NCBI GenBank assembly: GCA_017163975.1
Contig: JAFFSR010000351.1
Coordinates: forward strand, 2,997,501 to 3,061,500
DNA length: 64,000 bases
Source of the DNA: Anastatus disparis
Taxonomy: Eukaryota; Arthropoda; Insecta; Hymenoptera; Eupelmidae
Reading direction: 5' to 3'
Shown here: piece by piece, positions 1 to 64,000 of the stretch
How positions within the stretch are numbered: the first letter of the stretch is position 1
How the letters are laid out: every line of letters begins with the position of its first letter
The notes under the pieces: model-generated
What the model saw: the letters and a program-made list of their open reading frames with translations, nothing else
Told to the model about the DNA's origin: nothing
Databases searched by the model: none
Program-made: the position numbers and the translations under genes

Positions 1-521
1 AGAGAAAATATGGCTTTTTACTAAACAAGTAGTGGACAAGTCTTAATTTCTATCAATAATCACTAGATTTTCGAAAAACTTACATTTTTCAATTAGAAAA
101 GGATAGAGAGATACAGCGTCCTCTCAAATCATAAGATTAATTTTGTATTTTGAGTTTCTTTATTTTGCTTGTTTTAACTATAAAAGAACAAATAATAAAA
201 TTTAATTTTGTTAAACATCCATTTCGTATTATTATTTTGTTCCTGAAATTTTATATTTCACTCATCTTAAATAACAGTATATACATTTCAGAATGAAATA
301 AATGATAATTGCAACTTTTGATGAATCATCATTTTTAAGCTACGGATGTATATTCCAATGTACATACCTGTATTTTTTTATAGATGGGTCAAAAAATTCT
401 AGAAAAAATCAGAGATCATATTTAAGATCTAAGAAGTCAATAAATTATGAAAAAAAATTTTTTTCGTAACCAGAAATAATTCCGTTCTGAAAGGGTTAAT
501 AAAAAATTGGGAGATATTACA
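1..521 (-). mobile_element. Candidate 3' LTR of the env-bearing Gypsy provirus
   Basis: Reading the minus strand after env, a G-rich stretch (GCGTGGGG) is followed at 521 by TGTAATATCTCCC, which has the TG start expected of an LTR next to a polypurine tract. The rest of the LTR would run left to the window edge. No matching copy was seen at the 5' side near 36.2 kb, so the call rests on position and the TG start only. Bases 94-130 also resemble a degraded end of the TTAA-flanked MITE found at 3062 and 58628. Confidence 0.3.
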
Positions 522-768
522 CCCCACGCCTGAAACATTTGCTAGGAGATAACACAACGAACTAGTAAATGCAGACTCTGTATTTTCAGAATCTAACATG
601 GCTAATCTCTTATAAATACTTGTTCATTTTTTGCAGCATCATCTAATTGCTCGTTTGGATAAAATCCTATTGGTTTTGATTTATTTAATTTAGTTCTTTA
701 TTAATTTTTTTATTATTTTCTGTATAAGTTGATGTTGTTTCTCTTTCAGATTTTTCTATATAATTTGT

Positions 769-2991
769 TTATTCTTTTTTAGCGGTTGTTGGTAATCCTA
801 ATTCTATGTCTGGTACAATTTTTGGTTCTTGACTAACTGATATCAAGAAATGAGTTAAAGTTCCCCATAATGCACTAAGTATGTGTATTGACCATCCAAA
901 TATTGAGAATAGTGTATATCCTCTTATTATTATATTTATTATAGCTTTAATAAATTGAATTATTATTAACATAGCTATTATTCTAGCACTAACTGTACCG
1001 AAATTTATAAATTGTTCCATGTTGAGTGTGCAATCTTTGTTATAATTTCTTCATTTAAAAGTTTATATATTGTCTCTTCATTTTCTTTAGCAAGATATCC
1101 GTTCATTTCTCTGGCTTCATAATTGAGTACGGCTGGTCTTTCCACTGGAAACATTATCCTTTCTCTTAATTCATCTAAATCTTTTGGTATATATTCCGCT
1201 GATTGCTAAATCTCCTGGATTAACATATTTCAATGTTGGTTTAGTTGTTGGTTTTAATGTTGATGGCGGTAACGCCTCAGTAGGTCTTGGTAAGATTGTA
1301 TACCAAAATTCACCTAAGAGATAATAAGAAGGTAAAGTATTGCAAGTAATTTTTGTTCCTTTTATTTTTAGAATGTGTGTTCTAGGTGTTAAGTAACATG
1401 TTTCATTTTTTCTTTTTACTTGTAATTCTACATAGTAAGACTCTCTATGCTCAATTCTTACTTCTACAGGGATACACCTAACTATACGTACTGCCTCCCC
1501 AGCTAATACTGCCATATAACCTGGTCCTTTTATTATATTATACACGAATTCATCGGGTAATTGAGTTGCTATTGCTAATAAATTTTTTCATGTTTCTCTT
1601 TCTCAATTACATTTTTGATAAACCACATCGCGATATAATTGTTTAATTTGAGTTTTAATATACCTTTCCACATAAACGAATTTAGAGTTCATATAAGCAA
1701 ATATGTCTAAGTTTGATACAGAATGTTTTTTTACAGATGCAAATGTTTCATCTTTTGAAGTTTCTAAAATTACTAATTTTGGGTGTTCTGTTTGTGTTAA
1801 TGAATATCCGCATACATTTTGTTTTCCTTTGGCGGTTAGAGCAAAAGTTACATCTTGAGTTGTTAATGAATATACTGTTTGGAATGCTCCCATTTCTATG
1901 TCTATTGTTTTATTAGCAGTTCCTTTACATAAAATTCCATACTGATTGAATTTACAAATATCATAAGGGCGAGGATCCCACAAAGTACATCCATCTTCTT
2001 TGTCGATACAATTTCCTTCACCTAATTTACATATAGTTCCTGAACGTAAGTGTATTAAATTTTTTTTCTTAAGCTACGCGTGCTACATAATCATTTAAAG
2101 TTATTTTAATGAAACCTTGCACAACTGATTCTTTCCAAGTACCATGAGAGTCAGATTAAGTTGCACCTTCGCAACTACCGTCGTTTTCTAAAGTTCCTGC
2201 TAAGACTATACTATGTCTTACTGTATTATTAGATATAAGTTTATTTATGATGTGAATATCCATTATTTTTAAAATCCCTGTTTTATGTGCTTCTTTGCAG
2301 GATTGTTCACTGATTTCTCTGATGTATTCGTTTTCGCCATTGATTACAAATGATAAGAGAACGCGGTTACGTAATGGATAGAGCTCTTGCCTTCAACGCG
2401 GAGGGCATGGGTTCGAATCCTGGCCAGGTACCTCTAACTTTTTTTCGAAATAAAATTAGTGTATGTGCCATTTATATTGCGACTCTCAAAAAATCCGACC
2501 TCATTGGATATCGGTTGATTTTTGGTCAAAAGTGGCTGACCATCCATCAGTAGTCAAAGTTTTCGGTATGGTGGGTCTGACAGTCTAGCCTGACATAATG
2601 TGTTAAACGGGAACCCGGCTGGGCTCCCACGACATCACCATATAAAAAAGGTTAATCAAATAGAGGACAATATCCTTTATATATTGATCTTTTTTCTTTA
2701 AAGAAAAAATAAATAAGTTGGTTACAATTGATATATGAGAAAAACTCCACAACGATAAAAAGTTCTATGTATCTCGAGCTTGCATTGGTATACATGAGTT
2801 TCCATGTACTCATTAATTGGTAATAATTGGATATACTTCCTTTCGACTTTGATAGATTCGTCTGGTATATCACATTTGGCTATATTAATCAAGGACAAAG
2901 TTGTAACATTTAAATAACGTGTCCCACAATCATAACCAATTAATCCCAAAGCTGTTGAAACAAATAATCTTTCAATTAAAGTATGCAGCAT
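769..2991 (-). pseudogene. env: Env-like glycoprotein of the Gypsy provirus (chuvirus-type), broken
   Basis: Pieces of one glycoprotein lie in order on the minus strand: N-terminus 2991-2722, a second piece about 2345-2050, then 1983-1603, 1545-1171 and a C-terminal piece 1020-769 with a hydrophobic membrane segment (IIAMLIIIQFIKAIINIIIR). Several cysteines are present, including GYDCGTRYLN near the N-terminus and QLYRDVVYQKCN at about 1603. The set resembles, from memory, the glycoprotein family shared by chuvirus-like endogenous elements and env-bearing LTR elements of insects. Its place, directly downstream of integrase, is where a captured env is expected. Frameshifts separate the pieces and a SINE-like insertion splits the first two, so it cannot make a full protein. 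The exact viral source is uncertain. Confidence 0.6.
2344..2725 (+). repeat. tRNA-headed SINE-like insertion in env
   Basis: The plus strand has a Pol III type head: an A-box-like GTAATGGATAGAGC at about 2371 and a B box GGTTCGAATCC at 2410-2420, about the spacing of a tRNA. The T and acceptor arms do not pair well, so it is a tRNA-derived head rather than a working tRNA. The body continues to about 2640, and an AT-rich tail follows. Env-frame sequence is recognisable on both sides, which shows that this is an insertion. Target-site duplication is unclear (ATTGAT or TTAC on both sides). Confidence 0.45.
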
Positions 2992-3061
2992 TCTGAAAAA
3001 TAAAAATATTTTAATTCTCTTTTCTTTTAATTTTTTTTATGATTACAAACTTTCTTATTAA

Positions 3062-3442
3062 GAGGAGGTCACGTATCTCTGTCCTTTTCTAATCAAAGAA
3101 TTGAGTTTTTTACAAAAACTAATAACTTCAGCAAAAAATTAAGAGAAAGCCGCATCTCGTCTCAAGAAAAGCAATATTTTCTTCGATAAGAAAAAATTTA
3201 TTTTATTGCTTCGTTTTCAAGAAAACCTCGAAAAACTTGAATCGTAGAGGTTAGGGTGGACAATTTGGTTTTTCAAGGTTTTCTTGACAACGAAGCAATA
3301 AAATAAATTTTTTCTTATCAAAGAAAATATTGCTTTTTTTGATACGAGATGCGGCTTTCTCTTTATTTTTTGCTAAGGTTATTAGTTTCTGTAAAAAACT
3401 CAATTCTTTGATTAGAAAAGGACAGAGATACGTGACCTCCTC
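3062..3442. mobile_element. 381-bp fold-back MITE with TTAA target sites
   Basis: The two halves are near-perfect inverted copies, starting with GAGGAGGTCACGTATCTC and ending with its complement, and TTAA stands at both edges (3058-3061 and 3443-3446). A second copy of exactly the same length lies at 58628-59008. TTAA duplication is typical of piggyBac-type transposases, so this is probably a non-autonomous piggyBac-like element; the terminal sequence itself is not one I recognise. It sits between the pol and env remnants of the Gypsy provirus. Confidence 0.8.
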
Positions 3443-3446
3443 TTAA

Positions 3447-4105
3447 TGAGAGATAATCTAATTCGATTTGCATGTACTATTTTACTAGTATTATTAATTT
3501 TGATTCTAATATTAGTTTTATTTAAAACTTCAAGAATTTTGTGAGGCTCGGAATAATGGTTACTGAATTTCCCTGGTTTAGGTTCCGATAAGAGAAAAAT
3601 ATAATCTCCCACTCTAAAATTCTTTTAATTGATTTTATCATGATAATATTTTGATCTCTGTTTAGATGTTATTAAATTTTCAAAAGCCAAATTCTGTATT
3701 CCATTTAATCTTGTGACTAAATCAATTATATATCCTTAATAAGTTGGTAATAAATCTCCTTCCCTTAATGGGCTGCATGATGGAATTTTTGCTAATCTTC
3801 CGAATACTACTTCAAACGGAGTATGTTTAGTACTTTCATGTACACTCGTATTATAATTAAAGGTAGCTAACTCTAACCATTCATCCCATTCATTGTCAAT
3901 ATCGGTATATGGTTTTAGATATTTTATTAATGCATGATGTGATCTTTCTAATGATCCATTAGATTGAGGATGAAATGCTGTTGTTTTCACTTTTTTAATT
4001 CCAAATCTTTTTGCTATTCTTGTCATTCGATTGCTGAGAAGATTTTGTCCTTGATCTGTTAATATTACCTTTGGACTACCAAAATTACAAATAAATCTTT
4101 TTTAC
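3447..4105 (-). pseudogene. pol: Gypsy integrase, C-terminal half (env-bearing provirus)
   Basis: The minus strand encodes the second half of a Ty3/Gypsy integrase. It has the second catalytic aspartate in VILTDQGQNLL just above 4026, the catalytic glutamate in SNGSLERSHH (about 3960), and then the C-terminal module with GDYIFLLSEPKPGKF (about 3600) and IVHANRIRLS, which is the usual end of Pol in this group. The first half of the same gene is at 24118-24668. The two halves are separated by an older insertion of about 0.8 kb plus the 19.2-kb LTR element. The 3' end runs into the MITE at 3442. At least one stop (near 3735) interrupts the frame. Confidence 0.85.
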
Positions 4106-4253
4106 CATATCCAACCCAAAAGTTTCTACTTTAATCCCCACTACTTCCACCGAAAGTCTCACTTTCTTGTCGGGGCAGGAAGCAAAAAGAACGTTCTGCG
4201 CAGGCGCTAACGACAGATTATAGCAGACTTTATATCTCTCCGTCTTTTTCTTT
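4106..4253. other. Left part of an older insertion in integrase
   Basis: This stretch lies between integrase coding sequence (ends at 4105) and the left target site of the giant LTR element. It has no coding match to Pol. Together with 23486-24117 it forms an insertion of roughly 0.8 kb that was already in the integrase gene when the giant element arrived. I do not recognise the family. Confidence 0.5.
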
Positions 4254-4258
4254 TCCCC
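4254..4258. repeat. Target-site duplication TCCCC, left
   Basis: The five bases TCCCC directly precede the 5' LTR and are repeated directly after the 3' LTR at 23481-23485. This defines both ends of the 19.2-kb element and shows integrase-mediated insertion. Confidence 0.9.
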
Positions 4259-6172
4259 TGTTAAGTGACACCATTCTCGCCTCCTAATTTTCTTTATTTA
4301 TCTATTAACTCTTAAAATTATTCTTTTAATTTATTACAATGATGAGGAGAAATGGGTCTTAAAAGCATCAAGGCCAATTTCTTTTCACGCTGTTATCAAT
4401 TTTCCAAGAAGCCAAGCTCGATCGTTGACGGGAGCCTTTGCTTCGTCTCCACTCTTTCTCTACTTCGTTGAGTTGAAGTGGGGACTTAGCGTCGGTTCCC
4501 ATGCATAAGACGGGTAAGAGCAACGGAGAGAGAGAACTACCTTTCTCTGTCTTCGCGCTCTCCCCCACAACAATTAAAAACGTTTGAAGCTGGCTTGACG
4601 AAAGATTGTCAAGCGAAGAAAAATTTTCTCGAGAGAGACGCGCGCGACCAGGCCTAAGGGCAGTACGTGTAGGCTGCAGCCCGCGAGGCTGCAGCTGCAA
4701 CTTCAAATTTCCACCTTGTCACTGTGTAGCTTTTAATTAAAAAAATTAACGACACAAATTCCGTGGACAACGACCCGAGTTGTCATACACGTGGATTGAA
4801 GTGCACCGGTGGTGTAGATATACCGACAAATAAGAAAAAGGGAAGCAGATAATCAGAGGCCAATGCAGCCAGAGCAGGCATGGGAGACCAGGAGAGCCGG
4901 CAATGCTGCTCCGCCGGTCACCCTTGTCATCAGCAGATAAGTTATTTTTAAAATTATTATAATAAATAATTTTATACAATATTGCATAGATAATAAAAGG
5001 AAATCAGCGCACCTTGCGTTAGAAAATTTTCGCGGGTTGACAATAAATTATTTGTAAAGATTTTTAGAATGTACTTTTGATGAATTCATATAAGTGAAAA
5101 ATTTTATTTAATTATGTAACTTTATTAGAGATATATTGTGGGAGTTTTGCAAGTAATTGTTACTCAAGTGGATTTATTAAACTAATAAAGAATGTCCGAC
5201 ATATTTCAATTTTATATCACTGACCTTTATTATAAGAACGACGTAAGCTGTTATGATTCGGAGCTCGGAGATAGGATTATATAGTTAGGGGCCGTCGATA
5301 AAATTAAATAATTTTCTTTTTTAAGTTATCTAAAAAAATATTTTTTTAATGTACTTCATAACAATTAATAAATATGCCACAGAAATAAGTTGCTTGGACA
5401 GACATTGAACAGAATTAGACGTTAAAGTAATAATTATTTTAAAAACTACATATTTTTATGAAAATTCAAATGAATAGAAAAACAAGTCAATCCTTTTCAT
5501 AATAACACTCATAACTGATTTTTATAAGGTATACTTTAATTTTGAGTAAAATTTGGTACGATTAGGTATTTTCATATAAATTATGTGTCCGTACTTTAGT
5601 GTATAAATCATGTATATTAGGCAGTTAATTGCATACGAAAATCGAGTTTAGCACGTTCAATTAAAAAATCTTAAATTTAAATAAAAACGTCTGAAGTAAG
5701 TAATTTTTACATGAGTATCCTCCGTTATTGGAATTAAGTAATTATTTTTAGTACTTAGAAACGGTGTAAAAATAAATTGTACATTGTCTTTTAAGATAAC
5801 ATAATGCCCGTCAAATATATGTATTTAAACATTAAGCTGAGTTCCGCGCATTGAATTGAAAAAAAACAAAAATAATATGTAATTCTTATGCGCATCACAT
5901 TAGAGGAAAAAAATAAAAACTTTTCGTATTCTATTCTTTGAAAATTTATTTATGTCACATGATTAGAAAAACCTTTAATGACTCAATCATTCCTTTAACT
6001 TAGAGTTATTATTGTGATCGGAGTGTTTATTTTATGACATTTTCGTATAGATCAGGCCGAATATACTCCTTAGATAAAAGCTCTCAACTCCGGAAGGTGA
6101 AAATAAAATTAAATGTAAGAAGGACGGGGTTTTCGTGAGAGATACAACTCTTTAGAAAAACCCGTCCTAACA
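4259..6172 (+). repeat. 5' LTR of the giant element
   Basis: It begins TGTTAAGTGACACC and ends CCTAACA, so the ends are short inverted repeats (TGTTA/TAACA). The copy at 21566-23480 matches it throughout except for one extra T after the C near 5318. A block at about 4370-4700 is clearly richer in G+C than the rest. The last 55 bases can fold into a hairpin (AGGACGGGGTTTTC paired with GAAAAACCCGTCCT). Reading frames of 112 and 77 codons on the minus strand appear in both LTRs only because the LTRs are copies. Confidence 0.93.
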
Positions 6173-6174
6173 CT

Positions 6175-6192
6175 TGGCGCCCAGAGTGGAGC
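6175..6192 (+). other. Primer-binding site of the giant element
   Basis: TGGCGCCCAGAGTGGAGC starts two bases after the 5' LTR. TGGCGCC at this position is the usual complement of a tRNA 3' end used as minus-strand primer. The first bases fit tRNA-Lys best, with mismatches further in, so the tRNA identity is uncertain. Confidence 0.75.
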
Positions 6193-9100
6193 TCGTTGGG
6201 TCAAAAAAATGACCGAGATTTCGGCAACATATCCTGCCGGGGGCTCGATCATTTTTGCATGAGATGCTGACGGTTTTATATAGAGAACCGTTTAACAGCG
6301 AGAACCGCGACCTTTTTCGAGAGAGAGTAAGAATGCTATTAGTAATAAAGTATATTCTTTGCTGTAAAAATATGATCCGTAATTATTATAAACTAAAAGG
6401 TTATATAGGAGCATGTCCAAATTATTTTGTTTGTCAAATATTATTTTCCACATTTAATTTCTGATTTTATTTTCTAAAAGGTATTTATTTCTAAATAAAA
6501 ATAATCGTAACAATTTGTTTAAAATTTCACGTAAAACATATCTATATTTAAAAATCAGTTAAATCCAAGCTACTAATAATTAATAGATTTTGCCACCGTG
6601 CATAAGAAAAAGTTATTTATTACTTTATTAAATATATAAAAAAATGCATTTTTATATATTTGTGTATTTTATAATTTAAAAATAGCCCTAATGGAAATTT
6701 TGCTAACTGAAATAATTGATCCATCAATAATTATTTTTATTTTTATTTAGTTTGATATTTACCAGTGGAAAATTAATTATTACATTTTTTTTTAGTTACT
6801 TTAAAATAGTACATAAAATATGTATATGAAATGTAACCAGTAACAAAGAGAAATATTAATGTATCGGCTGATAGTTTGAATTTTCTTCTTTATTCACTAT
6901 ATTCTAAGCGAATTGATAGCTGTATTTATTTTGTTAACAATTAATATAATGATCACTTATTTTGAGTAAAGTTTTTATAATCACTTTCAATTTTTGCTTA
7001 AAATAATTTTCCTTTACCTTGCTTCACTATTTTATTATTTGATTATTATTAATTAATTATTGATTGATAATTATCAACCCCTTGAATTATCGACCAATTA
7101 ATCCACAAATATGGGGATTATAGTAAATTATAACCAGCGTTTCGAAGCGTAATAGGTAGCGTCAATGCATCGCATCTCGTAGATCGTAAGTTCGCGCCCG
7201 AATCAGCTCGAAAAATGTTGTTAAACGTTTTAATAGGTAATATAATTTTAATAGGTTAATTTTTAAATTAATTTCACGTTAAAATCAAGAAACCAAACAA
7301 GTAAGAAGGAAAAGTTATTTTTCTTTAGCACCGAATTTTAAATCTGCGTTTTTTATTATGAGTTGCAAATTCAGGGGTACAAACTGTTAAATTTTACTTT
7401 CGTTTGTTATTATGAGTACTCTTGATTGCTGTCTCAATTTTCTTTTCTTCTAGTACGGTCGGGACTCGAACCCACGAGCCCAATGTATTAGTCCAAATAT
7501 TAAAGTAATGAATTTCGATATACATATATATATAATTCTATAATATACATCTAAATATACATATATGCTTAATTACTATGTATTTTCTATTTTTTTTTAT
7601 CCTCAATTTTAGCCATATCGGCTATTGCGGAAGGGTACGAACAGTGATGAGTAGGCCCATCGCTTAGTAGTTGCCGGAAACAATAGTTCGATCAAGAGTA
7701 GGCCGCGACAAAACAAAGGGGAGTGAACGAATCGGAATCTCCCCTCGTTCTAAAAGAAAAATTTTCAGGTGGACCAGGAGTATATAGTAAATACCGCGAC
7801 GAAAAATGTTTATTTTCTTTAAAAACAAATAAAAAAAAAAAAACAACAAAAACTATTTGCTATCCGCTCGTTAACCTGCGCTAAATACGCGATCTGACCC
7901 AATAAAACATTAAAACAAGAAATAATTAACTAAAAAAAAAAAAAAAAAAAAAAAGAAACTAGCAACGAAATTTTTCTGACCCAGCCGCGTTCGCGAGGGA
8001 ATCATTTCCAAAGAAATCCCTTAATTATAAACTGCTTAATTTTCTCTAAAGTAGAAAATTGAGGCAGTAATCAAGAGAGTGTTTCCGTAAGGAAACAAGG
8101 ATTGTTAAAGAAAAAAAATATGTACCGAAAAGGAAAGAAAAATATGATTTTCTTTAGCGATTTCAGCAAAAATTTAACTATTTTAAGTATTCGATTTTTT
8201 TAGTGCGGGGAAAACTAAGTAAGATTTAGAGATGTTAATGTAGAACAGATTGTGTTCTAAACGAGAAAAAATGACAAAATCGAAAGTTCGTGTCAAAAAC
8301 ATATTATATAGATGCGAAGCGTTATATATATAGTAAATAATGACCTTTACTAATAAACTTTTATTGGCTTAACAATAATAGAAATATTACTTAGAAAGAT
8401 TCGGTTTACCTGCTTTTGATGCGAGGGTTCAGGGAAAACACTAAATTTATACCATTGAAGAATTCTCTTTCATAAAGAAAAAAGGGAATTTTCGTCTTGG
8501 AGCGGTTTAAGACGGCTAATAAAACGAAAAACATAACTGCACCGCATAAAACTTTCCTTCTGGAAGTAGAAATTTTTTTTTAGAAAGTAACCAATTGTAA
8601 TGAAATTTACAACATTCAAAAAAAAAATAATAAAATCGCCAAATTGTTCAATCTTAACAGAAGTTTAAATAATAAATTCCCTGCACCGTTTCCCTCACCT
8701 TAATTGAATAAAAAAATAAATCGTGACTGATATTTAAGCTCTTGCCACAAAATTATAAGCAATATTACATAAAACTGTTAAGGATTAAACATTTAAAAAT
8801 TTTCTTTTCTCAAAACCGAAATTATAAATTCTGAGAATTAAGTAAATCACACTAAAAAAAAAAATTGTTTTTTCGAATTAATTAAAATCAATTCAGGGTG
8901 GTACATGCTCAAGTGAAAAGCAATGAATTTCTAATTTTATCTTTAACATAAAAACAAAAAAATCCGACAGTATAATAACTTTTAGGTAATTTAAATAAAA
9001 ACGTAAAAATTTTAAAATAATAAATAATCCATCATTTAGAATTATTAACCAATTTGTAATAATAGTAAAATCGTAATTCATTAGGATCGAATTTTCTTAT

Positions 9101-12100
9101 TAAAATAAAATTTATTCAAAATTAAATGAATTGAAATAAATTCAAATTATAAAACGTTCTTTTCAGTTACCCGGGTGAACATTAAACCAAAGTTTTCTTA
9201 TCGTGAATGTCATTGCGTCATGCAGTGCAAACCATAACATATTTTCACATAGCTTCATATAGACTAATATACAGTTACATCCGGTCGAGTGAAAAATAAA
9301 AATATCAAGTTCTAGTTTGAAGTTTAAAAGAAAAATATCTTATTACCTAAATATTCTGGCTACTCAGAACTAAACTTTGTTGGTCTCACCCGAGTCAGCA
9401 AGTAATAATAGTGTAACTTAAGAAATTAACTTCGAGATAAATACAATGAGTTCCGAACGCACAAACGCAAGCGTGTTTTAAAGATTATTAAATTATGTGA
9501 CTTAAAAATTTTAAAACTTTTTACCTACAATACCTTTGACTAAATTTTTCTATCATGTTATTACTATTTACAATTTTTCTTTTTAAGTAATCTAATAAAA
9601 ATTTTTCTTTGCAACTTTAACTAATTTAACCAATACACAGAGATACCTTCTCAATAAGTAAAGCATTGATGTTAAATAATAATAGAACAATTAAATAATT
9701 ACAAATTGCTGCAGTTGTTATGTTTCCTTTTAATAATTAAATTTTCTTTTATTCTTTAAACAATAACATAATTAAGAAAATTCCAAGAGATAAATTGATA
9801 CAACTAACTTTACGATTAAAATACATTTGTTACACAGAAACAGTAAAAATTCATCATAGTTGTTTGAAAATTGATTTTCTCTTTTATTCCAGAAGGAAAG
9901 AACTGGAAACCAATTAGTTTATATTATTTTTACAAATTGTATTAGCATAAAATTAAATATCTTAAATATTTAAAATAATAAAGTAATTCTGACATTTTTG
10001 AGTGCTAATAGGGGTAATAACCCTTATAAATGTTAACCTTAAGCCTCCTCATCAAAAAAAAATACAGGTAGTAGGTAGGCAGGTAAAGGATGCGTAACTA
10101 TCATAAACTTATAGGCTTAAAATGAAACATAGAAATTCTGTGTAGGAGCATATAGTTTTGCGAACTTCAATAAATGATGTTGGAAATATGATACAATATT
10201 TAAAAATAATGTAACCGCGAGAAAAAAATTTTTTTTTCTCGAATTTCTAGCATTTGTATATAAAAGTGGCACTAGTATTGGGGGAGATGGGTCCCTTTCG
10301 CTTCGAGTGACCGGACCTTTGTGAAGTTAAGAAATTCAAATTTTAAAATACAAATTTCTAAATCAAACGTAATAGAGTTTAAATTTTTCTAAACAAATAT
10401 TACTATAATAATGATTGAAGTAGTTATAAAATTAAACTTTGTAAGAAAAAGAAAACGATGTTCTAATTTTAAAGTTTCAAAACATTCCTTATATATATAT
10501 ATATGTTTCCAAAATCTTTGGAAAATCTTTTAACATTATGTACAAATCATTATTTTTATTAATCCATGTTTTAAGTTTTCCAAATAATTAATAAATTCCG
10601 ATCAAAATTCAAAATTCACAAAGCAATACGTTAACATAGTATTTAATCTATTTAAATCAATCATTTACGTTTTTTTAAAAAAAAAATTTTTTCTTTAATA
10701 AATTATGGTCAAAACATAATTAAAAACCCAAAGAAATAAATTCAACTTAAAAATAATTATAGTAAAATGTAACAACAGTAATTTTAAGATGCTAATAAAA
10801 GTTAAAATTATTTTTAAAATTCGAAAATATGTAAAAACAAAAAAACTACAAATTTGGTAAAAATTTTACATCAAAAGTAATAAATATGAATTGTATAAAT
10901 ATTTAACTCGAATATAAAGACATCGTCTAATAATTCAAAAATCATCAATGTTTAAAATTTAAAAATAATATCTATGAATAAAACCAGTCAAGCGTAAAAC
11001 GTACTCGTTTTCGAACAGTGAGACTGAAATTCTTTGCGCGCGATAACGCACATTTCAATCTCTACGTTGAAGTATACGTTGTATGTGCTAGCGTGCTCTG
11101 TTATAGCAGCTCGAGTTTGAAGCAAAGTGACGTCATGCTGGCTTGTGCTTACAGTACGCTCTAAGCTTAAAAGCATATACACTTTATGGTATCTAAATAA
11201 GTGCTGTTGGAAACCTTTTACTTTGAAATTAAAAACGTTTTCATCCAAAATAAATTTAATTTTGATAAAATATTGTTTTCCGCCATAATTTTGTTAATAA
11301 TTTTTTTTGTTCGGATCAGAAAAGCCCCTTCACAATATTTTTTTAAACTAAATAATGCCACTTCAAGCTTATGAATAGAATATAAAATGATTCATTGTGC
11401 ACATAATATACTAATTTAGAATAAAATTTAATTAATTCAATCCTTTTAATAAATTCATAGTTTTAATTTACACGCTCATTAATCATTAATAAAATTAAAA
11501 TGAAAACTATGACAAAATTCAACTTGATTAATTACAATGAATATAAATTTGTGAAATCAAATATAAAAGTTGCAAACATTACTCTATTTAAAACTAACAA
11601 ATTTGCATGTTATGAGAAGATGATTATTAAATATTAGTTAATTCTATCTCTATGAAATTCTAGTTTTTTGTACCGCGTCCACATTAGTCGATGAATAATT
11701 TTAACATAAAAATCTTTGCACAAATTGTACAATCGCAGATTATTCCAATAAGAATCACATACAATTAAATTTTAATAAATAACTTTTAAGGAAACAATAT
11801 ATAACACCACAAACCAAAGTTTGAAATAAAATTATTTACTAAATTACATTTCAAGAAGATAAAACCCCTTTAACAGAAAGTAAATACGGGAGTAATAATA
11901 TACTCCTATAATTAATGAATGTTTTGTTTAGAAATTTAAGAAAACCTGAAACGTCCCAAAATTAAGAGAATTTTTCTTTTCTTTACTTAATTAAATTAAT
12001 AAATCTAAATAAACAAAAACATTATTGCAATATTAAACGTAAGATTACAAATTGTACATTTCGACTATAAATAAGTTGTTTTATTCTAACATTCACATAA

Positions 12101-14924
12101 AACGGAAAACTTATCATAAAAGAGAAGGCTGAAAACAAAAGATCTTGAATTTCAAACTTAAAAGAAATATAATGCGTTCACACGGCGGGAGTTTGGTCGC
12201 TGGAGTGAGGGGATTCATTTTCACCGAGAATTAAATATAAAACCACAAGTTTCGTGCTGAACTGTAGCAAAGTACAATTGGATATTCTCTTATCTAACTA
12301 AACTTAATGCTTTTACACAGTTAATTCTAAAAAAACCTGCGAGATGCGAAATAATCAACTAAGCTAAAATATACAAAACACTCGTAAACTAGTGTCTATG
12401 CGATCCGTAGTTAAGCGTACCACATGAGAATTTTAGAGATAATATAAATAACTTGTTGCAAGCATGACGAGAAAAGTCTTGTCTTGAAGTTTCTATAACA
12501 TTTTTACTTGAATTTTGATCAACGAGTTTTCTGTTGACGCTTCCTTTCATCTAAGGTGCTAACCTTGTCCTCGAGGGAGACGTTAGCAGTGACAAATTAA
12601 GGCGTTTAATTAATTTTTAAAAAACAAATTGACTTCCTCGCCATGCACTAACAAGGATAATAAAATTTCATAGAATACTAAAGGAATTTGATATGCGCTA
12701 AAATATAATAAAAATAAAATTCCGAAAATAGGGAAAATCTCTATATGCGAATCATACAATGGTTAATCCAATTATTTTAAAAATAAATTGAAATTAAAAG
12801 TAGTTTCAAAATTATTAGAATTAAGATAGAAAAATGCATGCAAATTTGCTCGCATTAATTAATAGATTAAGTACAAAAGCATCAATCACCTGCGATATTT
12901 TTAAATAAATAGCAAAGTATCTGTAGATAAATAAAATGCTCGCCAATTCGCAAGCATTTATCCAAACGATATCTAGTAAACAATAGCAATTCGTACGACT
13001 GATAAATTAAGTTGGCAAATAAATCTAATATATTGCCAATTTTTTAAATTTAAAGTAAGTAATTTAACAAAATCCAATTATATCATTAACCTTATGCGTA
13101 CAAGTGATAACGTGATTGGAACCAAAATAAACTAAAGATCGTTTTAAAAATTCAAGCTAAAATACTATTTAATCAAACACGCAAATTTGTTGCCATGCGG
13201 TACTAAAATTTTTTTTTTAAAAAAAAAAAACCTAAGCATCAACTTAAAATCTTAGAGAAACTTTCTAGAAATAAAAGCATTTAAGCAATTTAATAATATA
13301 CAATCACATTAAATCCTCGCGCTAAGATTGAAATAACTTTTATAACAATTTTTCCGGTCGATAAAACCTCTAAAAAAAAATTACCGATATGATCACCGAA
13401 GTCTGTACATATCCATTACCATCCGTGCGGAATAACTTATGGTAACGATCTATAATCAATATCATTTATGGTGATTCCAATTTGAATTTAGTATCTACCG
13501 CTAAACCAAAAACTATTAAAACTCTAAACTAAGGTAATTCAATTTCGACTTTAACAATACAATTCGATAATTAATTATGCAAAGACTTTTTAATCACTTT
13601 CATTATTTGTTCTCTATCTGTTTTCCATTATTTTAAAAATAAATTAATATTTATAATAATAACTAATAAGTAACCAAATCACTAGGCATTCTTCGAATAA
13701 AAGTTTTTGTTTATGAATTACTGCAAAATAAATTATATGATCTACCTGTATACCATTATAATACTCAACTAAATTTACAAATCAATATTAAACAGGTAAT
13801 TTAACAGTAAAACACTTAAACAGTAAAATAAAAGAACTGTTTAAAAATTACAAGCTAAAATTGCTCAAATATTTTAATTTAATAATGTAAATCATTCTGT
13901 TACGTAAATACTAATAATTAATGCCCATTCACAGTTAACTCTTTATTTTAAATAATTTTGAAACTAAAAATTGAAACAACCTAGATATGTTTTAAATCAA
14001 TTACAATTTGTATTTATAGTTAATCGTAATCGGTATAAAAAAAAAAATTAAAGTATTATTAAACCCCTTGTATTTAATTAAAATTCATATGTTACAATAT
14101 ATAGATAAAAATATAATAATTTTCAGGCTATACCGTAGAACTCAACGTCTTCTGTTACCAACGTTAATTTCGAAATTTAATGCTTACTAATAATATAAAA
14201 GAATGCTGCATGCCGAAATATGATAGAAATTTAACGCGATTTGTCGTTTAAAAATTAACTGTCGTTCTCACGTTGTCACCTAAAACACGTAAGGCGATAA
14301 AACAGCGTTGCACTAACTGTTACTTCCCCCGCGGTATTATAACTAGTATTTCAAATAATACACAAAATAGAATATATCATCTCATATATTTTAATAAAAA
14401 CCGCGTAAACGAATTGCTATTGTGCTAAATAACACATTTATAGGTATATATCTAAATAAATACTTTAATGGAATTTCGTGAGTTTCAGATGAACATATTC
14501 AACCTATCCAAATCAGAGGGAATAATTACGCTTATCCAAGTAAATGAGTGGCAGGTATGCATATTTTAATTAATATGCATCCCATTTAGTCTTAACCATT
14601 TGTAGCATGAAGTATTTAAGATAGGTCTAATATTATAATAGAACCGTAGTAGCTTAATCCTTAATATTAAGTTTAACAAATTCAAATAAATTTTGGGCGG
14701 AGTCACTAAATAACTTTTTAAATCTAACCGCGTTGAAATATAGTAATATTTTTCAATTCCGAAACAGTTAATAGCGTATCTACTGGCGAATATCTAACGA
14801 AAATTAAACAAACGTCTAATCGGATCTTTCTAACTTACATAATTAGTTTTGTAATTCGATTTAATAAAAAAAAAAAAAGAAAAACACGAATTAATATAAA
14901 AGCTGCTTTATTGTATATAATAGG

Positions 14925-14949
14925 ACTCTTGCACTAAAGGCGCAAGAGT
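14925..14949 (+). other. Hairpin 1 with ACTAAAGG loop
   Basis: ACTCTTGC and GCAAGAGT pair perfectly over 8 bases around the loop ACTAAAGGC. Two sister hairpins at 14975-14998 and 16307-16329 keep the loop but change outer stem bases on both sides. Confidence 0.6.
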
Positions 14950-14974
14950 AAGAAAAGATTAGTTGAATGTAGGA

Positions 14975-14998
14975 TTTCTTGTACTAAGGTTCAAGAAA
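14975..14998 (+). other. Hairpin 2 with ACTAAGG loop
   Basis: TTTCTTG and CAAGAAA pair perfectly around TACTAAGGTT. It lies 25 bases downstream of hairpin 1 and shares the CTTG-NACTA-RGG-CAAG pattern. Confidence 0.6.
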
Positions 14999-15279
14999 AA
15001 CAATAGAAAAGAAAACGGTACCTAGACAACTGCAGTTAGTAAGTTAGGTTAGGAAATATTTGACTTTCATGGTAGTGGGCAGATGGTCCACGCACGATGG
15101 CTTATAGGACATGACTGATCACCATGTTCTATCATAGAAAGAGCAACCATGGTTAGTCGAATCAGATGTGCGACTCGAGTATAATGCGAAAAACTACGAA
15201 ATGAAAAAGAATACAAATTGAATTAAAGAATAAAAAAATTAGATACAAAATTGAATACAAATGAATTGAAAATGAATGC

Positions 15280-15660
15280 CATCCCGATGCTTTTTGTTAA
15301 GGTCGTGAGATGATGATTATTACCGGATGCTTTTTGTTAAGGTCCGATGACTAAATAAAAAAAATTACAAAATGAAGAAATATGAAGAAAATCGCGTAGC
15401 TTAATCTCGTATACTATTTGTGATTACTCACGGTAGTATAATTAAGCCGTCGGGTACGCGCTGGGGAGTACAGATGCAATAAGCATACCCTGGCCGGTTG
15501 ATATTCGAGCGCTATTTGTGATCAACCACTGTAGCATAATTAAGACGTCGAATGCATCGCAAGGGAATACAGATGCCCACAGCATACGCTTGCGAATGTT
15601 ATTCGAGCACTATTAGGGAATACAGATGCCCACAGCATACGCTAATAGTATAACTAAAGC
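15280..15660 (+). repeat. Short tandem motifs in the giant leader
   Basis: GGATGCTTTTTGTTAAGGTC is present twice (near 15289 and 15324, one base variant). A longer unit containing GGGAATACAGATGCCCACAG is present in two close copies (about 15563 and 15614) and one diverged copy (about 15460). Copies of TATTTGTGAT...GTAGYATAATTAAG also recur. The repeats suggest local duplication and carry internal inverted repeats. Confidence 0.55.
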
Positions 15661-16306
15661 AAAATAATTACAAATACAAAAAGAAAATAAAGGTAAAAAA
15701 AAAAACAATGAAAATATGATACAATGGAATGAATATATATACAAAAAAAAAATAAGGGAAAATACAAATATTTTCCACTGCTTCTGTTGATTCCAATGAA
15801 ACGTCACTGTATAGGACGGGAGCTGACTTGATCAACATACAGTGGAACGTGATGGAAATTTTCAATGTACTGTGGTATCTAACGTCACCGTATGGGGCGG
15901 AAGCCAGGTACACAGTGCAATATTTCCTATAATAAGGGGGAATACACATACGGTTTTACGCGGGAAAGGTTTACTGACGCAATCATCAAATAGCTTTGAG
16001 AAATTTAACATTCTGTTTTAAGAGTGGAAGCCAAATTTGCATTGTTGTTGATGATTGCCTAAAGTAGCCATTTCAGGGTTACTAATATGACAGTGAATTT
16101 TTTTTTTCTCTCTCAACTTATAGGGGGGACCGTAATGTAATTTTACAATCGAAATACAATGAGTTAAAAATATATTATTATAAAATGAAAATAATGAGGA
16201 ACAAAATATAAACTACGACAAATAACAATAAATAAAACAGAAGTGTACTGAATCAAAAGAACTACACGAAAAATATATACATTAGATAAATATTAAAAAG
16301 AAAACA

Positions 16307-16329
16307 ATCTTGTACTAGAGGTTCAAGAT
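16307..16329 (+). other. Hairpin 3 with ACTAGAGG loop
   Basis: ATCTTG and CAAGAT pair perfectly around TACTAGAGGTT. This is the third member of the hairpin family, 1.3 kb downstream of the other two. Confidence 0.55.
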
Positions 16330-19300
16330 AATTACGAAATAAAATTACGTACCAAACTAATTCTAAAATTAATAAAGCAGCACTGTCAATTATTACAAAT
16401 AAAAGTAAATTTTTCTTTTGAGAATTACCATAAAGTCTTTCTCACGATAAATAAAGATTATAAAATGTCATTTTGCTTGAAAGTTTCGTTTTCATACTGT
16501 TATCTAAATATGTGACTCCGACACCAAAAAGTGCAAACGTAGAACCTACTGTTTCCAGTAAAAAAGGTTAAGTAAAATAAAATTTGATGCGTTCCCATAG
16601 AAAAGTGCAACTTCAGGGAAAGGATTAAAAGAAATATAATATTAATTTAGTTAAGCTAAGGCAAACCTCGAAAGAGAGGGTACCTCTCCCATTAGTTTCA
16701 TAAGTATATAAGCTACCTGGACAAGACAACGCGCATCGGTCCTGTTCCAGAAGCAACACAGTAACTTTTAACAAATTTTTATAATTATCATAAACCAAGA
16801 TAGTTAATTAGTGAATAAGTTTCGGCGTTCAAGGTAGTAGTTATATAGAGTGTTAGTGTAACACAGTGTAGTGAATTCAAGTTTGATACAAACTAGGATA
16901 ACCCTAGGTAAAATCATTTTTTTTTATTTTATACTCTGGATATGCTACCATAGTATGTCCTACAATAATAATTTTATTAATATTTAATCTATTTAGTAAT
17001 ATAATATTACTCTTTTATATTTTAACTTAACTATTAATGCTCATATTAAATTTTTTTTTTTAAATTAAATTTCAATGTTTGCGTAATTTTTCCCTATGAT
17101 GATACGTTCATCCAAGCGACGCAAATTGACCCGAAAGTGATTCAGTCAATCTTAACCTTCGATAAATAGAATAGAGTAATAAAACGATTTACAAATAGAT
17201 ATTAGATTGTCCTTTAAATACGTTGATGTTTGACAGTAACTTCTAAATTAACTTAATAAAGAACAAAAAAAAAAGATAAAACTATTGATCAGTTCTATCT
17301 TTATTCTAACTTCTGAAGGCTAAAAACCGGTAAAAATTTTAAATTAATTCAACGTTTCTAACGTATTCAAGAAGTTTTTGCCATATTGTATGCCATACCG
17401 ATGTATCACTATCATTCTCGTCTTCTTTTATACCTAGTCCTCAATAACTCTCTTGTGCAGTAGTAATTGTCTATTCTGCTCACTGATTTTCGTTGATGAA
17501 AATTTTTTTTTGCTCCCTGTGTATTTACACTTGGGGAATAGTAGATTAATCTTCAGCTCACTTAATAAATGGCGGTAAAATGAATAAATCCATTTTGATA
17601 AATTCTGTTAGATCTATCCGGACTATTAAGCACCGAAACAACGATTAAACATGATGTGGTTAAGGTTACCTAAACTAATTCCTAAAGCTTTCCTAATCAT
17701 TTAATTCCTATCCTAAACAATTATCTTTCCTAAAATGCAGAATATAAAACTGTTGATCAACTCATAGTGATGTTGAACCAATAGCCTCGTATTTATTTTT
17801 TTGGTTATAACTCGTGAAAATTTCAATCGCAATGTGAATCAGTAAACCTCGGGAACAAGCCAAACAGTAGTAAATTTATTTAATCTAAAATTACTGAATA
17901 CTCTCATGTTATAACGTAAACAGAAGCTTCCGAAGAAATCCTTAACATTTTACCGAATTATTTAATTTTGATAATATTACTACCTTCATTATTGCTGGCG
18001 ATCAACATTTTCAATTTTCTCAGATAAGATCTTTTTTTATATATATCTATTTCTTGCTTTATTTGTTTTTCGTAAAAAAAAAAAAAGAAAAACATATATA
18101 GTTGAGAAATTCGTATTGTACTATTCTAAATATACATATTTTAACCAACAAATAATTGTAACTTTTAGCTTCCAATTCGTACGTCTAAAACATAGTAACT
18201 CGGTAATGTTGGAATCCTGTTCCACATTAAGTACTCGCTGATTACAGGTTATGATCGATATTGATTTTATAATAATACCAATATACTAACCTCAAGTACA
18301 CATTCTTCTTTTAATTGAATTTTTAAACTATATTACTCCTCTGGAAAATTCGAACCCAGCGTACGTTTTAATATACAATTTCACTCACGCTATTTTTTAC
18401 TATTTATTTTATTCTCAAATAAACATGGAAAAGTAAAAGAAACTATAAAAATATTTTAACTTAAATTCTATCTCACCACGCAAAAGGAAAATAAAACTAT
18501 TAATCAAATTCATAATAAATATTAGGGATTCGAGAAACTGCAATATCGTTAACTATGCAATAAACATACACCTTATTGCATAACCTTAAACGAAAATCAT
18601 GGTCTCGGACTCATTTCACTCTTAAAAATTATTATAAAATTCTAGATATCCTTCTAAATAGTCTTCAAAACTAAACGATCCTGTTGAAACCTCCTAAAAT
18701 TCCTAAATGGCTAATAACTATTTAATTCTTCTCCGTACATGGCATTTGAAGCTTGTAAAGTCGTATCCCTCTTGCCATTTGCAATCGATAACGATTAAAC
18801 AATTGATTTAAATTATATCCGTTTATAACAGTCTATAGAAAAATAATAACTCCAAATCAACTCTATATTTGAGTAAATTTCGCCTCTTATTTGTTAATCT
18901 ATTATATTTTCTATATAAAATGTCAGTTTCTAACCCTTCTCATATATTTAATTGTAGTACAATATAAATTCATTACTTTAATGACTTTGGATTTAAAACA
19001 TCATTTGTATAATATTCACTCTGGCTAGGATTAATTGTCGGGGACGACAATAAGCTTAGTAAGGGGGAGAGGTAAACAAGTGACTGACTGTTTACCGTCT
19101 CGTTGTCATTCCTGTTTTTCACACATATATGTCCCGACGTTGGAGTTAGTGGCTGCAATGCACTCACGTCCTAGAAAAATTTTATAATGTTCATATTTTC
19201 TACTTTATTTTTCTCCTCGGTTATAAGACATTTTTGAATCTTTAAACCGTCGCCACTCACCGCCATAACAAATAACAAAACCCTTTATTTTTCCTTTTAA

Positions 19301-20738
19301 TCGTACAACCGTAGACCCGTTGATTAGGAGGATTGTCCCTAACTTGACGGCGTAAATTCTATTCCTCGGAATTGTTTAGCGATTTTTGCTAAAAAAATTC
19401 TTATTATTTTCTTTTTCTATTTTTATTGCAGTTCCGAATCTATTATTTTTATATAAGAAAACATCCCTCTTGTCGAGACGTCAACGCTTGTAAAGCGATC
19501 CTTAATATGTTTTGTATGAGTTCCAATCCGAGTACGTTATTTTTTTATTCTTCTTTCATAATTCAAGCAAGGAAGAAATCTATAAAGGAAATTCTGTATC
19601 CCTCTTAAAATTATAGCAATTTTAAATTACAAAAATTAACAATTATTCTCAAATGTCTAAATTATTACCACTAAAATTTTCTTTAATGGAGTGCCACACT
19701 CTGAGTTTCTCGCGTTAGCAATTTCATATTATCGGCTCTGTCCAACACTCTTACCCTATGGTACACTTCTCGGCTTGTCATTAAGCAAGCGCAAGAATTT
19801 ATTTCATTTTTGTTACTGAAAGCTATTTAACTCTAACACATTTTCCTCTTTTTCCAATAAGTAACTTTAATGTAATGGTTTTCCGAATAACTCTATTTTC
19901 TTCGGAGATCATCGCTGTCATTCCGTTAAATCGTGTTGATCCATTCTGTGTGATCATATTCTTTTATTTAAAATTAAAATTACATCCAATAGTTATCGCC
20001 ATAAAAACCTACTACGCCACCGTGTTTTAATATAACGTATGGTTCTGGATCACTATTAATAACTTTTTAAATTCTGTTTCTTTTTCATCCTAAATCCTTC
20101 CCAATTTCTTCCATTAACATGATACCATCAGGTTACAAGGCCAATACGTTTGGGGATTGTTGCTAGGCAATGATTTTTCATTAGTTACTGCAGCTACCGA
20201 TATAAATCTTTTTCCTTCTAGTTCCAAAATAACAGGAATTAATGCACTGTGTACCTTAATTCTAAAATTCAAACTATAGCCGTGAGATTGCGGAATCCTT
20301 TTGTTGCTACAATTCATTGAACGCGAAAAGTAAGGTGGATTGACTGATTCGAAAGTAGGGTCGATGAACGCGCATATACTATGTATACGGCTCTGAACAT
20401 ACTGAAGGAATCATTAAAGACAAAAAAATGTTCAACTTTATCTTATTTTCTTTGTTTAATTTAAAAAACTTTTTGTTCTTTATCAATTACTTTGCGTATT
20501 ATTTTTAAACGTTAAATGTGTGGCAACTCACCAGATTTTAATTGAACAAATAAAACCTTGAATTCACTAACTGTGTAAATTTTCCTTTTAGGTGCGAAAT
20601 TCTGCGCTTTGAATCTATAGCTAGAAAATCTAATTCAAGGATAGTATTGCCGTAGGTAATCACTAAAATTAGCCTATTGTTACTATTTGGGGGTATTTAG
20701 CAAGACTAGGTAACGAATAACGCTGACTGGAAGTAGCA

Positions 20739-21398
20739 ATGCCAGACGACACGAATAACGCTCAAAACCGAGACGGACAAGTCGATCCATCTATGCTGAT
20801 GATGACGGCTATGGCGAATAGCTTCGCCTTACATAATGCCCTGCAGGGCCTGCGCAGCTTTGACGGGCATAATATGCCTTTAAAAGACTTTATACAGGAT
20901 GTTCGAAATGGAAAAGAATATGTGCCTGCAGGAAGTGAAGGACAGTATGTTAAGGCCGTGTTAACGAAATTGCGCGGAAATGCGCGAGACTGCACATACG
21001 GACATTTCTTTTCCAACATTGACAGCCTTGTGAATCATTTAAGGACTAGATTCGCGCCAGGCAAGACGTATACTTACTATACGACTAAAATAAATGACAT
21101 GAGAATGAAACAGGGAGAGACCGTAGGAGATTTCTACGATCGACTAAACATTCTGCTCAGCGGGGCTAAGAATGCTTTAAAAGACGACATACCAGAGGCA
21201 GCAGACGCCAACCGGAATGACATGATAAAACCTTTAGAGTACGCAGCCAAAGACATCTTCATTAGAGGATTACCCGCAGACATCTCCGTACAAGTGGATG
21301 GGAAAAATCCCGCCACCCTGGCCGATGCATATAAAGACGCAGTGCGAATTGAGACTCGCATGGAAGCAAAAATTTTACCAAGCCAACCCACCTTATGA
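20739..21398 (+). CDS. gag: Gag-like capsid protein of the giant element
   Basis: This is a 219-residue ORF with an intact frame. The middle (residues about 40-180) has the pattern of Ty3/Gypsy capsid: LRSFDGHNMPLKDFIQDV, a KLRGNARD segment, LRTRFAPGKT and then KQGETVGDFYDRLNILLSGA, all familiar from insect Gypsy gag. There is no matrix extension and no CCHC zinc knuckle, so the nucleocapsid is missing and the protein is about half the usual gag length. It is followed by only 167 bases before the 3' LTR, so pol appears to have been lost. G+C is clearly higher than in the leader, as in a gene under selection. It could let the element join capsids built by a relative. Start chosen at the first ATG after the candidate splice acceptor. 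Confidence 0.8.
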   Translation: MPDDTNNAQNRDGQVDPSMLMMTAMANSFALHNALQGLRSFDGHNMPLKDFIQDVRNGKEYVPAGSEGQYVKAVLTKLRGNARDCTYGHFFSNIDSLVNHLRTRFAPGKTYTYYTTKINDMRMKQGETVGDFYDRLNILLSGAKNALKDDIPEAADANRNDMIKPLEYAAKDIFIRGLPADISVQVDGKNPATLADAYKDAVRIETRMEAKILPSQPTL

Positions 21399-21558
21399 TA
21401 TAAGCTGTCATCAACCATTTCTTCCATCCGCTATTTTGTTTTTCTTAATCCATATAATTATTATGTATATTTAACTTTGTGATGCAGGTTTTCTTGGAAT
21501 CCCATGCCTGCTCCTGCGTGACCTTCTACTACCGGGGACGGCAGTTTTTTTTTAGTAA

Positions 21559-21565
21559 GGGGGGG
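21559..21565 (+). other. Polypurine tract of the giant element
   Basis: GTAAGGGGGGG directly precedes the TGTTA start of the 3' LTR. This is the usual plus-strand primer of reverse transcription. Confidence 0.85.
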
Positions 21566-23480
21566 TGTTAAGTGACACCATTCTCGCCTCCTAATTTTCT
21601 TTATTTATCTATTAACTCTTAAAATTATTCTTTTAATTTATTACAATGATGAGGAGAAATGGGTCTTAAAAGCATCAAGGCCAATTTCTTTTCACGCTGT
21701 TATCAATTTTCCAAGAAGCCAAGCTCGATCGTTGACGGGAGCCTTTGCTTCGTCTCCACTCTTTCTCTACTTCGTTGAGTTGAAGTGGGGACTTAGCGTC
21801 GGTTCCCATGCATAAGACGGGTAAGAGCAACGGAGAGAGAGAACTACCTTTCTCTGTCTTCGCGCTCTCCCCCACAACAATTAAAAACGTTTGAAGCTGG
21901 CTTGACGAAAGATTGTCAAGCGAAGAAAAATTTTCTCGAGAGAGACGCGCGCGACCAGGCCTAAGGGCAGTACGTGTAGGCTGCAGCCCGCGAGGCTGCA
22001 GCTGCAACTTCAAATTTCCACCTTGTCACTGTGTAGCTTTTAATTAAAAAAATTAACGACACAAATTCCGTGGACAACGACCCGAGTTGTCATACACGTG
22101 GATTGAAGTGCACCGGTGGTGTAGATATACCGACAAATAAGAAAAAGGGAAGCAGATAATCAGAGGCCAATGCAGCCAGAGCAGGCATGGGAGACCAGGA
22201 GAGCCGGCAATGCTGCTCCGCCGGTCACCCTTGTCATCAGCAGATAAGTTATTTTTAAAATTATTATAATAAATAATTTTATACAATATTGCATAGATAA
22301 TAAAAGGAAATCAGCGCACCTTGCGTTAGAAAATTTTCGCGGGTTGACAATAAATTATTTGTAAAGATTTTTAGAATGTACTTTTGATGAATTCATATAA
22401 GTGAAAAATTTTATTTAATTATGTAACTTTATTAGAGATATATTGTGGGAGTTTTGCAAGTAATTGTTACTCAAGTGGATTTATTAAACTAATAAAGAAT
22501 GTCCGACATATTTCAATTTTATATCACTGACCTTTATTATAAGAACGACGTAAGCTGTTATGATTCGGAGCTCGGAGATAGGATTATATAGTTAGGGGCC
22601 GTCGATAAAATTAAATAATTTTCTTTTTTTAAGTTATCTAAAAAAATATTTTTTTAATGTACTTCATAACAATTAATAAATATGCCACAGAAATAAGTTG
22701 CTTGGACAGACATTGAACAGAATTAGACGTTAAAGTAATAATTATTTTAAAAACTACATATTTTTATGAAAATTCAAATGAATAGAAAAACAAGTCAATC
22801 CTTTTCATAATAACACTCATAACTGATTTTTATAAGGTATACTTTAATTTTGAGTAAAATTTGGTACGATTAGGTATTTTCATATAAATTATGTGTCCGT
22901 ACTTTAGTGTATAAATCATGTATATTAGGCAGTTAATTGCATACGAAAATCGAGTTTAGCACGTTCAATTAAAAAATCTTAAATTTAAATAAAAACGTCT
23001 GAAGTAAGTAATTTTTACATGAGTATCCTCCGTTATTGGAATTAAGTAATTATTTTTAGTACTTAGAAACGGTGTAAAAATAAATTGTACATTGTCTTTT
23101 AAGATAACATAATGCCCGTCAAATATATGTATTTAAACATTAAGCTGAGTTCCGCGCATTGAATTGAAAAAAAACAAAAATAATATGTAATTCTTATGCG
23201 CATCACATTAGAGGAAAAAAATAAAAACTTTTCGTATTCTATTCTTTGAAAATTTATTTATGTCACATGATTAGAAAAACCTTTAATGACTCAATCATTC
23301 CTTTAACTTAGAGTTATTATTGTGATCGGAGTGTTTATTTTATGACATTTTCGTATAGATCAGGCCGAATATACTCCTTAGATAAAAGCTCTCAACTCCG
23401 GAAGGTGAAAATAAAATTAAATGTAAGAAGGACGGGGTTTTCGTGAGAGATACAACTCTTTAGAAAAACCCGTCCTAACA
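21566..23480 (+). repeat. 3' LTR of the giant element
   Basis: This is a 1915-bp copy of 4259-6172 shifted by 17307 bases. The only difference seen is seven Ts instead of six at about 22624. It is followed directly by the TCCCC duplication at 23481-23485. Confidence 0.93.
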
Positions 23481-23485
23481 TCCCC

Positions 23486-24117
23486 ATATAATGTCTAATT
23501 TACCTAGCCTTTTTGCTCTTCATCAAAAGTCATAGTAAGAACAAAACAAAAGCAGATATCAAAAACTTTTTCTGTTTATTTTTTAAAATCTCTTAAATTT
23601 GAAACAAAAAAAACAAAATGTATACATTATAATGTATATGTATACATTGTATTATATTATTATTTAGTTAAAAATGTGTGTAATGAAAAATGTGCGCATT
23701 GAAACAGAGTGTATCGAAGAATAACTCTATCAGATTAAATAATAAATTTTTTTTTTATTAATGAACTATCATTACGAGTGTTACCGTGTAGTGTATATAG
23801 TAGAACAAAGCATAGAATCTTTAACGATGTGTGTGAATGAAAAATTAGAATAATTCATAATCTCTTTTTTTATTAATGAATTATCATTACGAGTGTTACC
23901 GTGTAGTGTGATATCGCGTAGTGTATCTAGTAGAACAATATAGCATAACGTTTACGTTATACGTAATTTTAGTTGACAACTTTCGGCTTGGCTATGGTAA
24001 AAAATTGTATACGCGCCACGGGAGTAAAGGGGGACATCTTAACCCACGCGTTTATCGCCCTCGCCTTCGGCTCGGGTGATAACATACGCGCGGGTTAGAA
24101 TGTCCCCCTTCCCTCTC
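23486..24117. other. Right part of the older insertion in integrase
   Basis: This is non-coding, AT-rich DNA between the giant element and resumed integrase sequence. It holds a direct repeat: TATTAATGAA(C/T)TATCATTACGAG and following bases (GTGTTACCGTGTAGTG) at about 23757 and again at about 23871. It ends with the GC-rich hairpin at 24027-24110. The family is not recognised. Confidence 0.45.
24027..24110. repeat. GC-rich imperfect hairpin of 84 bp
   Basis: AAGGGGGACATCTTAACCC at the left pairs with GGGTTAGAATGTCCCCCTT at the right. The stem continues through GCGTTTATC/GATAACATACGC to a loop that is itself GC-rich. It stands about seven bases from where integrase coding resumes, so it may be the terminus of the older inserted element. 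Confidence 0.6.
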
Positions 24118-24668
24118 TTGGTGCGTAATATACTATTTATAAAAACATCTGCAATCGTTATAGATAATGCATTAGGTATTGGTATTTCTATACAAAATTT
24201 TGATAAACCGTCCTGTATTGTTAATATATATTGATTTCTGTTTTTCGTTATACTAAGAGGTCCAACAATATCCATTGATATTTTATGAAATACCGTCCCT
24301 GGTGTATCTGTGATCATCATTGGTTGTTTTATTTTTAATCTAACTAATTTTTTTAATTGACAGTCTAGGCATTGTTGAATTCGTTTTTGTATATCTTCTT
24401 TTAAATTTTCCCAATAATATGATTTTCGTATTCTATTGTGAGTTTTGGAAACACCTCTATGGCCTCCTATTGGCGACTTGTGTAATTCCTTAAGTATCGC
24501 ATCTCTTTTTTCTTCAGGAACGTAGATTAAAGTTCCTGTGCAAATGAGTATTTTAATAGAGGTCTTATTGAACACACTATCAATAATATTAAATAATTCT
24601 GACCAATATATGTTTTCTATTAGCTTACATTTTCCTATATTTATTTCTTTAATTTTTAATTTAATTAA
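24118..24668 (-). pseudogene. pol: Gypsy integrase, N-terminal half (env-bearing provirus)
   Basis: The minus strand shows the zinc-binding HHCC domain (HKSPIGGHRG...CLDCQLKK), then the start of the catalytic core with the first aspartate in KISMDIVGPLSITKNRNQYI, and stops at ADVFINSIL just before the older insertion. The downstream half resumes at 4105 with KRFICNFGSPK. On the other side the frame is cut by the inverted-repeat transposon starting at 24672; upstream Pol continues at 28142. This is a single integrase gene in three pieces. Confidence 0.88.
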
Positions 24669-25259
24669 TAACACAGGCCCACAAAATGAAAAAAAATGTC
24701 TGAACTTTTGACCGGACATACATATTCCCATGTATTTTTCGACGCTGAATCCGAATCTGTAATAAAAATATAGGGTTTTCCTACCTTTTCTCAGAGTTTT
24801 ATTGAAAAAACCTCATTTTTTACGGTTTTTTTGCGGTTTTTCGAGTCTAGAAAAAACAAATCATGAGATACGGTTAATTGGACTTCAAAATCGAATTCTA
24901 CGGGAAAAAATACACGGGAAACCATACCTTCAAATTTTTTTAACGCGATTCTAGTCCTCTGTATGGGGCTGAAAAGATGAGGAAATCGGTAAAAGTCGAA
25001 ATTTTGCCTAAAATGGATTTAAACAATATTAAAATTTAATCATGCGTCTTTTGAAGAGTCGATAAACATTGGAAATACTATCCTGGGGGTTTTTCAGATT
25101 GCTGATCATGAATTTGAAGTCAGATTGTGTAAAAACTACTTCTAGAGGGCGGTGACAAGAACTGTATATGGTAAATTTATCGATTTTTTAAAAATTTTAC
25201 GTCTGAAATACTAATTTTAGAGTCTTTCACAGCATTGACTGTAAATTCAAGATATTAAC

Positions 25260-26666
25260 TTAGCCTATTGTGTACGTTAAACTTAACATTTTGTCTATGT
25301 TTGTCTCTCTCTCTCTCTCTCTCTCTTCCGATGTTTTTTTAAATTGGCTTACGCTTACGTACACGTTTCTCTTCGAATGACCGATGTAGTGGATTTCTGA
25401 CACGTTTTTGTCCTTTTTCGCAGCTGTTTCTCTTTTTATCATCCAGCAGTAATCTGCTAACATGTTGATACCCCAGTTTCCTTGAAATCTACGTTCAAAC
25501 TCCTTTAAATCTTGGTGAAATCGTTCACCATGCTCTTCACTAAAGTCTCCGTTATTTTCAGGAAACTGATCAACGTGTGAATCAAGAAAATGAAGTTTTA
25601 AGTTCATTAGACAACCCAATTTTTCAAAATTACGTACCATTCTTTTCACAATAGCTTTATAATTCGTGTCTTTGGCATTACCCAAAAATTTCGTCGATAC
25701 CTCTTTAAAACTTAACCATGCTGCCTTTTCAACATCAGTCATGCTTTGTTCAAAGTTTTCGTCTCTAAATAAAGTTCGGATTTCAGGACCATCAAAAATA
25801 CCTTCATTTAATTTAGCATCAGATTTATGGGGAAATACTTTGCTTATATATTGGAAGCATTGACCGTCCTTGTCCAAAGCTTTAACTAATTGCTTTATCA
25901 ATCCAAGCTTAATATGCAGAGGCGGTATCAAAATTTTCGAAGGATTAACGAGTGGATCTTTTATGACATTCTGTTTTCCAGGTTCAAACGATTCTCTTAA
26001 TGGCCAAATTTTCTTTTTATAGTGTTTTTCTCTATCTCTGCTATCAAACATGCATAAATAACATGGGTACTTCGTAAATCCAGATTGTTGTCCAAGTATC
26101 ATAGATAAAATCTTTAAATCGCCACATATTTGCCATTTATGTTCTCTATATTTTATTTTCGTTAAAAGTAGTTCAAGATTGGAATACTCTTCTTTAAGTA
26201 CTGTTGAATGTGCTAATGGTATAGGAGCATATTTATTTGTGATATTGAGGAGTACTGCTTTAAGGCTGCGCTTTGATGAATCAATGAATAGTCGCCAATT
26301 TTCAGGTTTCTATATGTTGGGTTTCAATTCATCAATAAGACCTTTCACGTCCGTGCAATAAACCATATTAGAATCATTCTTGAAATAATTTCTAAAGCGC
26401 TCTTCTCGATTACGATATGCACATACTTTAGTACCCTTTGTCAACATATTTCGTCTCTTAAACTCTGAAGCCATAAACTCTGATTGTTCCTTAGATAAAC
26501 CACTCTTTCTAAATAAATCGTTCAGACTTTTTTGATCAAACTTTTCAACAGTTCGTTCTTCACCCTTAGGAATATACTCTTCATCACTATCCAGAGAATG
26601 TTCTTCAGGTGAACTTAGATCTTCTTCATTTGGTGTGTTTGTGTCAGAGACAATTTGATCTGTCAA
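25260..26666 (-). pseudogene. Large uncharacterised insect protein, one in-frame stop
   Basis: One frame of 469 codons runs from 26666 to 25260 with a single TAG at about 26308. The N-terminal part is acidic (SPEEHSLDSDEEYIP), then KVCAYRNREERFRNYF, WRLFIDSSKRSLKAVLL just after the stop, and PLAHSTVLKEEY. The C-terminal part has FTKYPCYLCMFDSRDREKHY, a strongly conserved looking PPLHIKLGLIKQLVKALDKDG and GERFHQDLKEFERRFQG. I remember very similar uncharacterised proteins repeated in many insect and some cnidarian genomes, which fits a transposon-borne gene. Its function is unknown. The end is extended by a CT/GA microsatellite that encodes RERERE. It lies inside the inverted-repeat element and may be its own gene or a passenger. 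Confidence 0.65.
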
Positions 26667-26714
26667 TTTTTTATTTATACTTATTCTGTTGTAAAACTGG
26701 GTACTGTTGTTTAG

Positions 26715-27551
26715 TTGGACAACAATCTGGATTTACGAAGTACCCATGTTATTTATGCATGTTTGATAGCAGAGATAGAGAAAAACACTATAAAAAGAAA
26801 ATTTGGCCATTAAGAGAATCGTTTGAACCTGGAAAACAGAATGTTATAAAAGATCCACTCGTTAATCCTTCGAAAATTTTGATACCGCCTCTGCATATTA
26901 AGCTTGGATTGATAAAGCAATTAGTTAAAGCTTTGGACAAGGACGGTCAATGCTTCCAATATATAAGCAAAGTATTTCCCCATAAATCTGATGCTAAATT
27001 AAATGAAGGTATTTTTGATGGTCCTGAAATCCGAACTTTATTTAGAGACGAAAACTTTGAACAAAGCATGACTGATGTTGAAAAGGCAGCATGGTTAAGT
27101 TTTAAAGAGGTATCGACGAAATTTTTTGGGTAATGCCAAAGACACGAATTATAAAGCTATTGTGAAAAGAATGGTACGTAATTTTGAAAAATTGGGTTGT
27201 CTAATGAACTTAAAACTTCATTTTCTTGATTCACACGTTGATCAGTTTCCTGAAAATAACGGAGATTTTAGTGAAGAGCATGGTGAACGATTTCACCAAG
27301 ATTTAAAGGAGTTTGAACGTAGATTTCAAGGAAACTGGGGTATCAACATGTTAGCAGATTACTGCTGGATGATAAAAAGAGAAACAGCTGCGAAAAAGGA
27401 CAAAAACGTGTCAGAAATCCACTACATCGGTCATTCGAAGAGAAACGTGTACGTAAGCGTAAGCCAATTTAAAAAAACATCGAGAGAGAGAGAGAGAGAG
27501 AGAGAGACAAACATAGACAAAATGTTAAGTTTAACGTACACAATAGGCTAA
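26715..27551 (+). pseudogene. Inverted truncated copy of the same gene
   Basis: The right arm repeats residues from about 190 to the C-terminus of the minus-strand gene, starting with QQSGFTKYPCYLC. An extra T in a T run near 27126 shifts the frame (KEVSTKFFG* against KEVSTKFLGNAK), and the N-terminal part is absent. It is a by-product of the palindrome, not an independent gene. Confidence 0.85.
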
Positions 27552-28141
27552 GTTAATATCTTGAATTTACAGTCAATGCTGTGAAAGACTCTAAAATTAG
27601 TATTTCAGACGTAAAATTTTTAAAAAATCGATAAATTTACCATATACAGTTCTTGTCACCGCCCTCTAGAAGTAGTTTTTACACAATCTGACTTCAAATT
27701 CATGATCAGCAATCTGAAAAACCCCAGGATAGTATTTCCAATGTTTATCGACTCTTCAAAAGACGCATGATTAAATTTTAATATTGTTTAAATCCATTTT
27801 AGGCAAAATTTCGACTTTTACCGATTTCCTCATCTTTTCAGCCCCATACAGAGGACTAGAATCGCGTTAAAAAAATTTGAAGGTATGGTTTCCCGTGTAT
27901 TTTTTCCCGTAGAATTCGATTTTGAAGTCCAATTAACCGTATCTCATGATTTGTTTTTTCTAGACTCGAAAAACCGCAAAAAAACCGTAAAAAATGAGGT
28001 TTTTTCAATAAAACTCTGAGAAAAGGTAGGAAAACCCTATATTTTTATTACAGATTCGGATTCAGCGTCGAAAAATACATGGGAATATGTATGTCCGGTC
28101 AAAAGTTCAGACATTTTTTTTCATTTTGTGGGCCTGTGTAA

Positions 28142-29282
28142 TTCTCTTAATATTACTTAAATTATGTATATCTGAGTACTGGTATATGTCAATGATTGTG
28201 ATTTTTGACTTTTAATACATAATAAAAATATTTTTTTGTTTCTTTTTCTTTTTAATTGATGTACTTCTCCTATTTTCATTTTGGGAATTTCTCGAAATTT
28301 ATTATATTCGAAAAATTTTGTATTAGGGTTATCGCAAGGTAGACCATTTTCAGATACAACACATATTATATTATCATTTCTGTATTGGATTGGTTCTTTT
28401 ATTTGTATTAATTGTCTTTTGTTTATTTCTGAATTTTTCGTTGGTATTTATACTCAATAATGACCCTTCTGATATTTCAGATTTTTCTTCTGATGCTTCT
28501 GTTGAAGGATATAATGGTCTAGCTTTAGGATAAATTGATGGAATTGTTCCTTTATCACCATCAAAATTTTTCATTTGTTCTGTTATACTTTGTAAATCTG
28601 TATTAAATGTTTCATTATTAGAAATATTAGAATTTACAGAATTTTCATCTTCTGATTCGACAGATTTATTGTCTACTTCCTTAATTGCCTTATCATCTTG
28701 ATTTTCATTTTCTAAAAGTCTTTTTTGTTGAGCTCTTGTCATTATCCCTATTGTAGCCGTTTCTACTGGATTCCGCGATAGAGCTTCGACATTAGTATTT
28801 AATCTTTCTGGTTTATAAATGATTTGATAATCACATTCTGATAATTCAAATTGCCATTTTTGAATACGGGTATTTAAATCTGCAGTTTCAAACCATACCA
28901 AGGGTTGATGGTCAGTTATATTTGTAATTTTTCTTCCATATACATATGAACGAAAAGTGTCTACACTATCTATTATTGCTAAGGCCTTCTTTTCATATAC
29001 TTCATAGTGTAATTCTGGGCCTCATAATACACGCGAACTTTAAGCTATTGGTTGATCTTTTCCCCTTGTGATAGTACCCCTACGACTGCATAACCAAATG
29101 CGTCTGTTGTTATAATATAAGGTTCATTTAGATTTGGAAATTTTAATACTGGTGCTGCACATAAGGCTTCTTTTAATTCTTCAAAAGACTCATTGGTTTT
29201 TTTATTTCATTCGAAAGGTACATCTTTTTGTAATAATTTTGTCAAAGGCTTTGATATTTTATCAAAATCTTTTATAAAACGT
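28142..29282 (-). pseudogene. pol: Gypsy RNase H, connection region and tether (env-bearing provirus)
   Basis: Going along the minus strand: the end of RT/thumb, then RNase H with ITDHQPLVWF (about 28910) and the usual end of RNase H CDYQIIYKPERLNTNVEALSR, then an acidic low-complexity linker rich in N, S, E and D, and finally LPCDNPNTKFFEY before the inverted-repeat element. An in-frame stop follows the linker ORF at 28374. The order and spacing are normal for Gypsy Pol between RT and integrase. Confidence 0.8.
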
Positions 29283-30403
29283 CTATGGTATCCAGCAAGT
29301 CCTAAAAACTGTCGTACGTTTTTCACTGTTTTGGGTTGTGGAAATTCCTTCACTGCAATTTTTTTTTAGGATCAGCACTGATACCATTTCATCTAATTCA
29401 TGTATTAGATAAATTACATTTCTTTTAAGAAATTCACACTTATCTATTTGTAGCTCTAAGTTTGCATTTTTAAATCTTTCCATTAGCAATTCAAATTTTT
29501 CATCATATTCTTCTAATGAATTTGCATAAATTACTATGTCATCTAAATAGACAAATAATATATTTCCTTGTGATCCTATCAAATCTCTATCAATTAATCT
29601 TTGAAATAAAGAGAGCGCGTTTTTTCGGCCAAAACTCATTCTAGTGAATTCATAATGTCCAAACGGAGTGCTAAAAGCAGTCTTTTCCGCGTCTTCCTTA
29701 GCCATCTTGATTTGATGAAATCTACTGGCTAAATTCAACTTGATCAAATATTTCAGTTATATTTGGTAAAGAATATTTATCAGTTATTGTTTTGTCGTTT
29801 AATGCTCTAAAATCTTTGCAATCTTGGCTTTTCTGATAAGTCAGGTTTTTTTGGTACTATACATACAGGTGTGCTATAAGGTGAAGCTGAATCTCGAATT
29901 ATTCCATTTTCTAATAATTCTTGAACTTGACGATCAATTTCTTCTTTAAGAGCATGTGAAAATTTATATTTTCTTACTACTATCGGTTCATTATCAATAG
30001 TTGGTATCGTATGTTCTATTACGTCAGTGCCTGATAACTCATCTCTCGGCAAATGAAACCTTTCTTTATATTTATTTGCCAATTTAATCACATATTCTTC
30101 TTCTTCAGGTTCAAGATGATCTAGGCGTAATAAATCTCCTATTTTTAAAGTTTCGATATTATATATATTTTTAGTTTCAAAATTGTTTATTAGTGAATTT
30201 ATAATTACCAGATTTTCATTTATTTTATTTAATTTTTTAGAATCCAATTCTTCACTTATTTCTTGTAATGATATAAAATATTGATATTTTAAACCAATGT
30301 TCTCATTAGTCATATCAAATTCATCTGTATCTAATTCAGAAGGAATGTATGGTAAAGGTTCTGGTCTATACAAAGGTACTATTGATAAATCGTCTATAGC
30401 CAA
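29283..30403 (-). pseudogene. pol: Gypsy reverse transcriptase (env-bearing provirus)
   Basis: The first part (30403-29807) ends with ENGIIRDSASPYSTPVCIVPKK, the fingers region. After a frameshift the palm continues with FHQIKMAKEDAEKTAFSTPF, then YEFTRMSFGRKNA and the catalytic box FVYLDDIVIYANS. The YLDD form is typical of insect Gypsy elements of the 17.6/297 type. A second frameshift near 29370 disturbs the connection. All catalytic motifs are present but the frame is broken, so the enzyme is dead. Confidence 0.88.
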
Positions 30404-30427
30404 TTCTTTTTCTTGCCAAGGTATATA

Positions 30428-31180
30428 TTAAATTTTGTCCTTTTCATCCTTCTCTTCGAATTCCAAGGGAATTTTCATACCTCGTATTTCTAATGCTAAT
30501 AATTCATAGTCGATTATTGCTTCATTTTCATTTAAGAGCTCAACTCTTATTATACTGTCTGTTGGCATAGGGAATTCTTCGGGCACTACATGAAATGTAG
30601 CAATTGTGCCTAAAATTCCAATAGTCACTGCTTCAATCGTAAACATCAATTCTTTTCCTATACCTTTTAAAATTAATCGTTTACTAAGATCTACGTTACA
30701 ATCTTTAGGTAAAAAATTTTCTTTAATTAAATTTGTTTCTGATCCAGTATCTACTAAAAATCTTCTTAATATATCTGAGTCTAATTTTAACTGTATTGTT
30801 GGTAAAAATGTTTTAATATTATCTAATTCTATACAAATAAGCCTAAGATGTTCTAACTCTATTTCTTGATCATATTGTTTTAAAGGTACTATTACTTTAT
30901 TTACATCTAATATTTTTCTTTCGAAATCTATTTTAGATTTAGTTCATAAGAAAAATTCCGATCCTAATACTCCTTCAAAAGGTATTGGAAATGTTGATGA
31001 TACAACGAAAAATTCGGTGGGAAATCCTGCAATTCTTAATCGCACTACTCCCAATGTTACTACTGGCGTAGCACCGATTCCTTTTAGAATATAAGTTTTG
31101 TCTTTAGTTTTGTATATTTTTACCAGGAAATCTTATTCTGATGGTAGAGATTCTGCGAGTAGGTTGTTCATTTCCCTTTC
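30428..31180 (-). pseudogene. pol: Gypsy protease region with two retropepsin-like segments
   Basis: One segment carries the aspartic protease active site as RRFLVDTGSETNLI (about 30740) followed by LSKRLILKGIGKELMFTIEA and ATFHVVPEEFPMP. Upstream of it, about 31110-30960, a second, similar segment reads KTYILKGIGATPVVTLG, then GFPTEFFVVSSTFPIP and FEGVLGSEFF, which is the C-terminal half of a retropepsin without its own DTG. An in-frame stop separates the two. Either the protease domain was duplicated or this is the normal but degraded arrangement of this family. Confidence 0.65.
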
Positions 31181-31182
31181 TT

Positions 31183-31800
31183 CTAATAGGTGCTTGGTAG
31201 TTGAGGCCCCTTGGGTCGCACCGTATTCCTGGGACTTCTCTCGTTTCCCGTATCCCATTGTTTTTCATTAGTGCTGTTTTTATATTGTAATTTTCTAGAT
31301 TTAGATATTAAATGTCCTTCTTCTTTACAATAATTACATTCTTCATTTGGTGATCTATCATTAAATGAATTTTGATTTTGACGAACCCTGTATGTTGCTG
31401 CGGTATGGCCAAATCTTTCACAAATTCGGCACATTAATTGTGATCTTGTTTCCATTGGCTTTTAATTTGCAAAAAAATCCTCTGCTGAATGTCCAATTTT
31501 ATTGCACAGTTGATAGACTGTTGAATAAGCTTGATTACAATCTTTGGCTATATGCCCTATTTTATTACAAATTTGGCATTTTTGAATTAAACGACATTGC
31601 ATTGCTACATGCCCTGACTTACTACATAATTGACATTCAGGCAAATTTTTAGTCCTAGCAAAACATCTGATCTCTGAATGTCCTGGTCTTTTGCAATAAT
31701 TGTAAATTGTTCGTCCTTGATTTTTACAGCTTAAAGTTTTATGGTCATCTGCTTTACAAATTTGGCAAATATTTATTTTTTTTTGTATGCAGGTTTTTCA
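31183..31800 (-). pseudogene. gag: Gag nucleocapsid with a chain of zinc knuckles
   Basis: Successive CCHC-type units are read on the minus strand: CQICKADDHKTLSC, YNYCKRPGHSEIRC, CQLCSKSGHVAMQC, CQICNKIGHIAKDC, YQLCNKIGHSAEDF, CRICERFGHTAATY and CNYCKEEGHLISKS. About three keep all four ligands; the others have lost one or more. Zinc knuckles bind the genomic RNA during packaging; one to three is usual, so seven is many. The frame is interrupted by stops near 31462 and at 31182. Downstream is the protease. Confidence 0.8.
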
Positions 31801-31875
31801 GTTCTAAATTTCTGTCTTAATACATTTTTTGCATCTAATCTTTTTTCGATTTCTATTACTTCCATTATTATATCT

Positions 31876-31958
31876 TTAATCTTTTATTTGGTTATTTTTT
31901 TTTTCAATTTCTGGTTTAAGTCCTCTTTTGAAACATTCAATCATACCATTACACTTAA
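31876..31958 (-). pseudogene. gag: Gag capsid end (after insertion)
   Basis: The short stretch KCNGMIECFKRGLKPEIEKKN is the end of Gypsy capsid that follows the insertion at about 31960-33165. It joins the capsid fragment ending at 33166 to the nucleocapsid. Confidence 0.6.
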
Positions 31959-31959
31959 T

Positions 31960-33165
31960 TCTCGCTATTACGAGCAACTCGGGAATAAGTTCTCTCGCTA
32001 TTACGAGCGTGAGAGGGGCCCCCACCACTCGAAAAATGCTATGCTTAGAATAATGAGCGAAACAATACCGAACAAATATAAACAATAACTATATCGATTG
32101 TACGCGTGTAACCGTTTCATTTTCATTCAAAAACGATCGTTTACTTGATTTAATTATTTTTAGTTTCATTCTTCTGAAAACGTTCTTTGTATGGCCCCAA
32201 ACATGCTTGATTGGAATCAAGATGTACATCAAATTTCATGTGCGAAAAAAGCAACGCTGATAAAAGCTCGAGATATTGCTCTTGACATTTTTTTCAAAAG
32301 CAATGAAAATAGCATTCAATTTTGTTTTATAATTGTTGAATTAATTGTCTGTTTTTTTTTCGTAGTTAGTTTTTTATTGTAATTATGTTTTGTTTTTTCA
32401 TGTTGATACGTTCAATTTACTAATAATCATCTAAAAATAAAATTTTTTTTAAGCACATTAATTTAATGTTATGTAATTAAAATTTACATAAAAAATTATA
32501 TATTATTTATTATTTAAATTAGATTATATATTAGATTATATATTATTTAAATAGTACATTACACGAAATCATATATTATTTAAGGAGATGTAAAGCGGAC
32601 ACTACACCTGTACTCATAAATGTTAACAGTCTTTCCATTTTATTGTTGAATTTTCAGAAAATAAATGCATTAGCTTGTAGTATGTACCATGATGATTATT
32701 TAGTTAAATTTTCAAATAAATATATTCATTAGTTTTTAAGATATTTGGATTCTGGTAAGAAATCGAGAAATTTTAGTAATTATTATTGGAATCCAAAATT
32801 CTCAATAACTAATGAATGAATTTATTTGAAAAATTAACTGAATAATCTTCATGGTAAATACTACGAGCTAAAGCATTTTTTTCCTCAAGTTTTGCAATAA
32901 AATAAAAAGATAGACTAAATTCATGTGTACGAGTATAGTGTCCGTATTACATCCCCTTAAATAGTACATTTATGCGCGTTGATAGGGAGGGAGCATCGAC
33001 TTTCGTTGCGCGTATTTAAAGAGAGAAGTCGAATTTTCAAGCAGAACATGAAGAAAAATAGATTGAGTAGTGGGGGAAGAAGGGGAAGCATTTTGCTCGC
33101 TTTAGCGAGACAAAAATGCTCGTTCTATCGAATGCTCGTTTGAACGAAGCTCGTTATAGCGAAAA
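31960..33165. mobile_element. 1.2-kb element with CGCTATWACGAGC ends in gag
   Basis: The left end reads CGCTATTACGAGC and the right end, in reverse complement, CGCTATAACGAGC. Related motifs recur inside both ends (a second CTCGCTATTACGAGC near 31993; GCTCG blocks at 33094-33160), giving subterminal repeats. Gag coding sequence lies directly on both sides. AATT may be the duplicated target. No transposase is visible, so it is non-autonomous or decayed; a 63-codon plus-strand ORF at 32191-32382 has no recognised relative. A fold-back element is nested within it. Confidence 0.6.
32578..32960. repeat. Fold-back element nested in the gag insertion
   Basis: AGGAGATGTAAAGCGGACAC at the left is matched in reverse complement by GTGTCCGTATTACATCCCCT at the right. 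The inverted similarity continues inward (TGTACTCAT / ATGTGTACGAG; TTTTCAAATAAAT / ATTTATTTGAAAA) to a centre near 32770. It is a palindromic MITE of about 380 bp with imperfect arms. TTAA or TA flanks are present but the AT-rich context makes a target duplication uncertain. Confidence 0.7.
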
Positions 33166-33925
33166 TTGAGTGTACCTAAACTGTCTTTTGTAGCTTTGCT
33201 TAATTCTCCTTTAGTTGCTATTTTTTCTGCTTCTACTATTTTTTGACCCAATTCACGCATCCTATTTGCAGAAGATATTACTGTTTCGTTGTCTCTTTGA
33301 AATCGATTACCTAATTCGCCTAGTAAGTGATGTACTGATTTAGCTGGTGAACATAATTTTCCGAAAAAGTTTTGCATTTCTTCAATTGACTTAAAGGTTA
33401 CTCCATTAATACTCCATGCTGCCTCTCCAAATATTTTATTTCATATTAATCTCACTGTATTCCCTTCCAAATCTGGTTCAATCATAACTTTGGCTTTCGA
33501 TAATCCTAATAAAAATGTGCTCGAAGGAATATTTTTTCCATCGAATTTCGGTACTACTTCTGCTGCATCATTTATTCCTACGAGTTGATTTGCTGCTAGG
33601 GTTGCCATTTTCACTATTTTATTTACTTGTTTATTATTATCAAAACTGAAATTTCCCTCTTGTTTTGTAAAATTTATTTCCTCTATTTGTTTCATTCCTT
33701 CTAATTCTTCTGAATTTATATCTAAATTACTTCCAAAATCAAGTTGTCTAGAAGTAGATGCTTTGTTTCCTAAGTTTTCTTGTTCTTGATTTTGTTCGTC
33801 GCTCTTACCTTCTCCTATAGAAGTGGTTGGTTGTGTTTTTGATGGTATTCGCACTCTAGTTTTATTGGGTTTAAAGAAATTTATTTCTTTAACTAAATCT
33901 TCATTTAATTTAGATTATCTCCTAG
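33166..33925 (-). pseudogene. gag: Gypsy gag capsid, main part
   Basis: The minus strand encodes an N, E and Q-rich segment (33854 onward), then the capsid: VVPKFDGKNIPSSTFLLGL (about 33550), an in-frame stop at about 33440, CSPAKSVHHLLGELGNRFQR, and VISSANRMRELGQKIVEAEK. These are the familiar capsid blocks of insect Gypsy elements. The reading stops at the inserted element at 33165. Upstream it connects through KEINFFKPNKTRVRI to the matrix-like region beyond the palindrome. Confidence 0.8.
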
Positions 33926-34343
33926 TTACTCTTTTGTCAGTAATATGATCGTTTAAAGTTAGAAAAAAAACTTTTACTTTGCTTATATCTTACTCTTCTA
34001 TTTTCATTTTTAATGATTCAGAATACTTCTTTTAATTTTCTTGAAAAATATTTTCCTTTTTTTATAAAGTATTTTAATAATCTGTTCTAAAAGTTATATA
34101 TTTACTACTCTTTAAATTTCTATATCTTATACTTTCTTAATGTATTTTAATTTAATTAAATTTCTACGTAATATGTGAATATGTATTCTTAATAACTTTG
34201 AAACTTCAAATGTAAAGGATTTTAATTTTAATTTCATTTCTTTAATAAAGTAACTTAATCTTTAATATTTAAGTAAAATAATATATATATGTATATATAC
34301 GTATTTATTAAAAATATGAATTAAATAAATGAAAATTATTAAA

Positions 34344-34344
<1 letters not shown>

Positions 34345-34401
<57 letters not shown>
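34345..34401. repeat. (TA)n microsatellite
   Basis: This is an uninterrupted AT dinucleotide run beside the palindrome. Similar runs are at 34715-34777 and 34852-34891. The rest of 33926-34403 is AT-rich and shows no gene. Confidence 0.9.
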
Positions 34402-34403
<2 letters not shown>

Positions 34404-34410
<7 letters not shown>

Positions 34411-34709
34411 AGTATACAGAAGAAATTTATTATAGATATTTTAACAAGTAAATAAGAATAAAGACAGTTTGTTAATAAATAAGTGTTCTAAATTGACATA
34501 TAAAAAAAATTTTTTTTTTATTGTAATATGCTGTAATCCTTTTTATTATTTATCATGGATAAAAATAAAATAAAATAAGATAAAATTAATTTTTCTAAAA
34601 AATTTCTTTTTATTATTGTAATATGCTGTAATCCTTTTTATTATTTATCATAGATAAAAATAAAATAAAATAAGATTAAATTAATTTATTAGAAATCAAC
34701 CCATAACCA

Positions 34710-34781
<72 letters not shown>

Positions 34782-34848
34782 TATATACATATATGGTTAT
34801 GGGTTGATTTCTGATAAATTAATTTAATCTTATTTTATTTTATTTTTA

Positions 34849-34896
<48 letters not shown>

Positions 34897-35215
34897 TATA
34901 TACATATATGGTTATGGGTTGATTTCTAATAAATTAATTTAATCTTATTTTATTTTATTTTTTATCTATGATAAATAATAAAAAGGATTACAGCATATTA
35001 CAATAATAAAAAGAAATTTTTTAGAAAAATTAATTTTATCTTATTTTATTTTATTTTTTATCCATGATAAATAATAAAAAGGATTACAGCATATTACAAT
35101 AATAAAAAGAAATTTTTTTTATATGTCAATTTAGAACACTTATTTATTAACAAACTGTCTTTATTCTTATTTACTTTTTAAAATATCTATAATAAATTTC
35201 TTCTGTATACTCCTT
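34404..35215. repeat. 0.8-kb palindrome centred on TA repeats, made from gag
   Basis: The left arm (AAAGGAGTATACAGAAGAAA at about 34404, then through about 34700) is the reverse complement of the right arm ending at about 35215. The right-arm end is still part of the matrix-like gag ORF, so the palindrome includes coding sequence. The middle has (TA)n arrays and nested copies of AACCCATAACCATATATG, so several shorter palindromes are stacked. It is either an inverted duplication by replication slippage at the TA array or an assembly artefact. Confidence 0.7.
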
Positions 35216-36190
35216 TTTGTCATTTGGTATATCTCTTGCTGTTTTTCCTCTGTTAATTCTTCGCGTTATCCAACTTTGTTTTTCTGGCAAATAATTATCA
35301 ATATATTCTATACATATATGGTTAATATAATATCCATTTTCATCTTGTTTAAAATATATGTCATCATCGGGATCTTCATTAATTTTTTCTTCTTTTTCTG
35401 ATAGTTTCACGATCGTTTCTGGTATCTCTTGTTATATTGTTGAACTTACAGTGGTTTTTGATAATTTTAAGTAATTAACTTTTACTTCGCCGTAACAATT
35501 TTCGTAATTTATTGAGTAAGTTGGCCCTGGCGGAAATCTGTTTTTATATGAAATGTATACTCTTGGTGTTCTAAGATTCTTAGAATCTAAGTGAAAAGCT
35601 CATGCTATTTGTATCGTTTCCGAAATATGTTTTTTTAGAAGAAATCTATTTGCTCGTTCTTTAAGAGATGAAGGAATTCCTCCAAAAATTTCTTGTAGAT
35701 ATTTAGCGTATAATCTGTCTCTTACTTTTTGTTCTAATTCAAGTCTTTGTTCCATAACAAATTTTAATCTGTTTGATATTTCTTTCCTATTAACAACCTT
35801 TTTATTTTTTCTCCTAATCTAATATTTTGATTTGCTTCTTCAAATCTTTTTAGATTGTTTATACTCAATGGAAAAATTCTTGTTTTTGATCCGATCAAAG
35901 TTTTTTCCTTTTCCTTTCTACACAAAAAACAATCTAATATAAATCATCCTGCTTCCAAATGTGGTTTACAAATGCTTTTTCTAAAAATTTCTATTCTTTC
36001 TTTGAGAGGTAATCTTCGACTTTCCTTTAGCCTGTTTTCAAAAGTTTCTTTTTGGAATTAAATGTTTCACCCCGGGCCTCACTTTTTCGTTTTAATTTTT
36101 CCAAAAACTGTTTTGTATCCCTTCTTGTTGTAGGTCTTCCTTTTTTTAAATGAATAAATTTTATTATTAGTTTTCCTTCCACTTTAGTGA
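35171..36190 (-). pseudogene. gag: Gag N-terminal (matrix-like) region, broken
   Basis: A coherent protein can be followed on the minus strand from about 36190: KKGRPTTRRDTKQFLEKLKR, then after a frameshift LKERIEIFRKSICKPHLEAG, FILDCFLCRKEKEKTLIGSK, then ISNRLKFVMEQRLELEQKVR, YLQEIFGGIPSSLKERANRF, PRVYISYKNRFPPGPTYSIN and finally NYLPEKQSWITRRINRGKTA to the stop at 35171. About three in-frame stops and at least one frameshift interrupt it. It precedes the capsid in the Gypsy provirus, so it is most likely the long N-terminal part of gag. No conserved domain is recognised. Confidence 0.55.
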
Positions 36191-36249
36191 AAATAGTTCA
36201 TACAAACACAAAAAATAAAATATTTATATTAGAAGTCTGCGTATAAATT

Positions 36250-36280
<31 letters not shown>

Positions 36281-36294
36281 ATATAATAAAGATA

Positions 36295-36324
36295 TATCGC
36301 CTACGCCGCCGCCGCCGCCGCCGT
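36295..36324. repeat. (GCC)n microsatellite
   Basis: A short run of GCC triplets follows a TA run (36250-36276) just upstream of the minisatellite. Confidence 0.85.
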
Positions 36325-36348
36325 GTATAAGAATTTTATGTGCCCTCA

Positions 36349-36610
36349 GTTAGCTGAAATTCAGCTAAAATTTAGCTGAAAGTTAGCTAAAAGTTAGCTG
36401 AAATTCAGATAAAATTTAGCTGAAAGTTAGCTGAGAGATAGCTGAAATTCAGATAAAATTTAGCTGAAAGTTAGCTGAGAGATAGCTGTAATTCAGATAA
36501 AATTTAGCTGAAAGTTAGCTAAAAGTTGGCTGAAATTCAGATAAAATTCAGCTGAAAGTTAGCTGAGAGATAGCTGAAAGGTAGTTAATTGTTAGCTAAT
36601 TTAATTAATT
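36349..36610. repeat. Minisatellite with TTAGCTGAAA-type units
   Basis: About 25 units of 10-11 bases, such as TTAGCTGAAA, TTCAGATAAAA and TTAGCTGAGAG, follow each other with point changes. Higher-order repetition (blocks of about 50 bases) is visible. No coding potential. Confidence 0.85.
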
Positions 36611-36841
36611 GTTATCTAATTTAAGAACGTTCTCTTGGAAATTGATATTGATTTGATAATTGATATTGACGATGGGGGGTTGGCGAGCGAAGCGAGCAGG
36701 GGGAACCCCTCCTAGTATATATATATATTTATGTCCTCGTAGGCCGTATTCGTGTCAGTATGTAAAGAGCATGCTAAATTTGTATTGGCATCCCATATGT
36801 CTCAGACGAGCTCCTCGACTTATTGCAAGAATTATATGTCT

Positions 36842-36876
36842 TCCTGAGACATATTGAGACTCAATATGTCTCAGGA
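36842..36876. repeat. Perfect 17-bp inverted repeat with 1-base centre
   Basis: TCCTGAGACATATTGAG is followed by one A and then its exact reverse complement. Flanking bases carry another CATATGTCTCAG at about 36792. Confidence 0.9.
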
Positions 36877-37135
36877 GAAATCAATATGGCATCACCGATT
36901 CTACTATGTTTCGTTCAATATATCAAAGAGCAATCATATTGAACGTAGGTTAGTGAAAAAAAAAATGACTCACGCTTCGACAGCAGCTATACTCATTACA
37001 AAATGTCAATCTAAGAAACAAAAGAAAAAATCAATAGAACTAAAATTTAATTTTAAAAGTATTGAAAAAAAGATTAATATTTTCAACTAATAAGTTATAT
37101 TTCCTCATACAGCCTACTTCGGACATAAAATCATC

Positions 37136-37301
37136 TATGTCCTTTGGCCGTTTATTCAGGTGGAATCTGAATCTCGAACAATGTTTGCCGCTTGAGCAGA
37201 AATCTACCTCGGGCGCGCTTCGCGCGCCCTCGGCAATTTCAGCTCAAGCGACAAACATTGTCCTCGATTCATATTCCACCTGAATACGGCCAAAGGACAT
37301 A
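37136..37301. mobile_element. 166-bp palindromic MITE, GC-rich centre
   Basis: TATGTCCTTTGGCCGT at the left is matched by ACGGCCAAAGGACATA at the right (one base skipped), and pairing continues almost to the centre GGGCGCGCTTCGCGCGCCC. TA flanks both ends, as for Tc1/mariner-type MITEs. The right end abuts a long TA array (37310-37405). As RNA it would form one long hairpin. Confidence 0.8.
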
Positions 37302-37306
37302 TATAA

Positions 37307-38080
<774 letters not shown>

Positions 38081-38410
38081 GGGTAAATCTTTCATAATGT
38101 TAAAATTTCACCTGCAACAAATTAAAAAAAAAAAATACAGGCACACGTATAAAACTAATTTTCTCTGAATGTTGACGTATTATAATGAAAGAAAAAAATC
38201 GTGTTACTCACTTTTAAGGGTAGTCTTTTTAACAAACATCAAAAGACAGATTTTCGAGTAAATTTTTCATAGTGTTAAAATTTACTTTCAATAAATTAAA
38301 AAAAATTAAAGACATGTATCAAATTTATTTTTTTTAAATGTTGATATATTAAAATGATAATAAAAGAAAAAATCGCATTACTCACTTTTGAAGATAGCTT
38401 TTTTTAATAT
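38081..38410. repeat. Tandem duplication of about 180 bp
   Basis: GTAAATCTTTCATAATGTTA and the following 150 bases (up to TCGTGTTACTCACTTTT) are repeated in diverged form from about 38260 (GTAAATTTTTCATAGTGTTA to TCGCATTACTCACTTTT). Confidence 0.75.
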
Positions 38411-39840
38411 AAGACATTTAAATATATTCATTATTATAACACCCAGGTATAATATTTTACCTATCTCAGATCAGTTTTTTAAGTATTTTGGGCTATAATA
38501 GATCATTTTCCATTGAGCTTTTTCATTTTTACATGTTTAATATGTTACAGAAAATATTTAAATACGCAATTTACATTAATAATTACAAAATTTTTTGTAA
38601 TAAATAAAATATGCCAGAAATGGCAATTTTTTTGGAAAATTCATTTTTGGCGATTCGGGTATTAAAATTGAGTGATATTAGTTACCCAATGGCTTTTGGG
38701 ATTCCTGATTACAAATCATAAGTGAGTGGAATATCAATTTATTTTTGCTAAAACTGTCAATCTTAGGGTATGAAATTTGACATAGATTTGTGTAGTTTAT
38801 GTTTTCGAATAAAAATACTTATATTCCTTTTAACCAAATATTTTAGTTTATTTAATAAACATTAAATCTAAAAATTTTAAATTTAAAATCTAGAAATTTC
38901 AGTGATGATTCAACTCAACGTTCTAGGTGTAAGCTATTAAATACATACTAAAACTGAGCTTTTTAAAGTTTAAACTCTTTAGAATTAAAACATTGATAGA
39001 AACTAGGTAATCGATGTAAATTTGGAAAATTTAATAGCCGGGAAAAATTCAATGATTTCCAGAATACTCGAAATAATACTTCAAAAGCAACTTAAAGATT
39101 ACATTGAGTATTATAAAATAGTAAATTACAAAGTTCACAACAGAGAAAAGATGAATCAAAGCTTAGGTTTTCATATTAGTGGATAAAAACCTATTTTCAA
39201 AAGTGAGTCACGTTTTTTAAGTATAATTTCAAACGAACAAAGAACTTTATCTACACTAGGCACACGTTCCTAATAAAAAATTTCTCTTTGTGATTCTAAA
39301 TATTACCTTTTGATGTAGTTTAAAATGTCACCGCTGAATAGTCTTTTTTACAGCATCGTATTTTTCAGAAAAAAGTAAAATATATAAATTTTTGGTAACA
39401 TTTTAATAACCTTTCAGAAAGTACTGTTGTTAACAGGCACACACCCATGCTCTTGATTTTCCAAAAGTATGTGTATAGATAAAGCTTTGGTGTGAATTTC
39501 AAATAAAAAAAGCAGTAGTCATTTTTTTTATAGCGGTAATTTATCATTTTACATGGCCTGGTAACATTTAAATTTCAAAAAAAAAACCTCTTTTCCCCAT
39601 CCGCCATAAAATGACACGTCTAATTATCATTAAAAATATAACAAAATTAGTTTCTAATAACTCAATAAATCAGTGAACATTTGCTAACAAGATGTGCTAT
39701 CTCATATTTAGGAGAAATGACGCAGTAACATGATTTTTAAAAGTATGAAAGAATTACCCATATATGTTAATTTTTATTTATCCAATTACAAATTAATAAG
39801 AACAAATTATAAATTACTACTATTATATTGAAGTAAAAAA
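38411..39840. other. AT-rich DNA, nothing recognised
   Basis: Only short random frames are present. A 60-codon minus-strand ORF at 39365-39547 looks like chance. Confidence 0.6.
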
Positions 39841-40600
39841 TTAAGACTTTTTTCTTACGTGAATATCTCTTGCATTATTGTCACATACATACATACACAT
39901 ACACACGTACATATACACACGTACACATATACACGTACACATACATACATATACACACACACACATACATACGCTTACACACGTACACATACACACATAT
40001 ACACATATCCATGCACATACACTTACTTGCATACACAATATCCGTCACTCCGTCTCTGTCTCCATCATCGTCTCTCCGTCTCCGTTTCTTCGACATCGTC
40101 TTTTCGTCTCCGTCTCCGTCTCCGTCTCTCCGTCTCTCCATCTCCGTCTCTCCGTCTCCGTCTCTCCAACATCATCTTTCCATCTCCGTCACCGTCTCTG
40201 TCTATCCGTCTCCGTCTCTCCTTCTCCGCCTCTCCGTCTTTGGTTCTCCGTCTCCGTTTCTCCATCACCGTCTGTCTGTCCATGTCACTCTGTCTCTATG
40301 TCTCCATCTCTCCGTCTCCGTCTTTCTGTTTCCGTCTTTCCGTCTCCGACTTTCCGTCTCCGTCTTTCCGCCTTCGTCTTTCCGTCTCAGTCTCTCTGTC
40401 TCTATGTCCCCGTCTCTCCGTCTCCGTTTCTCTGACTCTGTCTTTCCGTTTCCGTCTCCTTCTCTCCGTCTCCGCTTCTCCGTCTTCGTCTATCTGTCTT
40501 TGTCTCTCCATCTCCGTTTCCTCGTCTACGTTTTTCCGTCTCCGTTTCACCGTTTCTCCGTCCTCGTCTCTCCGCAATCACATTAATATTACTACTATTA
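39841..40600. repeat. Composite repeat: ACATAC-type then TCCGTC arrays (copy 1)
   Basis: The unit starts with a conserved lead (CTTACGTGAATATCTCTTGC then ATTATTGTCACATACATAC), continues with degenerate ACACATAC repeats to about 40035, then about 540 bases of degenerate TCTCCG/TCCGTC hexamers, ending ATTACTACTATTATATT. The same order is repeated from 40601. Large open frames here on both strands are products of the repeat. Confidence 0.9.
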
Positions 40601-40925
40601 CTACTATTATATTAAAGTGAATAATTGAGACTTATTTCTTTCTTACGTGAATATTTTTTGCATTATTGTCACATACATACATACACATACACACGTGCAC
40701 CTTTAACATACACATACACACATACACTTACTTACATACAGAATATCCGTCACTCCATCTCCGTCTCCGTCATCGTCTCTGCATCTCCTCTCCGTCATTG
40801 TCTCTGCGTCTTCGTTTCCATTTCTCCGCCTCCGCCTCTCCATCTCTATGTCTCCGTCTCTCCGTCTCCGTTTCTCCGACACCGTCTCCGTCTTTTCGTA
40901 TCTATCACTGTCTCCGTATTTCTGA
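40601..40925. repeat. Composite repeat, shorter copy 2
   Basis: It repeats the lead (CTTACGTGAATATTTTTTGC), the ACATAC run and a shorter TCCGTC array. The lead similarity shows that the whole composite was duplicated, not just the simple repeats. Confidence 0.85.
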
Positions 40926-41460
40926 AAAATAAATCATACATGAAAATATATATATTTATATTCAATATGAAAAATAAATTATACAGAAAAAAACATATAT
41001 TTCAAACTGTCGTAACTCCTTATTGGTGGCTCTTTCTCACACAATCAAAAATTCATTTGGAAGTTAATAAGAAATAGAAGAAAATAAGCCCTCGAAAAGC
41101 AATTTCTGAAGTGGCAAACAATGAGTAATTTCAATTAATATGTAATACATATAAGAACCAATAGAAAACTTCAAAATTCAGGTCTGTAAAAAATCGTGCT
41201 AACTCTCCTCTTCATTTACAACAAGAAGTATTCCTATGAATTTTCCTCTAAAACATAAGGATTTTCAGAAAAACAATAATAGAGTTGGGACTTTTCCAAA
41301 AATTTTGAAAATTTTTTAAATTTCAAGGATCTATAGCTCTTGATCCTCTCAATCTAGATCATTCAAAATTTTTTTACATGTTTTGGATAACAGGATGAAT
41401 AGATTCTTGGAGTTTTACCGATTTTTATTTTTTTGCTCTCTCATTTAGCGTGAAATGTCC
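40926..41460. other. AT-rich DNA, nothing recognised
   Basis: No gene or clear repeat was found. Confidence 0.55.
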
Positions 41461-41461
41461 C

Positions 41462-41463
<2 letters not shown>

Positions 41464-41527
<64 letters not shown>

Positions 41528-42057
41528 TCCCATGTACATTTTCACATATACATGTCACAAACACACGTACACATAAACACATACAGTCATACACATAAAC
41601 ACACACACACACATACACATACACTCATGCACATAAACACATGCACACATATACATACGCACATACATCTCCGTCTCTTCATCTTCGTCACTCCGTCTCT
41701 CCGTCTTCGTTTCTCTATCTCCGTTTTTTCGTCTTCATCTCTCCGTCTCTCTACCTCCGTCTCTATGTCTATGTCTCTCCGTCTCTGCCTCTCCATCTCT
41801 GTCTCTCTGTCTCCATCCCTCCATCTAAGTCTCTTGTCTCCGTTCCTACGACTCCGTTTCTTTATCTTTGTCCCTCTGTCTCTGACCCTCCGTTTTCGTC
41901 TCTTTGTCTCTCTGTCTATGTCTCTTCACCTTCGTCTCTACGTTTTCGTCTTTCCGTCCCTCTATCTTCTTCTCTTCGTCTTTCCGTCTCCGTCTCTGTG
42001 TCTTTATCTGTCCATCTTCGTTCCTACATCTCCGTTTCTTCATCTTCATATCTTTGT
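41464..42057. repeat. Composite repeat, copy 3: (TA)n, ACATAC, TCCGTC-like
   Basis: A TA run (41464-41530) is followed by ACACATAC repeats to about 41667 and a degenerate TCTCCGTC array to about 42057. It lacks the lead sequence of copies 1 and 2. Confidence 0.85.
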
Positions 42058-42129
42058 TTGAAATACACGATTAGAAAAAATGAATTCCTATCATATTTTT
42101 TTATTGATTCAAATGGAATTCAGTAAAAC

Positions 42130-42500
42130 AAATTTTTAATTTATCATGATGATGTAGTGGAGTGACATTAAGTCACGTCCACAATTACATTATGATGGCA
42201 ATGTAAAAAGTTGGAACAAGCTGAATCTATTGTTCCGGCGTTTCGTCCCAGGTCCGACTACGGGAACTCATCAGTGAGGCTATGTAGTCGGACCCTGCCT
42301 CAGACGCCTTGAGAGGGAGAGAAGTTTGTCGGTCTTATATACAAACTGAGACCAATTCCCTGCGCTTGCGAGATTACGACATTTCGGGTTTCCACCCAGT
42401 GGCGGTTTACCTTACTTGTCGGTTTCTCTTCCGTGTGTTACCCAATTATGGTAACACTGCACGGCTGGCAAGTACGGCCCCACAATGATATCATTTGTAT
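42130..42500 (-). mobile_element. Retroelement fragment carrying a hammerhead (Penelope-like?)
   Basis: About 370 bases are more GC-rich than the surroundings and hold the hammerhead at 42237-42308. On the minus strand the ribozyme is followed by GGAACA...TGTTCC, which can form a small hairpin. Hammerheads of this compact form are known from Penelope-like elements and other retroelements. No RT or GIY-YIG gene is present, so the class is a guess. Confidence 0.4.
42237..42308 (-). ncRNA. Candidate type III hammerhead ribozyme
   Basis: On the minus strand all core parts are in order: stem III 5' strand GGCG, then U16.1 and C17 at the cleavage site (GGCGUC), stem I UGAGGC/GCCUCA, the core CUGAUGA, stem II (GU...CCC/GGG...AC with one extra U), GAAA, and stem III 3' strand CGCC. 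Stem III is short, as in retroelement hammerheads. The loop of stem I (GGUCCGACUAC) and the loop of stem II (GUAGUCGGACC) are perfectly complementary over 11 bases, which would allow a loop-loop contact or a competing fold. Cleavage was not tested. Confidence 0.75.
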
Positions 42501-42779
42501 TTAAACAATTTTTATGCATATTGGAATTTTAATTAATTCTTTTTTTTCGAATATGTAAGAACTAAATTTTAAACAGAACTGCAATATTAAAATTTATAAA
42601 TTAAGGCAATTTTTTTGACTTTCAAATTGGCTAATTTATACAGATTATTATAATATATGAAAATTTAACTGAGCGACGTTAGAAGCAAGGTAAATAAAGC
42701 TTGTATTATATTAAAGTGAAACACTTTTTTTCCGTTTCTCCAGTTTTCCGATTCTCCTATATAATTAGTACTCATTAGT

Positions 42780-43195
42780 CAAAAGCTTTTTTTTGGCCAT
42801 ATTTTTTTGGGCCCTTCTTTTTTTTTATTCTTATATTTGCTTGGGCTCTATATTTTTCTGAGCCTTATATTTTTTTGAGCATAATATTTTTTTGGGCTTT
42901 ATATGTTTTCATACCCTTTATTTTTTTGGGTCTTATTTGTTTGGGCCTATCATTTTTTTAGCCCAATATTTTTATGATTCTTATATTTTCATGGGCTCTA
43001 TATTTTTCCGGGCCTAATTTTTTTGAATTATTTTTTTTCCTTTTTTTTGAGCCTAAAATTTTTTTAGGTTATATATTTTTTTGGCTCTATATTTTTCTGA
43101 GCCTTATATTTTTCAGGTCTTACATTTTTTCGAGTCCTATTTTCTTTGGGCCTCATATTTTTTTATCTTTTATTTTTTTGGGCCCAATATTGCTT
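42780..43195. repeat. Degenerate minisatellite of GGGCC-TATATTTTTT type
   Basis: Units of roughly 20-24 bases alternate a GGGCCT/TGAGCCT/GGGCTCT core with a T-rich run. The same type returns at 45440-45645, so two blocks bracket the GT array and the 165-bp repeats. The 216-codon plus-strand frame across this region is repeat-derived. Confidence 0.75.
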
Positions 43196-43306
43196 GCTCA
43201 TAGAGAAAGCATTGTATCGATGAAAAAATTTTTTACTATTTTTTCATTAATTTGTTCATATTTGAACTCAGGGAGTCGAAAAAAGTGGTTTCCAGAAAAT
43301 GTCTGT

Positions 43307-43545
<239 letters not shown>

Positions 43546-43552
43546 GTCAATT

Positions 43553-45130
43553 AGTAAATTGTATCTTGAAAACTACTCGATGAATTTTCTTCTAATTTTG
43601 CATGGAATTTATTTTTTTGTCTAACTTGCTGGGAAGCTATTAATAATTGCTCCTTCTAGCGCAGTTTTAATTTTGGAATCGTTTATATAAAAAAAAAATT
43701 TTGATTTTTCATTCTCTTGGTTTTTTCCGATTACTACTCAATGAATTGCTTCAAAATTTGCATGAAAATTATTTGCGATTGCCCAAATAAAATAAATTTC
43801 TAATTTTCTTAGCTAAGTTTTAATTTTAGAGCATTTCGAAATTTTTAAAAAAATGTTTATATTTATTAAGCCAATAAAATCTTAGAAACTACTCGATGGA
43901 TTTACTTCAAATTTTCCATACAATTCAATTTTTCGATCAACCGGTGCGGAAGCTATTGAAAATTTGTTTTCTCAGTGTAGTTTTGATTTTATAGCTATAT
44001 TATTTATTTTAAAAACATTTTGATTTCTCATTTTTTTTTGTATATTACGTAAACTACTCGAAAAATTTGCTTTAAAATTTGTATCGAACTCATTTTTGAC
44101 TGCCAGAAGAAGAAAAAGTTTTGAAAACTGATTTTCTTAGCGCACTTTTAATTTTAGAGCATTTTTAAAATTTTTTAAAAAATTTTTATCTTTCATTTTT
44201 TTTCTATTTTACGAAAATCATTCAATAGATTTGCTCCAAAATTTGTATGCAAGTTATTCGCTACTGTCTGAAGAAAACAAGTTTTGGAAAACTAATTCTT
44301 TTAGTGCAGTTTTAATTTTAGAGCATTTCAAAAATTTTCAAAAAATTTTGTATTTTTTATTTATTTTCTATTTTGCGTAAAACATACTATAAATTTTCTC
44401 CAAAATTTTTATACACTTAATTCGCTATTGTCTGAAAAAATAAGCTTTTGAAAACTAATTTTCTGAACGTGGTTACGATTTTAGAAAATTTTAAAGATTA
44501 AAAAAAAAATTTCGATTCTTCTTTTCTTATTTTTCTTTATTCTACGTAAAGTACTCAATGGATTTGTTCTAATATTTGCAGAGAAATAATTAGGGACTGT
44601 CGAAAGAAGGGAAATTTTTAAATATTGATTTTCATAGTGTAGTTTTAATTTTAGAGCATTTTTTAAATTTTGAAAAAGAAATTTCGAAGAGAAAATGTTT
44701 TTTATTTAACCAATTGGATCTCGAAAATTACTCTATGGATTTGCTTCAAATTTTGCATACTATCTATGTTTTTGTATAACTAGACGGGAAGCTATTAAAA
44801 ATTGGTATTCATAGTGTAGTTTTTTTTTATAGAGCCATTTTAAGAATTTGAAAAAATTTTCAAGCTTTAATTTTTTTTGTATTTTACGTAAATTACTTGA
44901 TGCATTTGCTTTGAGATTTCCATGGAAATAATTTGCAACTGCCAGAAGAAGGATAACTTTTATAAATCGATCTTCTGAGCGTAGTTTTTATTTCAGAAAA
45001 TTTTAAAAATCTTTCTTAAAAAATTTTTATATTTCAGATTTTTTCCATTTTACGTAAAGTACTCGATCGATTTGCTCTAAAATTTATATACAAGTGATTT
45101 GCTACTGTCTTTATTAAAAAAGTTTAAAAA
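43553..45130. repeat. Degenerate tandem repeat, about 165-bp period, about ten units
   Basis: Each unit contains AA-TACTCGATGGATTTGCT-like and CAAAATTTGCATG-like motifs. Unit starts are seen near 43570, 43731, 43890, 44052, 44214, 44381, 44548, 44716, 44889 and 45055. A second shared motif, GTTTTAATTTTAGAGCATTT, lies about 90 bases on. The units are strongly diverged from one another, so the array is old. The period is close to nucleosome length. Confidence 0.85.
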
Positions 45131-45439
45131 AAATAATTTTCTTAGAGTAGCTTTTTGGTCACTTCTTTTGGTTTCTGATTTAACGCTTTCACTAACTCTT
45201 TTCTTACTTCCTCACTTCCTCTCTGTCCTTGTATCTTAGCTTGATCCTCATTTTTACCCTATTTTCATCCATCCTTGCCTCTCTCTTCCTATTTCCTAAT
45301 CACTCTCTCACATTCACTAATTTTTCTTGAATAGAAATTGTATTCTTCATTGAAATCACATTTAAAAAAATAAAATCAAATTACTCTAACTCAAAGAGCT
45401 CTATGAGAAAGCATGGCTTCAAAGCACTTGGCAGCGTTT

Positions 45440-45645
45440 TTTTTAAATATTTATATTTTCTTAGGCTCTATATTTGTCTGGGTGTTATTTTTTGGGTCCT
45501 ATATTTTTTTGAAACTTAAATTTTTTTTGATGCTTCATTTTTTTTGAACTCTATATTTTTCTGGCCCTTATATTTTTCGGGCCTTACATTTTTTTCGGGG
45601 CCTCATATTTTTTTGGGTTTCTTGTTTTTCAGGCCCAATATTTAT
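45440..45645. repeat. Second block of GGGCC-T-rich minisatellite
   Basis: The unit type is the same as at 42780-43195 (for example CTGGCCCTTATATTTTTCGG). The bases before it, 45131-45439, are pyrimidine-rich and show no gene. A short TCTATGTCTCTG repeat follows at 45732-45760. Confidence 0.7.
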
Positions 45646-45958
45646 AAATAATTTAATAAATAATTTTATACGTCATTGTATTTTATCTAATAGTGCCAAA
45701 CTGGGTATATACCCCAAGGCCAAATAAAGAATGTCTATGTCTCTGTCTATGTCTCTCTCACCCTCTCTTGCTCTTTCAATTTATCAGTAACTTTCTTTTT
45801 AATTTTATTTTTGTTATCCTAGTATTATTTAATTTTTCTTTATACTTATTTGGCTGTTTTTCTTTAATTTTTATATAAGCTTTTTTCTCATTCGCATATT
45901 TTTGTTCCAATTTATCATTACTTATTTTTTCCATAAATTTTATTTTCGCTATTTTACA

Positions 45959-46587
45959 AGGAGAGCTCCCCACTTCCGAAAAACGGATTTAGCTGAAACT
46001 GCAGGATATAATTTTGTTATGAAAAAAAACTAGCCCGTGTTTTTTTTCGTCGAATAGGCCTCCTAAAAAAAATATAGACATTTTTTCGAAAATATAGTAA
46101 AAACGAGCCTTTATAAGAACTTAAATATCCAAACAACTATGACTCTTACGAAAAAATACATATAAGATGAAATGAAGTGTAAATCAAATGCTTTGATTTA
46201 AACTTTGTTGCATTAAAAAAAACCCCAGTGGTTCAAAAGTCACAGATAATTATAATATGCTAATGAAATAGCAGAAAGAATTGATAATTTTCTATATGCT
46301 TGAAAAATTAACAAATATGTAGTAATTTTCAATAAAGCATAACTTTTGAACCACTGAAGCTTTTTTAATGCAACTGAGCTTTGATTAAAGAACATAATTT
46401 GCACTTTATCTCATTTTTTATGTATTTTTTGTAAAAGTCTTAGTTATTTGGATATTCAAGTTCTTATACAGGCTCGATTTTACTATATTTTCGAAGAAAT
46501 GTCGACAAAAAGTAAGAACACAAGTAGTATATGGGGCGCTGTAGCGAGATACATCAATTTTTTCCCCTTCCCCCGTCGCGCTCTCCT
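45959..46587. mobile_element. Fold-back element with AGGAGAGC ends
   Basis: Ends AGGAGAGC (45959) and GCTCTCCT (46587) are complementary. The inner arms 46078-46238 and 46330-46508 are strong inverted copies (CGAAAATATAGTAAAA, then TATAAGAACTT, and CAGTGGTTCAAAAGT near the loop). The stretch between ends and inner arms pairs poorly. No ORF. Probably a non-autonomous fold-back transposon. Confidence 0.7.
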
Positions 46588-46749
46588 AGGTGTCTGAGGG
46601 GTGTTATAGCGTACGCAGGGTGGTACAGCGCGAAATAAAAAAATAATATAATTTTACAAGTTGTATAAAATTTTAATGAAAAAGTATTAATATAACAAAG
46701 AAAAATTTAATTTATAATAAAAAAAGTATCTGTGTCAGAGATTCATTTA

Positions 46750-46941
46750 TCAATTGTTATTTACTACGTGTGAGACTTTTCTTGGTCCTGAAAAGGACCG
46801 TATGCAAGCATATATAATTTTTAAATTAAAATTTTTCGTATCCTTTTCTTTCAGGGATAGAGTAGGTATTGGTCGAGACTTTTTCAGAATATTGTTTCCA
46901 AGTATATAATGGTCGATTTTCCTTCTTTTTCTTCTGATCAT
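46750..46941 (-). CDS. Short basic ORF at the Polinton edge, unknown
   Basis: This is a 63-codon ORF starting MIRRKRRKIDHYILGNN, rich in K and R. It lies downstream of other Polinton genes on the same strand and so may be a remnant of one, but I do not recognise it and chance is possible. Confidence 0.25.
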   Translation of the reverse strand: MIRRKRRKIDHYILGNNILKKSRPIPTLSLKEKDTKNFNLKIIYACIRSFSGPRKVSHVVNNN

Positions 46942-47103
46942 CTTGTAGTAAAGGTGTTATGTCGGTGCTGGAGCTGTTTTGACCCAAGGTGTCGAGTGTG
47001 TGTTATACAAATATGATAAGAGACTATGCGTGAAAAGTATTTATTGTAAAAAGTTATTATTTAAATTGATATTTTCATTAATGTTATCTTTTTTATTATG
47101 CCT

Positions 47104-47217
47104 TTAAAAATGTTCTAATTTTTCTGTTTCTGTTTTATAATACTTTTCGTATCGTTCTTCCTTCATTCCGCTGTCTGTAGAACGTAATGAAGCAATCTTA
47201 CCTGCGCATTGTCCCAT
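47104..47217 (-). CDS. 37-residue ORF starting MGQC
   Basis: It is small and charged: MGQCAGKIASLRSTDSGM then a KEERYEKYYKTETEKL tail. Gly at position 2 would allow N-terminal myristoylation if the protein is made. It lies between two ORFs of the Polinton region on the same strand. No family recognised. Confidence 0.25.
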   Translation of the reverse strand: MGQCAGKIASLRSTDSGMKEERYEKYYKTETEKLEHF

Positions 47218-47343
47218 GTCTGTTTCGAGCAATGTTTATAAAATAAATAAAGGATGATTTGGAAGGGTGGTTGTATTTATAGTAAGAAATAAAGTTATTT
47301 ATAGCATTAAAGTAATTTATTTATTTTTTAACATACATTTTTT

Positions 47344-48165
47344 CTATACAGGAATCATTATATCTCGCAAATCTTTTGCAATCATAGGTAAACTGAATGC
47401 TAAAATTTCAGATAAAACGAATTTCGAATGCAAGCTTTTATAATGATCAGTATCATCTACCATATTCTCCATGACATAATCTTGTAATTCGTTATTGAGA
47501 ATTGAATAATATTGTTTAAATGATTTATAGTCATTAAGAATCACTTTTGCAATGTCCAGTCCCTCTTGTCCAAGCTTACTTTTTGAAAAGTCGATTATGT
47601 AATCATTAGTACGATTAACCTTTCCAACTCGTTCGCTTAAATCGTTGAGAAGAAGATCTACCTAGACACTTTGCTGACGAAGACCTTCGAATGTTGATTG
47701 TTGCATGACTATACCTGGTGGATGATCAAAAGTTTTTCTCTCTTTGCAAAGCGATTGCCCAAGTGTTTCTTTTTCCTAGGGGTCGTGAATTTCGTTTGGT
47801 TGTAGTCTTTTATCAATGCTGATAGATCTGGTACCGTGCGATGTGGTAAAAGTCAAATCATGATTAGTTAGAAACAACTTAGTTGGTCTTTCGAAGTCTT
47901 GATAAAAAGAATAAGAATTGTGAAAATAAGCTGTTATGGCGTCAAATTGATTTTTAAAAATATCCCAGCTACGACGATCAAGAGAGATACTTTTGTGTGA
48001 GCCACCTGAAGAAACTAGTTTGATAACTTCGTGATAATATCCAGCACTGTATTGAAGACCAACACAAATTATTTTCGAGTTAGACTTGTTGAGCGCGTAG
48101 GTAGTAGATAATAAAAGGTTTGGCAACTCGGGTTTTCCCGACTGACGTAATTCACAACGAGCCAT
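47344..48165 (-). pseudogene. Polinton-associated protein of about 270 residues, two stops
   Basis: One continuous minus-strand frame of 274 codons begins MARCELRQSGKPELPNLLLS and holds TAG codons after EIHDP (about 47775) and RQQSV (about 47670). Recognisable features are SKIICVGLQYSAGYYHEVIK, SLDRRSWDIFKNQFDAI and TFTTSHGTRSISIDK. I remember similar proteins next to capsid and protease genes in insect Polinton-type elements, but the role is not known to me. It lies downstream of the protease gene in the same direction. Confidence 0.55.
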
Positions 48166-48577
48166 TTTTACGTCTTGATCGTACTTAAGCTAAACTCTTT
48201 CTGATACTTAGAAAGAATATTTCTCCACCACGCATTGGACAAAATAGTATGTTGAGGGGATAACTACTTTTTTTAATAGAATAGTAGCAGCAGGGCAGGT
48301 GTTTATTTAGGGTAAATACGTAGGGTGGGGCGGGTGATGCTATCAGTAGACCAGGTGTACTGAGGAAAACGTACAGACAGCTAGTCAGCAGGGCACGTGT
48401 TTCTTCATTCATAGATAGAAAGGAGGAAAGGGGGGAGATGAAGGGAAAAAATTTTAGAAATATTTTTTTTGCGCTCAATAGTATATTTATTCAAATATAA
48501 ATTCCAACATTAACATTGATTATGCTTAAATCTAAAACACACCTTTGATTATAATATTTTAAGTGAAATTATATATA
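48166..48577. other. Spacer between Polinton genes
   Basis: A 97-codon minus-strand frame at 48185-48478 has no recognisable features. AT-rich DNA lies beyond it. Confidence 0.4.
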
Positions 48578-48853
48578 TTATGAATATCTTAAACTAGAAG
48601 TACATGTTTGGTTACAATGGCCTGAACCTTGAAAACGTTCTCTGCCGAATATGACTGCCCGCTTACATCTTCTATGTTTAGTTTTATTTGAAATTCTTTT
48701 ATAAAAATTTTTAGCTATTCGATCATTTTTTTTCGTTTTATTTGAAAAGATGCTACAAAACGTTCGCAAACTAACACCGTGGCACATATGATATAAAAAC
48801 AAAATAGTATATTGACCACAACACGTTGAACCGATCCTCTGCAGTTTCTTGGT
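48578..48853 (-). pseudogene. PRO: Polinton adenovirus-type protease, C-terminal part
   Basis: Directly beyond the left target site of the LTR element the minus strand reads KKLQRIGSTCCGQYTILFLY then HMCHGVSLRTF. The CGQY block fits the catalytic cysteine region of the adenain-like proteases of Polintons (normally ...CG.Y...). The N-terminal part, with the histidine region, is at 57803-58105 on the other side of the 8.9-kb insertion. A basic tail follows (NKTKHRRCKRAVI). The gene is split and cannot work. Confidence 0.7.
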
Positions 48854-48858
48854 ATTCC
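48854..48858. repeat. Target-site duplication ATTCC, left
   Basis: ATTCC precedes the left LTR and is repeated at 57797-57801 after the right LTR. The pair also marks the break point in the protease gene. Confidence 0.85.
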
Positions 48859-49160
48859 TATAGGTTAAGTATATGTGATTGTAAATGATATAATATCCGA
48901 CTCCAGTAAATATTATCCCAGGACCTATAACCTGGATATTATGCGTGTTAAAGGAAGGTAGATAATAAATCTGCAACAAAATTAAATGTGAATATTAATT
49001 CTTTATTCAGTTAATCTTTCGCCAGCAACCACCAGCTTACGCGTCGAACTTGTATCTTAAAAGGTTCAGACGCTACTGGTACAAAGCCGCTGCTTCGTCT
49101 CTAACGATGATGAAGACGATTCGCGCCTGCGCAATACAAAACCATTTACATGGTCCCCAC
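48859..49160 (-). repeat. 3' LTR of the kinase element
   Basis: It corresponds to 57478-57796. On the minus strand it starts (T)GTGGGGACCATG and ends AACCTATA. The right copy carries about 17 more bases near its outer end, where GTGGGGACCAT is repeated as an inverted copy. Confidence 0.9.
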
Positions 49161-49163
49161 ACA

Positions 49164-49175
49164 CTCCCCCCCAAA
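49164..49175 (-). other. Polypurine tract of the kinase element
   Basis: TTTGGGGGGGAG lies just upstream of the 3' LTR on the minus strand. Confidence 0.8.
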
Positions 49176-49947
49176 TGCCAATGCGGGGAAAATGCTGATT
49201 TTTGAGAAACAATGATTTCTACTGAAAAATACAAAGATTTGGCGATAAAAAAATAGATTTTAGCTGCTTTGCATTTAAGATAAAGGACCATGTCCTGCCA
49301 AAAAGGCTTACAAACCAAATATTTTTCAATTAAGCGCACGTTAATATTTAATTCACAGCAGGCTGTGTAAACGCAGCTAATTAATAGTACAAAAATATCT
49401 AACTATCAATAAAAATATCACTTAACTTTGTATTCTTATAAGCGCGTACGTTTCTAAGATTACTAATGCTTTTTTTTCAAATATAAAAGATCGCTTAACA
49501 TTTTATCCTTATTGCAAATTTTTCAGTCTTTTAGTAATTAAAATACTTAAAACGGTAACAATCGTTAAAGATTTAAACATTGAATCTAAGTACACTTAAA
49601 AAGGTAAATAAACTAGTATTTACGCTATTATTCAACAGCCAGAGAACGCAATAACACACGTGTATTCCGTAAAAACTATTTTACGCTTACTGAACACGTT
49701 ATACATTTGTCAATATGCACACGTATGTGTTACAACCTTGTTACAAGTAATATGCGTTTGTACAACATCACACTGTTAAATACTTTATATAAAGAATACA
49801 GAGTAGTATATACATGTTAGGTTTCAATATAAAACTAGTACCTGTTGAAGGTTTTTCTATATTAAGCGCGTATAAAACTAAGGTGGTTGCTTGTAAATAC
49901 TTATTTTCTAAGTACAAAAGAAAAAAAATACAATATTTTACATTTTT
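49176..49947 (-). other. 3' untranslated part of the kinase element
   Basis: AT-rich, with no ORF of note, between the small ORF and the polypurine tract. Confidence 0.5.
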
Positions 49948-50088
49948 TTATAACAAACAATATAAGTTTCTTAAGACTACGCTTTTGCTCGCACGACCTG
50001 TTTTACATTTTACTAACTCAACAAACAGTCGGTTGGTCTTTTCCTTAAAACGCTGTAATTCTTCAATGGTTCTGTCTAACTCATCCAT
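49948..50088 (-). CDS. 46-residue helical ORF after a splice acceptor
   Basis: The ORF starts MDELDRTIEELQRFKEKTNR and continues with LFVELVKCKTGRASK, a pattern that suits an amphipathic or coiled-coil helix followed by a basic stretch. Directly upstream on the minus strand is a good 3' splice site (TTATTTTGCAG then GTGACATGG), and a possible donor (ACAG then GTGATT) lies about 50 bases further up. It lies downstream of the kinase. It may be the last exon of the captured kinase transcript or a separate accessory ORF. No family recognised. Confidence 0.35.
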   Translation of the reverse strand: MDELDRTIEELQRFKEKTNRLFVELVKCKTGRASKSVVLRNLYCLL

Positions 50089-50201
50089 GTCACCTGCAAA
50101 ATAACATGAAGAGAAGAAAGAAAATTAATCACCTGTCTACCGGTAGTGTTGTTGTTAGCGCGCACATGCTACAATTACTACTTATAAGTACTTAATCGCG
50201 A

Positions 50202-51410
50202 TTATAATAGATCTGAATTAAATCCTAATCCTATGTCAGGAATAAAATTGCATTTTATCATGCCGTCAAAAAGAATATTACCAATTCGCTGGTAGTCAAC
50301 AGCACGATTATGACGAACATGTGCCAACGTTTCCATACACTTAGTGAAGGCACTAGGTATCTCAGCTGCGTCAAAAACCACCTGTAAAAATGCAGGTATG
50401 TCATTAAAGGCTTGGGTTTTGTGTGATTGTAATGCCTGAATCCTATGTAACCCCGCCCATGGCAACGATCCGGTTACCCAAGCAATCATGTTATATATAA
50501 GCGATTCCATATCGCCGCGTTTGGTGAACATACCGTTATGGACATCTCTGCTTCTATACAAGTAATATCCCTTCTGAACTTTCGATAAATCTGATTTTAA
50601 TGGACCAGAATATACCGCAGTTACTTGACCAAAATCGATTAGGTAAACCTGATCTGGTTTCACCAAATCAAACAGAATATTAGATGATTTAAGGTCAGTA
50701 TGCACAACATTAGAATTATGCATAAATTCAAGGGCCAACGTAAGCTGCCACGCAATTGCAAGTACTTGCTGCAGAGGTAACTTTCGATTGGAATCACTTA
50801 ATACTTTCTCCAGATTAGCACCGTAACTCTGTATGATTACAAATCTATACAAGTCCTCATCGATTAAGAACTCTCCTTGCGCTAAAAATCTAGGAATAGC
50901 AAGAGCAGGAAGCTGGAATTGATTTAACTACCTTTCCAGCTTATCAAAGCTGGCATGCTTAAGATAAAAGTTAGTTTCAGTAGCCAAACGAGATCTCCTA
51001 ACTAATTCAAATTTGGCAATTGCTGATGGAAACTCGTGAGTAGAATCACCACAAGCCACAGCCTCCAAAATAAAACCAAATTTACCTTGATGAATCTCGT
51101 TTCCACAAGACCATCTCCGTCCTCGATTATCAGCAATGATAAGATCTATAGGATAATCTGGAGGATCTTCGCTAGCCACAGTCTCATTATTATTGTCAAC
51201 TCTGTCTAAAACGTCGTCAGAGGCGATGATGTCATCATCCGCGTCGATATTGCGGTGTGATTCAGGATTAGCCACTTGTTCAATAGCGTTGCCAGAATCA
51301 GTGTTGCGTTGTGACTCCAGGTCGGCAACAGCATTATCGGGAGCTAAATCCGCTGTATCTAAGTCGTGAACGCTGGAGTTTATAGCGTTAGGACTAATAT
51401 GCACCTGCAC
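50202..51410 (-). pseudogene. VRK-family protein kinase captured by the LTR element
   Basis: A frame of 403 codons with one internal TAG (50928-50930) directly follows integrase. Residues 1-95 are an acidic linker. The kinase domain then shows the glycine loop IHQGKFGFI, lysine in AIAKFE, a helix-C glutamate in ATETNFYLK, YRFVIIQSYGANLEKV, catalytic loop VVHTDLKSSNILF, PDQVYLIDFGQ, and HNGMFTKRGDMESL followed by TGSLPW. This matches vaccinia-related kinases (VRK/CK1 group), whose known substrates include the DNA-bridging protein BAF. All key residues are present; only the first glycine of the loop is replaced. No AUG occurs before the core, and integrase ends with UAG in the same frame, so a Pol-kinase fusion is likely. 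One stop makes this copy defective unless it is read through. Confidence 0.9.
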
Positions 51411-52958
51411 CTACACAACAGTTCTGTTATCCAGCTGTGGTTCCTCATTGGCTTGTGTTTCCGACGGAATGTCTTCATCAGTGTTGTCAAACAATCCATA
51501 CGCTGGCTTAAGCAATTCGGCGGCGACAGTTTTATTAACACCTTTCACTTCTATGACAAAATTTCTGCCATTAGAAGTTCTGGAAATTACCTTGTAAGGG
51601 CCTGAATAAGGCCTATCGAGAGTTGGTTTAATAGCTTTTACTCTGAGAAACACGTGAGAACACGTGTCAAGGTCTTTAAGTACAAACGCTTTGATCGCAC
51701 TGTTGTGCTGAACTGGCACCGGTCTTAACTCCCTCATGTATGCTCTAAATTCCTCTAAGAACGACGATTTGCACGGCTCACGGTCTGAAGAAGTGAAGAA
51801 TTCCCCGGGAACTCGCAGACCGGACCCATAAACAGAGTCGGCAGGACACGCTTGAGTGTCGTTACGCACACAAGTTCTCAAACCAAGTAAAACCAATGGG
51901 AGGGAGTCAACCCAGTTGCCATTATCAGTGTGGCAACAGAGAGCGGCCTTCAATGATGTATGCCACCTCTCAACTAATCCGTTAGCCTGAGGATGATAAG
52001 CAGTAGTGCGAATCCTAGCACAGCCAAGTATGCTTAGTAACTCAGTGAACATCTGTGACTCAAATTGAGCTCCCTGGTCCGTAGTTATGACTTCAGGAGC
52101 ACCAAATCTCGAAATCCAGTGCTCAACAAGGGCTTTAGCTACCGTTGTCGCCAATGTATCTTTAATAGGAACGGCTTCTGGCCATCTAGTGTATCTGTCT
52201 ATGATGGTCAATAAATGTTTATATCCGTTGCACAGAAGCAATGGTCCAACCAAGTCCAAATGCACGTGCGTGAATCTCTCGTCAGACACAGTAAAATGTT
52301 CTGGCAAAAATTTATTGTGCCTTGATACCTTGCACTGTTGACACTTAAGACAGTTTTTACACCATTTACTAATATCACGATGCATATTTGGCCAGACATA
52401 CTTGTTTCTAATTAGTCTTTCAGTGACCTTGGCACCTGGGTGCGAGTTGGCATGAAAAAGACCAAACGTTTTCTTTCTTAAAGACTTAGGTAAATAAGGT
52501 CTCAAGAACTGGCCCTGTATATCACAATAAATTGGTATATCAGCTCCCAGGGTTACCTTATGCAACTTCAAAGGATGCCTTTCATTCTGGAGTAACTTTG
52601 TCAACTCTTCGTCCTTCTCCTGTTCTTGATGTAAAACTGACAAGTCGTACATTAATGGCAAATGGAAAGCATCGACTCTTGCGTTCAGCTGATTAAATAA
52701 AATACAAATTTTTACCTCATTTAAATTCAGTATTTTAACTTCAGCTGTATTCTGTATTCGTGATAGAGTATCAGCGACTGTATTGCTCTCGCCCTCTATG
52801 TAACAGATCACGCAGTTGAACTGAGCAGTATAAGTCAACTGACGGATCTTACGGCTACAAGCTTTCTTCAAGCTTTGCGACATGGCAAAAACCAACGGTT
52901 TATGATCAGTGTATATTTTAAATTGTCTCGTTTCGACAAAATAATGGAAGTATTTCAA
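51411..52958 (-). pseudogene. pol: RNase H and integrase of the kinase element
   Basis: This is an open frame of 515 codons. RNase H end: FKIYTDHKPLVFAMSQSL and EGESNTVADTLSRIQ. Integrase zinc domain: HANSHPGAKV...CKNCLKCQQCKV. Catalytic triad: VHLDLVGPLL, VITTDQGAQFES and ANGLVERWHTSLKAAL, then the C-terminal module GPYKVISRTSNGRNFVIEV. It ends with LDNRTVV and UAG, which is followed in the same frame by the kinase. The link to RT (52955) is broken by a frameshift at about 52957, where TALKR meets KYFHYF. Integrase itself looks intact. Confidence 0.92.
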
Positions 52959-54540
52959 CGCTTCAAAGCTGTAAGCTCTCGATCATACACTGAATAATTC
53001 TTCTGCGCTGGCGTTAGCTCGCGAGAAAAGAAGGCTAAAGGTCGCCACTCACCACGAATATGCTGCTCTGAGGCAGCTCCCATAGCAAAGTGCGATACGT
53101 CCGTAATCAACCGTGTTTTAGCACGATCGTCAGGATACGCTAAAAATGTGACTTCAGCTAAGTCTTTTTTACTTTTTTCAAACGCAGTCTCACTTTCAGG
53201 ATCCCATTTAACAGGACGTTTATCTTTCTTACGACAATCTTTAAGATGTTGATTTAATAAACGCTGCGTGTGAGCTGCGCTGGGGATGCATCTCCTATAA
53301 AAGTTGATCATTCCAATATAACGACGTTGATCTACGATTTCTGGTTTCAGAAAGTCCAAGATGGCTCGAACTTTACTAGGTGAAGGCCGAAAACCCTCTT
53401 CGCTGATGTTATAACCCAAGAAATCCAATTCCTTTACTCCAAAGATACATTTCTCAATATTAAGTAAGAGATGCGATTCTTCTAACCTTTTCAAAACGGT
53501 AAGAAGATGACACTCATGTTCTTCTTTACTAGAAGAGGCGATGAGTATATCATCAATATAGACGAATACAAACTCCAGATCTCTGAGCACTTTATTGACA
53601 TATCGCTGGAATGTTTGAGCAGCGTTCCGCAGTCCAAAAGTCATCACTTTATATTCAAAAAGTCCAAATGGTGTTATCACTGCTGTTTTAGGAATGTCAG
53701 GCTCCGCAACAGGAATCTGATAATAAGCTTTCTTTAAATCCAGAGATGAGAAAATAGATTTTCTGCTCAAGAATGATGGGAAATCATGGAGGTGTGGTAC
53801 TGGGTACCTATCAGGTACTGTAACTTGGTTTAAAGCCCTATAATCACCACAGATTCTCCAACTACCGTCTTTCTTAGGAACCATGTGAATGGGACTTGCC
53901 CATGGGCTACTTGATGGCTGACAAATGCCTAAATCACAGAGCTCTTTAAACTCCTTTTTAGCTGCCTGGAGCTTAATTGGACACAAACGTCTCGCTCTAT
54001 GAGCAATCGGTGGTCCAGTGGTCTTTATATAGTGCTTGACACCTCGATCTTTAAAAAGTGCTGCCTGTTCAACTCCCAGTACTTTGGGAAACTTGTTAAG
54101 CACATGAGCATAGCTATGATTTGATGCTACCAATGACACTCTAAAATATTTAACTTTTTTCTCTATGGCATTAACAGAACGCAGTGTGTTGCCATCAACC
54201 AACCTCCTATCCTTTAAATCAGGAAGTAAATGATAAAACTTAAGTAAGTCTCCTCCAATTATAGGGTAAGGCACATCTGCAAAGATAAAATTCCACACTG
54301 TAATTCTATCAATGCCTATATCTAACTTCTTGCTTATAGTTCCATAAGTCTTAATCCAAGTGTCATTAGCTGCTTATAACTTAATGTTGGGAGTATAATC
54401 CAACTTAAGAGAACCTCTAGGTAACAGAGAAACTTCTGCGCCAGTGTCAATCAGGAAAAGATCCTTACTGATTAAATCTTTGATATGGAGGTGAGCTGAT
54501 CCTTTACTATTATCTGCTGATACCTCCGCTACAGCAGATC
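52955..54540 (-). pseudogene. pol: Protease and reverse transcriptase of the kinase element
   Basis: The frame starts just after gag, shifted relative to it. The retropepsin has IDTGAEVSLLPRG (about 54450), then a TAA at 54374-54376, and [15 protein letters not shown] has [67 protein letters not shown] and the catalytic [13 protein letters not shown], followed by [17 protein letters not shown] is the metal-binding box. The frame ends at 52955 at the break in RNase H. One stop and one frameshift make this copy inactive, although most of it is well kept. Confidence 0.92.
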
Positions 54541-55842
54541 TTATGCATTTCCCTGATCTGGCTTTTTCTTATTAGCCAGTGCGGTGAATTCAGCATATCT
54601 ACTACATGCTTTTATGCATTTCAGGGCTTTATTACCAAATTTCTTATGGTGCCAACATAAGTTCACTGAACTATCTTCGGCATCACGCTCGACATCAGTG
54701 TTACGCCTACGCTTTACCTTTTTTTCGTTACCCTGTTTCTGTTTTCTATCAAATTGGTGTTTTTTAAAAGCTCTCTCCAAGGCCTCAACTCTAGCTTCAA
54801 TTCTACTTTCTATATCTGAGATGTTGCTAGGCTGCTGAGCGACAGAATGTACAACATTTTCCTTATTCTGCAAAGTCTCCCAGATTTTCTGTGCCTGATC
54901 AAGGAGCATCTGCTCAGTTAACAGATCAGCATTTGGACCTAAATAAAGAATTATTTCTTTAGGAAGTCGTTCTTTCCAGACCTTCCATATGGTGGACCTA
55001 GGTACATAGACACCTTCAAGGTCAATTAGTCTATGAAAGAAATCCGTGGGACCCATCGTACCCATCTTTTGATCAGCAAATAATTTATCCAATTTTTGAT
55101 CAGGAGACTGTGCATACTGTTTAATAACAGCTTGCTTTAGATCAGTATACTTTGAGCCTGGGGGTGAACGTTTAATTGTATGCTTAAGCAACTGCACCTC
55201 ATCCTTGCCAAGATTCTGTAACAGAACCCAGAATTTATCTTCGCCTCGGCATATGTTCCTACGTGACAACTGTACTTCTAAGAGAGAGAACCACGTATCG
55301 ACTTCATCTCTCCATAACGGTAGAAACTTGATTTCAGCTGATGGATTATTTTGTGAGTTTTGCCTTGAATTGATTAATGGCAACTCTTGCCGAGAAGAAG
55401 ACGTTGTTGCAGGAGAGTTAACCCCAGCACTCGTATACACAGGTGGCGTGTGGACCAAAGCGGATACCGTTATAGTTGACATTGAAGATACCGTCACATC
55501 ATCAGAATTGAGTGCTATAACAGGTATTGTTCTCTGGTAATTGCCAGTGTCAACGTTAGGAGTTCGTTTGTGTTGATTAACAGCAGCCTGTGCAAGCTTG
55601 TCCAACGCATCGGTCATAGAAGCCAATTTTTCCTCCAATAACCCTATTATTTCGCTACCTGTTGTCTTCTTTGTCGTTTTAGGCGTTTTGTTACTTGTTT
55701 TTCCTAAGCTACCTGAACTATTGTCCTCATTACTCTCAATACCGGTCTCTTGTACCTCGGTTTCAGGTGGAGCCATTTTATAAATCGTTAGGTTTCTAGT
55801 CCTAGAATGTTGATCAGGGGGCGAATGCTCAATGTTTGGCAT
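54541..55842 (-). CDS. gag: Gag of the kinase element
   Basis: This is an intact ORF of 433 codons. After a polar N-terminus it has a helical stretch (SEIIGLLEEKLASMTDALDK), the capsid with LPLWRDEVDTWFSLLEVQLS, DKFWVLLQNLGKDEVQLLKH and LDKLFADQKMGTMGPTDFFH, and a basic C-terminus with the Cys/His block LCWHHKKFGNKALKCIKACS, the form found in K02A2.6-like Gypsy gag instead of a standard zinc knuckle. Pol follows in another frame, implying ribosomal frameshifting. This is the best preserved gene of the element. Confidence 0.88.
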   Translation of the reverse strand: MPNIEHSPPDQHSRTRNLTIYKMAPPETEVQETGIESNEDNSSGSLGKTSNKTPKTTKKTTGSEIIGLLEEKLASMTDALDKLAQAAVNQHKRTPNVDTGNYQRTIPVIALNSDDVTVSSMSTITVSALVHTPPVYTSAGVNSPATTSSSRQELPLINSRQNSQNNPSAEIKFLPLWRDEVDTWFSLLEVQLSRRNICRGEDKFWVLLQNLGKDEVQLLKHTIKRSPPGSKYTDLKQAVIKQYAQSPDQKLDKLFADQKMGTMGPTDFFHRLIDLEGVYVPRSTIWKVWKERLPKEIILYLGPNADLLTEQMLLDQAQKIWETLQNKENVVHSVAQQPSNISDIESRIEARVEALERAFKKHQFDRKQKQGNEKKVKRRRNTDVERDAEDSSVNLCWHHKKFGNKALKCIKACSRYAEFTALANKKKPDQGNA

Positions 55843-57460
55843 ATCTAATTCACAAAACGCTTTTTAACACTCCTGTGCTCAGTACCCACACTAACAGCTG
55901 GTCTGAGTCACCACACCACAATTCTTTATCACACATTCGTGCATACACAAACTCACACAGGGGGCAAACCAAGTCACTGGACAAAAATCCAGACTTAATA
56001 TTTTAAAACAATTGAAGCTTACTACAATATTAAAATCAAACAGCGAATGTTCACGCAGCAAGCTGGAAATCTGCCAGAGGTCAATTCACCCAGGCGGACA
56101 AGGATGGCACCTTAAGTGTCCAGGTGACCGCCCCGACAAACTCCAAACCGAATGAATACCGCATACTATTCAAATGACACTATTTAAATCCTTAGTCCAC
56201 TGACCTGCGGGCTCATTTAAGAGATCGAAAATTGCTATCGCAAAAAGAATAAAATACTATTTAAAGTTTAATTTTTTTCCTATCTAAAACTGACTAGAAA
56301 ATCGGCTGGTCGTGCGTAGCATCTTAATAAAAAGAGCGAAATTCAAGCAGTAAAATATACTTAAAATTTAAAGAAATAACTCATTTTAACAATTACAATT
56401 TCATAATTCAAATTATATTGATTTTCAGTAACTTGATTTAATACAGGCTTGACTTTTTCGGTCTTTTATGTTGCTTCTTGGTTTTCTAATCAACAAGAAA
56501 AAAAATTTTGTCAAATCGCACTTTAAATAAATTTATAAAAATTTAAAAGAGATAAACTTTATTCCTTTGAATTTTCAAGTTAATTAAAAAAAAATTAATT
56601 TACTTTAGCGAAGAAATTTCTTTGAAAAAAGGAAAAATTAAATTTTACTATTTTGACCAAGAAGCAAACGTCTAATTGAGTTAAAATTCGCTCCAACTCA
56701 AAATGTTAGTTATAAAAACACGAACAAAAATTTCACATTACAAAGCTTAAACGCACGCCGCGTCCCGGAAGTACGTTATCAAAAAGAAAATCTTCTAATC
56801 GAGTTGCGTGTGTTGACGAAAGTCGTGTAACGCAATACACGCGTTAATACACAAAATGGCGTCTAAACCACCTTCTTGTTACATAACACAGAACGACGCC
56901 AATATGGGCGTCAAAAAGCTTTTATGTACTGTGTATATATAAAAATGACGCCAACATGGCCGTCAAGATGCTTTCCCGCACAGCAAAAAAAAAATATACG
57001 CTAGTATTTCATATACAAAATTACGCTTTTTTTTTAAACGTTAAATTCCCTTAAGAATAAATAAGCGCAAGGTATTCAAACAAATATGTATCTCTTGATG
57101 ATACGATGTTAGTATGGAGCGAATTTCGCAAGTACTAAATAAATACCTTAATACCTTCGTCGTGCTGTAGAGAAGCCTCACCCGGCTGCTGTCGACGTGC
57201 AGGCAAAAACGATGCGAAGCGATGGCCGCCCGATGTGCAGAGAAAGATGATGCAAGACGATGGCTGCGAACTGCGTTGCAACCTCGCTGACACCTCGTGA
57301 GCAAAAGAGTTATGCCCACGGAACCTCTGAAAAAGAAAATCCTCTTCGTGCACTCTTCTTGATTGCACCAGGCGTTGAGGGTCCCTTTTTTTTTAAAAAA
57401 ATCCAAAGACCCAAGGCGAAACGGTTCTCATGTTGCAGACAAAAGAATGAAAAACCTCCT
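55843..57460 (-). other. Leader of the kinase element
   Basis: This is a long 1.6-kb non-coding leader. It has repeated GACGCC...GGCGTC motifs, some forming hairpins (GACGCCAATATGGGCGTC at about 56894; GACGCCAACATGGCCGTC at about 56946). Frames at 57041-57406 look like chance. No gene was recognised. Confidence 0.5.
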
Positions 57461-57477
57461 CCCAAGCAGGTCACCAA
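57461..57477 (-). other. Primer-binding site of the kinase element
   Basis: On the minus strand TTGGTGACCTGCTTGGG follows the 5' LTR at once. TGGTGACC is a common primer-site start in insect Gypsy elements; the plus-strand element at 61354 has the related TGGTGACCCCGATGACC. Confidence 0.75.
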
Positions 57478-57796
57478 TATAGGTTAAGTGTATTTGATTG
57501 TAAATGATAATTTATCCGACTCCATATTATATCCATAATGTTATCCCAGGACCTATGACCTGGGTATTATGCGTGTTAATGGAAGGTAGATAATAAATCT
57601 GCAACAGAATTAAATGTGAATATCAATTCTTTATTCAGTTAATCTTTCACCAGCAACCACCGGCTTACGCGTCGAACTTGTATCTTAAAAGGTTCAGACG
57701 CTACTGGTACAAAGTTGCTGCTCCGTCTCTAACGATGATGAAGACGATTCGCGCTTGCGCAATACAGAATGTGGGGACCATTTACATGGTCCCCAC
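57478..57796 (-). repeat. 5' LTR of the kinase element
   Basis: This is the partner of 48859-49160, with scattered substitutions and small indels (for example GTATTTGATTG against ATATGTGATTG). The outer end has the inverted pair TGTGGGGACCAT / ATGGTCCCCACA. Confidence 0.9.
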
Positions 57797-57802
57797 ATTC
57801 CA

Positions 57803-58105
57803 TCAAAAAATTTTACAGTTTCTTCTGAGTCGTTCAAGATGATATTTTGAGATGGGTGGGAAACCGTAACTGTTAAAATACGTTCCGTATCCATTTTTAT
57901 CGATGAACATGGCCACCCAATATATACCAGGTCTTGTATGATCATCGGTACTACGCACTACCGCGACCAGTGTTATTAATACATTCAGAATTCGATCTGC
58001 TGCGTATACGCCAATTGTTTTGGCTTTCAACCCTTCTAGAGCTCTCTTTCTTTGGCTGGTATTCATTTGTATTATTTTCTTGTGTTGAACTACAACCCTC
58101 ATCAC
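57803..58105 (-). pseudogene. PRO: Polinton adenovirus-type protease, N-terminal part
   Basis: On the minus strand IGVYAADRIL is followed by TDDHTRPGIYWVAMFIDKNG, YGTYFNSYGFPPISKYHL and RRNCKIF, the region around the catalytic histidine of Polinton adenain-like cysteine proteases, where the usual pattern is H..PG.HWV..F.D..G....FDS.G.PP. Here the residue before WVA is Y rather than H, which would cost the catalytic histidine. Immediately after, the LTR element is inserted; the cysteine part follows at 48853. The frame of the larger upstream ORF (57951-58469) runs into this region shifted, so there is also a frameshift. Confidence 0.75.
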
Positions 58106-58469
58106 TACTTGCGTATTCTATGGTTTTATCGTCGTCGTCGTCGTCGTCGTCCTCTACCTCATCGACCCCTGTAAAAGCGGCACCTGACCCGAATCTCACA
58201 ACACTATTTTTCTTGTAGGCAACTTTTTGAAGAGAGTCGTCAAAGAGTTCGCTACTTTTTTTAGACAAATTTTGTTGAGATTCTTGAGGGAGTAGTGAAT
58301 AAAGCCACTCTCTCAATAGATGTGATCTCTGCATAGCACAATACTCCTTTTTATGGAGGTTATCTTCACAGGCGTGAAAGCAGCATACTTTTTGAGAAGA
58401 GAATTGTCTTTGTAAGTCGGTGAAGCCCGTTGTAGTGTAATCTTCTATGTTTATAACGTTACGGGCCAT
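57951..58469 (-). pseudogene. Polinton ORF upstream of the protease core, acidic
   Basis: This is a 172-codon frame beginning MARNVINIEDYTTTGFTDLQ. It has three or four cysteines early (KVCCFHACEDNLHKKEYC) and a run of eight aspartates (about 58120-58150, a GTC repeat on the plus strand). It overlaps the protease core in another frame at its 3' end. It is probably the N-terminal extension of the protease ORF, put out of frame by an indel, or a separate small gene. Function unknown. Confidence 0.5.
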
Positions 58470-58627
58470 GATTCCACGGTTTGCGTCAGAAAAAAAGTGA
58501 AAATATCTAGTTCGCTCTTTATACCTGCACCACTACACGCGTGTAGAAAAACCATTTAAAAAAAAATGATTTATTTAGGTCCAAAAATGTCGGATACGCT
58601 TCTCAATACTTTCTTCTTTCGCCTTAA

Positions 58628-59008
58628 GAGGAGGTCACGTATCTCTGTCCTTTTCTAATTAAAAAATTGAGTTTTTTACAGAAACTAATGACTTTAGCAA
58701 AAAATGAAGAGAAAGCCGCATCTCATAATAAAAAAAGCAATATTTTCTTTGATAAGAAAGAATTAATTTTATTGCTTCGTTTTCAAGAAAACCTTGAAAA
58801 AATTAAATCATAGAGGTTAGCGTGGACAATTCGGTTTTCCAAAGTTTTCTTGAGAACGAAGCAATAAAATTAATTTTTTGTTATCAAAGAAAATATTGCT
58901 TTTTTTGATACACAATGCGGCTTTCTCTTCATTTTTTGATAAAATTATTAGTTTTTGTGAAAAAATCATTTCTTTGATTAGAAAAGGACTGAGATACGTG
59001 ACCTCCTC
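58628..59008. mobile_element. 381-bp fold-back MITE, second copy
   Basis: It has the same length and ends as the copy at 3062-3442 and TTAA on both sides (58624-58627 and 59009-59012). The two copies differ at scattered positions but keep the palindrome. It lies between the acidic ORF and the pX-like gene of the Polinton. Confidence 0.85.
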
Positions 59009-59012
59009 TTAA

Positions 59013-59487
59013 TGTTTTCTTTTTCTTGCCTATACCACGCCTATTTCTTTCTGTTTGTCTTCTTCTTTCTTCTCATGCTCGATGTGTTGTGTGCGGAAAC
59101 ACGAGCTCGCGTTGACTGTCGTTTGCGCTTAGCAGTAACAACTTTATATCTTCTACCTTTCATAATATTGGAAATTTTATTAGCAGCTTTTCTTCTTAAA
59201 TTTCAGCCCGACTCTCGAGCACGCGTGTTGACAGACTCTTTAAAATTCGCTCTCTTATTCGACACGACGTCTAGCACGTTTAAGCCTGTTCGGACGGCTT
59301 CTTTGCCTACTGCTTCGGCCCCACTGGCAAGAAATGGCACAATTTTCCTAAATAATCTTTCAAAAAAGCTACCAATTCCAGAGCCTCTTTGAAACGTTGA
59401 ACCAGAGTAAACGTTTTTAATACCGCTCCCACCACCGTCAGCCTGCTCGTTGTAGTAATAAATATAATAACTCATATCGTTATGCAA
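59013..59487 (-). pseudogene. Polinton pX-like small capsid-associated protein
   Basis: It starts MHNDMSYYIYYYNEQADGGG (the true start is probably the second Met), has a Gly-rich stretch with GGGSG, then FERLFRKIVPFLASGAEAVG and KEAVRTGLNVLDVVSNKRA. Small proteins with Gly-Gly sites plus such an amphipathic helix are typical of Polinton-type elements and recall adenovirus pX/pVI, which are cut by the adenovirus-type protease. After a stop at 59203 the frame continues in degraded form with lysine-rich sequence to the MITE. It follows the minor-capsid-like gene by a few bases. Confidence 0.65.
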
Positions 59488-59488
59488 T

Positions 59489-60240
59489 TAACGACTACGC
59501 TTGAAATGAAGCGTAACCGTCAGCGTTTTATACTCAAATGGTATTTTACGCCCATGTTGATCTCTTATGTCGATAACAATATTTCAAAAGGTATGATGTA
59601 GTAGAGGTATGTATCGAATCGGTGCAAACTGTTTGACAACGGTTGATCCGAAATTGTACTTTGAATTTTTCAGGGCCACAATGCGTAAAAGTGCCGTTTC
59701 CGTACCACCATCTGCATAAGGTTCGCATATGTCTGTGTAAACGTAAAGCTGATCGGGTGACTCGTTCGAAACCAGCTGGTCTATTGCTCAAATTTATACT
59801 TGTTCTTGAGTAAGAAGTGACAAGAGTTTCTGTTTCTCTGTGGACAATATCTTCAAATCCAAAAATTCGACGAATGTTTTCGTTGAAAGTCGTGTAGTGC
59901 GGCTCTTCGCAATTGCAAATCCTTTCTAAGGTGTAATAACCTTTCTGAAACTCAGTCGGTTCAAGCTTCTGATGTTCACGTGCCTCGTGTACTTTATTTA
60001 TTTTTTCCGCAAGCTGTATACTATGTGAGGAAAATTACAAAACCTGTTATTTTTCGAAACTTTGGGCTTAGCGCTTCCTAATTTGAAAGTATAATAAGCT
60101 TCAGGTTCTTGAATATTTATAATAGTACAGAATACGTGCATTTCAGCTAGACTGATCTGCCAGTTACCGATTAATCTTATTTCATAAATGAGTGGTAAAA
60201 CAAGTAGTCGTACTGTCGAGAAAATAGCGCATACTACTGT
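59489..60240 (-). pseudogene. Polinton minor-capsid (penton-like) protein, broken
   Basis: The minus strand reads TVRLLVLPLIYEIRLIGNWQ, ISLAEMHVFCTIINIQEPEA, then frameshifts, and YVYTDICEPYADGGTETALL, STVVKQFAPIRYIPLLHHTF and GRKIPFEYKTLTVTLHFKRS before the stop at 59489. These blocks are those I remember from the minor-capsid or penton-like proteins next to pX in insect Polintons. At least two frameshifts or stops break it. Start not determined. Confidence 0.65.
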
Positions 60241-60249
60241 TACTCGGTA

Positions 60250-61075
60250 ATATTAATCAAAAATCATCTAGATTATCCATTCTTTCCAAATTCTCTTAAC
60301 GTCTGATGCTTTTATCCAAGAATTAAATTTATCTGGATATCCTTTCCACTTTACAAATAGCTGTTTTTTATTTCCGCTCCCTTTGGTCTAAAGAACGCGT
60401 TCAATCTTAAAATTTTGATCTTCCAGCAGTCGCTGTGAACCTACAGGAGACAATTCTTCTGCATAGAAAAAACCGTCCTAGTAAATCTTGTAACTCGTAG
60501 GTATAAAGATTTTGTCTGATAGAGAAGCGTTTAACTTTAAATACTTCCTTGCTACAATTCTTCTCAAATCCTTTCGCAAAGGTTCCCTTAGAGCGACTGA
60601 TCCTCACGTAGTCACCAACCTCGTATTTACAGTCTATTATTTGTCTTTGATTTTTTCTTTGCAGAGGAGCGCGCCTCTGTAAATTCGCTCGTGCCGCAGC
60701 CACGTTATATAAATTAATCTCTGAAAGTTTTATCTTTACGCTTGAACGGACTGTATTGTTGTATGCATAAACTATCTTTTGTATTACATCGATGTACCTA
60801 TGTGTATAGCGATATATGAAATATCTCCAAACACGTTCCTTAAGAGTTCGATTAAGACGTTCTACCATTGCCGCCTTAATGTCCGCATTTCTTGCCACTC
60901 TAAACTGTATGATATATTTTTTAAGAGTATTTTGCAAACCTGCTCCAACAAACTCTTTATCTTTGTCAGTTCGTAAGTAAACAGGTGTACAACCATTGGC
61001 TCGCTTAAGAATCTTCTCTAATGTAGCTGATACAGTATGCGCTGTTTTATCCCGCAATGGTTTAGCCTGTGGGCA
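60250..61075 (-). pseudogene. INT: Polinton integrase with C-terminal chromodomain
   Basis: From AKPLRDKTAHTVSATLEKIL the minus strand gives the second half of the retroviral-like core: YLRTDKDKEFVG with the second Asp and AAMVERLNRTLKERVWRYF with the Glu, then the C-terminal module YEVGDYVRISRSKGTFAKGF. A frameshift at about 60465 moves the end into another frame, where YAEELSPVGSQRLLEDQNF leads into a chromodomain (FKIERVL, stop, LFVKWKGYPDKFNSWIKASD). The first catalytic Asp is lost because a plus-strand LTR element begins at about 61080. Integrase with a chromodomain is a hallmark of Polintons. Confidence 0.85.
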
Positions 61076-61079
61076 CATA

Positions 61080-61352
61080 CACATAGAAATGTGTAGAGTA
61101 TATGTAAGCGCCACGCGCACCCTGCGGTGCGCAAGCTAGCGACGGCAAGTAAGCCGAGACTAGTAGATGCCTGCGAACTGGTAAGACACAGCGTGCTCAA
61201 CCTCTGACAAGATAAGTCTCTTTTGTTCACCTTGTACTCTCAGGTAATATTAAGCAGCAAATAAAGACAAGGCCTTTATTGTGATTCCAGAGTCTGGTTA
61301 TTTCACCATCCTCTACCTCATCTTCCTTGTATATTGTGCCCAGAGGCACACA
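61080..61352 (+). repeat. 5' LTR of a plus-strand Gypsy element (left edge approximate)
   Basis: The LTR ends in GGCACACA at 61352 just before the primer site. It contains AATAAAGACAAGGCC (61261), a good polyadenylation context. The left edge is near TGTGTAGAGTATATGTAAGC, where Polinton integrase coding stops, but the exact base is not certain because the 3' LTR is outside the window. Confidence 0.65.
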
Positions 61353-61353
61353 G

Positions 61354-61370
61354 TGGTGACCCCGATGACC
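61354..61370 (+). other. Primer-binding site of the plus-strand element
   Basis: TGGTGACCCCGATGACC lies one base after the LTR end. Confidence 0.8.
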
Positions 61371-62928
61371 AACGAGAGGAAAAGGAGCGGCGAGGCAGCT
61401 AGCAGCGACCGGAAGGAAGCGAGCAAAGGCGCCTGAAGCAACGCGTGGTTTTCGTAAAGAAAAAGGTAAAATTTCTGACTACACGTGGCCGCGAACAAAG
61501 AGCTTAGTCTTTTATAAAATACATAATAAAATAATTTTTTTCTTGTAAAATAGAAACAAAATTTTCTTTCAGAAAATAGAAGAGAGACGATAATCTCTAA
61601 TAAAAATAAAATTAAATTAAAATAGCTTGTGATGCTCAGTGCGGTGGAGCATAAATAACAAAAAATTTTTTTGTAAAACTAATAGCGATCTTGCGTTTTC
61701 TACTAACATAGTTATAAGTTAATAATAAAATATAAATAAAAGTGAGAAGCTGAATCTTTTCGCGATTTACGCAGGCGAGTGGTAATTGGGTTTTCTTTCT
61801 TTTTTATTTTGGGTGGTTATGAGCGCTTCAGGTAAAAGGGAGAGTGCCACTCCAAAGGACTTGTCCTCTAATCTGGCACTCAAACGGACACCTTGAGGTT
61901 GCTCAAAAAGAGAAACCAATAGTAATTAGTAATAATTAATATTTTTTTTGCGATTGCCTGTGTGGATCGGGGGGAGTAATAGGTAAAAACATAATCATAC
62001 CACGTGCAAAAAGCACGAAAAATATATATATTTCTTAAGTGCAAAAGCACGTAGAACACATATAAGCACGGAAAATACACATTCTTCCCACGTGCTAAAG
62101 CATATATATATATGTGTGTATAAAGAATATAGGGTTTTATGGTGTGCAAAAAGCACGGAAAAAGGCATATAAAAAAGAGTAGCCTTGATTGTGCGGGTAT
62201 ATAAAAGAGATAGTAAAAATCGCGAATATATGTGTGCGTAAGAAAAATTTTAGAAAATCGCGAATATAGGTGTGCGTAAAAGAAATTTTAGAAAATCACG
62301 AATATACGTGGCGTGTAAGAAATTTTGAAAATCGCGAGTGTTGTATGTAAAATATTCGAACTGAAAATCCTAGAAACCGTTAGGACGCGAAAATGAAAGT
62401 TTGTTTTTCTTTTAAACAAAGCGAAGTGGCTTAAGGTTAAATGTTGTGTGCGCGTAAATAAAGTAGAGTCGCGAAAGTAAATAGACAAGTCCTTGAAGAA
62501 GATTAAATAACGTTTATTAAAATAAAGAAAGATAAACAGAGCGCACACATCATCGAAGTTAGTATTGTTTTTGAAGGTTATTGTAATGGAAATTAATAAT
62601 CGTAATATTTTAAGAAATTTAAATTGTACATAGCGAGTTTGACTATCCGATAGTAATTGCTATTTATTTATTTGTTAATTTATTTTATTGTATCGTATCA
62701 ATTTATTATTTTAATTTATCTGACTTATTTATTTACGTATTTTATTTATATTTTTTAATAGTTTTGTTCTATGATTTTGTTTTATTTAATTTATTTCGTG
62801 AAGTCACATATATTTTTTTTTAACAATCTACTCAAAAAGAAAGAAAAGACTGATAAGTGTTAAAAGAAATAGATAGGATAGCTCGCTATAAGAAATCGTT
62901 TATAGGACATAACCTTAAATCGAGACAA
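61371..62928 (+). other. Leader of the plus-strand element
   Basis: It has no long gene. A 25-codon ORF at 61819-61896 starts MSASGKRESATPKDL, like the start of gag in related elements, and may be a truncated gag start or an upstream ORF. Small hairpins of the form GTGC-A-rich-GCAC recur at 62003, 62039 and 62144. A tandem repeat of about 38 bases lies at 62215-62340. Confidence 0.55.
62215..62340 (+). repeat. Tandem 38-bp repeats in the leader
   Basis: Three full units and a partial one of AAAATCGCGAATATAYGTG followed by TGCGTAAGAAATTTTAG-like sequence follow head to tail, with a few changes between units. Confidence 0.8.
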
Positions 62929-64000
62929 ATGAATAGTTTTAAAAGTGATAATATCGAAATGAAGGACGGAAAAGAGAATGATAGCGAAACGAGTGAAGCA
63001 GAATACGTGTCAACGGTACGTAATAGTACGCCGAAAAAAAATGAAAAAGATAATGAACGCGATCGGTATAGAGAACAAATAGATTTTAATAGAATGTACG
63101 CGTTAGGAAATAACAGTTTAAAAGGAAACGACGGATTAGAAGAGGTATTAATTAAAGAAACAAGAAAAATAGACGAACAGTATAAACGGAAGTTCGAAGA
63201 ATTAAAGAATTATTACGAAAATAATATGCAGTCTTTGAAGAAAAAAATAGAAACGTTAGAGGGAGATAGTAACAGACAAAAGGCGTACGGAAATAACGCG
63301 ATGCATACAGACGACAACACCCGCGCGCAAAGGTTAGGCGGAGATATCCAAGCAAAGGATAATAGCTTAGAGTTCCAACAATTAGCACAGGGTAGCTTGT
63401 TGCAATTCCGGCAGATTAATTTTCCCTTTTGGAAACACGATCCGGAAACGTGGTTTGAACTGTTCGAAAAACAAATGCAATTACAGAACGTAAATGAGGA
63501 TAGTGTAGGTTTTATGCTGTTGATCGCGAATCTAGATGGAGACGTAGTTCGCGAGACATCGAACTTAGTTAAAACATTGAAAAACGGACAAAGATACAAC
63601 GGTATAAGCGATTTTTTATTAGAGAAATACGGACAGTCACAAGAGGAGCGTTTTAATAGGTTATTTAGAAAATGTCGTGAGCAAGAAAAACCCTCCGACT
63701 TCCTAAGGGAAATGTTAGACGTAGCAGGCCAAAATATAAAAAGAGAGGTTATCTTAAAAGCCTGGAAATATAATCTACCCCCAAAAATAAAAAAGATTTT
63801 GTTAGGCGAAATAAAGCTACGAAATGAATCATCCATGGTAAACCATGCCGATGAAATTTATAAAAATGAACTTGGAGAGGTCGGTAAAGTAGGAAATGTT
63901 AACGCAGTTGACCATACGTGGGTAGATACGTCGCATGATAATCAGCCGGGTATAGGTAAAGTAGATAGGGTAGGTAATGTAGGAAAAATTAATTTAGATG
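62929..64000 (+). CDS. gag: Gag of the plus-strand Gypsy element, partial
   Basis: An open frame of 357 codons runs from ATG at 62929 off the window end. The N-terminal 130 residues are polar and coiled-coil-like (KIDEQYKRKFEELKNYYEN). The capsid follows: INFPFWKHDPETWFELFEKQ, DSVGFMLLIANLDGDVVRET, YNGISDFLLEKYGQSQEERF and REQEKPSDFLREMLDVAGQN, closing with WKYNLPPKIKKILLG. This is the standard pattern of insect Ty3/Gypsy gag (PxxW...QF.., SQEERxxxL, PSxFLRxM). The frame is intact, so the element may be recent. Cysteine-rich end and pol would lie beyond 64000. Confidence 0.88.
   Translation, partial: MNSFKSDNIEMKDGKENDSETSEAEYVSTVRNSTPKKNEKDNERDRYREQIDFNRMYALGNNSLKGNDGLEEVLIKETRKIDEQYKRKFEELKNYYENNMQSLKKKIETLEGDSNRQKAYGNNAMHTDDNTRAQRLGGDIQAKDNSLEFQQLAQGSLLQFRQINFPFWKHDPETWFELFEKQMQLQNVNEDSVGFMLLIANLDGDVVRETSNLVKTLKNGQRYNGISDFLLEKYGQSQEERFNRLFRKCREQEKPSDFLREMLDVAGQNIKREVILKAWKYNLPPKIKKILLGEIKLRNESSMVNHADEIYKNELGEVGKVGNVNAVDHTWVDTSHDNQPGIGKVDRVGNVGKINLD

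What the first reader, a model, noticed from the sequence alone, without database searches (positions are those of the whole stretch)
50202..51410. LTR retrotransposon that has captured a VRK-family protein kinase
Between integrase and the 3' LTR, in the position where env usually sits, the element encodes a protein kinase with VRK signatures: YRFVIIQSYGANLEKV, VVHTDLKSSNILF, PDQVYLIDFGQ and HNGMFTKRGDMESL. Lysine, helix-C glutamate, HxD and DFG are all kept. Cell-derived kinases are known in acute transforming retroviruses of vertebrates, but I know of no described insect Gypsy element with a VRK. The LTRs, target duplication and common strand show that it is part of the element, not a host gene beside it.
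Basis: partly seen in the sequence, partly recalled or inferred. Interest (0 to 1): 0.95.

Follow-up and report, generated by a model that had tools for sequence, protein, structure and literature searches.

The report
Jumping gene with a captured kinase
In this unnamed, probably arthropod genome a whole group of virus-like jumping genes carries a copy of the cell's VRK kinase joined to the end of its integration enzyme, and natural selection has kept it; in several branches the kinase has lost catalytic residues but is still preserved.

Summary
Window 57797-48859 (minus strand) is a Gypsy-type LTR element: LTRs, target duplication GGAA, DUF7041 gag, RT-RNase H, integrase, then a VRK kinase. 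This copy is decayed. The kinase is not a separate gene in the env position but the C-terminus of Pol: nine of 20 relatives fetched have it in one open frame of 1,438-1,499 aa. The genome gave 150 scored kinase matches, 12 inside uninterrupted frames of at least 1,400 aa; three elements checked have 100% identical LTRs. The kinases form four groups. One keeps every catalytic residue examined; the others have mostly lost key ones, yet two such pairs show dN/dS of about 0.1. The window's DFG is the exception in its family. The genome has two intron-bearing host VRK genes; the captured kinases group with one (51% identity at best, moderate support). Related elements lack the kinase. Structure, mobility and selection are shown; one capture is likely, not proven. 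Function is inferred: most likely the module travels with integrase and acts on BAF (barrier-to-autointegration factor) or host VRK, as poxvirus B1/B12 do. My capped searches found no Pol-VRK fusion in other species.

The parts
57478..57797 (-). 5' LTR
   Evidence: Direct repeat with 48859-49161; K2P 0.059 over 302 columns.
57798..57801 (-). Target duplication GGAA, 5' side
   Evidence: Flank read.
54541..55863 (-). Gag frame, 440 aa, DUF7041
   Evidence: Pfam PF23055, 3.3e-11.
52955..54373 (-). Pol piece: reverse transcriptase and first part of RNase H (472 aa, broken at both ends)
   Evidence: Pfam RVT_1 3.1e-34, RT_RNaseH_2 1.7e-21; longer open frame in relatives.
51411..52982 (-). Pol piece: end of RNase H and integrase (523 aa; ends at an in-frame stop)
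   Evidence: Pfam H2C2 1.9e-17, rve 1.6e-13.
50928..51410 (-). Pol piece: acidic linker and N-lobe of the VRK domain (160 aa, no Met codon; ends at an in-frame stop inside the kinase domain)
   Evidence: only VRK matches in the PDB, weak.
50202..50927 (-). Pol piece: rest of the VRK domain (241 aa)
   Evidence: Pkinase 3.2e-16; VRK1 about 1e-29.
49948..50088 (-). Remnant of the third ORF: its first 16 or so residues joined to a stretch from near its end
   Evidence: Both parts align to ORF3 of L021 at residues 13-28 and about 550-566.
49162..49172 (-). Polypurine tract before the 3' LTR
   Evidence: Read.
48859..49161 (-). 3' LTR
48855..48858 (-). Target duplication GGAA, 3' side

Best explanation
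An ancestor of these Gypsy-type elements captured a spliced mRNA of a cellular VRK gene and joined it in frame to the end of Pol, behind integrase. SHOWN: the kinase is the C-terminus of Pol in many copies and in several deep groups; it is intronless while two host VRK genes have introns; pairs of copies show purifying selection on it; one group keeps all catalytic residues examined and others have lost some. INFERRED: as part of Pol it is packaged with RT and integrase and stays near the cDNA. There the active form most likely does what VRK1 and poxvirus B1 do, phosphorylate BAF (barrier-to-autointegration factor) so that it lets go of DNA, which would free the cDNA or tune its use by integrase. 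The forms without catalytic residues most likely bind BAF or host VRK instead, as vaccinia B12 does with VRK1. The window copy is a decayed, ORF3-deleted member of family A.
For: One open Pol-VRK frame in nine of 20 fetched loci with RT, RNase H, integrase and kinase in L021 and L034. 150 scored matches, 12 in uninterrupted frames of at least 1,400 aa. LTR pairs 100% identical in three elements. Kinase dN/dS 0.11 (L017-L021, dS 0.53) and 0.10 (L034-L035, dS 1.25) against 0.06 and 0.04 for RT-IN. Group C catalytic residues intact in 7 of 7 rows where covered, VRK1 at 3.5e-67. Two host VRK genes with introns, element kinases grouping with one of them at 82/94. BAF link from abstracts: B1 inactivates BAF (PMC6395007); B12 binds VRK1 and redistributes BAF (PMC9175622).
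Against: No test of a substrate was possible; the BAF step rests on descent alone. Groups B and D, and 12 of 13 close family A rows, lack residues needed for normal catalysis, so a phosphorylation model covers group C best. Single origin is weakly supported: all element kinases 79/72; RT tree of kinase-bearing rows 60/68.9; a tree with group C beside host C135 is not rejected (AU p 0.13); group D sits with C by RT and integrase but with A and B by kinase (AU p 0.055 and 0.045). Some kinase dN/dS pairs rest on few changes (1.08 on 5 for L021-L022; 0.33 on 7 for L031-L033; 0.21 on 13 for L031-L032). Co-delivered VRK1 lowered reporter expression from transfected DNA (PMC12718190 abstract). At least some close relatives lack the kinase, so it is not essential to this kind of element.
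Confidence: 0.45

Rival explanations
1. Chromatin targeting: the VRK fold is kept as a chromatin- or nucleosome-binding module that steers integrase, as chromodomains do in chromoviruses (recalled); catalysis is optional.
For: The domain sits behind integrase; selection persists after catalytic residues are lost; [quoted passage not shown]
Against: Group C keeps all catalytic residues examined, which binding alone does not need; insertion-site preference was not tested.
Confidence: 0.2
2. Self-phosphorylation: the kinase acts on the element's own Gag, integrase or ORF3 protein to time assembly or uncoating.
For: It is made as part of Gag-Pol and so is close to these proteins.
Against: Groups that have lost catalytic residues are still constrained; VRK ancestry points to BAF and chromatin (recalled, and abstracts).
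Confidence: 0.15
3. Passenger: a piece of host message transduced with no function for the element.
For: The window copy is broken; catalytic residues are lost in several groups.
Against: Kinase dN/dS about 0.1 at dS 0.53 and 1.25; open frames in recent copies.
Confidence: 0.03
4. The kinase is a host gene or retrocopy that happens to lie in or beside this one element.
For: It is the only kinase match in the window and is separated from integrase by an in-frame stop in this copy.
Against: The same in-frame junction recurs at other loci; no poly(A) tract or own duplication is apparent in the sequence read.
Confidence: 0.01

Closest known systems
Orchid (Phalaenopsis) Ty3/Gypsy elements with a captured AlkB RNA demethylase (PMC9289625; abstract seen)
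   Same: Gypsy-type elements that acquired and fixed a cellular enzyme domain.
   Different: There an additional ORF with an RNA demethylase in plants; here a kinase inside the Pol frame behind integrase, in an animal genome, with groups that lost catalytic residues.
Bdelloid rotifer LTR elements with enzymatic third ORFs (GDSL esterase, DEDDy exonuclease; PMC5408684, abstract seen)
   Same: Animal LTR elements with non-env accessory genes.
   Different: Separate ORF3s and other enzymes; no kinase mentioned in the abstract.
Rice and sorghum LTR elements with captured gene pieces, kinase domain over-represented (PMC3726574; two passages seen)
   Same: Kinase-domain sequence inside LTR elements.
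   Different: Plant survey; the passages seen describe no conserved Pol fusion and no VRK.
Vaccinia virus B1 kinase and B12 pseudokinase (PMC6395007, PMC9175622; abstracts, and passages of the latter)
   Same: VRK-type kinase and pseudokinase carried by a DNA-delivering parasite of animal cells; likely the same host pathway.
   Different: Free proteins of a large DNA virus; here the tail of a retroelement Pol. The likeness is of kind, not of descent.
Acute transforming retroviruses with captured kinases (recalled)
   Same: Host kinase inside an LTR element.
   Different: Those are recent, usually replication-defective captures; here gag and pol are kept and the kinase is old and constrained.

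Membership tests
Ty3/Gypsy LTR retrotransposon | Two LTRs with a short target duplication | tested here: met
   Window GGAA, L017 GACC, L021 GCTA, L031 AATC; depends on the LTR start taken in L034 and L035, unclear in L026, absent in L036.
Ty3/Gypsy LTR retrotransposon | Pol order RT, RNase H, integrase | tested here: met
   Pfam on the window and on L021 and L034.
Ty3/Gypsy LTR retrotransposon | Polypurine tract, and a primer site right after the 5' LTR | tested here: inconclusive
   Both seen by eye; the tRNA was not identified, and L036 has no such primer-like start.
VRK kinase family | Closest to VRKs among kinases | tested here: met
   Best PDB matches are VRK1, ahead of casein kinase 1; tree with two CK1-like outgroups.
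Catalytically competent protein kinase | Lysine, helix-C glutamate, HxD, Asn and DFG present | tested here: inconclusive
   Group C met in 7 of 7 rows where covered; not met in B (0 of 10 keep HxD or DFG aspartate), D (0 of 9 keep DFG aspartate) and 12 of 13 close family A rows.
Env-bearing insect retrovirus (errantivirus) | Third ORF encodes a membrane glycoprotein | tested here: not met
   No TM segment in the 8 kinase-bearing ORF3 frames scanned; LRR-like weak matches. The frame of kinase-less L039 has one TM-like stretch before its ORF3 match.
Acute transforming retrovirus | Captured kinase replaces replication genes | tested here: not met
   Gag and Pol frames are kept.
BAF kinase (B1/VRK1-like function) | Phosphorylates BAF | not testable with these tools
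   Needs an enzyme assay; only descent and catalytic residues support it.

The most novel reading that the evidence does not exclude
A retroelement lineage has built a BAF/VRK module onto integrase: active groups phosphorylate BAF on the incoming cDNA, and groups without catalytic residues bind BAF or host VRK instead. That would be an independent counterpart of the poxvirus B1/B12 pair and a direct sign that BAF is a real, selected barrier to retrotransposition in animals.
Probability: 0.35. Interest if true: 0.95.

Novelty: new variant of a known kind. Interest (0 to 1): 0.85.

Why it matters
BAF is described as protecting retroviral DNA from autointegration (PMC3178605, abstract start in the listing), yet whether it matters to retroelements in nature is open as far as I know. 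A retroelement group that keeps a VRK, of the family of kinases that controls BAF, joined to its integrase gives a natural system in which to test this. It also shows a captured kinase turning into maintained pseudokinase-like domains inside mobile elements, with active-looking and inactive-looking groups side by side in one genome.

Tried and rejected
Env reading of the third ORF: rejected. Nested retrocopy or host gene: rejected by in-frame copies at other loci. Passenger: made unlikely by dN/dS. NXF1- or ANP32-like reading of ORF3: left open, only weak matches. Relatives in viral contigs: scans with the window kinase, integrase and RT and with the group C kinase confirmed none, and a VRK motif pattern had 0 matches. 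Prokaryote contigs gave 8 distant kinase-like loci. The homolog search with the 241-aa piece gave 4 weak kinases. The homolog search with an open Pol-VRK frame, limited to its kinase part, gave 6 proteins, none with Pol domains listed. Host VRK by the tail of P0126 found nothing; by a Timema kinase piece it found two genes. My first association count used an incomplete kinase list with one dummy entry; it was redone with all 150 and gave the same result. A script with a wrong option gave no element rows and was redone. Kinase dN/dS between families A and B is saturated at silent sites and was not used. No structure was predicted.

Full report
What is in the window. On the minus strand of 57797-48859 lies an LTR element: LTRs 57797-57478 and 49161-48859 (12 transitions, 5 transversions over 302 columns, K2P 0.059), flanked by GGAA on both sides. 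Inside, in order, are a DUF7041 gag frame (440 aa), a reverse transcriptase frame, an integrase frame and two kinase pieces in the integrase frame. RNase H is split between the RT and integrase frames, so there is a frameshift; in-frame stops lie after integrase and inside the kinase domain. The copy is dead. No other kinase match lies in the window.

It is a VRK. The 241-aa piece matches VRK1 in the PDB at about 1e-29. The 160-aa piece before it has nine PDB matches up to E 10, all VRK1 or VRK2, each weak alone (0.31 to 1.1) but colinear with the first set. The intact group C kinase from the same genome matches VRK1 at 3.5e-67 over 303 residues.

It is part of Pol. The own genome (939 Mb, 399 contigs) returned 150 scored matches of 286 candidates, 143 places after merging within 1.5 kb. 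Twelve of the 150 lie in frames of at least 1,400 aa with no stop in the match. I fetched 20 of these places with 10 kb each, chosen across the identity range and leaning to open frames. Nine show one Pol frame of 1,438-1,499 aa that ends in the kinase (L017, L021-L023, L031-L035). Pfam finds RVT_1, RNase H, H2C2, rve and Pkinase in one L021 frame, and in one L034 frame, where Pkinase (29.6 bits) is just below its curated cut-off of 31.7. The gag and pol frames differ in 5 of 6 copies checked, as in a -1 frameshift; L022 is the exception. So the kinase is most simply made as the tail of Gag-Pol. In the window copy the part of this frame before the kinase core has no Met codon (translation).

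It is mobile and recent. LTR pairs are 99.67% identical in L017, 99.1% in L034, 98.5% in L036 and 97.7% in L026; L019 shows a 201-bp pair at 97.5% without a clear duplication. They are 100% identical in L021/L041 (313 bp), L031/L042 (300) and L035/L043 (361). Four-base duplications are plain in L017, L021, L031 and the window; in L034 and L035 they depend on where the LTR is taken to start, in L026 they are unclear and in L036 absent.

Groups. Kinase trees give groups A (with the window), B, C and D; A and B as wholes have only moderate support in the larger trees. Catalytic residues over 41 rows, window included: C keeps HxD, Asn and DFG in 7 of 7 rows, and the glycine loop (5 of 5), lysine (6 of 6) and helix-C glutamate (6 of 6) where covered. 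Close family A keeps HxD in 13 of 13, but the DFG aspartate only in the window copy (11 GFG, 1 SFG). B has lost the HxD and DFG aspartates in 10 of 10. D has lost the DFG aspartate and the catalytic-loop asparagine in 9 of 9. Two rows beside A, L030 and L063, keep DFG; L030 has lost the HxD aspartate.

Selection. By Nei-Gojobori counts the kinase has dN/dS 0.11 between L017 and L021 (dS 0.53) and 0.10 between L034 and L035 (dS 1.25); RT-IN has 0.06 and 0.04, the linker 0.24 and 0.20. Both pairs lack the DFG aspartate, so these pseudokinase-like domains are maintained. Other pairs say little: L031-L032 0.21 on 13 kinase changes, L031-L033 0.33 on 7, L021-L022 1.08 on 5; the three A-B pairs are saturated.

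Origin. Two host VRK genes with introns lie at C225 and C135. All element kinases together are one group at 79/72, and with host C135 at 82/94. L031 is 51% identical to host C135 and 37% to host C225, over 313 and 326 columns. This fits one old capture of a spliced VRK message but does not prove it: the RT tree joins all kinase-bearing rows at only 60/68.9, a tree with group C beside host C135 is not rejected (AU p 0.13), and group D goes with C by RT and integrase but with A and B by kinase (AU p 0.055 and 0.045). Relatives without the kinase exist: 52 of the 90 scored RT relatives (of 8,938 candidates) had none of the 150 kinase matches downstream, while the best 15 all did. Both lists are capped, so the 52 is an upper bound. 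Of four such loci fetched, L037-L039 have Pol frames of 1,162-1,191 aa without a kinase, and L040 one of 1,477 aa that ends in something else.

Third ORF. 14 of the 21 kinase-bearing stretches examined (20 loci and the window) have a further ORF after the kinase, 530-600 aa where it is open (several run off the fetched stretch); it is also found, more distantly, in kinase-less L037 and L039, was not seen in L038, and in L040 it is fused to Pol in place of a kinase. L017, L018, L019, L026, L034, L036 and the window lack all or most of it. No TM segment was seen in the 8 kinase-bearing frames scanned. The best hints are weak LRR matches. The window keeps only a remnant joined from two ends.

How it most likely works. 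Shown: structure, mobility, selection, loss of catalytic residues in some groups. Inferred: packaging with integrase, and action on BAF or host VRK. The inference rests on descent: vaccinia B1 inactivates BAF (PMC6395007, abstract); B12, a pseudokinase, binds VRK1 and moves BAF (PMC9175622, abstract) and lowers fitness when B1 is defective (PMC6395007, abstract). An engineered system that carries VRK1 with DNA reduced BAF clusters but lowered reporter expression (PMC12718190, abstract), so the sign of the effect on a retroelement is open.

Novelty. Paper searches for VRK or VRK1 with transposable-element terms and for captured-kinase or added-ORF terms showed no report of a retroelement VRK in their listings; listings were cut at 10-20 rows and the library lacks most subscription papers. 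Captured kinase-domain genes in plant LTR elements are in print (PMC3726574, passages). Among 895 candidates (about 824-2,623 aa by the tool's length rule) 6 proteins matched the kinase part; the four scanned with Pfam showed no Pol domain, and the two from Daphnia list none either.

Noticed in passing
L021:8201-9976, and the same place in L020-L025, L027-L033 and L035; remnant at window 49948-50088: A further conserved ORF after Pol-VRK, without TM segment; weak LRR matches (NXF1- and ANP32-type among them). Possibly an intracellular LRR protein in the place where env would sit.
   Followed up: partly
L040 (C44): A kinase-less relative whose Pol frame (1,477 aa) ends in the ORF3-like LRR protein: the end of Pol takes up other modules too.
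   Followed up: partly
Pol tails of L031-L039: A short motif of the form K/R-V/I-x-F near the old end of Pol (KKVTF, KKIRF, KRIRF; similar in L038) resembles the PP1-docking RVxF motif; seen by eye, motif recalled.
   Followed up: no
Window copy, kinase at 50202-50927: DFG in the window copy against GFG or SFG in its 12 closest relatives examined: either an old variant or a later single change.
   Followed up: partly
Families A-D, kinase against RT trees: Group D changes place between kinase and RT or integrase trees; exchange of the kinase module between elements is possible but borderline.
   Followed up: partly
Window 3457-4095, 24039-30943, 60407-61135, 63421-63861: Remains of other Gypsy-type elements (integrase, RT, RNase H and gag pieces).
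   Followed up: no
Window 39882-42126 and 43300-43542: Long arrays of simple repeats (CTCCGT-like and TG).
   Followed up: no
P0005 (Leptotrombidium deliense): Database protein that holds the same integrase segment twice in tandem, which inflates its score.
   Followed up: no
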